Shown here: piece by piece, positions 1-64,000 of the stretch
Position numbering within the stretch: the stretch's first letter is position 1
How the letters are laid out: the number at the start of each line of letters is the position of its first letter
Source: Acorus gramineus
Lineage: Eukaryota; Streptophyta; Magnoliopsida; Acorales; Acoraceae
Reading direction: 5' to 3'
DNA: 64,000 bases
NCBI GenBank assembly: GCA_030737835.1
Contig: CM060851.1
Span: 11,026,154 to 11,090,153 of the forward strand
Notes under the pieces: generated by a model
The model's input: the letters and a program-made list of their open reading frames with translations, nothing else
Database searches by the model: none
Told to the model about the DNA's origin: nothing
Program-made: the position numbers and the translations under genes

Positions 1-1166
1 ATCTCATCTCGTCTTGATAGGGTGCTGGGTAATCACCATTGGATTAGCAACTATCCCAACTCCTATGTTCACTACCTCGCGGAAGGCATCTCCGATCACT
101 CGCCTTTGCTCCTCCATCAAGCCCCTGTGTTTGCGACGGGTCCAAAGCCCTTCAAGTTCTTCCACATGTGGACCCTTTATCCAGACTTCCTAGAGATGGT
201 TGCCCACGACTGGGCCATTCTAATCTGGGGGTCTCCCCTGTTTGTTCTGGCTCAAAAACTCAAGCGCCTCAAAGGTGTCCTGAAGCTTTGGAATCTCCAC
301 AGTTTTGGGTCTGTCCATAGGCGCCTGCAGGAGACTAGACAGCAACTTGAGACCTCTCAAGCATCCCTACACCAAGATCCTTCCAATGCCTCCCTTATCC
401 TCTAGGAACGAAGGGATCGGCATCTCTATGAGTCCACTTTAGTCCAAGAAGAATCGTTTCAGTGACAAAAATCCCGACAAATGTGGCTCCAACTCGGAGA
501 TCGGAACTCAAAATTCTTCTATGCAAGTTTTACAGGAAGAAAGGCAACAAACACACTTCGAAAAGTGATCTTACCCGATGGGTCCTCCTTATTTGAACTG
601 GAAGATGTGGAGGCGGAGACAATCAGATTTTACTCTAATCTGTTGAACCGAGAAAATGGTGAACTGGTCCCTAAACTCTCCTTCCCTCGGTCCCTCACTC
701 AAGAGGATATCAACTCTCTCAACAGAGAGATCACAGAGAAGGAAGTAACTGACACATTATTCTCCATGAGGAAAGGTGGCAGTCCAGGGCCTGACGAATT
801 CACTGTTGAATTCTTTCGGGTCTGCTGGGATGTTGTCAAACAAGACACGGTGGCTGCTGTCCAAGCCTTCTATTCCTCTAGGTACATGCTTCGTCAAATA
901 AACCATTCCTTCATCGCCCTGATTCCCAAATCCAAAGCTGCTAATACATTGGATGAGTTCCGTCCCATCTCCCTCTGCAACACGGTGTACAAACTCATCA
1001 CCAAGACCATGGCATCTCGTATTCAATATTTCCTCCCCCACCTTATTAGTTCACATCAATCGGCCTTCATCAAAGGTCGTAACATTGCGCATAGCACCCT
1101 CCTTGCTCATGAGTTGGTGCACTATCTCAATACAACTCCAGGTATAGAGAGAACATGTATCAAAAT
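1..1166 (+). mobile_element. LINE (L1-type) ORF2 fragment: endonuclease end plus RT start
   Basis: One frame (frame 1) runs from the window edge to about 1166. It begins in the C-terminal end of an APE-type endonuclease (SDHSPLLL near 91-114), passes through the spacer, and enters the reverse transcriptase with GSPGPDEFTVEFF (about 780-815), LIPKSK, FRPISLCNTVYKLI and SAFIKGRNI (about 1055-1085). Homology stops after CIKI, before the catalytic YADD box, so the RT is cut off. Two nonsense codons interrupt the frame: TAG at 403-405 and TGA at 463-465, the latter where related LINEs have Trp before QKSR. The 5' part lies outside the window. No poly(A) or TSD is visible on the right, so the 3' loss was probably a deletion. 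A dead plant LINE remnant. Confidence 0.9.
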
Positions 1167-1329
1167 TCTAGATTTTACACAAACAAAAAAGTAGATTCTC
1201 CCAACCACACACAACTAGAGATGATCAAATTCTTTACGAGATTGTTTGCAATAGCTTATGCCACAAACACTAACAGTCTAACCCCCTATATTTATTACAT
1301 AACATGTATTATCAAATCCTTCCATGGTC

Positions 1330-1899
1330 TCATTCGCGCTGCATGTTTGGATTCACGCGGATGGCCAGAGGCCCGATCGGACCAATGTGCACCCAAAACG
1401 GAGTATGAACGCTCACAGGTGTTGAGTTGTCCACATTGTTCATCTGCCTTTGCGGCGGCGGAGGATGCAGGTCAAAGATGCTCGAGCCCTTGTGCTGCTT
1501 GCCTCCATTCTTCAACTGATGCAAGAAGTGCTTCTGGGCGTGGCTGGTGACCTGGGTCGTGTTCTTGGTGATGACGTAGTCCTTCGCGATGCCCGCCCAC
1601 TCTCACCTGCCGAGTGCTTGCAGCCCTTCCAAGAACCTCATATGCTCTTCCTTGGTCCATCGCACCGAAACACGCTTCTTCTTGGGTACACCATCGTCGG
1701 AGTGGGAGTTGGGATCAAAGGAAGAGGAGGGTCTGGAAGAGTAAGGGTGGGTGTTAAGGTCTATCATGCTTTTGGACTTCTTTTTCAGGGGCTTCGAGAG
1801 GTCCACGCCGAAGAACCTTGTGTGGCTCTCATCCATGGGGAGGGCCAATGAGAGATCAGGACACGAGTATGTGCCAAAGACTGAACAAAAGGGATTCAT
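1330..1899 (-). pseudogene. MYB-related (single-repeat, SHAQKYF-class) gene with an in-frame stop
   Basis: ATG at 1899 opens a 190-codon frame ending at 1330. The start of a MYB repeat (RWTKEEHMRFLEGLQALGR) is followed, in the same frame, by EWAGIAKDYV, TQVTSHAQKHFLHQL and SSIFDL. This is the signature of plant 1R-MYB transcription factors of the SHAQKYF type (DIVARICATA/KUA1-like), which bind I-box/GATAA-type promoter sites. Between the halves lies TGA (plus positions 1603-1605), where the family has a conserved Gly; a single GGA to TGA change explains it. There is no intron in the repeat and no other lesion. The product would stop inside the helix-turn-helix at about 98 residues. The sequence after the stop is still well conserved, so the stop is recent, or this is a young intronless copy. 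The gene ends about 160 bp from the LINE fragment, and an inverted arm of a repeat unit lies just upstream of its start. Confidence 0.8.
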
Positions 1900-1965
1900 G
1901 ATTGGTAAGAAATCTCTCTTTTTCTTTTTCTTTGGGGGGGATTAATTGCATGGTTTCAAATAAGG

Positions 1966-2440
1966 GCCCTCTTATAATGATATATGGGTACATCTTGTAA
2001 GGAAAGAAATTATGTGATAGATATGGTGTTGACTAAAATTTATTATATCATGCAATGATAATTAATGTTACTAGATTTTAGGATCAATATGGATTGTTGA
2101 TTTCATTAAATAGATGGCCAAGATTTACAGTATCTTGGCATCGAATCCCTATGTAGAAAAATTGGCATTGGTTTATGTTAACTACTATATTTAATAAGGG
2201 CATGATTTTTAGGGGACAATTGATTTAATGGTAGTAATTTTAGTGTGAAATGAGGTTTTTATATAAATCTTTATAAGATATAATAAGGAGTCCTAGGATT
2301 GGAACTGGCCGTATTTAGAAGGCATATAAGAAGTAGTAGAAATCTTGGAATTTAATTCAGTACAAAATAATGGTCAAGATTGATTTCTTCTATTGGTAAG
2401 GTATTTTTAAATAGTAATTCTCAAAAAAAAAAATTGACTG
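1966..2440 (+). repeat. Left arm of a long inverted repeat
   Basis: This AT-rich stretch reappears in reverse complement at about 12900-13290 at roughly 70-75% identity by eye. Shared blocks in order include AAATTATGTGATA, TAGATTTTAGGATCAATATGG, AATGAGGTTTTTAT, AGTAGTAGAAAT and GATTTCTTCTATTGGTAA. Inward from it, 2441-3255 is AT-rich DNA with homopolymer runs and no gene. Removing the later LINE insertion brings the two arms within roughly 1.3 kb of each other, which suits a non-autonomous DNA transposon with long terminal inverted repeats (Mutator-like in form). The outer ends and a 9-bp TSD could not be fixed, so the class is inference. Confidence 0.6.
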
Positions 2441-3872
2441 ACCATTTTTGGAAGGCATGTGAGGAGAAATATTGGATGTTTATTCACAAATAATGGTTGA
2501 GATTGATTTGTATATTTGTAAGAAAATAAAAAAAGTGGTCTCATCTATATCTGTCTATATTTCTATACTACATTGAAATAAATAAAAATACATAAAAGTA
2601 ATTTAAATTATATGTAAAGAGTATATAATGAATGATTGCCTTTTGTACTACAATTTATAAAGAATTTTAATAGGGTAAATGACAAAAAAAAATCTCATAA
2701 AAGTTAGAAATACCTAAATCAACTATTTTTCAAAATTATACCTAAAAAAATCACATTTCACAATTTTGAAAACACAAAAAACTAATCTACCCTTATGTAA
2801 TTGGATCCTTAATATCTTTCTAACCCTTGTTAGATTATTTCACACCAAACATCTAGTTTTTTCTATAAAACAACAATTTCTTTCTATATGACTTAAATCA
2901 ATCCCCGTAGAGGTTTTGTTATTAAACATAGTACTTTGAGTGTTTACAAACGTATTTAAGAAAATTAATTGGTTTTAATATTAAACAATATGATTATATA
3001 ATTGAGATAGAACTATAATATATACAATATTATTAAAAGTTTCATTCACATGCATAATATCAAAGTAATGTAGACTCACATATAAAATCGCACGTTAAAA
3101 TTTCATTGTATCTACATGCATACTATTTGATATGATTTTGATTTATACATCAAATAAAAAAAAACAATACTTTGTATTATAGGATTGGTTTGTAACAAAT
3201 ATATGAAAATCTAATATTGAATATATCTCTAAAAACTTAACTTTTCACTACATATTATTTTATATGAATACTTTCAAATAAATAATTTCTTATAAATCAA
3301 ATCCGCTCATTCAAATGAGTTCAAGAGAATAACTGGTGAATAATTTGTTTCAATTTTCAAAAACAATATTTTAGAATATTTAAAAATAATATATTATTTT
3401 TGTAGAATCTTAGTAATATTTTTTAAATAAAATATTATTATTATCTAAAGATAAAGGTTTTGTTTTTTCTTAATTACCAATAGAAGAAATCAATTTGTGA
3501 ATTAATTAAACTCCAAGATTTATTTTATATGAATACTTTCAAATAATTAATTTCTTATACATCAAATCCGCTCATTCAGATAAGTTCAAGAGAATAATTG
3601 TTAAATAATTTGTTTCAATTTTCAAAAACAATATTTTAGAATATTTAAAAATAATACATTATTTATTTATAATCTTTTTTTTTTTTTTTAATGAGACGGT
3701 AGGCATTCGCATTAATTTTATTTAAATAAATGAGATGCCCAAAACATGAAATATTATAAGAGACGCATCCCATTAGGAAGAGAAAAGTAGAAGAGATATC
3801 TACTCCCCTCCCTAATCACATATCTCTTGATAAACAAAATAGCTTACTCCTCCGTACAAAGCAAACCACTTC

Positions 3873-6800
3873 TGTCACGCCCCAGGGCGGCCAACCCCGG
3901 AACGCGGCAAATGTATATATCATATCAGAAACCTACACAGGAGGTCAACAATATATATCATACACAATAAACAGAATGACACACAACGACAAGAAGCTGA
4001 CATGATATATACACCTAATGCGGAAGCAAAAGACTGAATCTGTGAATAAACATTCTACAGACTCGATACACAATCATACGTCCTGTGAGAGCCAATATAC
4101 ACAAATATATAACTGAACATATACAAACGTGCTCAGCACGAAAATACAATACATACAGCCAAGGAAAGGGATGCTGATAGCCTCTGGTACTCGCGGACGT
4201 AGCGCTGCTCCGCTACTGAAGAAATCCCTCGGAAAGCTCCAACTGCTGCTCCGGCTCCAGCTCCAGCTCAGTGGCAACTGGGGAAAAACATATGCGAGGG
4301 GTGAGCCACACGCTCAGTGAATGGCACAACCCATGCATCACAGACAATATTGACCACAACATATTAATCCAGCCATTCATCCCGCCTCAAAGGGGCAGGA
4401 ACAACGTAACCATTTATCCAATCCAGATCATACCCTCACCCTTACCCCTCAACAGGGGACTCAGGATTTTGGGACTAACTATCATCAATAAACAAGACCA
4501 GCGGGTCGCTTATCGCCTACCCACTACACCCTCACCCTCACCTTTCCAAAGGTGACATAGGATTTTGGGACTGATAAACATTCATAAACAAAACCAGTGG
4601 GTCGCTCATCGACAACCCACTACACCCTCACCCTCACCCTACCACGGGTGACATAGGATTTTGGGACTGACTAGGCTGTTGGTCACCCTTGGTCCACCGA
4701 TAGTCTCTCCTCACTCCGCGGTTGTTTGGCCACTCCCATGTTCAGCACAGTCCTTCATCAAACCAGGAGGCGCCTACTAGTGGGAGCCCCTGCACGGGAC
4801 AACCTGTCTAACGCCGAGGTAGTCTCTAAAGGATCCAACGCAGGGCAACAGAACAGCCTATCCATCGCATATGATCCACTCGGATCCGCCGACAACGCAT
4901 CTCTCCAACTCAAATGTCATGAACTCTTCAGAGTTCCTCCAGCGCGCATAACCAAGATGCGGGGAAACAGTACAATCAAAAGCAGTGTTGGAATACCACT
5001 GGGGGAAAGAAACTCGGGAGGGCGGCGTGAGTTCCCGATACAGGGTACCCCGACAACCAAACAAGGAACACGGAGTACCCTAACACGGGTCTCACCGCTG
5101 TCCTCGCAAGGTCCCTCCCCTATAATATTCGCTACTCATGCTAATAATCATACCAAACATACAACTCTAACGTTCTGAATTCCTCAGAACCCACCAGGGC
5201 GCATAACTACGATGCGGGGAACATGCATAAGGTTATAACATGGTGAAATATTCTTGGGGGAAAGCAACTCGGGAGGGCAGCGTGAGTTCCCGTTATAGGA
5301 CGCTCCGACAACCAAACAAGGAACACGGTGTACCCTAACCCGGGTCTCACCGCTGTCCTCGCAAGGCCCCTCCCCTAAAATAATCACTATAACATGCAAT
5401 TCAACAGATACCAGCATTTAATTTAATAAATAAAACTAGTAGGACACATGCATAGGCCGGGTTTCCTAGCATGTAAACAGGGGACATGCTGCAAGGCTCA
5501 TATGCATATCCTAAGGGGCAAGTCCCTAACATGCAAAGACTAGGGAAGCATGCATTCTACACATAAATTATACAATCATGGATACATATTATTGCAGGTT
5601 AATATTCATCCAAGACGCCCCAGGAGAGGTCGGTATACGCCCAAGTGCGTATAACACCTCTCGACTGGGTTGGATCGTCCCACTCACCAGTATTTGGGTC
5701 GACGCGCGACCGTCCGTCTAGATCTGCAAGACAGACATTCACTGGTTAGAATAAATCCACAATTATCATTAAATACATAACACACACAAACATCCAACAC
5801 TTCCCCAACAACTACCCGCGGCCTCGGCAACCACCCGCACGGTCGGCCACCGCCCGGACGCGCCACCGCGGGCCCCGCACGCCTCGCGCCGGTCCGCGAG
5901 CACCCCGCGCGCCCCCGCACGCAGTGCCCCGCCTCGCGCGCACCTCCGCCACCTCGCCGCACCTCGCGCGCACCTCGCACGCACCTCGCACACCTTGCCG
6001 CACCTCGCGCGCACCTCGCACGCCTTGCCGCACCTCGCGCACGCCTCGCGCACGCCTCCTCGCCCCGCGCGCACCCCGCGCGCACCTCCGCCACCTCCGC
6101 CACCTCCTCCGCGCGCACCTCGCGCGTCCAGCACCTCCGGCAGCACCTCCGCGCGCCTCCGCGCGGCGCACCTGCTCCACGCGCACCAGCCGCCCAGCTC
6201 GCCCAGCACCGGCCACTGCTCGCCCAGCACCGGCACCTCCGCGCGCGCGCCCAGACCAGCTCGCCCAGCACCGGCGCCCTGCACCAGGCCCGCGCGCCCT
6301 CGCGCGCACGCCGCGCGCCCGCGCACGCACGCGCGCCTGCCCGCGCGCACCTGACCTGGCGCCACCCGGGGCTGCTGCTGCTGCTGCTGCTTGGCCCGGA
6401 CGACCTGCCGCAGCCCGAGCGCCACCACCACTGCCCGAGACCACCCAAACCACCTTCCAACCACCCCCGACCGCCCTCCGACGACCCCCACAGCCTCCGA
6501 CCACCCCCAAACACAAAAACCCCTCCCTAGCATTCATCTAAGCAAGAAAAAGGAGGGAAAGAAGGCTTACCGAGGGGAGGGAGCGAAGTCCGGACGCTCT
6601 CCACGCGCCGAAACCCTTCCCAAAAGCCTCACGCCCGATCTAGCTCCACCACCAGAATGGGCCAAAACAGAGGAGAGAGAGGGGAGGTCGGGGAGGCTAA
6701 AGTCGTCGGAATTCGGATTTGAAGACACCGGTGTGTAGATCGGGACCCGATCTACACTTCCCGTGCTTTGGGTTTTTGGTTTTGAGGGGTGCAAGGGGCT

Positions 6801-7154
6801 CGAACGGAAGAAAATCGGAGGAGGAGAGAGAGAGATCACGTCGGGGGAGATGATGAATAGTGACGAGGTGATTTTTGATTTCTTTTAAGTAGAGCGCGAC
6901 TTAAAAACCCGGATACGCCCCGGAACTGTGAAATTTTTGCAAACGATACCGGAATTCGATGAAATTTTCGTGAGAGGTCAGAAATGGCACCAGGACACCA
7001 AATATGCAGTTAGATTTCCAATCGGAGTCCTCTAGCTCAGTAAATAGCTAACAGACTGAAATTAAGCGGTTCCGATCGAAAACCCTAAAAATTTTAAAAA
7101 CCGCCAGGGCGCTCTAACGGTTACCAACAGGTCAAAAGTGACACATATATAACA
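3873..7154 (-). repeat. 3' LTR of element A (about 3.28 kb)
   Basis: In element orientation it starts TGTTATATATGTGTCAC at 7154 and ends GGCGTGACA at 3873. Parts in order: a conserved 5' block; the palindromic GATCGGGTCCCGATC near 6740-6760; a very GC-rich CGCGCACC-type segment (about 5800-6530) with a short CAG/CTG run near 6370-6390; CTCACCAG-type and GTATAACACCTCTC blocks; two diverged GCACGGAGT/GGGTACCC-type blocks (about 4960-5400); a tandem block with GGGTGAGGGTGAGGGTG (about 4430-4660); and the 3' end. Long frames rich in Arg, Ala and Pro in the GC-rich part are composition artefacts. Confidence 0.85.
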
Positions 7155-7194
7155 TTATTCCCCCCTTAGGAAATTTTGTCCCCAAAATTCGCCA

Positions 7195-7715
7195 AAAACA
7201 TCTAGGAGGGGAAAGATGCGGATACGCGTCGAACCTGGCCTCCATGAGCTCCCAAGTGTCCTTAACACCGGAACGGTGCTGCCATCGCACCTCGACCAAC
7301 TAGACGGTCTTGGTGCAGAGCCTCCTCACGCGGCGGTCCATGATCACAATCTACTGCTCCACGAATGACTGTCCGGCTCAGAGACGAGCGGCTCGAACGG
7401 GATGACGTGAGCAGGATCGCGGACACACCTTTACCCACTGCGAACCCACCACTCCAAGACGGAGAGGTAAGAATTGGCGCTAAGGTGAGCCTCCGAGTAA
7501 ACTCCAGGAAGCTCTCCTCGCAAGAAGGGGACCACTCGAACCGGATATCCCTCCGAGTAAGGCGGGTAAAAGGAACAGCTATCTTCGAGAATCCTCGTCA
7601 AACTTCCTGCAATAACTCGCCAAACTCCGGAAGCTCCGAATCCATGCGGGGCTCGACGGTCTACGCCAATTCGACATAGCAAGCGTCTTACCCGGGTCCA
7701 CAGATATGCCTTCAC
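7195..7715 (-). pseudogene. pol scraps of element A (RT end, integrase C-terminus)
   Basis: Minus strand. About 7715-7430 matches the end of a Ty3/gypsy reverse transcriptase: the frame-shifted counterpart of DEGLSKIAVPLNRLT and CEESFLEF, intact in elements B, E1 and E2. About 7345-7195 matches the integrase C-terminal, chromodomain-like segment (MDRRVRRLCTKTV, VRWQHRSGVKDTWE). The protease, RT catalytic core, RNase H and integrase core are absent. The same two scraps in the same order occur in all four elements, so the pol deletion predates their spread. Confidence 0.7.
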
Positions 7716-8534
7716 CAGAACTCACCCAGCCCAAAAGGCCTTAACCTCTACCCAAGACTCGCACTTGATCATCCATCCAATTGATGCTTCCATAGTATCC
7801 CTTGCCTGGGAAAAGAACCTCGGGAGGGCACCATGAAATCCCGATATAGGATACCCCGACAACCAAACAAGGAACACGAAGTAGATATCCTTCAGCATCC
7901 ATCTCAAGACCGGACCCAACCTCTATGGGAACGGTCGAACCACGACCGAGTCACGAGGCGACGCGTCTTTGTCTCATCCACACCCTCACTCCCATCAGGA
8001 GACATATTGGGACTTTGGGAGAGACTTAGACTGTTCTCTACCCCTGGTCCACCGGTAGCCTCTCCTCCACACCGTAGGCCGCCTGGTCCGCTCCCACAAT
8101 TCAGCACCGTCCGAAACCAAATCAGGAGGTGCCTACTGAGGGGAGCCCTCTGTCAGGAAGGCCTCTCTAACGCTGAGGAGTCCCTACTCGGGTCCAACGA
8201 AGGGGAGAACGACACCATACTCGCGTCATCATCCATTACAGGACCGAACCCAACATCATCGGGAATGGTCGAATAAACCATTTGGTCACGAGCGACCCGT
8301 CTTCGCCTCATCCACACCCTCACTCCCGAACGGAGACATTTTGGGACTTTGGGAGAGACTTAGACTGCTCTCTACCCCTGGTCCACCGGTAGCCTCTCCC
8401 CGCTCCGTAGCTCGCCTGGTCCTCTGACCGGGAGCCTGTCTAACGCCGGGGCTGTACTACGCGGATCCGACGAAGGGGAGAGCGATTCCACGCTCGCGAC
8501 ACCATTCAATAATCTCTTACCGGGTAGCCCCTAC

Positions 8535-8999
8535 CTAGCATACTCCCAAATTCAGTACCCCTCCGACTGCATCGGCGGTACCTACTGATGGGAACTCACT
8601 GCCAGGACGGCTAAAACCCGGCTTCCTTAACCCAACCAACCGCTCTTGACACTCACTCATCCAGATACCCCACACGCTTGCATAATAACCACCAATTACA
8701 CACACAACTATCCTTATACTAGAAAGCTGGGAACACAAGATGATACCTCGAACCATGACACCCGAAGGCTGCGCCTCCTCGGCCGTAAGCGCTGCAACTC
8801 TGCCTTGAACCAACCGCGGCTGAGGAACAGGAGCACGCCTCTCCGGCTGCACCGGCTGCTGCTGGCGCTGAGGCTGCTGCTGCTGCTGCTGGCGCCGAAG
8901 CTGCTGCTGCAAGAACGGCGGCTGCTGAGGTGGCACTCGGGGTCGATCAGCATCTGGGCAATTGTATCTGATATGCCCGATGCGCTGACAATGAAAACA
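8535..8999 (-). pseudogene. gag C-terminal relic of element A
   Basis: Minus strand from 8999: the end of the zinc-knuckle region, followed by a Gln-rich linker (PPQQPPFLQQQ, CAG-rich DNA near 8870-8935), RVAALTAEEAQPSGVMVRG and the same non-gag tail as in E1. It corresponds to about the last 140 codons of the 503-codon ORF at 56115-57626. The upstream gag was removed by the fusion to LTR sequence at 9000. Confidence 0.8.
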
Positions 9000-10030
9000 A
9001 GTGCGTATAACACCTCTCTACTGGGTTGGATTGTCCCACTCACCAGTATTTGGGTCGACGCGCGACCGTCCGTCTAGATCTGCAAGACAGACATACATAA
9101 CACACTCAAACAAACATCCAACACCCCCCCCAACAACTACCCGCGGCCTCGGCAACCACCCGCACGGCCCCCGGCAACCACCCGCACGGTCGGCCACCGC
9201 CCGGACGCGCCGGACCTGGCGCCGCCCGGGGCTGCTGCTGCTGCTGCTGCTTGGCCCGGACGACCTGCCGCAGCCCGAGCGCCACCACCACTGCCCGAGA
9301 CCACCCAAACCACCTTCCAACCACCCCCGACCACGCGCCGAAACCCTTCCCAAAAGCCTTCTCACGCCCCGATCTAGCTCCACCACCAAAATGGGCCAAA
9401 ACAGAGGAGAGAGAGGGGAGGTCGGGGAGGCTAAAGTCGTCGGAATTCGGATTTGAAGACACCGGTGTGTAGATCGGGACCCGATCTACACTTCCCGTGC
9501 TTTGGGTTTTTGATTTTGAAGGGTGGAAGGGGCTCGAACGGAAGAAAATCGGAGGAGGAGAGAGAGAGATCACGTCGGGGGAGATGATGAATAGTGACGA
9601 GGTGACGATTTCTTTTAAGTAGAGCGCGACTTAAAAACCCGGATACGCCCCGGAACTGGGAAATTTTTGCAAACGATGCCAGAATTCGATGAAATTTTCG
9701 TGGGAGGTCAGAAATGGCACCAGGACACCAAATATGCAGTTAGATTTCCAATCGGAGTCCTCTAGCTCAGAAAATAGCTAACAGACTGAAATTAAGCGGT
9801 TCCGATCGAAAAACCACTTCGGACCGAGACACTTCTCATCCTCGCACAACACATTCCCCAAACTTTTATTACATGCATGATCATCTCCCATATATTCACC
9901 ACATAAACTGGCATCCCTCTCAAAACCAGATGGCTTCTAGCTTTTTATAAAGCCCAAGCTATCGCTAGGATGAAAGACTGCGAAACCTTGGCTTTCACTC
10001 CCTTATCTCCCCTTGCCCATAGACAACCAT

Positions 10031-10494
10031 AGCTCTTCCAGCGAGGAACAACTAACGCAGCGTGAAACGATAGAAGGATCCGATCTACATCAAGATCCCA
10101 TAAATCCTTGAATCTACAAAAAAATCCTTAAATCCACAAGGAAAAAAAAACCCAAAAGAGAGATAATTTTATTAATTGATCAAAAAAATTTCCTTACAAA
10201 AGATCATGGCACTCCTTATATAGGCTATAGATATTAAATACATACTCATAATGTCAATTATAACTCTACTAAAAATGATAAGACACAATTACAATGACAA
10301 TTATTAAAATTTAATAAAATAAAATATAAGATCCTAAAAATCCTAAAATTATAATTCACCAATAACAATGATTATTACGATTTTAAATAATGAAATTTGT
10401 CAATAAATGATAAAATCTCATAAAACTTTATTTTGATGACAGATTTGAAACCAAATATTTTACAATGATTTCTTTTCAAATCTGTCTTACATCA
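10031..10494 (-). mobile_element. 464-bp insert with 8-bp TSD, class unresolved
   Basis: ACAACCAT occurs at 10023-10030 and again at 10495-10502. Removing the insert with one repeat rejoins the LINE coding sequence (AMTEFRDG before, ILAIAWALYK after). The minus strand of the insert has a TATATAAGG box followed by AATAAAATT and TTG-rich sequence, as in LTRs, and it starts TGATGTAAGACAG. However, it does not end in CA, and an 8-bp duplication is the size left by hAT transposons. No terminal inverted repeat is visible. It could be an LTR-derived piece or a hAT-like non-autonomous element. Confidence 0.55.
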
Positions 10495-11489
10495 ACAACC
10501 ATCCCTGAATTCAGTCATCGCCGTGAGCCACTGCCAAACTTGCTTTGCAATCGGACACTCAAGCATAATATGAAAGGTGGTCTCCTCTCCTCCTTGGCAA
10601 GTCAAACATGAAGTGTCTGCCTGTGGTGAGCTTGTCTTGATATAGAAGCTACTGGAAGAACTTCACTTTGAGTGAGATTTTAGGAGACCAAATATCATGG
10701 AACTTTTGAGTTGTCACCTCCGCTAAAGGCCTATTTCGTCTCCACCAAGCATAACACTGATACACTGTGAAAGTTTCCCTGAGCTGTGGATGCCACACTG
10801 CTTTGTTTGGCTGGTCATGCTGCACTACCATCTCTTGTAACTCTCTAGTTAAGGTTGACAGCAGTTCTGCCTCTTTAGAAGATAAAAGTCGTTGCAACCC
10901 GACCACCCATCTCCCACTGGAAGAGTCTGACCGCTAGAAACTCCCAACCAATCCTTCTTTGTTCGTCGCTTGCAAGAATATTTCTAGGAATTTGGACTTC
11001 ATGAGAGCATCACTCACCCAAAGATCGTGCCAAAATCTGATAGAGTTGCCATTTCCAGCATTCCACAGGATAGCTTCCTCGAAGAGGAGAGTTGAACTTA
11101 GGATGCCGTTCCCAATTTGCGATGGCCACGGGGACCCTCTTAGAAACGCATCAATACGGAAGATAGAGCATCTATACCTCTCCTCAACTGCTCTTATCCA
11201 TAGCAGGGAATCAGCAGCAAGCCTTCGCCCTTTCCATTTGCTCAATAAGGCTTTATTCATGTCCTCAAGATTGAGGACCCCTAAACCTCTCTCTTTTTGT
11301 ACTGCAGACAATATCCTACTTGACCAGATGCACCTTTCTCCTAACCGGTGTTGGCCCAGTCCATAAAAACCTCCTCCTTATGCCATCAATCTTCTAAAGA
11401 ATTCCCTTGAAAATTTTAAAAATAGATAGAAAGAATATTGGAAGGTTTGACAGGACAGCCTATAGTAAAACTAGTTTTTCACTCATACT

Positions 11490-12504
11490 AAGGTATAGTT
11501 TAGCAACTTATCTAGAAGTACTTCTACAAGAAATTCCTTCTGGATGAAGTTACGTTTAAAGAATGAGCTTCTTGTTTCTTGAGTAGAAGCTGTTGGAGAA
11601 CACATATTGATGAATGTTTTCAAAAAGTACTTTTGTAATAGAAATCACATGAATTGTCTAAAATACCCTTGCACTCATATTATACAATTGTCTTAATAGA
11701 TCAATATAAATAAATAAATATAATCAACATCTTAAATACTAAACAAACTTTTTCTAACCATAATTGGTTACAATATCAAACTAACAAATCCTAACAATTA
11801 AAATACTAACAAACTTTTTTTTTTGTGAACAAAAGGTAGAAATTACTAACAAATTTATTCTAACAATTAAAAGATACTAACAAAATTATTCAAATTTAAA
11901 ATAGAAAAGAACCTAAACTAACAAATCTAAAATAGATCCTAGATTTGTCCTACATCACCTAATGAGATAGGTGAGAGAAAATTTGTTTTATATAATACCT
12001 AAAGCCTATGTTTAGTTTGAGAATAGGGTTAGAATAAATGGGAATAAATAAGAATACTTTCAAAATGGGTGTTTAGAAAGCTGGAATAAATGAGAATCTG
12101 TATGTCATGATTAACTGGTTTTAAGTGATATATGGATTCTAGCCAATCATTGGAATTAAGTTATTCCAACCAAACAAAAAAATCATTTTATTCTTATTTA
12201 TACTACAATAGACATAAATCTCATAATAACTTAATTCTGACCAAACATGGACAAAGGGTTTTTTGAGAATTTGTAAAATTTCATAAGAGCATTTTTGTCA
12301 AAACAATAACTTTCTTTTAACTTCTACAGAAGTGAAAAAAACTCCTTCTACAAAAGGAGTTATTTTCTCCTTTTGGAAAGAGAAGTTTTTCTCCTTCTAC
12401 AAAGGAGAAGTGGTAGTTACCAGGTTCCCAAACGCGATCACTTTTCCTTCTATAGAATGAGAAGTCGCTAAGAAGTATTTCTGAGCAGTTGCCAAACGCA
12501 CCCT
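11490..12504. mobile_element. MITE-like element (about 1 kb) inside the LINE
   Basis: The insert splits the LINE between KQLEGWK (about 12508) and the KLVLL / VLSNLPIFFLSIFK segment (about 11480-11400). Its ends are imperfect inverted repeats of about 36 bp: AGGTATAGTTTAGCAAC on the left against the reverse complement AGGGTGCGTTTGGCAAC on the right, both continuing through ACTTCTTA-like sequence. Extra short inverted copies of CTCCTTCTACAAAGGAG lie near 12340-12410. There is no ORF. No TSD is recognisable, so the insertion is old and the superfamily is not assigned. Confidence 0.6.
12003..12253. mobile_element. Possible second MITE nested in the first
   Basis: The left end, GCCTATGTTTAGTTTGAG, is roughly matched in inverted form at the right end (reverse complement GTCCATGTTTGGTCAGAA). 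The interior is AT-rich and non-coding, with repeated GAATAAATGAGAAT-type motifs. A three-base AAA on both sides is too simple to count as a TSD. A small nested element is likely but not proven. Confidence 0.4.
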
Positions 12505-12899
12505 TCCATCCTTCCAATTGTTTTGTGAATTTCTCAATCAAGGGGGACCATTCAGCCTTAAAGAATTTCCCCAAATGGAAAGGGAGTCCTAGATGCCGCA
12601 CAGGGAACTCCATTACTTGACACTGAAAGATCTGTGCAAAGACTTGGAGCTCCTGTTGATCCACATTAATTCCCAACATAGCACTTCTGTTAAAGTTTAT
12701 CCGAAGCCTAGAGAGGAGCTCAAACACCCTACATATCAGCTGCACGCCATTGACTGGCTCCTCCTCTGCTTCGCACAAGATGATAGTATCGTCCGCATAT
12801 TGGACATGTAAAATCAATGTCCCACCGGAAGAGCATCGTATTTATTTATAATCTTAGTAATATTTTTTAAATAAACTATTATTATTATCTAAAGATGAA

Positions 12900-13290
12900 G
12901 GTTTTACTTTTCCAATTACCAATAGAAGAAATCAATTTGTGAATTAATTAAACTCCAAAATTTCTACTACTCGTTATATGCTTTCCAAAGATAATTAAGA
13001 CTTTGACTACATCTTTTTATCTATTATATAGATAAACATAAAAACCTCATTCCATACTAAAAATTATCACCATTAAATTAATTGACTCCTAAAAATCCGA
13101 AAAATCATTTCATATTATAAAATACTGTATATCCTGACCTTCTATTTGATGACGTCAGCGCCCCATATTGATCCTAAAATCTAGAAGTTTAATAATCCTT
13201 GCATTGTCTAATTGATTTTTGTCAACACCACATATATCACATAATTTATTTCGTTATTGGATATGCCGTTATCTTGGGGGTGCAATTTTG
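12900..13290 (-). repeat. Right arm of the long inverted repeat
   Basis: This is the reverse-complement partner of 1966-2440: CATATTGATCCTAAAATCTA, GTCAACACCA, ATCACATAATTT and AAAAACCTCATT occur in the mirrored order. The outer boundary is near 13290, beside a GGGGGTGC run. Beyond it, 13291-13822 is AT-rich with poly(T), poly(A) and short ORF-free sequence; no gene is seen there. Confidence 0.6.
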
Positions 13291-13822
13291 GTCTAGTTAA
13301 GCCAAATCCAAACCAATTCAAACTTTTGTTTTTTTTTTTGGGGGTTGGGTCAACAGTGGTCAATAGTCTTTTTTTTTTTTTTGTTTAGTTTGGATATGAA
13401 TTGAATAATTAATAAATCAATCTGCTTTGTTTTGTGTTTAATTTTACGATAAAATAAAATGGAATTACCTAAATCGAACCGAATTAAATTTAAACACGTG
13501 ATTCCTTTTAGCGTGTCAAAAGGTGGTTTGGCTTCTGTAGTTTTTTTGTGTATATGGTGGAACCATTAGTCTCGAAAGATGAATGATATTTACTTTTCTA
13601 GATTGGAGAATTTTTCTTATATTAGTAGCAAAAGTAATTAATAGGATTTGTAAGATGGAATGAAAGCCGGGTTAATCGTATTCTGAGCAAGAGCAATTTA
13701 ATTGCAAAATTAGCTTCAAACTGTACCGTATCACAAAATACCAGATCATGTAAAAAAAAAAAAAAAAACTGCGATAGATATTCTCCCAACCACACAAATT
13801 CCAGATCAAATTCTACAGAAGA

Positions 13823-16800
13823 TTTTTTTTTTTTTGGTGGGTAAAAAAGAATTTGTATTGCTATTTTTGATTAGTTAGATCCAAAAAGATTACAAGTTCC
13901 ACTAAAAAGAAAGAAAATATGTACCCAACTTGTACAATTTTCACTCTAGGAAAGGGAAAGGTACAATGCTATAAACCTTTTTTGGTTTTGTAGTCATACA
14001 GAGTCTTCCAAGACCTGAGATGAGTATGCATTATCTTCTGATGGATCTGATGTTGGTTACACCCGCTGCGTCCTTATCCAAGATCTGTTGCAGAGCCTCA
14101 TCAAACTGATCCGGCTGCAGTAGAGACAAACCAGGAGTGACCCTCCAAGAAGCTAAAAGATTGGTAGCCTGATTTCCTTCGCGAAAGGTGTGTGAAACCT
14201 GCCATGCAGTAAGGGAAGCTAGGAGGGCAGCCATTTCATTCTTGACACGGAGAAGCTGCCAAGGGAGACACCCCTTCCCTTTAAGCCATGTCACAGCTGT
14301 AGCAGAGTCGCTCTCGAGGTGTACGTGCGTTAAGCACAACTGCTTACAAATTCTGAGTCCTGCAAGCATAGCTTTATATTCTAGGATATTTATAGAGCTA
14401 AGGTGTCATTCTTGAACTTCCACAGCACGTAGTGCTTCGCCCTTCCAATTTCTGATGAGTGCTCCAAAACCTGCCCGATCTGAGGATAGGGACCCATCAG
14501 AGTTTGATTTGAACCATCCCTCCACAGGTGGTATCCAAGAGACCTCCAACTGATGGGTTTCCCGCGTGGTGATGCTAATCTCCCAATTATTTGCCATAGT
14601 TTGGACCATGTGTAAATTTTCCTGTGTCAGTGTCCTTCCATGAAAGCATTGTGTGACAGAGGAGCAAATAGATTCGAAAACTTGCAGCTTATGTGTGTCA
14701 GTCCCTTTGAAGAGGCAAGTGCATCTTTCTTTCCATAAACCCTGCATTGTAGAGACAAAGACAACTTGCATGACATGACGTGGTGCACCAACGGGGAAAG
14801 ATTTTTCTAGCCATTCCACAAACTGCTGCAATCCAGTCAGCTTGGGTCTTCGAACGCCTATCTTTCGCGCCACTAATGCCCATATAAAACCTGCATAGGA
14901 ACATTGTAGATATAGATGCTCAACTGTTTCCACCCCAGATTTGTACATGGGGCATGTAGCATCTCGGACAAGGCCCTTCCTTTGTAGACTGGAGAGGGTA
15001 GGGGCTTTGTCAAGCATGGCCAACCAAACACAATATGAAAAGGGAGGAGGTTGAAATATCTGCCATTCCCATTTCTGCCATTTAGGCTTTTCGCGTTTCT
15101 GCCGGAGGAAATTCCAAGCTGATGGGGTAGAAAGAGCCCCATTTGTGGAGTGAGGCCATATCAAAGTATCAGCACCTGTTCCACCACAATCCAAGTCAGC
15201 AATTTCTGTCCAGATTACATCCCACTCCTCTGGCCACCATGGGGTGGGTTTAACCCAATTTTGAGTTGTGATGAGTTGAGCCACCAAGATGTCGTGGTCG
15301 AGTAGCCCCTGTTGGAGGAGGTGTTGGGTGCGGTCTCGAAGGGAATCACCAAGGATCCAAGGGTCTTTCCACGCCTTTATCTCCCTCCCAGAGAAAATGA
15401 CATATTGCACTTCAGGTTTTATCCAAGTGCGCGAAGCAAGAAGCTTGGGCTAGATCCAAGATCTTGCTGTAGATGGATGCACTTCCCAGATGTTTTGTTT
15501 ACTCAAATACCTCTTGGTGACCCATTTTACCCAAAGAGAGGTCGAGCTTGTGGCAATTTCCCAGAATCTAGTGCCCAAAGCAGCCTTCATCCAGTCCCCA
15601 ATTCGTTTCAAACCGAGGCCCCCTTCATCCTTCAGAGAACAAACAAGCTCCCATTTGACATGGTGGACGGTTCTTTTCAACGCAGGACCTCCCCATAGGA
15701 AGGAGCGTATTATTTTCTCCATGGCCTTTATGGTTGCCCGGGGGAGTGGAAAAGCTGATGACCAATAGATATGGAGACTAAGGACGACAGATTTAGCTAG
15801 CTCTAATCTACCTGTTAGAGAGAGCAAATGTCCATGCCAAAGTTGAAGTCGTTTCCGGAGCTTATCAACCAATGGCAGGCAGAGTCAAGGGGTTAAGGCC
15901 CCAGTGAAGAGCGGTAAACCCAAGTACGTGACAGGCAGATTACCCTTTGGGATACCCAATGCTTCCAAGAACTGATCATGTTGGGTTGTCCGACCTCCAC
16001 AAAACACTTGTGACTTGCCCCTATTTAACTCCAAGCTAGAGCATATAGCAAACCTTTGAAAGAGCTCTTTAAGGCCACGTCCTGAAGAAGTAGAGGTATC
16101 AGAGAAGATGATAAGGTCATCCGCAAAGAGAAGGTGGCTGACAGAGGTAGCCTTCTTCATGAAAGGACCAATCTTCTTGTTTAGCAAAGCTGCATCTAGC
16201 CATTGGGACAAAATTTCCATGCTCAGCACAAACAATAAAGGGGAAATAGGGTCCCCCTGCCAGAGTCCCAAGGAGCTTTCAAAAAACCCAAATGGAGAAC
16301 CATTAATTAGAACAGAGAACCTAGGGGATTGGATGCATGCCATGACCCAATCAATCCAAACATTGCTGAAATTCATGGCCTCCATTACCTCTTTGATGAA
16401 GGGCAACCGGATTGAGTCGAAAGCCTTTCGAAGGTCGATTTTGATTGTTGCTCGTCCTTTGCCAGACGCCTTGGATAGGTACCGGACTAGTTCATGCGCA
16501 AGTAGTATGCTATGAGAAATTTTTCCTTCCTTTAATAAATGCCGTTTGGTTGGGGCTGATTAAGAGAGGAAGGACCTTCTGGAGCCTCAAAGCAAGGATT
16601 TTGGTGATCAATTTGTAGACTGTGCCACATAATGAGATGGGCCAGAATTGGTCTAAGGCGCTTGCATTCGAGGTTTTTGGAATGAGTGCAATCAAAGAAG
16701 TATTGAGTTGCCTGAGTAGCTTTCCACTTCGAAAAAATTCTAGCACTGCTGAGGTGAGGTCCTCTTTGACGATATCCCAACAATGTTGAAAGAAACCAAC

Positions 16801-16918
16801 CATCAAGCCGTCCGGGCCTGGGCTTCCATCACTTTTCATGTGATTGGGATTGTCTTCTATTTCCTCCACCGTAACTTCTGCACAAAGGAACAGATTATCC
16901 GCATCCCTCAACCTATGT
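13823..16918 (-). mobile_element. LINE (L1-type), 5'-truncated, about 3.1 kb
   Basis: The T run from about 13823 is the poly(A) tail of a minus-strand LINE, followed by a short 3' UTR (to 14030) and ORF2. The 5' end is inside the RT at about 16918. The TSD was not found. The left flank (TTCTCCCAACCACACA, about 13782) resembles DNA beside the LINE fragment at 1195-1240. It is less decayed than the other two LINEs but still carries stops and a frameshift. Confidence 0.85.
14031..16911 (-). pseudogene. LINE ORF2: RT, zf-RVT and RNase H relic
   Basis: Minus strand. 16911-16510: RT start (DGSPGPDGLMVGFF, LIALIPKT, AFIKGRK). A frameshift near 16510-16490 leads into the main frame: RATIKIDLRKAFDS, SFGL-type fingers with LWQGDPISPLLFVLSMEIL (about 16250-16200), LLFADDLIIFSD (about 16140-16100), LGLPLFTG. 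Then SFLWGG, ERGL-like DEGGLGLKRI and a zf-RVT segment (CVWLAMLDKAPTLSSLQRKG, CPMYKSGVETVEHLYLQC). Last comes RNase H: SDGSLSSDRAGFGA (Asp), LEYKAMLAGL (Glu), LESDSATAV (Asp); the fourth acidic position reads NQATN. Stops lie near 15885, 15450 and at 14406-14408 (TGA), all in one frame. Enzymatically dead as read. Confidence 0.85.
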
Positions 16919-17534
16919 CATCACCAGGAACACGACCTAGGTAGCTAGCCACGCCCTAAAGCACTTCCATTACCAATCACAGAGTGAGAGCAAGTGGTGC
17001 AAGCGCCCCAACATTTTTGACATGCCTCCTCTGCCTCCTCCGGCACCCTAGAAGAGTTGGTAAGTGTAATTCCAAAATTATAAATAATTATTGATATTGA
17101 ATATAATAAATATTATTCTCATCACAATGGTCATCCAATAAATTCATTGTGATCTTTCATTTTCTCAAAATGAATTTATTTCTTTTGCAATTCTCATAAT
17201 GCATGAATTATGTTTATCAATAAAATATTGGCTTCTTGATTCATATTAACATATTATTTATCCAATGAATGTAGGTACACGAATTTCAATAATATTGATT
17301 ACTTTCTTTCAAGGGGTTACTACTGATACAAGATCTAATAACTGAGAAAATTCATCAATCCCAAAAATGAATATAATTCAATCTTTCGAAACCAATGGCT
17401 CCATTCATACACAAAAAGACTACAGAATGATTAGTTTAGCTGCAGAAGAAAAAGAATGTGTGATTCACTGTAATTATAGGCAAAAAAGCAAGTCTGGAAA
17501 TCATTAGTTACAACATATAGTTTTACAAATATGC
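16919..17534. other. Gene-free interval between LINE and LTR element
   Basis: 16919-17050 is moderately GC-rich (GCCTCCTCTGCCTCCTCC near 17030) and of unknown origin. 17050-17534 is AT-rich, with no coding signal on either strand. Its right end is the insertion target (TATGC) of the following LTR element and lies downstream of the PLC stop codon. Confidence 0.5.
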
Positions 17535-17857
17535 TGTTAGAATAAAGAAAAGGGAATTCTTGTTATTATATTAGAGGAGTCAAAGGGCTCTATTTATAGA
17601 TACATAAAGGAAACCCTAAAATACAGATAAGGAATCTAGGAAAACTAGGAAACTAATAATATCACAATAATGACAATAAAGATATAATATTATCCTAATA
17701 ATGATTCTTTAACACTCCCTCCCAAACTCTGAAAGGTAGAACCCTTAGAGTTTGCACAAGAATGAGAAGGCTGGCGACAGCACGTGCAGGCGCGGCAGGG
17801 GTGCAACAAAAGCACGGTAAGGGCTCTGCAGAGGCGCGTGTGGTGGCCGCAATGCTA

Positions 17858-18609
17858 CGAAAAGAGAAAGAGCGCACATAGAAGAAGGCATGCGTAGTGG
17901 GAGCAAGAGAAGTAGCGAGATTGCACGAAGAGCGCGAGAGCGGTCGATGCCGCAAGGAGATGCGCGGAGGTGTGCAAATCTGCAAAAAGAGAAAAAGCGC
18001 ACATAGAAGAAGACATGCGTAGAGGGAGCAAGAGAAGTAGCGAGATTGCACGAAGAGCGCGAGAGCGGTCGATGCCGCAAGGAGATGCGCGGAGGTGTGC
18101 AAATCTGCGAAAAGAGAAAGAGCGCACATAGAAGAAGACATGCGTAGAGGGAGCAAGAGAAGTAGCGAGATTGCACGAAGAGCGCGAGAGCGGTCGATGT
18201 CGCAAGGAGATGCGCGGAGGTGTGCAAATCTGTGAAAAAGAGAAAGAGCGCACATAGAAGAAGATATGCGTAGAGGGAGCAAGAGAAGTAGCGAGATTGC
18301 ACGAAGAGCGCGAGAGCGGTCGATGCCGCAAGGAGATGCGCGGAGGTGTGCAAATCTGCGAAAAGAGAAAGAGTGCACATAGAAGAAGACATGCGTAGAG
18401 GGAGCAAGAGAAGTAGCGAGATTGCACGAAGGGCGCGAGAGCGGTCGATGCCGCAAGTAGATGCGCGGAGGTGTGCAAATCTGCGAAAAAGAGAAAGAGC
18501 GCACATAGAAGAAGATATGCGTAGAGGGAGCAAGAGAAGTAGCGAGATTGCACGAAGGGCGCGAGAGCGGTCGATGCCGCAAGAAGATGCGCGGAGGTGT
18601 GCAAATCTG
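17858..18609 (-). repeat. Six tandem 125/126-bp repeats
   Basis: Marked by CGGTCGATGCCGCAAG starting at 17941, 18066, 18191, 18317, 18442 and 18568, giving spacings of 125 or 126 bp. Each unit runs from GAGAAAGAGCGCACATAGAA to GGTGTGCAAATCTGC. Units differ by a few bases. Because the period is not a multiple of three, an open frame changes frame at each unit, yet all three minus frames stay open through most of the array. Confidence 0.9.
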
Positions 18610-18759
18610 CAAGGAGGATCGTAGAGATCTCGTATGAAGAAAAGAATCACATAGTTGCATAGAGAACGAAAAATCGAGCAAAATGGACTCCTGGATCACC
18701 TTAATCGGACTTCCGGAGAGGAAGTTATGACCGTATGACCGATTTAGTGGTTTTGAAGT

Positions 18760-19680
18760 CTCAAGGCGGCGCCGGAGGAGGCGGTAGGGTGGCCGAAGGC
18801 GGCGGAGGGCAGCCGGAGGCGGCGGAGGGCGGCCGGAGGCGGCCGAGTGCAGCGGAGAGCGCCGGAGAATTGCCGAAGGGCCGCCAGAAGATTGCCTGAG
18901 GGCGGCCGGAGGCGGCAGAGGGCGGCCGGAGGAGCACGACGGCGACCGGAAGAGCCGGAGGCGGAGAGCGGCCGGCGGCGGCAGAGGGCGGCCGGAGGCG
19001 GCCGAGTGCAGCGAAGAGCGCCAGAGAATTGCCGAAGGGCCGCCGGAAGATTTCCGGAGGCGGCGGAGGGCGGCCTGCGGCGGCGGAGGTCGGCCGGAGG
19101 GCGGATTCGGGTCGCATCCCGAGCCGGGTTTGCGGATCGGGGTCGGATGCTTGGAGGACCCGGGTCGGATGCTGGGAGCGCCCGGGTCGGATGCCGGGTC
19201 GGACAGCTCGAGACAGGCTGGCAGGAGCTGTCCCAGCAGATCCCGGGAAATCCGGGCAGGATCCGCGCGACAGATCCCGGGAAACCCGGACAGTTGCAAT
19301 TGCGCGGCAGGGCGCGCGAGCGGCAGGGCCCGCGCGCGGCAGGGCTGGGCGCCGGGCAGGGCAGGGCCTGCCGCCGGGCGAGCAGCGGCAGGGCGGCGCC
19401 GGCAGCGGCAAGGGCACGACGGCGACGGCGACGGCAAGGGCACGACGGCGACGGCGACGGCAAGGGCACGACGGCGACGGCAAGGGCACGACGGCAAGGG
19501 CACGACGACGACGGCAAGGGCACGACGGCGACGGCAAGACGGCGACGGCAAGGGCACGACGGCAAGAGCACGACGGCGACGGCAAGGGCACGACGGCAAG
19601 GGCACGACGACGACGGCAAGGGCACGACGGCGACGGCAAAGACGGCGACGGTAAGGGCACGACGGTGACGGCAAGGGGTA
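18760..19680 (-). repeat. GC-rich simple and tandem repeats inside the LTR element
   Basis: 18760-19110 is built of GGCGGCCGGAGGCGGC-type blocks, including a repeated segment of about 140 bp (AGTGCAGCGGAGAGCGCC versus AGTGCAGCGAAGAGCGCC). 19130-19390 is GC-rich unique sequence with repeated GGGTCGGATGC. 19420-19680 is a minisatellite of ACGGCGACGGCAAGGGC-like units. Long Arg/Pro/Ala-rich frames here follow from composition. Confidence 0.8.
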
Positions 19681-20005
19681 TAAAGGCGACGTCAACGTCT
19701 TTTAGATCTCGCGAGCAAAATTCCTCCCCCGCTCCGATTGAAGACTCTTCAATCGAAGCGGGGAAGAGAAAGAGAAGCTTTTGTGGATCTAGGATTTTTT
19801 AGTTGGAGGCTCTGATACCATGTTAGAATAAAGAAAAGGGAATTATTGTTATTATATTAGAGGAGTCAAAGGGCTCTATTTATAGATACATAAAGAAAAC
19901 CCTAAAATACAGATAAGGAATCTAGGAAAACTAGGAAACTAATAATATCACAATAATGACAATAAAGATATAATATTATCCTAATAATGATTCTTTAACA
20001 TATGC

Positions 20006-20212
20006 CTCACAGATGATCACACATTCATAAACTAATGCCTATACATCATAGCCACACCTGAAAGTGCAAACGCTGAATCTTGAATCCACATTGGATGTAC
20101 TCCTACGACATCATATAGAGGAACTCGAAACCTTCGACTAATGAACTATAAATATTGTAATCCATGCCAATCACACCGCTTCTGACGCAACCATGCAAGC
20201 ATTGTGACAAGG
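20006..20212 (-). other. PLC 3' flank, likely 3' UTR
   Basis: 207 bp between the PLC stop codon and the LTR element. It is unremarkable AT-rich sequence with no ORF. The element splits this stretch from 17050-17534, which would have been contiguous before insertion. No certain poly(A) signal was identified. Confidence 0.5.
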
Positions 20213-23200
20213 TCAAACAAATTTAAAACGCATAAGAAGCTTTACGGACTTGTATTTCTCGCCCTTGCGGTTGCAAAGTGGGACGGCTCGGACTCCGGTC
20301 TTCAATTCTGACACAGGCAAACACGTCTGGCCACCGAAGTTATCCTTCTCTGATTGATTATGCTCATGCACTTCAATTCTTAGCAAGGCCAATTCCGGGA
20401 CAGTCAGAGGAAAAGTGAACTCTTCATTCCATACTGGTGTCCAGTCATCCTCCATTATCTGTGTTTTCTTCATAATGGTATCAGCTGGCACTCCCGCTAT
20501 TCCAATCTGTAGGTAGACAATTCAGATTATGTTTGCATCTATAGAAACATTATAAGCGTCAAGACTCATTAAAGCAAAAGGTAATACAAATCATTCTGAT
20601 ATTTTGAACTACACAGCTAGGATTAAATAATTTTGGATACCAGAACAGTTGAAGGGGGGACAATGAAACAAAGCAGTGCATATATAAACTATATATAGAT
20701 GCCATTAACATCTTACTCTGGTATAAAAGTCAGGTGGGGAGTACATATCGAAATGTGTCTTATGGAAATCCAAATTCCATCCATCTCCCATATACACCTT
20801 CACCTGTATATAAACGTGATTGCTTAGATCGAAACAATTAAAATTTAAGAAAAAGAAAAGAAAGTCAAAATTGTCTTGGTGCATGCAAAACCTTTAATGT
20901 TTTCTTCACAGGCAACTTGGCCTTGGGATCAAAGATATGGCCATTTTCATCAGCTTTCAACAGAATGTCAGGTTTTTTCACATAACCACAACCTCCATTT
21001 GCTCTAAATTTTCCATGCATCAACCACAGTGACCTTCCATAACCCTACACAGTTATAATTTATATGTTAGTGGAAGCTAGAACTTCTGAGGAAAAGAAAA
21101 AAAAAAGCAACCATCCAGAGCGAGCAGTCCTACTCCTACATACAGTAAGGTGATGGGAGGGGAGGGACTGGATAGTGGATACTGTCCTAACCTTGGGCTT
21201 CTTTGTTGTGCATAAAGAGACCGTTCTGAGGACTCGAGTCCATGACTTTGTTCTGAAGATGATTTCTATATAGCATGATTCCATGCTCTATAATTATTTC
21301 ACATCAAAAGATAGCAACAATTCAATTCTTTTATGGATATATTATTTTCGATATAATAAGCATCTCTCTTTAGGGTACAGTGAATATGACTATAGACAAA
21401 AATACCTGAGCTCTGTTTCAGTGGGCACAGTCCCATGGACAGTCCATAAACCTCAGTTGGTAATTTTTCACATTTTCCATCCAACATGTCTATATAATTC
21501 CTCATGATGGTATATACATTTTTCATAAAAATATATACCTCATTAGATGAGATTAATATTCTTAAAATATCAAAATGTGCATGTTCTGCGCGGGATTGTC
21601 CCCAACATTATCCAAAATAATTCAGATAAAGTAATCAAAAGTAATCAATGCTTTAAAACTCCAATTTGACCATTCACAATATCACATAAAGCATACATCC
21701 GATGCTCTACAGAGCTTAGCAATATTCAACATAAAGCATTCAGGCTTCAAATGAGGAAAAAACAATTCAAACCCCAAAAGCAAGTTATGCCATTTGGCAT
21801 TAGTACTTTTGCAAGACATATAACAATCAACTGAAGTCATCAGGAATGCAATAATGTTTTAAATCCTACTTATATGAGAACTCAGAACCACTTATAATAG
21901 TCGGACAGATAATATAAGAAAGTGAGACAAAATGAACCAATTAAAATCAATATGCTATTTTTCAAGAAAATAATGATTATTTTGGTCTTGGTTATTGAAG
22001 TAATATGATTAAATTGCAAGTAGAATAAAATCAACTCTCGGTGATGACAATGAAATCCAAAGAACTGTAATAACATTATTTGATCCCACATATTGTTCCT
22101 GGCATGATGTCAAATCTCTGAAACAATGACGTGGTTACATGAGAAGTAAAAGAATCATTAGAAATAAAATGCCAAGAAAATTCATGACGCACTTGGAAAA
22201 TTAAAAAGAAAAAATATTGAAGAAATGAGAATAATGCTACAAAAACACCATCAAGAAGCCCAGAGTAGAACATATAGGAAAAGGAAAGAGATATCAGGAT
22301 ATGTCATATATAAAGTAAAATATAGTCTACAAATAACAAGATCCAAAGGAAGTATCATCCATTTGCTTATAAAAAAACAGAACAATAATCCAAATTTAGG
22401 ACTACTGATGAAAATTGCTACTCCTAACTCTCCCAAAAACTGCATGGGGTGTCACAAAGTTAACCAATCTAGTTCATGTTCCCTTTTTCATCCTTATAGT
22501 GTTAACCTCATATATTGTAGCATACAGATCCGTTGCAACATATTCATAATATAGATGATAACATAGTCATTTCAAAAGAAATAAATGGAATAATATTGTA
22601 TTGCGTAATGGAGATCAAAAAGTCCCTTATATAGTTACAAGATATACAAATCCTAGAAATAGAAAATGACCAAAATACCCATGTCAAAAATTCGAGTGGG
22701 GGCCTCTAGCCCGGGGGGGCCTGCGGCCCATGGGGGGCGTTGCCCCCTAATCCCCGGGCCTCCGGGAATAGGCCCAACAACAGGCCTATACAATGACTCC
22801 AATACTCCCCCTCAAAGTTGGAGCGAAGATATCAATCACTTGGTCAAGCTAGAACGAAGAACAGAGGGACCAACGTACTTGGTGAACATATCAGCAAGCT
22901 GCTCATTGGAAGAGACAAAAGCTGTGTCAATGGCGCCTGACTGTACTCTCTCGAAGAAAGGGAACATCAACCTCAATGTGTTTGGTCCGCTCATGAAGAA
23001 CTGAGTCCGAGGTAAGCATAATGGCAAATCGGTTATCACAAAAAAAAAGTAGATGAACCAGCTACAGGGAATCCCAACTCTATTAAAAGAGAGCGCAGGC
23101 AAATGATGTCACATGTGCCTTGAGCCATGGCACGATATTCTGCCTCAGCAGAAGAACGAGAGACAACACTCCGTTTCTTACTTTTCCAGGAAATAAGGTT

Positions 23201-26200
23201 GCCCCCATGGAAAGTACAGAAACCAGAGGTGGATCAACGATCAGAGAGTGAACCAACATAATCTGCATCAGTGTAGCAAGATATGATAGGCTGAGCACTA
23301 GTAGCATAGAATAAGCCAAGACCAGGACATGACTTCAAGTATCTAAGAATCCTGTAAACAGCATCTAGGTGAGAAGTTTGTAGGACATGCATGAATTGAC
23401 TCACCACGCTTACAGCAAAAGTCAAATCAGGTCTAATATTCATGAAGTAGATCAAACGACCCACTAGACGCTGAAACAAAGAAGGATCTGGTAGAAGGTC
23501 GCCTGATTCAACATGAAGGCGATGGTTCTGATCCATTAAAAGAAGTGGCAGGGTGACATCCAAGCATACCGGTATCCTCAAGAAGGTCAAGAGTGTATTT
23601 TTACTGGGAGAGAGAAATACCATGGCGTGGGCGAGACATCTCAATCCCCAAAAAATACTGAAGAGAACCTAAATCCTTCACATCAAACGCACGTCTAAGC
23701 TCAGCCTTCACTCTGACAATGTAATCAGCATCATCTCCTGTGATAATGATATCATCCACGTAAACTAGAACAATGGTGCATCGTCCATTACTTCAACGAA
23801 TGAAGCAAGTATGATCAGCATGACAACGAGTGAATCCAAGAGAGAGAATGATTACACTGAATCTCTAAAACCATGCTCTCAGTGACTGCTTCAGTTCATA
23901 TACAGATTTGAGAAGAAGACACACCTTCCTGAACTACTCCCCCTGAAGACGAAAACCAGACGGATGATTCATATAAATTTTCTCAGTCAAGTCGCCATGA
24001 AGAAAAGCATTTTTCACATCCATCTAATGAAGAGACCAGCTGTGGCAAGCAGTAAAAGAGACAAGAAGCCGAACAATAGTCAGCTTGGCAACGGGACCAA
24101 ATGTAGCATGAAAATCCTTCCCTGGAGTAAAGCCTTTTGCAACAAGGTGTGCCTTATATCGCTCAACAGCCCCATCAATCTTGTATTTTACAGTGAAAAC
24201 CCATCGACAGCCAACGGTCCTCTCCCTTGGTGGAAGATCAACTAACTCCCACGTATGATTTTTCTGCAAGGCATCCATCTCAACGGTCATAGCGGCGGTC
24301 CATAGAGAATCCTGTAATACCTCAATAACAGTACGAGGAATATGGATAGACAATGTAGCAACCAGGTAAGCTCTGTAGGAATTGAAAAGTCCCTGATAAG
24401 AAACAAATTGGGCAAGAGGATGAGCAGTGACACAACTCCGATGACCTTTGCGAAGAGCAATAGGCACATCAGAGTCAAATGGAGACAAATCAGGAACAAA
24501 ATGTGGAGTGATCAAGGAAGAAGGTGTACCTCAGTTCGAGGAGGATGTCGACAAGTGAGCAGGAGAGAGAGGTGGCCGATGTCTACGTGTATACAATAAA
24601 AGGAGACTGTGATGGTGACGATGGTAGTGGTGACGACTATGGTAGTGGCGACTGTGGCTGTGGCAAAGGCAATGACGGAAAAAATGAAGTCAGTCAAACT
24701 GGTGAAGATGAATGTTGGAGAACCGTGTCAGAAAAATATGGCACATCTTCAAAAAATGTAACATCAAGGGAATGAAACAATCGCCGAGAAATAGGATCAT
24801 AGCATCTATATCCTTTGGACATGGCCAAGGAAAACACAACGGATAGACTTATCATCAAGCTTGGTGCGTGAGGGCCCCCTATCCTGAACAAAACAAGTAC
24901 ACCCAAATACTCGAGGAGTGAGGAAAAGAGTACGATCAAGATACAAAACATGGAAAGGAACTTGACCTCCTAAAATATGATTGGGAGTCCGATTAATCAA
25001 AAAGGCAGCAGTGAGGACTGTCATACTCTAATAGGACTTTGGAACATTCATTCCTCCCTCGAAGGAGACAACGAACCATATTCATGAGATGACGATTCTT
25101 GCGTTCCGCCACCCCATTCTGCTCAGGTGTATATGGACAAGTCAACTGTTGAAGGATTCCCAACTAATTCAGATGAGACCGAAAAGAATCCAAAACATAC
25201 TCCCCTCATTATCAGACCTGATACTCTTGACAGTAATGTTAAACTATGTTTTAATCATGGACAAAAAATTAACACACTAAGAGGATACATCAGACCAAGA
25301 TTTAAGAAGATAAACCCAAGTATATCTAGAAAAATCATCAATGAATGTCAAGTAATTTCTATGACCACCAAAAGCAGTAACAGGAGAGGGACCCCACACA
25401 TCAGAATGAATCAAATCAAATAACCCAGAAGCTTTATTCATGCGAGAAATATTAGTACGTGTATGTTTAGAAAGCTCACACACAGCACATTGAAATTTAT
25501 GAGTCTTACATGAAGAGCGAAAAGTAGGAAATAAAGAACATTGCTGGAAATTGACATGTCCTAAATGAGCATGCCATAAATCTAGAGATTGTAGAGAAAA
25601 ATTATGCGAATGATCGATGGGCAAAATGGAAGCATGGGCCGTGATGGGTGATTCTCCGAAGACGTAAAGGCCATCTCTCTCATACCCCTTGCCAAAAATC
25701 CTCCGTGTACTCAGGTCCTAAAAAAACATAATGATCAAGGTAAAAAGTAAAAAGTCACAGAACAGTTCAAAACCTTAGTCAATTGGCTAACAGAAAGAAG
25801 ATTAAGAGCAAGATTGGGAACATATAACACAGAGTGTAATGATAAAGAGGAAGATAAAGGAACGGTACCCTTACTGATGACAGGTGTAAGTGAGCCATCA
25901 GCAAGGCGTACCTCTCTGTGCATAGAAGGTGATGTCAAGAGAGCAAACAATCGAGACACACTAGACATGTTCAGTAGCGCCTAAATCAATGACCCAAGAA
26001 GGAGATCATGATTGATTAACATGGTAGGCGGAGGGGATACCTGAGGTAGAGGAAGAAGCAGCAGAGGATGTTGGACCAGCATGACAGACATGAGAGGCAA
26101 GGCTCTCCCGAACCATGGCATTAATATGGTTCTGAATAGTACGCATATCAAAGGACCCAGATGGAGCAGTGGGGGCATCACCCGAAACCAAGGCATCAGC

Positions 26201-29200
26201 AACAGCAGCGCGAAGGGCAGACGAAGGAGCTCCAACATTACGAGATCGCATCGATTGTGGGTACAGAAGAAAACATCTGACTTTTTCATGCCCTGTTTTT
26301 TCACAGTGGCCACAAGTCACAATATTGTTGCGTCCACGACCTCAACCGCGACCACTATCCCCGTGGCCACGAGAGTCATATCCAGAGGTGGCCGCCAATG
26401 CCATCTGATCGCCGAGGGTTCCAGTGGTCGCTGAGGAAGAGATCTGACGGCAATGCTCATCACCTTCAATAATAACAAATGCATCAAATAGAGAAGGAAG
26501 TGGTGTGGTATTCAAGATCTGAACACGAAGAGATTCGAACTCCGGTCAAAGGCCCATAAGAAACGCATATGCCTGTTGGCGTTGAAGTCGGCCAACCACA
26601 ATCGTGGCAGCCTCCTTAGACAACTGTAAGAGAGGCTCATAATGGACAAGTTCCTCCCAATGAGCCTAAAGAAATCCAAAATAATCGGTAACAGATTGGA
26701 TACCTTGGGTGGCCTGAGCAATATCCTTGTACAACTCATAGATCCGTGAGTCATTCCTGGCATGACCATAGGTCTTCTTCAACGCAGCCCATAGAGAGTC
26801 GACCGTATCATGATACATGAACATATTATAGATCTGGGTCTCCATGGAGTTGTAGAGCCAACCAAGAACCGTACAGTTGTTGATCTTCCACTGATTGAAG
26901 GTCGCATCAGTTTCTGCCAGCCTTTTAATGGTGCCAAGAAGAAGGCCTGACATGCCTCGACTACCCAAATATAATCGAACAAAACGCGACCGGGACGAAT
27001 AATTTCATCCATCAAGAAGCACATTGGTAATCCGTTGAGCATGAGAGATATGCCCTAACGGAATGGTGGTGTCCTTGCTCTCCCCACCCGACAATGGCGT
27101 GGGGTCCTTCAGCGTTGGATCCATTGCAAACCTCAAATCTCGACCCGAGAGGGAAAGATAATAGTGATCACCACGACCCGTGATGAGAAAAAAAATCGTG
27201 AAACCCTAGGATTTCTTTGCGGCTCTGATACCAAAAAGAAATAAATTGAATAATATTGTATTGAGTAATGGAGACCGAAAGGCCCCTTATATAGTTACAA
27301 GATGTACAAACCCTAGAAACAGAAAATGATCAAAATACCCATACCAAAAATTCGAGAGAAGGACCTCCGGCCCGGGGGGGGGACCTGCGGCCCATGGGGG
27401 GCAACGCCCCCCAACCCCCGGGCCTCCAAGAATAGGCCCAACAACAGGCCTATACAATGACTCCAATAATTTCAAACAACCAGCTTCCAGAAACCACCAT
27501 AACCTTTGGAGTCCAATAACATTGAGGCACCCTAACTACACCTCACACTTTTAGTTGGGCATTCACAAGGGTAAGAGAATAGGTGTACCAATAATAATTT
27601 CCACACAAGGATGGAATAGGAAAAATTTTAGTAGAAAAAAGGCCTTTCTTAAACCAATCATCTGATCAATGGACATTGGAATAAACTTTGTTTACTTTTC
27701 CAGAAAGTCAGTGATCTTTAATAGCATATAATATATATAAATAACAAATGAGTGGCTTTTAATGAAGCAGTATACATAATTAACAATGCAGTCCACTAGT
27801 CAATTGACTGATCACAATAACAGGTATAATATAAAGAAAAGCTATATATATTGAATGATACCTGCATATTAAAAGCAACCATCTGAGCCCCATACATCCA
27901 TCCAATTAATGGATTGTAATTCGAGGAATTAAAACGGGTGCCTTTTGGATACACTCTTAACATATTCTTTTGGGTGAACCTAGAATCGAGTGCTTCATTA
28001 GTCCATGAATTTGGAAAAAATTATTTATTTCATCTCCTAAAAATGTGTAATGCACAAGGACCATGAAGAATGTATATAAATGCAAAGAATCTTTCAAAAT
28101 AATGATACAATTACCTTACAAGTTGTGTTGAATAAGAATGTGAAGCTTTTGCAAGCTCTTGTTCACTCAAACTCAGACGCTTAACTCTATTGGGATCCAC
28201 CTTTAGAGCCTCTCGCAATCCAAGCTTTGGTTTAGTAGCGTAAATGGTGATAAGCCGCTTATACTCAGGTGCAATACTCTGGTTTATTGTATGATCACCA
28301 TCATCAAGATCTTCCTCATCGTGGTTATGTTCACTCCCATTACGGTCACTCTGGACAGAATTAAATATCACGCATGTTATCATATAGGTACATATTAATA
28401 ATGCATACAGTAATTTAACAACACAATAATTTTAAAACTTTCCTTATCTTCATCATCCAGAAATGATTTTAGGCCCAGAAGTTCCTTTCCCCAAGCATCC
28501 TCAACATCTTCCTTGACACTTATTGATCCACTGTCCTTGTCTTTAAAACTTTTGGATTCAAGATATTCTTTTGGTGGTTTGGTTGATAGAGTGATCCGCG
28601 TCTTCAATTCTTCCGGTGAAGGGAATTCTTCTCTGCCATCTGACTTCGGGTAGAACAACATGTCGCCAAATGTTTGTGTGACCATCTGAACCATTTTCTT
28701 GTTATCAAAAATGTGGTAAATCAACGAATAAAATAAACTGATATGCATAATGGAACATAAATGATTACCTCAGCCACATTAGCCTGAAGATCAGGAGTAA
28801 GGTGGTCTTCCAAAGTTATTATGACAGGGTACAGAGAAGCAGAAAAGGCATGTTCTTTTATTGATTTCAAGCATTTGATGAGCTCTACTGGAGTGGTCAG
28901 TGTCCTACAGTTACACAGAATCTCAAATCACTTCAAAATCTTGGAAAAAAAGAGGCAATTTCTGAGCTTCCTTTACATGGACCAGAAATCACCTGAAAAA
29001 ATACGAAAGACAAACAGGCTAATTTTGGATCTACTTGACAAGGTAAAACATATATGGGATCACAGAAGTGTTAATGACTTAGTCATTTCCGGTGAAGTGA
29101 AGAACTCAAGACAATTTCTTCACCAGCATTGGATAAATTACCAAAATGTGCAGTTATTTACCGAATAATATATTGGAATCACATATGGAAATTTACATAT

Positions 29201-31433
29201 TGCTCCTATCAAATGATACAGTCTCTTTCATTTTTCCGCTATCTATCTCTCCCTCCTTTAATCCTATCATAGTTCTAATTATCATCCTACGCATACTAAA
29301 TTTTCAAGAAAACAACTCAATAGCCATCACCTGTGTAAGTAATATTTTATGATTGTACAAGGCACATATCAGTCATATATGAAGCATGTACATAAAAAGG
29401 TGTTTCAGCCAATATCAACATGGCATAGTTTTTTTACCTTTTTCCCTTTAAAGTAGAACAGAATTTCTTTATTTTTTTTGAAAAAAAAATGATTAATGAA
29501 AATTAACAAGGTTTACTTAAGGTAAAGAAAAAATTATGGATGCAAAGTGTGCAGTTCTTGATTATTTTCCACAAATTCAAATATTACAGTTTGAACTCAG
29601 TAGTCTTTATAATGATGTGATGTTAAAACATCATCGAGAGATTATAGATTTGATTTAATATTGGTGATTTTGTATTGTCATAATTAATTTTTCTAATTTT
29701 GTATTCCTAAAATTCAAATTGGTGAAGGGATAAGATATTTAATAGTTAGTTCAATGTCAATGAGGTGTGCTTAATTATGTATGCATAAAACATATTAGTT
29801 TTTATGGGGATATGTTAACTCAAGAAAAATCATGAAAAATGAAGATCTATTTCTTCATCATTGAACACTATAATTTATGAAGATATGTTTCATATTTTCT
29901 AGTGAGATGTGCATGAAGGACTCAACACGGAACATCATATAGGCATCAGACTTGTATTTAAAAATAAAATGGAATTCACACTCATGTTTTCAAAGCAAAA
30001 CCAACATAAAACTTTAAAATGGAACAACTTATTCGAAAATCAAAGGGGTAATGGAAGATTTAGATCTTGGACTTAATGGTTGTGTATAGAGATTTAGCAA
30101 CAATAGCATCACATAGCAAGTATGCTTCACAAAACAACAGCCATCTCATTTCACATGTTGAAAACCTACCTTCCATGTAGAATATCCACATTATTTTTCC
30201 TAGCATTTGGCCACATGTCCAATTCTATTCCCCGTACACCTCTCTTAAGAGCGTTTGTGATCGGCACAACACTGCAATCGCTACTGAGCTGATTCCCAGT
30301 CAAGTAGGAATTATGGCCTGTATATATGAAGTAATGGGACAATGGAGCCGTCATATCGTGATGTACCTGGGTAAAGATATACATTAGATGCAAACTTTGA
30401 ACATTGCATGGTTTCACTGTAAATGTTTGGTTTGATAATGAGAAATAAGAGAAGTTCAGGAGGTAGATTGCCAGAGTAATACACGTTCAACTACTGAACA
30501 AGACTTACCATCAATTGATCCAAAGAGTGATAAAGACAATTAAATGGGTGACTCCCACCATCCATGATGACTTGAAAAGAAAAAAAAAAGACCAAAATTA
30601 GCCTTTGAATATGAATTTGGATAGGAATTTTCCTTCTAAACCAGAGTTAGCCTTTAGCTAAATATGTTGAGAGATACTAGGTCTAACTACTAAACTCATT
30701 TATATTTTTTTCTATACGTAGTGTTACTTTATAATATCCAATAAATAGGATTCTTTGTAGCTCTTTCATGAACAACATCATAAAGAAACCATCTCCGCTA
30801 CACTTAGCATGGTCTGTGTTGGAGAAGTTTTTCTCCAAGTCCACGAGCCGAACAAGGAATGGTGGTTCTCTTTAATAACACAATGAATCATTCTAAATAA
30901 AAAATAAAAATAAAATAAGGTTTCAAAATGGAAGACCCCTCAAATTCAAAATTCAAAAGTTTCACCTTGCCCACTTAAACCAACTCCATCTAACAAAATA
31001 CCAAAAACACAAAACCTTCCATTCCAGGCAACATAACCATTTCATTCTAAAACACCAAAACAGACAAAAATCAAACAATGCCTCAAAAATTTAAAAAAAA
31101 ATGAATTACCCCAACTGAAGGCGAGAGCGGCGGATTGGACTCCCCGAAAAGGTACCGAAAGAACGAATCGAGCCCGAGAGACCCCTCGCCCTTCTTCGGG
31201 AACCAGATGAGATATTTAGAATCCCTCAAAACGGAATCGATGATCGCCTGCGCTTCCTCCCTAGTCACCCCCTCCTCACCCTGAACCTCAACAAGGAACC
31301 TCTGCAGCTGCTCCACCCCCATCGCCCCATTCTCCGAGTACCTCTCGAACAGCTCCCTCAGCTCCATCGGGGCCTCCGCCGTGGCTTGCCGGAACCTCCT
31401 CTTGTAGAAAAAGCAAACCCTGTAGGTGGACAT
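20213..31433 (-). CDS. PLC: Phosphoinositide-specific phospholipase C (plant PI-PLC), nine exons
   Basis: Cleaves phosphatidylinositol phosphates to diacylglycerol and inositol phosphates at the plasma membrane in Ca2+-dependent signalling. Exons (minus): 1, 31433-31110; 2, 30366-30170; 3, 28904-28769; 4, 28685 to about 28425; 5, 28350-28115; 6, 27979-27862; 7, 21044-20892; 8, 20803-20717; 9, 20506-20213 (TGA 20215-20213). Phases join for all but exon 4, whose donor is uncertain: the nearest GT, at 28438, is out of frame, and a weak GT at 28424 keeps the frame. About 600 residues, usual for the family. Domains: EF-hand-like region (exon 1); X with [30 protein letters not shown] and LEDH; an acidic linker (exons 4-5); Y with APEYKRL and [11 protein letters not shown]2 from KVYMGDGW to LLMRFKFV. 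Intron 6 (6.8 kb) holds a copia element. No stop or frameshift seen, so it is probably functional. Confidence 0.92.
22574..27468 (-). mobile_element. Ty1/copia retrotransposon in PLC intron 6
   Basis: LTRs at 22574-22804 and 27234-27468 (231 and 235 bp) are flanked by the TSD ATTTC at 22569-22573 and 27469-27473. In element orientation the LTR reads TATTGGAGTC...ATTTATTTCTTTT, so it lacks the usual TG...CA ends. The primer-binding site TGGTATCAGAGCC abuts the 5' LTR (plus 27221-27233) and the polypurine tract TTTGAGGGGGAG abuts the 3' LTR (22805-22818). Internal order is gag-PR-IN-RT-RH, the copia order. LTRs have diverged at about a tenth of positions by eye, and the coding part is broken, so it is an old inactive copy. 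It lies in the same orientation as PLC. Confidence 0.92.
22836..27124 (-). pseudogene. copia gag-pol polyprotein relic
   Basis: ATG at 27124 ([15 protein letters not shown]). Gag: [13 protein letters not shown] and a zinc knuckle [14 protein letters not shown] near 26320-26270. Protease: [11 protein letters not shown] near 25990, with Leu in place of the usual Ser/Thr of D(S/T)GA. Integrase: HHCC finger (WHAHLGH...CAVC, about 25590-25470), then LIHSDVWGP and [10 protein letters not shown]; later [10 protein letters not shown] and [35 protein letters not shown], and [14 protein letters not shown] near 23770-23730. RNase [11 protein letters not shown] near 23260, and LADMFTK near 22880. At least eight stops or frameshifts break it (near 27003, 26667, 26548, 26340, 25980, 24025 and others). 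Confidence 0.88.
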
Positions 31434-34327
31434 CTCTTCTTCTTCTTCTTCTTCTTCTTCTTCTTGTTTGGGTCTTGTTTGTTTGTTGAGTGTGAGCGGA
31501 GCAGAAGAGGGAAATGGAAAGGGGAGGGAGTGGAGGATCGGATTCGATTGGGGAACACAACTCTTTTCCGCGTTGTAGGAGATTCAGTGGGGATCCCATT
31601 CTTTGAAAACTTGAGATAGATTCGAGATAGATTGTCCAAAAGTGAGCGCGACCCGAGTGTTCTTATTTTTTCTATAAATTGAGGATTTGTTTGCGCGTCG
31701 TTGTTGTTGGATTTTTATTTATTTTTTTGTTTCAGCATTGTTGGTTGTTTTTGAGCCTCGTACCATCCAACACCCCGTGATGAGGTGTATCTTGTGGACT
31801 CTCCACAGTCGATGCAGTGTTATTATTCAAGACCACATATCAAACGAGGGCTAACAGTATTATTTCACCGTGAGTTTATATAGATTTTATGTTTGACTGA
31901 GTTAAAAATTTCAAACTCAATAAAAATTTACGGTTAAAAATTTAATAAAATAATAATTTTTAAAAACTGAGTTTAAAATATAAAATGTTAAAAATTTCAG
32001 CGTTTTAACTTCACATCCAAGTGCAACCAAAGTTATTTATTAGGTTTACTTCTGATAACAATTGAGGTTAAAAGGTGATTTGTTTATGCTAATCTTCTAC
32101 AATATAATTAATTTTCAATTAAATTATGTGATCTAAATCAATTTTGCATTCTCACGTGAACGGTAACGTCGAGTGGTCATGTCATAACTTTTTCATTATA
32201 TTATGAATTGTGTTTTAAAAAAGTTGACTAGCACCTCTCTCGTAAAGAATGACTAAAAATCAAATTCTAAGCATTGATCTTAAAAAAAAAAAAAAAAATT
32301 ATTATATAGGTTTAGTGGATTTATATTTTTACTTCTAGATACAACTTACAAGGATCTGTGGCTTATGATTTGCCGGAACCTCCTCTTGTAGAAAAAGCAA
32401 ACCCTGTAGGTGGACATCTCTTCTTCTTCTTCTTCTTCTTCTTCTTCTTGTTTGGGTCTTGTTTGTTTGTTGAGTGTGAGCGGAGCAGAAGAGGGAAATG
32501 GAAAGGGGAGGGAGTGGAGGATCGGATTCGATTGGGGAACACAACTCTTTTCCGCGTTGTAGGAGATTCAGTGGGGATCCCATTCTTTGAAAACTTGAGA
32601 TAGATTCGAGATAGATTGTCCAAAAGTGAGCGCGACCCGAGTGTTCTTATTTTTTCTATAAATTGAGGATTTGTTTGCGCGTCGTTGTTGTTGGATTTTT
32701 ATTTATTTTTTTGTTTCAGCATTGTTGGTTGTTTTTGAGCCTCGTACCATCTAAGTATCTAACACCCCGTGATGAGGTGTATCTTGTGGACTCTCCACAG
32801 TCGATGCAGTGTCTTTATTCAAGACCACAGATCAAACGACGGCTAACAGTGTTATTTCACCGTGAGTTTATATAGATTTTATGTTTGACTAAGTTAAAAA
32901 TTTTCAAACTCAATAAAAATTTATAGTTAAAAATTTAATAAAATAATAATTTTTAAAAACTGAGTTTAAAACACAAGATGTTAAAAATTTCAGCGTTTTA
33001 ACTTCACATCCAAGTGCAACCAAAGTTATTTATTAGGTTTACTTCTGATAACAATTGAGGTTAAAAGGTGATTTGTTTATGCTAATCTTCTACAATATAA
33101 TTAATTTTCAATTAAATTATGTGATCTAAATCAATTTTGCATTCTCACGTGAACGGTAACGTCGAGTGGTCATGTCATAACTTTTTCATTATATTATGAA
33201 TTGTGTTTTAAAAAAGTTGACTAGCACCTCTCTTATAAAGAATGACTAAAAATCAAATTCTAAGCATTGATCTTAAAAAAAAAAAAAAAATTATTATATA
33301 GGTTTAGTGGATTTATATTTTTACTTCTAGGTACAACTTACAAGGATCTGTGGCTTATGATTTGCCGGAACCTCCTCTTGTAGAAAAAGCAAACCCTGTA
33401 GGTGGACATCTCTTCTTCTTCTTCTTCTTGTTTGGGTCTTGTTTGTTTGTTGAGTGTGAGCGGAGCAGAAGAGGGAAATGGAAAGGGGAGGGAGTGGAGG
33501 ATCGGATTCGATTGGGGAACACAACTCTTTTCCGCGTTGTAGGAGATTCAGTGGGGATCCCATTCTTTGAAAACTTGAGATAGATTGTCCAAAAGTGAGC
33601 GCGACCCGAGTGTTCTTATTTTTTCTATAAATTGAGGATTTGTTTGCGCGTCGTTGTTGTTGGATTTTTATTTATTTTTTGTTTTCAGCATTGTTGGTTG
33701 TTTTTGAGCCTCGTACCATCCAACACCCCGTGATGAGGTGTATCTTGTGGACTCTCCACAGTCGATGCAGTGTCTTTATTCAAGACCACGGATCAAACGA
33801 GGGATAAAAGTACTATTTGGACGTGAGTTTTAGATAGATTCTATGTTTAACTGAGTTAAAAATTCTCAAACTCAATAAAAATCTATGATTAAAAATCTAA
33901 TAAGACTACGATTTTTAAGAACTGAATTTGAAATACAAGATTTTAAAAGTTTTAGCATTTCAACTTCACATCCAAGTGCATTCGAAGTTATTTATTAGGT
34001 TTATTTTCTATAACAGTTGAGGTTAAAAAGTGATTTGTTTATGCTAATCTTTTATAATATATAATTAATTTTCAATTAAATTATGTGATCTAAATCAATT
34101 TTGCATTCTCACGTGATCGGTAACGTCGGGTGGTAATGTCATAACTTTTTCATTATATTGTGAATTGTGTTTAAAAAAAGTTGACTAGCACCCCTCTCAG
34201 TAAAGAATAACTAAAAATCAAATTCTGAGCATCAATCTTTAAAAGAAAAAAAATTATTATATAGGTTTAGTGGATTTATATTTTTACTTCTAGATACAAC
34301 TTACAAGGATCTGTGGCTTATGATTTG
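31389..34327 (-). repeat. Three tandem copies of the PLC 5' region (963-992 bp each)
   Basis: Units: 31389-32372, 32373-33364 and 33365-34327. Each begins inside PLC codons 1-16 (CCGGAACCTCCTCTTG), contains ATG, 5' UTR with a TTC/GAA run, and upstream DNA ending GTGGCTTATGATTTG. Only the first unit joins the rest of exon 1. The outer two have ATGs at 32417 and 33409, opening 23-codon frames that share the first 16 PLC residues, then run into promoter DNA and stop. The breakpoint shows a TTG microhomology shared by exon 1 (GTGGCTTGCCGG) and the distal end (GATTTGACAT). Units are about 95% identical by eye. The TTC run is shorter in unit 3, and unit 2 has a 10-base insert near 32751. Confidence 0.92.
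31434..31700 (-). promoter_or_regulatory. PLC proximal promoter and 5' UTR
   Basis: Directly upstream of the PLC ATG on the minus strand is a (GAA)n tract of about ten repeats (plus 31436-31465), then GC-balanced leader sequence to about 31650, and an AT-rich TTTATAG box near 31670-31677. GAA/CTT tracts are common in plant 5' UTRs. The transcription start cannot be placed from sequence. The same region recurs at 32417-32690 and 33410-33670. Confidence 0.5.
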
Positions 34328-37240
34328 ACATATCCTCGGTGAGATCCAAAGCGTTGCTACAGTGTCCCTGGTACTTAAGCACTTGCTTTTCCACATGTAC
34401 TGTATATATTTTGCTTTTTAATAGTGTAATAATAAAATCCGTTTTACACCGACAGAAAAGAGATTACTAACAGCAAAGCAAACTAAAATATTGTACAATT
34501 AATTTTCTGAAACAGTTTGAATAACTGTCAACTGTCTGATATTGAAGACAATATTGATTATTGTTTGTTAAAAAAGAACACATAGAAAAAAGAAAAAAAA
34601 TATTAGGAATATTTCTCCATAATCTACTTCAGCTTCTTCACAAATATCATCCAAGCTCATATCATATAATTGCATTCTACTAACAAATCTCAACTGACAT
34701 AATTAATTAGAATGAATGGAATGTAAAATTTATATTTACACAATAATTACAAATGGGGTGCATTGCCACTATTATAGTGATTTATGAGTGTCTTATTACA
34801 CAAGCCTTATTGTATATTTGGTGCAAAAGATAATGAAGACGGTTGATACATATCACAAACAAAAGGGAGATGATTCATCCGCATTATATGATACCGCGTT
34901 GCAACCCCTTTGCATAACTTCTCCGACCATAACTTATGTCATAAACACGCTTTGGTTATAAGATCATCATCACTTTTACATGCACCCATATCATCTGTGA
35001 CGGGATATCCAAACTCATTCCAACATGCGTGGGATGCATTGCTTATTCACATACAATGTATACCGGCCTGGATTAATTCTTGTGAATTCTTATATCTTTC
35101 AAAGTAAATCGATGAAAATAAATCTTTTTATATATGTGGTGGCTTTTCAAGAACCACCTTCTTAAGTTGAAGTTTCTCCGTATTGATCGATTCTCCCATA
35201 TATGATATACGGGACTTCTTTCCCCCAAAAAATGTTAAGGCATATCAACTATGTTCTTCATTAATTTTAAAAGAACTCAATTATTTAAAGAACTCAATGT
35301 ATTACACATAGTCCGAAAAAAAAAAAAGCATCTATAACCAAGGGTGGTAAAGGTGGTATATATTATGGGTGCAATTGATCGATTAAATCTTAAAAACAAC
35401 CGAATCTGATTTATATTTGGTTTCACTTTTAAAAAATGAATTAATTGAACCAAAACAAATAAAATTAAAACTTATTATTACTTATAATCAATATTCATTT
35501 CACGATTCTTTTTATATTAAAATTTTACTGTTTTTCATTCCACTTATATCCATAATAAAAAAAATACATTAATGTACACCATTAATTATTTTTTGTTCAA
35601 TTCAATTTGGTACGGGCTGATCCAATAATTTTGATTTGGTTTATGGTTTTAACAATTCAATTTTACTTATAGGGTCGGTCGATTTTTGGGTAAAATATAA
35701 TTATAATTTGATTCAATTTATTGTTTTAAAAAAAAAATCAAATCGATCAATTTGCACACCAGTATATATGTCATGTCTCTTTTTGAAAAAAAAGCAAGAT
35801 AGCCGTGTTCATTGGTTACATTTTGTAAATAAATGAGGTAAGATTATTCTTGTCACTAAAATACACGCCAAGGACACACCACTGCTTGAATAGGAAGAAA
35901 AGTATGATTTCAACATGCATGTCTTAGAGCACTTTCAGACGATTAGTAATCTTTTGATTCCCTGGTCCAACTCCACATTTGGCTTCTGTTCTTATCCTTG
36001 GTTCTTATTGTCATTTTAAAAATTGTCCTTTTTCTTTGCTATATTTTTCTTTTTCTTTTTCTTTTTTTTGAAATTCTTTGCTATATTTTTCTTTTTCTTT
36101 TTCTTTTTTTTGAAATTCTTTGCTATAGCTTGCATGTACCACACGTGCAATTCCTCTTGTGTATATAAATAAATGGCGCTGTTACACTCATTTTGTTTAC
36201 AGTTTAAAATACAGTCTTATATACCTACTTACAATTCAAGCGAAATATATATCTCGTTAGACGATATATATACTTCATTAATTTTTTTACATTTACTAAA
36301 AATGTATTCATTCAACACAAAATGAATCATATGTATTTTTTATTAAAACATATACTTCATTAAATAATGTTTACTATTTTTTTTAAAATGAAAATATATA
36401 TGATCTGAGTTTTGATTGGTAAAAAAAGACCGAGTCTAAAATTTTCCATTAATGAAATATGACATTGAAAATATAAACAAAATGAATTTTAAAACCAAAA
36501 ATACACAAATAATGTTATTTAGGCCCCAACTCATAGGCCCCAACATGAGCCCCATGAGATGGCAACTAGACATTACCCATTATACCATTTTATTGGTTAT
36601 TTCCTTATAATGTGGTTGACAATTTTGATTTACAGATTATTGTGAGATCCCATAATTTTTCTTCATCAAGCCATCTGAAAAACGGTTTTGATTCATCGGA
36701 TTCTTCATCAATTCAGAACCGATCCTCAATTTAATCACCTTTAATCGATTATGATTTTGATCAGCAACACCAATCGATCTTGTTTATGAGAACACGTAGG
36801 AGCAGATCGTAATTCATAATTTGAGGTTACGGAAGGCTCAGAAGTTTTTTTTTTTATTTGGATCTCACATAAATGTCTCTTCTATCAGGTTTGACATTTT
36901 AAGGATTCATAATTGAATTATGTTTTTGTTGTTGCTTCTAAATGTTTAATCAGATTTTTTTTTTTTTGAATGCTGTTACATTGACTGCATTATCTCATAT
37001 TTGATTGTATATGCTGTTACATTGAACGTCATTCTCAATATCTAAATGTAACATTACATACTTTTAGATGCTACCGTTATATTGTAACTGTAACATTAAA
37101 TAGTTATTTTCAAATTGTGTTTTTTTTTGTTACATTTGTAAATGTAACAGTCATTTGCATAGTTATAATGATTTATTTTTGTTTAGAGTTGTAAATGATT
37201 TAGACGTGTTACATTTTGTCATTTTTCTTTGCTATTGCAG
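34328..37240. other. AT-rich intergenic region between PLC and FAR1-like gene
   Basis: No confident gene. Minus-strand 35107 to about 34860 reads coding-like with several Cys (NASHACWNEFGYPV, DDMGACKSDDDL) but has stops and no recognised family. 36011-36125 contains a tandem copy of about 51 bp (TTCTTTGCTATATTTTTC...TTTTGAAA, twice). 36640-36900 looks like a 5' leader of the FAR1-like gene. 36960-37210 is dense in TGTTACATT and its complement. Confidence 0.5.
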
Positions 37241-38439
37241 AGTCTGCTATATTTTCGTTGGATGAGATTCCACAAGAAATTGAAATTGATGATTTCAAAG
37301 AGTAAACAACAGAAGTTATTTGTCCTACTATTGGAATGTCCTTTCATTCGGAAAACGAAGTTATGAAGTTTTACAAAAAATTTGCCCACAGTGAAGGTTT
37401 TGGCATTTCGAAAATACACGGGAGAAAGGATGAAAATGGGAAGCTGAGATTTTTTTTGTCTTGCATGTTGTCGAAATGGGAAGCACGTCCCAACGGGAAA
37501 GAATGTGTTTAATGGCAAGTCTTTGATCAAGTCTGGTTGTGGTGCAAGGATCAATGTTAGTATCAATGATGGAGAGCTTTTCATCATATCAAAGGTTGTA
37601 TTAGATCATAATCATCTGTTGAGCCCCCTTAAAGCTCGGCACTTTGCTTGCCATCAGAAAATTGCCCCCTTTTCAAAAAGAGTTTTGGATGTAAATGATC
37701 AAGCAGGAATTAGGGCTTCAAAAAGTTTTAATTCACTTGTTATCAAAGCTGGTGGATATGACTGCCTATCATACGAGGAGAGAGATGTAAGAAATTATTA
37801 GGCTACTTCTAGAATTGCAAGGCTTGGTGGGGGCGATGCTCAAGCGGTCTGTGATTATTTTGTTCGCATACAAAAGTGGAACCCGAATTTTTTTCATGTT
37901 GTTGATTTTGATGATAATTTCATGGTAAGAAATATTTTTTGGGCTTGAGGAGGATATTTTCCCCCTTCAGTTAGATTTTTAAGTTTATTGGGAAAAAGAA
38001 CTCAAGCAATATGAATTCTCGCAGCTATGCTTCGATTCGACCAACGACTGTATAGAAAATAACGCAAACAGAGCTCAATGACTGGGCTTGACTCAATGGA
38101 TAACTCTTTTGACCTTGCTTAACTGTGTATTTGACTGAGCCTTTAGATTGCTATCTCGCAACCTCTTTATAGGCTGCCTACGTACCCCTTGGGAATCAAG
38201 TCACATGTAGTTCCTTTAATGGCCTTGTAACTGCCTTGCCACTAAGTGTTTAGTGGGCCTTTTTTCAGAGAAACGTTCCTGATATTTTTGTTCCACGTCA
38301 ATCTTTGACTACCCACGTTCTGTTGGTAATGGGTCTTAAATGCTACCTTGGCAGTTACAGGCATTAGTGGTCTTCTGACCGTTTCTTCTTCTTGCTCGGG
38401 GTCTCTTGATGTGCTCGCTCGTACGCTTCACATCACAAC

Positions 38440-38739
38440 TTCGATGAGTAAGGTCGACCGACTAGACCTCATGTCTGGTCGTGCCTTAGACTACTGGCCT
38501 TCGAGGAGTAAGGTCGACCGACCAGACCTCATGTCTGGTCATGCCTTAGACTACTCGCCTTCGAGGAGTAAGGTCGACCGACCAGACCTCATGTCTGGTC
38601 GTGCCTTAGACTACTCGCCTTCGAGGAGTAAGGTTGACCAACCAGACCTCATGTCTAGTCGTGCCTTAGACTACTCGCCTTCGAGGAGTAAGGTCGACCA
38701 ACCAGACCTCATGTCTGGTCGTGCCTTAGACTACTCGCC
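38440..38739 (+). repeat. Five exact-length 60-bp tandem repeats in the solo LTR
   Basis: Units start at 38440, 38500, 38560, 38620 and 38680 (TTCGAGGAGTAAGGTCGACC...). Each holds the hairpin GACCAGAC-CTCAT-GTCTGGTC: an 8-bp stem with a 5-base loop, perfect in most units. The GTCGAC palindrome is next to it. As 60 is a multiple of three, a 20-residue peptide repeat (KVDRPDLMSGRALDYSPSR) appears in one frame, but an LTR context makes coding unlikely. Confidence 0.9.
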
Positions 38740-41700
38740 TTCGGGTGCCCAACTGCCCAACTAGACACTGGATCTAGTCATGTCAGCACATCTGGGAGAG
38801 TCATCATGACCAAGGATTGGAACTCGGATTCACGGGTCCCATGGTAAGCCCACGTTCGTCCTGGTGTGACTGTCACGCCCCAGGGCCGGCCGACCCCAGG
38901 ACGCGGCAGGTGTATATATGATATCAGTAACAAGAGTTCAATAACATACTCACACAATAGCTAAAATGACAACACAGACAAAAGCAGGGCTGACATGATA
39001 TACACACCAAATGCGGAAGCTAAAAAGACTGAATCTGTAATCAAAACATACTACAGACTCGATACATAATCATATGTCCTGTGAGAGCCAATATAAACAA
39101 AGATATCCAAATACAACACAACCACGTGCCCAAGCACGGAAAATAATACATACAAGCACAAGGGATGCTGATAGCCTGTGATACTCGCGGGACGTGGCGC
39201 TACTCCGCTACTGATGAAGTCCCTCGGGGAGCTCCTCCTCCAGATCTGACTCAGATGACACTGGAGAAAAATATTATGCGAGGGGTGAGCCACACGCTCA
39301 GTGAACAGCACAACCCATGCATCACAGCTTATATTAACCACAACCAGATATTATTAATCCACAATCACATTACTCAAGCCACAAAATGGCAACAACTCCG
39401 CAATCCAGTGGGTCGCTCCTGCAAACCCACCACACCCTCACCCTCACCTCTCAATGGGTGACCAAGGATATTGGGACTAACTACACAAAACCAGCGGGTC
39501 GCTACCGCCAACCCGCTATACCCTCACCCTCAATGGGTGACCAAGGATATTGGGACTTACAATCCAGTGGGTCGCCACATCGCCGGCCCACCATACCCTC
39601 ACCCTCACCCTCAATAGGTGACCTAGGCTCTTGGGATTGACTAGGCTGTTGGTCGCCCTTGGTCCATCGATAGTCTCTCCCACTCCGTAGGTCGTTTGGC
39701 CACTCCCACATTCAGCACAGTCCTTCTACAAAATTAGGAGGCGCCTACTGATGGGAGCCCCTGCACGGGACGACCTTTCCAACATCGGGGTAGTCTCTAC
39801 ACGGATCCAACGAAGGGAACAGAACAGCCTATCCATCGCATATGATCCACTCGGATCCGCAGACAACACATCATAACAACTCTAATGTCCTGAATTCCTT
39901 TGAATTCCTCCAGGGCGCATAACCAAGATGCGGGGAACATGCATAATAGTTATAACAAGGTTGGACTATTAACGGGAAAAGAATCCTTGGGAGGGCAGCG
40001 TGAGGTCCCGATATAGGACATCCTGACAACCAAACAAGGAACACGAAGTACCCTAGCCCGGGTCTCACCGCTATCCTCGCGAGGCCCCTCCCCTATGATA
40101 TTCGCTAAGACAGGCTAATAATCACATGCTCGCATTTTATTTAAATAAATAAACTAAATGGGAACATGCATCGATCGGGGCTTTCCTAGCATGGTAACAT
40201 GATAACAGGGTGCATGGTTCTTATACGGGTCCTAAGGGTATAAGTCCCTAGCATACAAATCTAGGGTGGCATGCATACTACAGATTATCATGCTTTCATA
40301 GCTTTTCATATTAACAGGTTAATATTTACTATGGTGCCCCAGGGGAGGACGGTACACGCCCAAGTGCATGTAACGCCTCCCTACTTGGTTGGATCGTCCC
40401 ACTCACCGGAGATTAGGTCGACGCGCGACCGTCCGTCAAGATCTGCAAGACAGGGTAACCACTAGGTGAGTAAAATACATAAATACATCAAAAATACTCT
40501 AAAATACCCAACACTCGGACAACGTACATACGGCCCGTACGCACACGTATCAGAGCATCCCGACTCACTCCCGAACCCACCGGCAGCCACCCGCATGGCC
40601 ACCGCCCCCGGATGCGGCGCCGCGCCTCAGCCCGTGCACCCAGGCGCACCGCCGGGCCCCTGCCCGCACGCCTGGACCAGCAGCCGAGCCACCCGGTGCG
40701 CCGCGCGCCCACTGCGCCCCGCCGCAGCAGCCCGCGCGCACCCTGCAAGCCCCGCGCTGACCCGCGCGCCCAGCGCCTCGCCCCGCGCGCACCGCCAGCC
40801 TCTACCAGCGCGCACTCCGCGTGCACCACCAGCCTCTACCCGCGCGCACGCCTGCCTCTGCCCAGCGCCCCGCGCGCAGCGCTCAGCACCCGCGACCAGC
40901 TCCCAGCGCTCAGCGCCCAGCACCCGGGACCCTCACCCAGCGCCCACGCGCACGCCGGCGCAACACGCACCTAGCGCGCCTGGCAGCACGCGCCCAGCGC
41001 GCCTGCCAGCCTGCCCGCGCTGCCTGGCTACGCGCATCGCCGAGGGGCCCGAGCACCGCTCGCCTGTACGCCCGGGTACTGCTCACCTGAGGCCCGAGCA
41101 CCTCCTGCCCAGCACGCCTGTGCGCCCAGCCTGCCTGCCCGGCCTGCCAGCGCGCACAGCCCAGCCAGCCTGCTCCACACGCCTCCCCCTGCACCCCCCG
41201 AGCGCACGCCCGCGCAAACTGGTGCACCTGCTCCCAGCCTACCCGAGCTAGTCCTACCCAGCGCCCAGCACGCCTGCAGCACCACCTGAGCGCACGCCGC
41301 GCGCACGCCTGCGCGCACGCACTTGCGCGCCCGGCCACCTGGTGCCCCAGCCTGCTGCGCCCGCTGCCAACCCTCCCGGGACAGCCACCCAACCTGCCCG
41401 GACACCTCTACCACCCACCTCCGGCCACCAATGGCCTCCGACCACCACCCCACCGCCGCCAACGGCCACCCACAGCCGCCGACCACCACCCAACCTCAAA
41501 TCCAACATCCTAACATACATCTAAGCATGAAAAGAGAGGAAAAAGGGCTTACCAAGGGGAGGAAGGGAAGTCTGGTTGCTCTCCGCGCACCGAAACCTCT
41601 CCCAAAAGGCTTCCAACGCCCGGATCTTCCTTGGCCCTCGAATTGGCCCAAATCAGAGGAGAAAAGAGGGGGGATGGAGGGGCAAAACTCACCGGAATTT

Positions 41701-42179
41701 GAATTTGAAAGCACCGGGGTGTAGATCGGGACTCGATCTACACTTCCTATGCTTTAGGTTTTTGGGTTTGAGAGTTCTAAGGGGTTCAAATGGAAGAAAA
41801 GGAGAGAGGGGAGAGAGAGAAAGCTTTTTGGTAGGGATGATGAATAGTACCTTTCTAATTTTAGATCTCACTTATATAGAAAGTCACTTAAAATACCCGG
41901 ATACGCCCCGGAACTGCAAAATTTCAAAAACGTTACCGAAAATCGATGAAATTTTTGTGAGAGGCCTAAAATGGCACCAGGACACCAAATATGCAGTTAG
42001 ATTTCCAATTGGAGTCCTCTAACTCAGGACGATAGCTAACAGTCCAAAAATTAGCGGTTCCGATCGAAAACCGAAAAAATGAAAAACTGCCAGAACGCTC
42101 CAACGGTTACCAGCAGGTTAAAAGTGACACATATTTAACATTCTTCCCCCCTTAGGAAATTTTGTCCTCAAAATATGCA

Positions 42180-42860
42180 AAAACATCTAGGAGGGGAAAA
42201 GATGCGGATACGCGTCACACCTGGCATCCTTAAGCTCCCAAGTGTCCTCGACACCGGAACGGTGCTGCCATCGCACCTCGACCAACTGGACGGTCTTGGT
42301 GCAGAGCCTCCTCACGCGGCGGTCCATGATCACAATCGACTGCTCCACGAATGATTGTCCGGCTCAGAGACGAGCGGCTCGAACGGGACGACGTGAGCAG
42401 GATCGTGGACACACCCTTACCCAACTGCGAACCCACCACTCCAAGACGGAGAGGTAAGAATTGGCGCTGAGGTGAGCCTCCGATTAAACTCCAGGAAGCT
42501 CTCCTCGCAAGACGGGGACCACTCGAACCGGACATCCTTCCGAGTAAGGCGGTTAAGAGGAACAGCTATCTTCGAGAGTCCCTCGTCAAACCTCCTGCAA
42601 TAACCCGCCAAACTCGGGAAGCTCCGAATCCTTGCGGGGTTCGATGGCCTACGCCAATTCGACATAGCAAGCGTCTTACCCGGGTCCACAGATATACCTT
42701 CACCACAATCACATAGCCCAGAAAGGCCATAAGCTCCATCCAAACTCGCACTTGATCCATCACCAGCTGATGCTTCCAGGGTATCCCTTGACTGGGAAAA
42801 GAAACCTTGGGAGAGCAGCATGAGGTCCCGATATAGGATACCCTGACAACCAAACAAGGA
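42180..42860 (-). pseudogene. pol scraps of element B
   Basis: Minus strand. About 42720-42417: end of reverse transcriptase in one open frame, with SFPSLAGYCRRFDEGLSKIA, NRLTRKDVRFEWSPSCEESF and RRLTSAPILTSPS. About 42345-42185: integrase C-terminal segment (ATGGACCGCCGCGTGAGGAG block). Between them the frame is lost. 42760-42860 is an LTR-like module, not pol. This copy gives the clearest reading of the RT end in the family. Confidence 0.78.
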
Positions 42861-43057
42861 ACACGAAGTACCCTAGCCCGGGTCTCAACGCTGACCTCAC
42901 ACGGCCCCTTAAACCAGAAAAGGAACACTAGAAGAAGACATCACTCTTAAAGAACATTACCAATCTCACCGGATCATCTATATCTAGATAATCACCCACC
43001 GATAGCCTTCAACCTCCATCACAAGACTGGACCCAACATCCATGGGAATGGTCGAAC

Positions 43058-45786
43058 TTTCCAAGGATATTGGGACTAATTACACAAAACCAGCGGGTCG
43101 CTACCGCCACCCGCTACACCCTCACCCTCACCCTCACTGGGTGACCAAGGATATTGGGACTTACAATCCAGCGGGTCGCCACATCACCGGCCCACCATAC
43201 CCTCACCCTCACCCTCAATAGGTGACCTAGGCTCTTGGGACTGACTAGGCTGTTGGTCACCCTTGGTCCACCGATAGTCTCTCCCCACTCCGTAGGTCGT
43301 TTGGCCACTCCCACATTCAGCACAGTCCTTCTACCAAATCAGGAGGCGCCTACTGATGGGAGCCCCTGCACGGGACGACCTTTCCAACGCCGGGGTAGTC
43401 TCTACACGGATCCAACGAAGGGAACAGAACAGCCTATCCATCGCATATGATCCACTCGGATCCGCAGACAACACATCATAACAACTCTAATGTCCTGAAT
43501 TCCTCAGAATTCCTCCAGGGCGCATAACCAAGATGCGGGGAACATGCATAATAGTTATAACAAGGTTGGAATATTAACGGGGAAAGAATCCTTGGGAGGG
43601 CAGCGTGAGGTCCCGATATAGGACATCCTGACAACCAAACAAGGAACACGAAAGTACCCTAGCCCGGGTCTCACCGCTGTCCTCGCGAGGCCCCTCCCCT
43701 ATGATATTCGCTAAGACAGGCTAATAATCACATGCTCGCATTTTATTTAAATAAATAAACTAAATGGGAACATGCATCGGTCGGGGCTTTACTAGCATGG
43801 AAACATGATAACAGGGTGCATGGCTCTGATACGGGTCCTAAGGGTATAAGTCCCTAGCATACAAATCTAGGGTGGCATGCATACTACAGATTATCATGCT
43901 TTCATAGCTTTTCATATTAACAGGTTAATATTTACTATGGTGCCCCAGGGGAGGACGGTACACGCCCAAGTGCATGTAACGCCTCCCTACTGGGTTGGAT
44001 CGTCCCACTCACCGGAGATCGGGTCGACGCGCGACCGTCCGTCGAGATCTGCAAGACAGGGTAACAACTTGGTGAGTAAAATTCCATAAATACATCAAAA
44101 ATACTCTAAAATACCCAACAATTGGACAACGTACATACGGCCCGTACGCACACGTATCCGAGCATCCTGACTCACTCCCGAACCCACCGGCAACCACCCG
44201 CACGGCCACCCGCCCCCGGATGCGCCGCCGCGCCTCAGCCCGTGCACCCAGGCACACCGCTGGGCCCCTGCCCGCACGCCTGTACCTGTAGCCGAGCCAC
44301 CCAGTGCACCGCGCGCCCACTGCGCCCCGCCGCAGCAGCCCGCGCGCACCCCGCACGCCCCGCGCTGACCCGCGAGCACACCGCACGCCCCGCGCGCCCA
44401 CTGCCTCGCCCCGCGCGCACCCCGCGCGCACCGCCAGCCTCTACCCGTGCGCACCACCAGCCTCTACCCGCGCGCACGCCTGCCTCTGCCCAGCGCCCCG
44501 CGCGCAGCGCTCAGCACCCGCGACCAGCTCCCAGCGCTCATCGCCCAGCACCCGGGACCCTCACCCAGCGCACACGCGCACGCCCGCACAACACGCACCC
44601 AGCGCGCCTGGCAGCACGCGCCCAGCGCTTGCCAGCCTGCCCGCGCTGCTGCCCGCGCTGCCTGCCTGCGCGCATCGCCGAGTGGCCCGATCACCGCTCG
44701 CCTGTACGCCCGGGTACTGCTCGCCTGAGGCCCGTGCACCTCCTGCCCAGCAAGCCTGTGCGCCCAGCCTGCCTGCCCGGCCTGCCAGCGCGCACAGCCC
44801 AGCCAGGCTGCTCCGCACGCCTCCCCCTGCACCCCCCGAGCGCACGCCCGCGCGCGCACCTGCGCGCACGCGCTCGCGCGCCCGGCAAACTGGTGCACCT
44901 GCTCCCAGCCTACCCGAGCTAGTCCTACCCAGCGCCCAGCACACCTGCAGCACCACCCGAGTGCACACCGCGCGCACGCCGGCCACCTGGTTCCCCAGTC
45001 GCTCCGCCCGCTACTAACCCTCCCGGGATTGCCACCCAACCTGCCCGGACACCTCTACCACCCACCTCCGGCCACCAATGGCCTCCGACCTCCACCCCAC
45101 CGCCGCCAACGGCCACCCACAGCCGCCGACCACCACCCAACCTCAAATCCAACATCCTAACATACATCTAAGCATGAAAAGATAGGAAAAAGGGCTTACC
45201 AAGGGGAGGAAGGGAAGTCTGGTTGCTCTCCGCGCATCGAAACCTCTCCCAGAAGGCTTCCAACGCCCGGATCTTCCTCGGCCCTCGAATTGGCCTAAAT
45301 CAAAGGAGAAGAGAGGGGGGATGGAGGGGCAAAACTCACCGGAATTCAAATTTGAAAGCACCGGGTGTAGATCGGGACCCGATCTACACTTCCTATGCTT
45401 TGGGTATTTGGGTTTGAGGGGTCTAAGGGGCTCAAATCAAAGAAAAGGAGAGAGGGGAGAGAGAGAAAGCATTTTGGTAGGGATGATGAATAGTACCTTC
45501 TAATTTTAGATTTCACTTATATAGCAAGTCACTTAAAATACCCGGATACGCCCCAAAACTGCAAAATTTTGGAAACGTTACCGGAATTCAACGAAATTTT
45601 CGTGAGAGGTCTAAAATGGCACCAGGACACCAAATATGGAGTTAGATTTCCAATCGGAGTCCTCTAACTCAGGACGATAGCTAACAGTCCAAAAATTAGC
45701 GGTTCCGATCGAAAACCGAAAAAATGAAAAACTGTCAGAACGCTCCAACGGTTACCAGCAGGTTAAAAAGTGACACATATTTAACA
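43058..45786 (-). repeat. 5' LTR of element B, inner end deleted
   Basis: Collinear with 39463-42140 at high identity, including the tandem GGGTGAGGGTGAGGG-type modules (complement, 43100-43230), the ATATGATCCACTCGGATCC block, the GC-rich segment (44210-45000) and the TTAAACAGTGTCAC-type outer end. The GC-rich segments of the two LTRs differ by several short insertions and deletions, while the flanking parts match closely. Confidence 0.82.
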
Positions 45787-45990
45787 GTGACGCATTACCC
45801 CTTGAGGTGACATGTGTCGCGGTGAGGATTTTTACCTCCACAGGGCTGATGCAATGTCAAGAGCTCTATATGAGTCTTTTTCAGATGTCATATCATTTGA
45901 CTCAACATATTTGACCAACAAGTATGATATGCCGTTTGCACCATTTGTCGGTGTAAACCATCATGGACAGTTAGTCATGTTTGGTTGTGG

Positions 45991-47810
45991 TGTCACGCCC
46001 CAGGGCGGCCGTCCCCGGGGCGCGGCAAGGGTATACATGATATCAGCAGTCTATACAGGAGGTCAATAACATACCATAAACAAACAGCTAAAATGACAAC
46101 ACAGATAAAAGCAGGGCTGACATGATGTATACACCAATAACGGAAGCTAAAAGACTAAATCTGTAATCCAAAAACATATTACAGACTCGATACATAATCA
46201 ATTGTCTTGTGAGAGCCAATATATACAATGACATCCAAATATAATACAACCGCGTGTCCAAGCACGGAATATAATACATACAATCAAAAGGGATGCTGAT
46301 AGCCTCTGATACTCGCGGGACGTAGCGCTACTCCGCTACTGATGAAGTCCCTCGGGGAGCTCTTCCTCCAGATCCGACTCAGATGACACTGGAGAATAAT
46401 AATTATGCGAGGGGTGAGCCACACGCTCAGTGAATAGCACAACCCATGCATCACAATTTATATTAACCACCAGATTTATTAACCACAATCTCATTATTAA
46501 AAGCCACAAAATGGCAACAACTATACAATCCAGTGGGTCGCTATCGCCAACCCACTACACCCTCACCCTCACCCCTCAATAGGTGACAAAGGATATATAT
46601 TGGGACTGACTACACAAATCCAGTGGGTCGCTATCGCCAACCCACTACACCCTCACCCTCACCCCTCAATAGGTGACATAGGATATTGGGACTTACAAAC
46701 CAGTGGGTCGCTACATCGCCGACCCACCACACCCTCACCCTCACCCCTCAATAGGTGACATAGGATGTTGGGACTTAATAGGCTGATAATCATCCTTACA
46801 CAAATCCAATGGGTCGCCACATCGCCGGCCCACCACACCCTCACCCTCACCCCTCAATATGGTGACATAGGATATTGGGACTGACTAGGCTGATGGTCGC
46901 CCTTGGTCCACCGATAGTCTCTCCCCACTCCGTAGGCCGCTTGGCCACTCCCACATTCAGCACAGTCCGTCCCAAATCAGGAAATGTCTTTTGATGGGAG
47001 CCCTCCACGGGACAGCCTTTCTAACGCCGGGGCAGTCTCTACCGGATCCAACGAAGGGAACAAAACAGCCTATCCATCGCATATGATCCACTCGGATCCG
47101 CTGACAACACATCTCAACAACTCTAATGTCTCGAATTCTTCAGAATTCCTCCAGCGCGTATAACCAAGATGCGGGGAATATATAAGATAATAATGAGGAA
47201 AAGAAACCTTGGGAGGGCAACCTGAGGTCCCGATATAGGATATCCTGATAACCAAACAAGGAACACGGAGTACCCTAGCCTGGGTCTCAATGTTGACCTC
47301 GCAAGGCCCCCTTAATATTCCCCAAGGCATGCTAAGAATATCATAAGTCTGCTTTTAATTTAATAAATCAAACTAATAGGACGCATGCATAGGTCGAGGC
47401 TTTCCTAGCATGATAACAAGTGACAAGATGCACGGCTCTTACACATATCCTATGAGTGCAAGTCCCTAACATACAAGTCTAGGGTGGCATGCATTCTACA
47501 CATTAATCATGCTTGCATGATTACATATAACAAGTTAATATCAACTGCGTGTGCCCCAGGGTAGGACGATATACGCCCAAGTGCATACAGCGCCTCCCTA
47601 CTGGGTTGGATTGTACCACTCACCAAAAACCGGGTCGTCGCGTGACCGTCCGTCAAGATCTGCAAGACAGGGTAATCAACCAGGTGAGTAAAATACACAA
47701 ATATACACAAAAATACACTAAAAATACCCAACACTCGGACAAGCGTACATACGGCCTGTACGCAGGCGAGTCCGAGCACCCCGACACACTCCCGAACCCC
47801 CGGGCAGCTG
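45991..47810 (-). mobile_element. Truncated LTR of the same family, head to head with element E1
   Basis: Starts TGTCACGCCCCAGGGCGGCC directly after FAR1-like coding sequence (MFGCG). It carries four or five GGGTGAGGG-type modules (complement, 46550-46870) and ends in the GC-rich part at CGGGCAGCTG (47801-47810). The next bases, CTAAGGGGGGAAGAA (47811-47825), are the plus-strand polypurine tract that normally precedes a 3' LTR. No internal region or partner LTR exists for this copy, and it has no TSD, so it was cut by a rearrangement. Confidence 0.8.
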
Positions 47811-50800
47811 CTAAGGGGGGAAGAATGTTATATTTGTGTCACTTTTAACCTGCTGGTAACCGTTGGAGCGTCCTGGCAGTTTTTAAAATTTTTAGGGTTT
47901 TCGATCGGAACCGCTAATTTTTGGACTGTTAGCTATCGTCTGAGTTAGAGGACTCCGATTGGAAATCTAACTGCATATTTGGTGTCCTGGCCCATTTTAG
48001 ACCTCTCATGAAAATTTCATCGAATTCTGGCATCGTTTGCAAAAATTTCACAATTCCGGGGCGTATCCGGGTTTTTAAGTCGCGCTCTACTTAAAAGGAA
48101 TAAAAAAATATCTAAACACTATTCATTGTCTTCCTCGTCGAGATCTCTCGCTCTCCCCTCTCCGTTTTTCTTCCTTTCAAGCCCCCTAGACCCCTCAAAA
48201 TCGAAAACCCAAAGCACGGGAAGTGTAGATCGGGTCCCGATCTACACTCCGGTGTCTTCAAAACCCGATTCCGACGATCCTAGCCTCCCCGACCTCCCCT
48301 CTCTCTCCTCTGTTTCGAGCCAAATCGAGGGCCGTGATAGATCGGGGCGTGAGAAGGCCTTTGGGAAAGGTTTCGGCGCGCGGAGAGCACCCGGTCACCC
48401 CTTCCTCCCCCTCGGTAAGCTTTCTTTCCCTCTTTTTTCTTGCTTAGATGAATGCTAGGGGGGGGTTTTTGTGTTTGGGGGTGGTCGGCGGCTGTGGGGG
48501 TCGTCGGAGGGTGGTTGGAGGTGGTCGGAGGTGGTCGGAGGTCGTGGGAGGGGCGGTGGTGGCGCTCGAGCAGTGGCTGGGCTGTCCCGGGCAGCAGGCA
48601 GCAGCGGCAGCGGCACAGGCAGCGCGCGGGCTGGGCGGTTGCGGGGATGCGCGCGTGCGCGCGCGGGCGTGCGTGCGCGGGTCTGGCGCGAGGTGCTGGT
48701 CGTGCTGGGCGCGCGGGACGGGCTGGCAGTGCTGGCAGCGAGCGCAGGGGGCCGGCTGGGCGTGCGCGCGTGCGTGCGCGCGAGCGTGCGCGCGCGGGCG
48801 TGCGCTCGGAGGTGCGTGCGAGGTGTGCGCGAGGCGCAGCGGGGCAGGCGAGGTGCGTGCGAGGTGCGCGCGAGGTGCGGCAAGGTGGCGGAGGTGCGTG
48901 CGAGGTGCGCGCGAGGTGCGACGAGGCGGCGGAGGTGCGCGCGGGGTGCGCGCGGGGCGAGGAGGCGTGCGCGAGGCGTGCGCGGGGCGCGGCAAGGCAG
49001 GGAGGGTGTGCGCGGGGGCGAGGCGCCGCGTGCGGGGGCGTGCGGGGTGCTCGCGGGCCAGCGCACGGCGTGCGGGGCGCGTGCGGGCTGCCGCGGCTGG
49101 GCTCGGTGGACGCGCGGAGCCCCGGGCGGTGCGCGGAGTGCGCGGGCTGAGGCGCGGCGGCGCGTCCGGGCGGTCGGGTGGCCGTGCGGGTGGTTGTCGG
49201 AGTGCTCGAGCTAGCGTGCGTGCGGGTCGTATGCACGTTTGCCCGAGTGTTGGGAGTTTAATTGTGGGTTTATGTATTTAATAATATTTGTGGATTTATA
49301 CTTACCAAATAATACCCTGTCTTGCAGATCTCGACGGGCGGTCGCGCGACGACCCCGATACTGGTGAGTGGGACAATCCAACCCAGTAGAGAGGTGTTAT
49401 ACGCACTTGGGCGTATACCGACCTCTCCTGGGGCGACATGGATGAATATTAACTTGCAATAATATGTAATCCATGCTTGTGTGAATTATATGTAGAATGC
49501 ATGCTACCCTAGTCCTTGTATGTTAGGGACTTGCACCCATAGGATATGCGTATGAGCCATGCAGCATGTCCCCTGGTTTTCATGCTAGGAAACCCCGGCC
49601 TATGCATGCGTCCTACTAGTTTAATTATTAAATTAAATGCTGGTATCTGTTAGATCGCATGCCTTAGGATAATATTATAGGGAGGAGCCTTGCGAGGTCA
49701 ACGCTGAGACCCGTGTTAGGGTACTCCGTGTTCCTTGTTTGGTTGTCGGGATGTCCTGTATCGGGACCTCGGGCTGCCCTCCCAAGGTTCTAGTGTTATA
49801 TATGTGTCACTTTTAACCTATTGGTAACCGTTAGAGCGCCCTGGCAGTTTTAAAAAAAATTTTTAGCGGTTTTACGATCGGAACCGCTTATTTTTGGACT
49901 GTTAGCTATCGTACAGAGTTAGAGGACTCCGATTGGAAATCTAACTGCATATTTGGTGTCCTGGTGCCATTTCTGGCCTCCCACGAAAATTTCATCGAAT
50001 TCTGGCATCGTTTGCAAAAATTTCACAGTTCCGGGGCGTATCCGGGTTTTTAAGTCGCACATTACATAAATGGAATCTAAAAATTTGAAATCACTATTCA
50101 TCATCCCCGACCTTGAGCTCTCTCTCTCCTCTCCTCCGTTTTTCTTCCGTTTGAGCCCCCTCCACCCCTCGAAATCGAAAACCCAAAGCCCGGGAAGTGT
50201 AGATCGTTCTCCCCTTCGTTGGACCCGAGTAGGGACTCCTCAGCGTTAGAGAGGCCTTCCTGACAGAGGGCTCCCCTCAGTAGGCACCTCCTGATTTGGT
50301 TTCGGACGGTGCTGAATTGTGGGAGCGGACCAGGCGGCCTACGGTGTGGAGGAGAGGCTACCGGTGGACCAGGGGTAGAGAGCAGTCTAAATCTCTCCCA
50401 ATGTCCCAATATGTCTCCTGATGGGAGTGAGGGTGTGGATGAGACAAAGACGCGTCGCCTCGTGACCCAAATTGCTGTTCGACCATTCCCACGGAGGTTG
50501 GGTCCGGTCTTGAGAAGGATGTTGAATGACATCGTTGGGTGATCATCTAGAGGTAGATGATCCGGAGGGGTTAGTGGTGTTCTTTTAAATGATGTCTTCT
50601 TCTAGTGTTCCTTTCTGGATTAAGGGGCCTTGTGAGGTCGGCGTTGAAACCCGGGCTAGGGTACTTCGTGTTCCTTGTTTGGTTGTCGGGGTATCCTATA
50701 TCGGGGTTTCATGCTGCTTTCCCGAGGTTTCTTTTCCCAGTCAAGGGATACCATGGAAGCATCAGATGGATGGTAGATCAGGTATGAGTTTTTGATTGGT

Positions 50801-50812
50801 GGTTAAGGCCTT

Positions 50813-51394
50813 TTGGGCTGGGTGATTTCTGGTGAAGGTGTATCTGTGGACCCGGGCAAGACGCTCGTCGCGTCAAATTGGCGCCGACCGTCGAACCCCG
50901 CAGGGATTCAGAGCTTCCCGAGTTTAGCAGGTTATTGTAGGAAGCTTGACGAGGGACTCTCGAAGATAGCTGTTCCTCTTAACCGCCTTACTTGGAAGGA
51001 TGTCCGGTTCGAGTGGTCCCCTTCTTGCGAGGAGAGCTTCCTGGAGTTTACTCGGAGGCTCACCTCAGCGCCAATTCTTACCCTTCCGTCTTGGAGGGGT
51101 GGGTTCGCAGTTGGGTAAGGGTGTGTCCACGATCCTGCTCACGTCATCCCGTTCGAGCCGCTCGTCTCTGAGCCGGACAGTCATTCGTGGAGCAGTTGAT
51201 TGAGATCATGGACCGCCGCGTGAGGAGGCTCTGCACCAAGACCGTCCAGTTGGTCGAGGTGCGATGGCAGCACCGTTCCGGTGTTAAGGACACTTGGGAG
51301 CTCATGGAGGCCAGGTTCGACGCGTATCCGCATCTTTCCCCTCCTAGATGTTTTTGGCGAATTTTGGGGACAAAATTTCCTAAGGGGGGAATAA
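50813..51394 (+). pseudogene. pol scraps of element E2
   Basis: About 50840-51118: RT end in an open frame (VDPGKTLVASNWRRPSNPAG, GYCRKLDEGLSKIAVPLNRL, CEESFLEFTRRLTSAPILTL). Then 51187-51390: integrase C-terminal segment MEQLIEIMDRRVRRLCTKTV, VRWQHRSGVKDTWE, FDAYPHLS, running into the polypurine tract at 51380-51394. The second frame matches the end of Ty3/gypsy integrases (ILDR...VKVLW...ATWE...YPHLF pattern). It is the most intact copy of this segment in the window. Confidence 0.78.
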
Positions 51395-53879
51395 TGTTAT
51401 ATATGTGTCACTTTTAACCTGTTGGTAACCGTTAGAGCGTTCTGGCAGTTTTTAAAAAAATTTTACCGGTTTTCGATCGGAACCGCTTATTTTTGGACTG
51501 TTAGCTATCGTCCTGAGTTAGAGGACTCCGATTGAAAATCTAACTGCATATTTGGTGTCCTGGTGCCATTTCTGGCCTCCCACGAAAATTTCATCGAATT
51601 CTGGCATCGTTTGCAAAAATTTCGCAGTTCCGGGGCGTATCCGGGTTTTTAAGTCGCACATTACTTAAAAGGAATCAAAAATTTTGAAATCACTATTCAT
51701 CATCCCCGACCTTGAGCTTTCTCTCTCCTCTCCTCCGTTTTTCTTCCGTTTGAGCCCCCTCCACCCCTCAAAATCGAAAACCCAAAGCACGGGAAGTGTA
51801 GATCGGGTCCCGATCTACGCTCCGGTGTCTTCAAATCCGAATTCCGACGATCCTAGCCTCCCCGACCTCCCCTTTTCGTCCTCTGATTTGGCCCATTCCG
51901 AGGGACAAGCTAGATCGGGGCGTGAGAAGGCTTTTGGGAAGGGTTTCGGCGCGTGGAGATCCACCGGACGCCTCTTCCTCCCCTCGGTAAGCCTCCTTTC
52001 CCTCTTATTTCTTGTCTAGATGATTGCTAGGGGAGGGTTTTGTGTTTGGGAGGTGGTTGGTGGCAGTGGGGGTCGTCGGAGGGTGGTCGGAGGTGGTTGG
52101 AGATGGTCGGTGGTCAAGGGAGAGGTGGTGGTGGCGCTCGGGCAGTGGCAGGTCGTCCGGGCCAATCAGCAGCAGCAGCAGCAGCCCAGGCGGCGCGCAG
52201 GTCGGGTGCGCGCGGGCAGGCGCGCGTGCGTGCGCGGGCGTGCGTGCGCGCGGCGTGCGCGCGGGCGTGCGCGGGTCTGGTGCGAGCTGCTCGTCGTGCT
52301 GGGGGCCTCAGGCAGCAGGCAGCGAGCGCAGGGAGCCGGCTGGGCGTGCGCGCGTGCGTACGCGCGAGCGTGCGCGCGGGCGTGCGCTCGGGGGAGCGGG
52401 TCGCGGCGGTGCGAGGCGTGCGAGCTGCTCGGGCGGCTGTGCGCGGGGCTGTTCGTGCGGCTGAGTGCGAGGGGCTGATGGCGAGGCGTGCGCGAGGTGG
52501 TGGCCGAGGTGCTATGCGTGCGCGAGGTGGTGGCCGAGGTGTTAGGCAGTGCGCGCGAGGCGGCAGAGGTGTGCGCGAGGCGCAGCGGGGCAGGCAAGGT
52601 GCGTGCGAGGTGCGCGCGAGGTGAGGCGAGGTGCGTGCGAGGTGCGCGCGAGGTGCTGCAAGGCGTACGAGGTGTGCGCGAGGCGCAGCGGGGCAGGCGA
52701 GGTGCGTGCGAGGTGCGCGCGAGGTGCGGCAAGGTGGCGGAGGTGCGCGCGGGGTGCGCGCGGGGCGGGGCGCTGCGCGCGGGGGCGTGCGGGGTGCCCC
52801 GGGAAGCTCGGCGGTGTGTCTCGGCGGCGGGCAGGGGCCCGGCGGTGCGCGGGGTGCGCGGGCCGAGGCGCGGCGGTGCGCCCGGGCGGTCGGGTGGCCG
52901 TGCGGGTGATTGCCGGCCGTGCGGGTGGTTGCCGAAGTGCTCGGGCTAACGTGCGTGCGGGTCGCGTGCACGTTTGCCCGAGTGTTAGGTGTTTGTGGTG
53001 GGTCTTGGGTATTTATTTGTGTATTTAATAATATTTGTGGATTTATACTTACCAAGTAATACCCTATCTTGCAGATCCCGACGGACGGTCGCGCGTCGAC
53101 CCGAGTTACCGGTGAGTGGGACAATCCAACCCAGTAGAGAGGTGCTATACGCACTTGGGCGTATACCGACCTCTCCTGGGGCACCTTGGATGAATATTGA
53201 CCATGTGTAATATGTATATCATGCGAGCATGATTGAAAATTGTAGAATGCATGTTACCCTAGACTGTGCATGTTAGGGACTTGCACCCTTAGGATATGTA
53301 TATGAGCCATGCAGCATGTCCCCTGGTTCCATGTTAGGAAGCCCGACCGATGCATGTGCCCTACTAGTTTATTTATTAAATTAAATGCTAGTATTTGTTG
53401 AATTGCATGTTATAGTGATTATTTTAGGGGAGGGGCCTTGCGAGGACAGCGGTGAGACCCGGGTTAGGGTACACCGTGTTCCTTGTTTGGTTGTCGGAGT
53501 GTCCTATAACGGGAACTCACGCTGCCCTCCCGAGTTGCTTTCCCCCAACAATATTTCACCCTGTTATAACCTTATGCATGTTCCCCGCATCGTAGTTATG
53601 CGCCCTGGTGGGTTCTGAGGAATTCAGAACATAAGTGTTGTTATAATGTGCCGTCTGCGGATCCAAGTGGATCATATGCGATGGGTAGGCTGTTCTGTTC
53701 CCTTCGTTGGATCCGGTAGAGACTACCCCAGCGTTAGACAGGCCTTCCTGACAGAGGGCTCCCATCAGTAGGCACCTCCTGATTTAGGACGGACTGTGCT
53801 GAATGTGGGAGTAGACCAGGCGGCCTACGGAGTGGAGGAGAGACTATCGGTGGACCAAGGGTGACCAACAGCCTAGTCA

Positions 53880-54225
53880 GTCCCAATATCCTATGTCACC
53901 CATTGAAGGGTGAGGGTGAGGGTGTAGTGGGTTGGCGATGAACGACCCACTGGAGTTGTGATTGGATGCTTGTAAGTCCCAAAATCCTATGTCGCCCATT
54001 GAAGGGTGAGGGTGAGGGTGTGGCGGGTTGGCGGAAGCGACCCGTTGGTTTTTGGTGCAGTTAGTCCCAATATCCTTGGTCACCCCTTTAGGGGTGAGGG
54101 TGAGGGTATAGCGGGTTGGCGGAAGCGACCCGCTGGTTTGGTATAGCCAGTCCCAATATCCTTTGTCGCCCATTGAAGGGTGAGGGTGAGGGTGTAGTGG
54201 GTTGGCGATCGAGCGACCCACGGCT
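53880..54225 (+). repeat. Tandem G-rich modules in the E2 3' LTR
   Basis: Four modules of about 75-100 bp, each of the form TCCCAATATCCTATGTC-ACCCATTGAAGGGTGAGGG-TGAGGGTGTAGTGGGTTGGC followed by a short variable part and GACCCACTGG. Each carries four G runs (GGG-TGA-GGG-TGA-GGG-TGTAGT-GGG), a canonical quadruplex pattern on the sense strand, and the GTGGGTTGGCGA/CGACCCAC arms can pair. Equivalent arrays: 4430-4660 and 39400-39610 and 43080-43230 and 46550-46870 (complement), 55300-55450 and 61165-61320 (sense). Module number varies between copies. Confidence 0.8.
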
Positions 54226-56001
54226 TTGAGTTGTTGATATCATTGTTGTGGCTTGATAATGTGTTGTGGAGGATAAGGATTATCTGGTTGTGGTCAATAT
54301 TGTCTGTGATGCATGGGTTGTGCCGTTCACTGAGCGTGTGGCTCACCCCTCGCATAATATTTTTCTACAGTGTCATCTGAGTCGGATCTGGAGGAGGAGC
54401 TCCCCGAGGGATTTCATCAGTAGCGGAGTAGCGCCACGTCCCGCGAGTTGCAGAGGCTATCAGCATCCCTTGTGCCAGTATGTTTTATTTTCCGTGCTTG
54501 GGCACGCGTTTGGTTGTATTTGGATGTCTTTGTATGTATATTGGCTCTCACAGGACATGTGATTATGTATGGAGTCTGTAATGTGTTTTGATTACAGATT
54601 CAGTCTTTAGTTATCTGCATTTGGTGTATATATATCATGTCAGCCCTGCTTTTGTCGTCTGAGTGTCTTTCTGGTTGTTTATGTATGATATATATATTGA
54701 CCTCCTGTGTAGATTCTGATATTATATATACACTTGCCGCGTCTCGGGGACGCCCGGGGCGTGACATCTAGTCCCAATAATATTATATGTAATGATTGTA
54801 TGATTGGTATAATTATTAGTATAGTTGGTAGATATTATAGGGGAGGGCCTTGCAAGGACAGCGGTGAGACCCGGGTTAGGGTACTCCGTGTTCCTTGTTT
54901 GGTTGTCGGGGTATCCTATAACGGGAACTCACGCCGCCCTTCCGAGTTTCTTTCCCCCAATGATATTCCAGCCTTACTGATTTTTGTACATGTTCCCGCA
55001 TCTTGATGATGCACCTGGTTGAATTCAGAGGAATTCATGACATTTGAGTTGTAATGATATGTAGTTGGCGGATCCGAGTGGATCATATGCGTATGGATAG
55101 GCTGTTCTGTTCCCTGCGTTGGATTCGGTAGAGGCTACCCCAGCGTTAGACAGGGCCTTCCTGACAGAGGGCTCCCATTAGTAGGCACCTCCTGATTTGG
55201 TTTCGGACTGTGCTGAATGTGGGAGTAGACCAGGCGGCCTACGGAGTGGAGGGAGAGACTATCGGTGGACCAAGGGTGACCAACAGCCTAGTCAGTCCCA
55301 AAATCCTATGTCACCCGTTGAGGGTGAGGGTGAGGGTGTAGTGGGTTGGCGATGAGCGACCTACTGGATTTGTGAATAGATGATTATCAGTCCCAAAATC
55401 CTATGTCACCCATGGATGGGTGAGGGTGAGGGTGTGGTGGTTCGGCGAAGTACGAACCACTGGTTTATGTTGTTATGTATTGATGGCTGGATAAAATAAT
55501 GGAATATTGGTAAATATTGTCTGTGATGCGTGGGTTGTGCTGTTCACTGAGCGTGTGGCTCACCCCTCGCACATGTTTTTCCCCAGTGGTCACTGAGCCT
55601 GAGCTGGAGCCGGAGCAGCAGTTGGAGCTTTCCGAGGGATTTCTTCAGTAGCGGAGCAGCGCTACGTCCGCGAGTACCAGAGGCTGTCAGCATCCCTTTC
55701 CTTGGCTGTATGTATTTTATTTCCGTGCTTGGCACGTGTTGGTATATGTTCAGTTGTATATTGTGTATATTGGCTCTCACAGGACGTATGATTGTGTATC
55801 GAGTCTGTAGAATGTTTATTCACAGATTCAGTCTTTTGCTTCCGCATTTGGTGTATATATCATGTCAGCCTTTTGTTGCATGTGTGTCATTCTAGTTGTC
55901 TGTGTATGATATATATATTATTGATCTCCTGTGTTGGCTTCTGATATGATATATACACTTGCCGCGTCCCTGGGTTGGCCGCCCTGGGGCGTGACAAAAG
56001 T

Positions 56002-56014
56002 TGGTATCAGAGCC
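56002..56014 (+). other. Primer-binding site of E1
   Basis: TGGTATCAGAGCC, complementary to the 3' end of initiator tRNA-Met, lies five bases after the 5' LTR end (GCGTGACA at 55996). It is the site where minus-strand DNA synthesis would start, and the only such site retained by this family in the window. Confidence 0.9.
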
Positions 56015-56114
56015 TGGTCCTGTCAGAGCCAATGGTCTTCTTTCGTAGAGATGAGTCCTAGGATTTTGATGTGAGTATTCTGATCCTAGTGTCTGGTTTT
56101 CTTAGGGTGCTGAT

Positions 56115-57626
56115 ATGCCTCCTCGCAGAGGACGGCGCGGACGAGGTCCCTCTCGGTCTTTGGAGGTTTCCGGACCTACCAGAGACGAGGATGCTACCGG
56201 AGAGCCCTTGACGCAGGAGCCTCCTGCTTGGGAGCGTGCTTTCGCTCGGTTGGCTGATTTGGTGGAGACACAGACGCGGATGTTGGCAGAGCAGGCTAGG
56301 GAGATTCAGGAGCTGAGGGTGACCCGCGAGGCAGTTCCGCCGGTCCCCTTGGTGGCAGATCCGCCTGTGGTACCCGATGTACCCCCAGTTCCTGTGGCAG
56401 TTCCGGCAGTGAGAGTTGAGGATCCCCTGCAGAGGGAGGAGGAGCTAGAGGCGGCAGCGCGAGTGCAGCAGAGCGGCCTCAACGCCTTTCTAAAGCTCCA
56501 TCCTCCCGAGTTTCATGGGCAGTCGGCAGATCCTCTTGCGCCAGAGCGTTGGTTGAGGGAGGTGGACACCATTTTCGCGGCCATGCTTTGCACCGATCGC
56601 CAGCGAGTCGCCCTGGCCACCTTCATGCTGAAGGGTGACGCCGCTGATTGGTGGGCTACCCGAGTGGTGGACATTCCAGAGGGAGTGGAGCAGCTTTCTT
56701 GGGCGGGTTTCCGGAGGCATTTTCTGGACGAGTATTTTCCGTTCTCGACGCGACAGCTAGTGGAGCGGGAGTTCGAGCAGCTGACGCAGGGCTCCATGTC
56801 GGTTGCTGACTACTCTGCGCGCTTTACGAGTCTGTCCAGATTTGCTCCAGCCTTGGTGATGGACGAGGTCACGAGGTGCCGGCGATTCGAGCTGGGTCTC
56901 AGCAGCGCTATCCGGGTGCACGTCACTGCCCACGCTTTCACGAGGTACTCCGACGTAGTGTCTCGGGCGAAGACCGTCGAGAGAGACCTCGGGATTCAAG
57001 TGCGGGCTCCGACCCCTTCTTCAGATCAGGGTCCTTCCGGGAGTCGGGACCAGGGGCAGCGCAAGAGGAAGAGGCCCCGCTTCGAGCAGTCAGCGGCTGC
57101 CTCTCCTCCAGCAGATGCGGTGCCAGTATGGGATCCGGCGCCCATTGCAGCAGTGCCCATCCAGTCCTGGCAACCGGAGAGGCGGCGCTGTTTTCATTGT
57201 CAGCGCATCGGGCATATCAGATACAATTGCCCCGATGCTGATCGACCCCGAGTGCCACCTCAGCAGCCGCCGTTCTTGCAGCAGCAGCTTCCGCGCCAGC
57301 AGCAGCCAGTGCAGCCGGCGAGGCGTGCCCCTGCTCCTCAGCCGCGGTTGGTTCAAGGCAGAGTTGCAGCGCTTACGGCCGAGGAGGCGCAGCCTTCGGG
57401 TGTCATGGTTCGAGGTATCATCTTGTATTCCCAGCTCTCTAGTATAAGGATAGGTGTGTGTGTAATTGGTGGTTATTATGCAAGTGTGTGGGGTATCTGG
57501 ATGAGTGAGTGTCAAGAGCGGTTGTTTGGGTTAAGGAAGCCGGGTTTTAGCCGTCCTGGCAGTGAGTTCCCATCAGTAGGTACCGCCGATGCAGTCGGAG
57601 GGGTACTGAATTTGGGAGTATGCTAG
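56115..57626 (+). CDS. gag: gag polyprotein of E1 (Ty3/gypsy type)
   Basis: 503 codons from ATG at 56115. It forms the particle that packages element RNA. Residues 1-20 are basic (MPPRRGRRGRGPSRS); about 50-80 is a likely coiled coil (LADLVETQTRMLAEQAREIQ). The capsid region at about 135-300 has the retrotransposon-gag motifs PPEFHGQSADPLAPERWLRE, KGDAADWWATRV, FLDEYFP and GSMSVADYSARFTSLSRFAP. A CCHC zinc knuckle (Cys359, Cys362, His367, Cys372) and a Gln-rich linker follow. After GVMVRG (about residue 432), where protease would begin in a full element, the frame continues for about 70 unrelated residues to a stop. No stop or frameshift lies in the gag part. Protease and other enzymes would have to come from elsewhere. 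Confidence 0.88.
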   Translation: MPPRRGRRGRGPSRSLEVSGPTRDEDATGEPLTQEPPAWERAFARLADLVETQTRMLAEQAREIQELRVTREAVPPVPLVADPPVVPDVPPVPVAVPAVRVEDPLQREEELEAAARVQQSGLNAFLKLHPPEFHGQSADPLAPERWLREVDTIFAAMLCTDRQRVALATFMLKGDAADWWATRVVDIPEGVEQLSWAGFRRHFLDEYFPFSTRQLVEREFEQLTQGSMSVADYSARFTSLSRFAPALVMDEVTRCRRFELGLSSAIRVHVTAHAFTRYSDVVSRAKTVERDLGIQVRAPTPSSDQGPSGSRDQGQRKRKRPRFEQSAAASPPADAVPVWDPAPIAAVPIQSWQPERRRCFHCQRIGHIRYNCPDADRPRVPPQQPPFLQQQLPRQQQPVQPARRAPAPQPRLVQGRVAALTAEEAQPSGVMVRGIILYSQLSSIRIGVCVIGGYYASVWGIWMSECQERLFGLRKPGFSRPGSEFPSVGTADAVGGVLNLGVC

Positions 57627-58150
57627 GTAGGGGCTACCCGGTAAGAGATTATTGAATGGTGTCGCGAGCGTGGAATCGCTCTCCCCTTAGTTGGATCCGC
57701 GTAGTACAGCCCCGGCGTTAGACAGGCTCCCGGTCAGAGGACCAGGCGAGCTACGGAGCGGGGAGAGGCTACCGGTGGACCAGGGGTAGAGAGCAGTCTA
57801 AGTCTCTCCCAAAGTCCCAAAATGTCTCCTTTCGGGAGTGAGGGTGTGGATGAGGCGAAGGCGGGTCGCTCGTAACCCAATTTCTGTTGGACCGTTCCCA
57901 ATGATGTTGGGTCCGGTCTTGCAAAGGATGTTGAATGACATCGTTGGGTGATCATCTAGATATAGATGATCCGGAGGAGTTAGTGGTGTTCTTTTAAATG
58001 ATGTCTTCTTCCAGTGTTCCTTTCTGGATTAAGGGGCCTTGTGAGGTCGGCGTTGGAACCCGGGCTAGGGTACTTCGTGTTCCTTGTTTGGTTGTCGGGG
58101 TATCCTATATCGGGATTCCATGGTGCCCTCCCGAGGTTTCTTTTCCCAGG
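57540..58150 (+). repeat. LTR-like modules inside the E1 internal region
   Basis: 57550-57860 resembles the LTR block seen at 53695-53880 (CCCATCAGTAGG, GGCGTTAGACAGGC, GAGAGGCTACCGGTGGACCA, then TCCCAAAATGTC). 58020-58145 resembles the LTR block at 53430-53545 (AAGGGGCCTTGTGAGG, TACTTCGTGTTCCTTGTTTG, CGAGGTTTC). In the LTR the second block comes before the first; here the order is reversed. Similarity is moderate. The same pair occurs in A (7800-8400), B (42780-42900) and E2 (50215-50740), so the capture is ancestral. Confidence 0.7.
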
Positions 58151-58239
58151 TAAGGGATGCCATGGAAGCATCAGATAGATGAGAGATCAAGTGCGAGTTT
58201 GGTTAGAGGTTAAGGCCTTTTGGGCTGAGTGGTTTCTGG

Positions 58240-58791
58240 TAAAGGCATATCTGTGGACCCGGGTAAGACGTTTGCTATGTCGAATTGGCGTAGGCCGTCG
58301 AACCCCGCAAGGATTCGGAGCTTCCCGAGTTGGAGGGTTATTGTAGGAAGCTTGACGAGGGACTCTCGAAGATAGCTGTTCCTCTTAACCGCCTTACTCG
58401 GAAGGATGTCCGGTTCGAGTGGTCCCCTTCTTGCGAGGAGAGCTTCCTGGAGTTTATCGGAGGCTCACCTCAGCGCCAATTCTTACCTCTCCGTCTTGGA
58501 GTGGTGGGTTCGCAGTTGGGTAAAGGTGTGTCCGCGATCCTGCCACGTCATCCCGTTCGAGCCGCTCGTCTCTGAGCCGGACAGTCATTCGTGGAGCAGT
58601 CGATTGAGATCATGGACCGCCGCGTGAGGAGGCTTTGCACCAAGACCGTCCAGTTGGTCGAGGTGCGATGGCAGCACCGTTCCGGTGTTAAGGACACTTA
58701 GGAGCTCAAGGGATGCCAGGTGTGACGCGTCTTTTCCCCTCCTAGATGTTTTTGCATATTTTGAGGACAAAATTTCCTAAGGGGGGAAGAA
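58240..58791 (+). pseudogene. pol scraps and polypurine tract of E1
   Basis: 58255-58535 carries the RT end (VDPG...; GYCRKLDEGLSKIAVPLNRL; RKDVRFEWSPSCEESFLEF) with a one-base loss near 58457 that breaks the frame after FLEF. 58600-58740 carries the integrase C-terminal block (GACCGCCGCGTGAGGAGGCT; a TAG replaces Trp at 58699). 58777-58791 is CTAAGGGGGGAAGAA, the polypurine tract for plus-strand priming. Confidence 0.78.
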
Positions 58792-61700
58792 TGTTATATT
58801 TGTGTCACTTTTAACCTGCTGGTAACCGTTGGAGCGTCCTGGCAGTTTTTAAAATTTTTAGGGTTTTCGATCGGAACCGCTAATTTTGGACTGTTAGCTA
58901 TCGTCTGAGCTAGAGGACTCCGATTGGAAATCTAACTGCATATTTGGTGTCCTGGCGCCATTTTAGACCTCTCATGAAAATTTCATCGAATTCTGGCATC
59001 GTTTGCAAAAATTTCGCAGTTCCGGGGCGTATCCGGGTTTTTAAGTCGCGCTCTACTTAAAAGGAATCAAAAAATATCTAAACACTATTCATTGTCTTCC
59101 TCGTCGAGATCTCTCTCTCTCCCTCTCCGTTTTTCTTCCTTTCAAGCCCCCTAGACCCCTCAAAATCGAAAACCCAAAGCACGGGAAGTGTAGATCGGGT
59201 CCCGATCTACACTCCGGTGTCTTCAAAACCCGATTCCGACGATCCTAGCCTCCCCGACCTCCCCTCTCTCTCCTCTGTTTCGAGCCAAATCGAGGGCCGT
59301 GATAGATCGGGGCGTGAGAAGGCCTTTGGGAAAGGTTTCGGCGCGCGGAGAGCACCCGGTCACCCCTTCCTCCCCCTCGGTAAGCTTCTTTTCCTCTTTT
59401 TTCTTGCTTAGATGATTGCTAGGGGGGGGTTTTGTGTTTGGGGGTGGTCAGCGGCAGTGGGGGTCGTCGGAGGGTGGTTGGAGGTGGTCGGAGGTGGTCG
59501 GAGGTCGTGGGAGGGGCGGTGGTGGCGCTCGAGCAGTGGCTGGGCTGTCCCGGGCAGCAGGCAGCAGCGGCAGCGGCCCAGGCAGCGCGCGGGCTGGGCG
59601 CGTGCGGGGATGCGCGCGTGCGCGCGCGGGCGTGCGCGGGTCTGGCGCGAGGTGCTGGTCGTGCTGGGCGCGCGGGACGGGCTGGCAGCGAGCGCAGGGG
59701 GCCGGCTGGGCGCGCGAGCGTGCGCGCGCGGGCGTGCGCTCGGAGGTGCGTGCGAGGTGCGGCGAGGCGGCGGAGGTGCGCGCGGGGTGCGCGCGGCGAG
59801 GAGGCGTGCGCGAGGCGTGCGCGGGGCGCGGCAAGGCAGGGAGGGTGTGCGCGGGGGCGAGGCGCCGCGCGCGGGGGCGTGCGGGGTGCTCGCGGGCCAG
59901 CGCACGGCGTGCGGGGCGCGTGCGGGCTGCCGCGGCTGGGCTCGGTGGACGCGCGGAGCCCCGGGCGGTGCGCGGAGTGCGCGGGCTGAGGCGCGGCGAT
60001 GTGTCCGGGCGGTCGGGTGGCCGTGCGGGTGGTTGCCAGAGTGCTCGGGCTAGCGTGCGTGCGGGTCGTATGCACGTTTGCCCGAGTGTTGGGAGTTTAA
60101 TTGTGGGTTTATGTATTTAATAATATTTGTGGATTTATACTTACCAAATAATACCCTGTCTTGCAGATCTCGACGGGCGGTCGCGCGACGACCCCGATAC
60201 TGGTGAGTGGGACAATCCAACCCAGTAGAGAGGTGTTATACGCACTTGGGCGTATACCGACCTCTCCTGGGGCGACATGGATAAATATTACCTGCAATAA
60301 TATGTAATCCATGCTTGTGTGAATTATGTGTAGAATGCATGCTACCCTAGTCCTTGCATGTTAGGGACTTGCACCCATAGGATATGCGTATGAGCCATGC
60401 AGCATGTCCCCTGGTTTTCATGCTAGGAAACCCCGACCTATGCATGCGTCCTACTAGTTTATTCATTAAATTAAATGCTGGTATCTGTTAGATCACATGC
60501 CTTAGGATAATATTATAGGGAGGAGCCTTGCGAGGTCAACGCTGAGACCCATGTTAGGGTACTCCGTGTTCCTTGTTTGGTTGTCGGGATGTCCTGTATC
60601 GGGACCTCAGGCTGCCCTCCCAAGGTTCTAGTCCCAATAATATTATATGTAATGATTGTATGATTGGTATAATTAGTATAGTTGGTAGATATTATAGGGG
60701 AGGGGCCTTGCAAGGACAGCGGTGAGACCCGGGTTAGGGTACTCCGTGTTCCTTGTTTGGTTGTCGGGGTATCCTATAACGGGAACTCACGCCGCCCTTC
60801 CGAGTTTCTTTCCCCCAATGATATTCCAGCCTTACTAATTTTTGTACATGTTCCCGCATCTTGATGATGCACCTGGTTGAATTCAGAGGAATTCATGACA
60901 TTTGAGTTGTAATGATATGTAGTTGGCGGATCCGAGTGGATCATATGCGTATGGATAGGCTGTTCTGTTCCCTGCGTTGGATTCGGTAGAGGCTACCCCC
61001 AGCGTTAGACAGGGCCTTCCTGACAGAGGGCTCCCATTAGTAGGCACCTCCTGATTTGGTTTCGGACTGTGCTGAATGTGGGAGTAGACCAGGCGGCCTA
61101 CGGAGTGGAGGGAGAGACTATCGGTGGACCAAGGGTGACCAACAGCCTAGTCAGTCCCAAAATCCTATGTCACCCGTTGAGGGTGAGGGTGAGGGTGTAG
61201 TGGGTTGGCGATGAGCGACCTACTGGATTTGTGAATAGATGATTATCAGTCCCAAAATCCTATGTCACCCATGGATGGGTGAGGGTGAGGGTGTGGTGGT
61301 TCGGCGAAGTACGAACCACTGGTTTATGTTGTTATGTATTGATGGCTGGATAAAATAATGGAATATTGGTAAATATTGTCTGTGATGCGTGGGTTGTGCT
61401 GTTCACTGAGCGTGTGGCTCACCCCTCGCACATGTTTTTCCCCAGTGGTCACTGAGCCTGAGCTGGAGCCGGAGCAGCAGTTGGAGCTTTCCGAGGGATT
61501 TCTTCAGTAGCGGAGCAGCGCTACGTCCGCGAGTACCAGAGGCTGTCAGCATCCCTTTCCTTGGCTGTATGTATTTTATTTCCGTGCTTGGCACGTGTTG
61601 GTATATGTTCAGTTGTATATTGTGTATATTGGCTCTCACAGGACGTATGATTGTGCATCGAGTCTGTAGAATGTTTATTCACAGATTCAGTCTTTTGCTT

Positions 61701-61857
61701 CCGCATTTGGTGTATATATCATGTCAGCCCCTTTTGTTGCATGTGTGTCATTCTAGTTGTCTGTGTATGATATATATATTATTGACCTCCTGTGTAGGCT
61801 TCTGATATGATATATACACTTGCCGCGTCCCTGGGTTGGCCGCCCTGGGGCGTGACA
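58792..61857 (+). repeat. 3' LTR of E1 (3066 bp)
   Basis: Starts TGTTATATTTGTGTCAC and ends GGCGTGACA. Parts: conserved 5' block with GATCGGGTCCCGATC (59194); GC-rich segment 59560-60060; TTGCAGATCTCGACGGGCGG (about 60160); TAACGGGAACTCAC block near 60777; two G-rich modules (61180-61320); terminal CCGCCCTGGGGCGTGACA. The first 20 bases of the element and its last bases share a GTGTCAC/GTGACA motif in inverse orientation. It abuts FAR1-like coding sequence at 61858. Confidence 0.88.
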
Positions 61858-63479
61858 AATGCTATTGTGACTGACCAATGCAAAGCGATACAAGGGGCCA
61901 TTTCACAAGTTTTTCCTCATTCCCGCCACAGATTGTGCCTGTGACATATCATGAAAAAAATACATAAGAAACTAGGTAGATATCATCGTTGTTTCAGTAA
62001 ATATTACATTTTATCATATCCTGTTACATTTCTTTAACATGTAAAATCTAGTTACATGTTTGTATTACAGCATGACTCTTTTGTTAGTTAGTTAAAGTTT
62101 TTCTTTGAATGATGCATATAATTTTATTTCTTCTGTCGTCATGTAGTCAGAAGAGCTATGATATTATCAAGAAACGCTTGAAGGGGATAATATATGAGTC
62201 TTTAACAGCTGATGTGTTTGACAAGCAATGGTTGGAGATGATTTCGGAACATGGACTGAGCAACAATGTATGGCTTTCATGTCTATTCAATGATCGAACA
62301 AGGTGGGCGCCGGTTTATGTCAAAGAAACTTTTTGGGCTGGTATGTCAACCACTCAAAGAAGTGAAAACATGAATGCTTTCTTTGATGATTATGTAAACT
62401 CTAAAACGACTTTGAAGCAATTTGTGAAAAAAAATGATAATGCATTGAGAAGCAAGGTTGAGAAGGAGGAAAAGGCTGATTTTCATTCCATTAATTCAAG
62501 CATTCCATTGCTTACTGATTTTTCATTTGAGAAGCAATTTCAGGAGGCATATACACACGATATGTTTAAAAAATTTCAGAACGAAGTTAAAGGATTGATT
62601 TTCTGCAATTTGGTTGATGTAACAGAAGTAGGTGTGTGAGAGCTTTCATTGTTACTGATGTTTCAAATGGAAAAGATGGAGCAAATAGGAAAACAACTTA
62701 TATTGTGCAATTTGATGAATTAAAGCAGGAGTTTAAATGTGTTTGTTGTCTTTTTTTATTTCTCTGCTATCATATGTAGACATTGTATTAAAGTATTGAT
62801 ACATACCTATACGATGGTAGTTTCTTCACATTACATTCTGGATCATTGGCAGAAGGGCATAAAACTAAAACTTAATTTCGTGAAGAACTATTATGTGGAT
62901 AACATGTCGAATGAGCAAATGTTGAGGCATCATGAATTATATTCCAAATTTGCAGTTGTTGCTGCGGCTGCAATTGCATCTGATGAGAAATTTAAATTTT
63001 GTTTACAATACATGGATTCTTTGCATGATGCGCTGATGAACTTTACAGCTGGGAATGCTAATTGCAGTTCTGCATGTGAAGAAACATTTCCAGATGTAAG
63101 TGTGCACTTCCCTAAGAAGGTTCAAAATAAAGGGCAACCACCGTAAAAAAGGAAGGCAGCCAAGGTTTACAAACCAAAGTCCAAGCACGCAAAGAATTAT
63201 GAAAGTAATGTGCAGAATGTTGCAGAAGTGATTTAGATCTGGTCCAATATGATTTAGACCTGCATGAATTTTTGTTTGAAATTGTGTTAGAATGTCATTA
63301 TAATGTGATGAACACATTGTTTTACTGTGTTACGTTCGAGTCTTTGATGTAATTTGTTTTTATGAAATGTAATAGTGTTTGAGAGGTTTTTAATAATTAA
63401 TATGTTTTGTGTTACATTACAGATGTGTGGTGTGTGTGACATTTTGAGATATGTGTATTGTAACACATTAAATTCATGA

Positions 63480-63608
63480 TGTGTGTATTGTGTTACATTC
63501 AAGTTGTATGCATTACTGAGTGATATATGTAAATGTAACATTGATGTGTGTATTGTGTTACATTCAAGTTAGAAGGATTACTCAGTGATTTATGTAAATG
63601 TAACATTA
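63480..63608 (+). repeat. 64-bp tandem duplication downstream of the FAR1-like gene
   Basis: TGTGTGTATTGTGTTACATT...GTAAATGTAACATT occurs twice in succession (about 63480-63543 and 63544-63607), the copies differing at about five positions. Each copy holds one TGTTACATT and one inverted AATGTAACA. 63609-63900 is AT-rich with further single copies of the motif and a repeated CATACA(G/A)AACTGACAAAAAAC; no gene is seen there. Confidence 0.8.
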
Positions 63609-63916
63609 CTGAGTGATTGTTAAATTTTTAAAAAATTAATTACACTTCTGTTAATGTAACACAAAAAGTTACTGTTACATATATGTTTTTACACCTTATT
63701 GAAAATCTGAACAAATTAATAATAAATCTAATTATATAGCAAATCAAATCTGGTTTCAATATCCGCACTTCATATATAAAAAATCATTTGTATCACTAGT
63801 TACATTCTTCATACAGAACTGACAAAAAACTATCACTTGTTTGTTCTTCATACAAAACTGACAAAAAACATAAAAAGACCAATCCTCAAGTTGCATTGTG
63901 AATAATTTGTGGTCCT

Positions 63917-63999
63917 CTTATGTGTATGTCCGCTTCTTGTCGTTGATGAATTTCTTTACGAGATCTGCTCTTATAGATATGCACATTTGTGGAGTCATG
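63917..63999 (-). other. Coding-like end of an unidentified minus-strand gene
   Basis: The minus frame entering from the window edge reads MTPQMCISIRADLVKKFIND and a few more residues to TAA at 63917-63919. It looks like the C-terminus of a protein, but 27 residues are too few to name it. Most of the gene would lie to the right of the window. Confidence 0.25.
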
Positions 64000-64000
64000 T

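Follow-up and report, generated by a model that had tools for sequence, protein, structure and literature searches.

The window analyzed here, a 64,000-nucleotide stretch of Acorus gramineus DNA (contig CM060851.1, positions 11,026,154 to 11,090,153), carries on its minus strand a PI-PLC gene (hereafter PLC) with a complete coding sequence of 595 codons in nine exons (31433–20213). The exons were picked by eye from splice-like borders (31433–31110, 30366–30170, 28904–28769, 28685–28443, 28350–28115, 27979–27862, 21044–20892, 20803–20717, and 20506–20213) and then joined, which yielded a frame that stayed open to the TGA stop codon. The predicted product matched the Pfam families PI-PLC-X (4.5e-52), PI-PLC-Y (8e-29), and C2 (4.8e-13), as well as EF-hand_like (2.9e-4) with a score barely above the cut-off (21.7 versus 21), and its top PDB match was PLC zeta-1 (1.1e-62). 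A single open frame thus encodes X, Y, and C2 domains together with an EF-hand-like N terminus, which identifies the gene as a PI-PLC gene. The 6.8-kb intron between exons 6 and 7 (27979–27862 and 21044–20892) hosts a retrotransposon remnant (22574–27468), presumably copia-like judging from its ORFs; its two terminal repeats are only 88% identical over 235 bp, indicating that the remnant is old.

The 5′ end of this gene, up to and including codon 16, was present in three head-to-tail copies on the minus strand in front of the gene. The first-pass annotation had given the lengths of these units as 963–992 bp, and our alignment bore out three tandem units of 987, 995, and 966 bp: the proximal unit 1 (u1; 31386–32372), which is continuous with the remainder of exon 1; the middle unit 2 (u2; 32370–33364); and the distal unit 3 (u3; 33362–34327), which abuts upstream DNA that is single in the window. 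These lengths count a shared 3-bp TTG in both neighboring units, and the start-to-start spacings were 984 and 992. The left edge of the array lies within exon 1, at 31386 rather than at 31389 as first proposed, and the right edge lies at 34327/34328; a search of the window revealed no second copy of the first 1 kb upstream of the right edge. Each unit consists of the 16 codons, the leader, the core promoter, and roughly 0.65 kb of the DNA that lies upstream of it, and the start of exon 1, leader, GAA tract, and upstream DNA that had been described as common to the units were present in all three. The GAA tract is equally long in u1 (31435–31465) and u2 (32419–32449) and 12 bp shorter in u3. 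The first 48 bp were identical across u1, u2, and u3, in agreement with the 16 shared codons claimed earlier, and PLC-type ATGs occur at 31433, 32417, and 33409, respectively. The two outer ATGs, likewise reported beforehand, do open 23-codon ORFs (32346–32417 and 33338–33409, stop included, minus strand) that begin like PLC. Both internal junctions read ...TTATGATTTG/CCGGAACC... and place the TTG at 32370–32372 (u1/u2) and 33362–33364 (u2/u3); the parent ends, ...GGCTTGCCGG and ...GATTTGACATA, have exactly TTG in common, as expected from the microhomology noticed in the first-pass annotation. With at least two promoter copies lying head-to-tail immediately upstream of a single intact gene, the arrangement is a tandem promoter duplication.

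Gapped identity over aligned letters was 98.5% between u1 and u2 (971/986) and 93.8–93.9% between u3 and the other two units (902/961 with u1 and 902/962 with u2), corresponding to divergences of 1.5% and 6.1–6.2%. No substitution was found in columns 0–340 of the alignment (0/341 for u1–u2, 0/318 for u1–u3, and 0/318 for u2–u3), a stretch comprising the 16 codons, the leader, and a TATA-like sequence (31386–31726; counterparts 32370–32710 and 33362–33679; minus strand), where indels were the only differences among the units (in u3, the GAA tract is contracted by 12 bp and another 11 bp are deleted). Conversely, substitutions past column 340 numbered 15/646 for u1–u2, 59/644 for u1–u3, and 60/645 for u2–u3, and Fisher tests of the proximal against the distal counts, split at column 340, gave 4e-11 for u1–u3 (0/317 against 59/644) and 0.002 for u1–u2 (0/340 against 15/646). 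The longest substitution-free run between u1 and u3 spanned 319 columns and was matched in none of 10,000 site shuffles, which assume independence of sites. The run between u1 and u2 was reached in 97 of 10,000 shuffles and had a probability of 0.05 against the distal non-MITE rate; taken alone, the proximal identity of u1 and u2 is weak evidence. Roughly 80 columns at the opposite end of the units likewise lacked differences between u1 and u3, so that the identity is not confined to one tract, as would be expected if tracts of exchange crossed the junctions.

The most diverged part of the units is a dispersed MITE-like repeat (edges approximate, 31858–32028; counterparts ~32850–33021 and ~33811–33983; columns ~480–653), in which u1 and u3 differed at 29/171 sites (up to 17%) versus 22/341 beyond it. 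Searching the 398.6-Mb assembly (137 contigs) with the array stretch, with 40 of 695 candidates scored, recovered the array once among the matches listed, together with 49 matches elsewhere that were about 50–180 bp each, showed 73–88% identity, and lay within the dispersed repeat; a leader probe recovered the three copies at the window gene, as expected. An origin of the array from a second genomic locus was rejected, as none of these 49 listed matches extended past the dispersed repeat. We aligned the repeat with 10 other copies from seven loci. An internal stretch missing in all three units was present in eight of the 10 other copies, partial in one, and mostly absent from the remaining one. 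Since all three units carry the repeat with the same internal gap, its insertion predates the duplication. The ends of the repeat, judged by eye from the alignment, resemble imperfect inverted repeats. At three loci (L005, L007, and L008), copies form facing inverted pairs about 0.5–1.2 kb apart, so that the repeat, instead of being an independent MITE, may form the terminus of some larger element.

The other copies also allowed us to polarize columns in which u3 differs from the shared letter of u1 and u2, after nine differing columns of all kinds had been excluded as ambiguous. The most frequent letter was that of u3 at 11 columns, that of u1/u2 at nine, and neither at one, placing 11 inferred changes in the dispersed repeat on the u1/u2 side and nine on the u3 side. 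Most departures of u3 from the letter shared by u1 and u2 were transitions (37 of 52 columns). Faster distal decay through deamination of a methylated repeat was rejected as a full account of the proximal–distal contrast in view of the balance of polarized changes (11 versus nine) and a non-MITE distal divergence well above zero; faster change of the dispersed repeat may contribute part of it.

A genome search with the PLC protein identified four further exon 1 matches, at C8:7504018 (C8), C5:10861979 (C5a), C5:10868560 (C5b), and C5:10836285 (C5d). Using for each paralogue a probe of 298 bp of its own leader and first codons, we detected no second leader copy within 4.5 kb upstream of C8, 1.5 kb upstream of C5a, or 1.7 kb upstream of C5d; in the 7.6 kb upstream of C5b, no second copy of its own leader was found, and only the leader of the neighboring C5a matched (88%). 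C5a and C5b form a tandem pair of PLC genes, spaced by roughly 6.6 kb and located about 190 kb from the window PLC gene. Their leaders, taken for comparison as the 260 bp upstream of the ATG, are recognizably related to that of the window PLC gene, which matched C5a at 155 of 254 sites (99 differed) and C5b at 146 of 247. Between C5a and C5b, 19 of 244 sites differed in the leader and 14 of 324 in exon 1. These values indicate that PLC leaders are not frozen by selection.

Since the units are free of substitutions proximally while the leaders of the PLC paralogues diverge, the pattern points to homogenization of the proximal ~340 columns by gene conversion or repeated unequal exchange. The identical stretch coincides with the 16 codons, the leader, and the core promoter, and its 340 identical columns could alternatively have been kept by purifying selection, if every unit has a functional promoter and leader. 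We regard this explanation as quite improbable: all 48 copied codon bases are identical even though the outer copies would yield no PLC protein, indels are tolerated within the identical stretch, and the leaders have diverged both between C5a and C5b (19/244) and between the window PLC gene and C5a (99/254). Constraint alone is unlikely because the paralogue leaders diverge and the outer codons, which do not code for PLC, stay identical. The array might also be an artifact of assembly, with two alleles or collapsed reads placed in tandem. The divergence between u1 and u2 is just 1.5%, which falls within the heterozygosity of an outbred plant; however, the three units are distinct, bear private differences, and have an exact junction in common, and u3 is 6% away from both others. 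That the units differ to these extents argues against a simple assembly echo, and we consider an artifact very improbable and the reality of the array highly probable.

Together, these results make it likely that the locus records a real germ-line tandem triplication followed by later exchange and recent homogenization, with the proximal unit making the PLC mRNA. In this scheme, an old head-to-tail duplication through the TTG join would have copied about 0.96 kb of DNA, reaching from codon 16 to some 0.9 kb upstream; a later unequal exchange would have added a third copy, giving the pair u1/u2; and conversion or repeated exchange would then have wiped substitutions from the promoter–leader–exon part, as the pattern of differences suggests. 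With u1 and u2 closest to each other and u3 more distant from both, the most parsimonious order begins with the duplication, continues with divergence of the inner and outer copies, and ends with the inner one giving rise to the third copy. K2P distances in the non-MITE distal part (columns 653–1000) were 0.068–0.072 between u3 and the other units and 0.009 between u1 and u2. Applying published substitution rates (2.5e-9–7e-9 per site and year) very roughly dates the u3 split to about 5–14 million years ago and the u1–u2 split to 0.6–1.8 million years ago, ages only as reliable as those rates. The first-pass annotation had ascribed the array to microhomology-mediated duplication followed by unequal exchange. 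The exchange fits the identical junctions and the closeness of u1 to u2; the microhomology-mediated joining is weakly backed, because a chance match of 3 bp is not rare, and 3 bp of microhomology is too little to establish how the initial joining came about.

Tandem duplications (≥200 bp, ≥85% identity, and ≤4 kb spacing) were found in three of 20 control 10-kb stretches, whose positions were chosen and non-random, and one of these three (L039) was the 17.8-kb array that belongs to the window itself. Among the control stretches, three had been picked for PLC paralogues, and none of them contained a tandem duplication by these thresholds. The window itself contains several further tandem duplications. 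A tandem duplication is thus no rare occurrence here.

A TATA-like TTTATAG occurs at 31678 in u1, with counterparts at 32662 in u2 and 33631 in u3, and we infer that transcription starts about 30–40 bp downstream of these sites. If it starts near the TATA-like site, each leader would contain an AUG earlier than the PLC-type one, at 31599 (u1), 32583 (u2), and 33563 (u3). The frame of the proximal leader AUG (31288–31599) overlaps the PLC start. Of the two closest paralogue leaders, that of C5b has a counterpart of this AUG and that of C5a lacks one. In the outer units, the first AUG (32583 or 33563) opens a frame of 82 or 78 codons, and the PLC-like AUG, which sits in the same context as that of PLC, opens one of 23 codons; the stop of the 23-codon ORF precedes the AUG of PLC by 912 bases in unit 2 and by 1904 bases in unit 3, and AATAAA motifs sit between the units. 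The long leaders with upstream ORFs that the first-pass annotation foresaw for outer transcripts do follow from the sequence, as the predicted transcripts of units 2 and 3 contain 12 and 22 AUGs, respectively, ahead of the PLC start. The outer units keep core promoter sequence, and any transcript initiated there would cross these AUGs and the AATAAA motifs. Because of the upstream AUGs, including those of the 23-codon ORFs, and the AATAAA motifs, outer transcripts should give little PLC protein. The proximal unit would make the PLC mRNA and most likely makes the PLC protein. The first-pass annotation proposed that dosage or translation could change; overall, the array probably affects the amount of PLC little, or alters it modestly by offering extra binding sites. 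Splicing of an outer leader was examined by hand and rejected: using the GTAAGT at 32349 or 33341, in the last bases of the 23-codon ORFs, and joining to PLC exon 2 breaks the frame, and the GTAAGT that also occurs at 34304 in unit 3 lacks any preceding exon.

Other effects on expression are conceivable. The extra copies might supply additional activator sites and increase the transcription of PLC from its proximal start. The architecture is that of wheat TaALMT1, where duplicated and triplicated promoter repeats go with high expression, and every PLC unit contains a MITE-like element, as might matter by analogy with sorghum SbMATE, whose expression is associated with the repeat number of tourist-like promoter MITEs (PMC6480313). 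However, the PLC units include the start codon and 16 codons, which go unmentioned in the passages on TaALMT1 and SbMATE in that source (PMC6480313), and we consider raised expression rather unlikely. The array could also be repressive in a LUTI-like manner, with outer promoters making AUG-rich mRNAs that are not decoded and that dampen the proximal promoter. The 22 (unit 3) and 12 (unit 2) upstream AUGs, with the PLC-like starts among them, would suit such a role, and the 5′-extended NDC80 mRNA of yeast has nine uORFs (PMC5948300). The AATAAA motifs between the units speak against it, though they are common in A+T-rich DNA, and repression of this kind appears very improbable. It is scarcely probable that the duplication forms an off-switch, in which outer promoters responding to the same signals as PLC would produce undecodable transcripts and conversion would keep the three promoters and false starts identical, thereby buffering PLC output.

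Seen as sequence alone, the array is a tandem partial duplication, a kind already described. Promoter duplications at TERT are short and somatic. They resemble the PLC array in that core promoter sequence is duplicated, with wild-type sequence repeated in the TERT core promoter region of human tumors; there, the duplication is a matter of cancers and is tied to an ETS motif, whereas about 1 kb is repeated here in an assembled plant genome (PMC9481613). In ribosomal intergenic spacers, core promoters are repeated upstream of the transcription unit, as in the PLC array, but the locus itself is repeated (PMC1215480), whereas the PLC array occupies one locus in the assembly, in front of a protein-coding gene. 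A 5′-extended PLC transcript would, like the LUTI of NDC80, hold many uORFs before a full coding region; the yeast case is developmentally switched and was demonstrated with RNA and ribosome data, whereas that of PLC is a possibility read from the DNA (PMC5948300). The PLC array most closely recalls the plant examples: it resembles a tandem promoter repeat of the TaALMT1 kind, with repeats upstream of one gene, and, through the MITE-like element in each unit, one of the SbMATE kind (PMC6480313). It differs from TaALMT1, for which constitutively high expression is described, in being known as a sequence feature whose unit includes the leader, start codon, and 16 codons, and from SbMATE, whose MITE is tourist-like, in that the PLC element is only MITE-like and the repeat spans the gene's own start (PMC6480313). 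A literature search aimed at PLC promoters returned, in the collection searched and by those terms, no article title on such a duplication. If confirmed, the locus would be a natural three-promoter array whose repeat includes the translation start, permitting tests of raised expression, as with TaALMT1, versus lowering via undecoded transcripts, and of how conversion holds promoter copies alike.

Several other features were observed in the window. A tandem array with a 125-bp unit (17858–18612; six copies, 96% matches) lies past the 3′ end of PLC. Distal to the PLC array, large direct repeats (39462–42140 and 43061–45786) are 91.9% identical over 2754 bp at a spacing of about 3.6 kb, and the set, which spans 39462–47808, includes a third copy that begins near 46.1 kb and has diverged more. 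A 60-bp tandem repeat (38439–38743; 5.1 copies) has one frame open as a 20-residue repeat, which gave no Pfam match at E 0.001. Upstream of the PLC array, a FAR1 DNA-binding-domain fragment (37448–37798; E 1.3e-5), scoring 26.3 bits and thus just below the Pfam cut-off of 28.1, may belong to a FAR1-like gene or represent the relic of a transposon.
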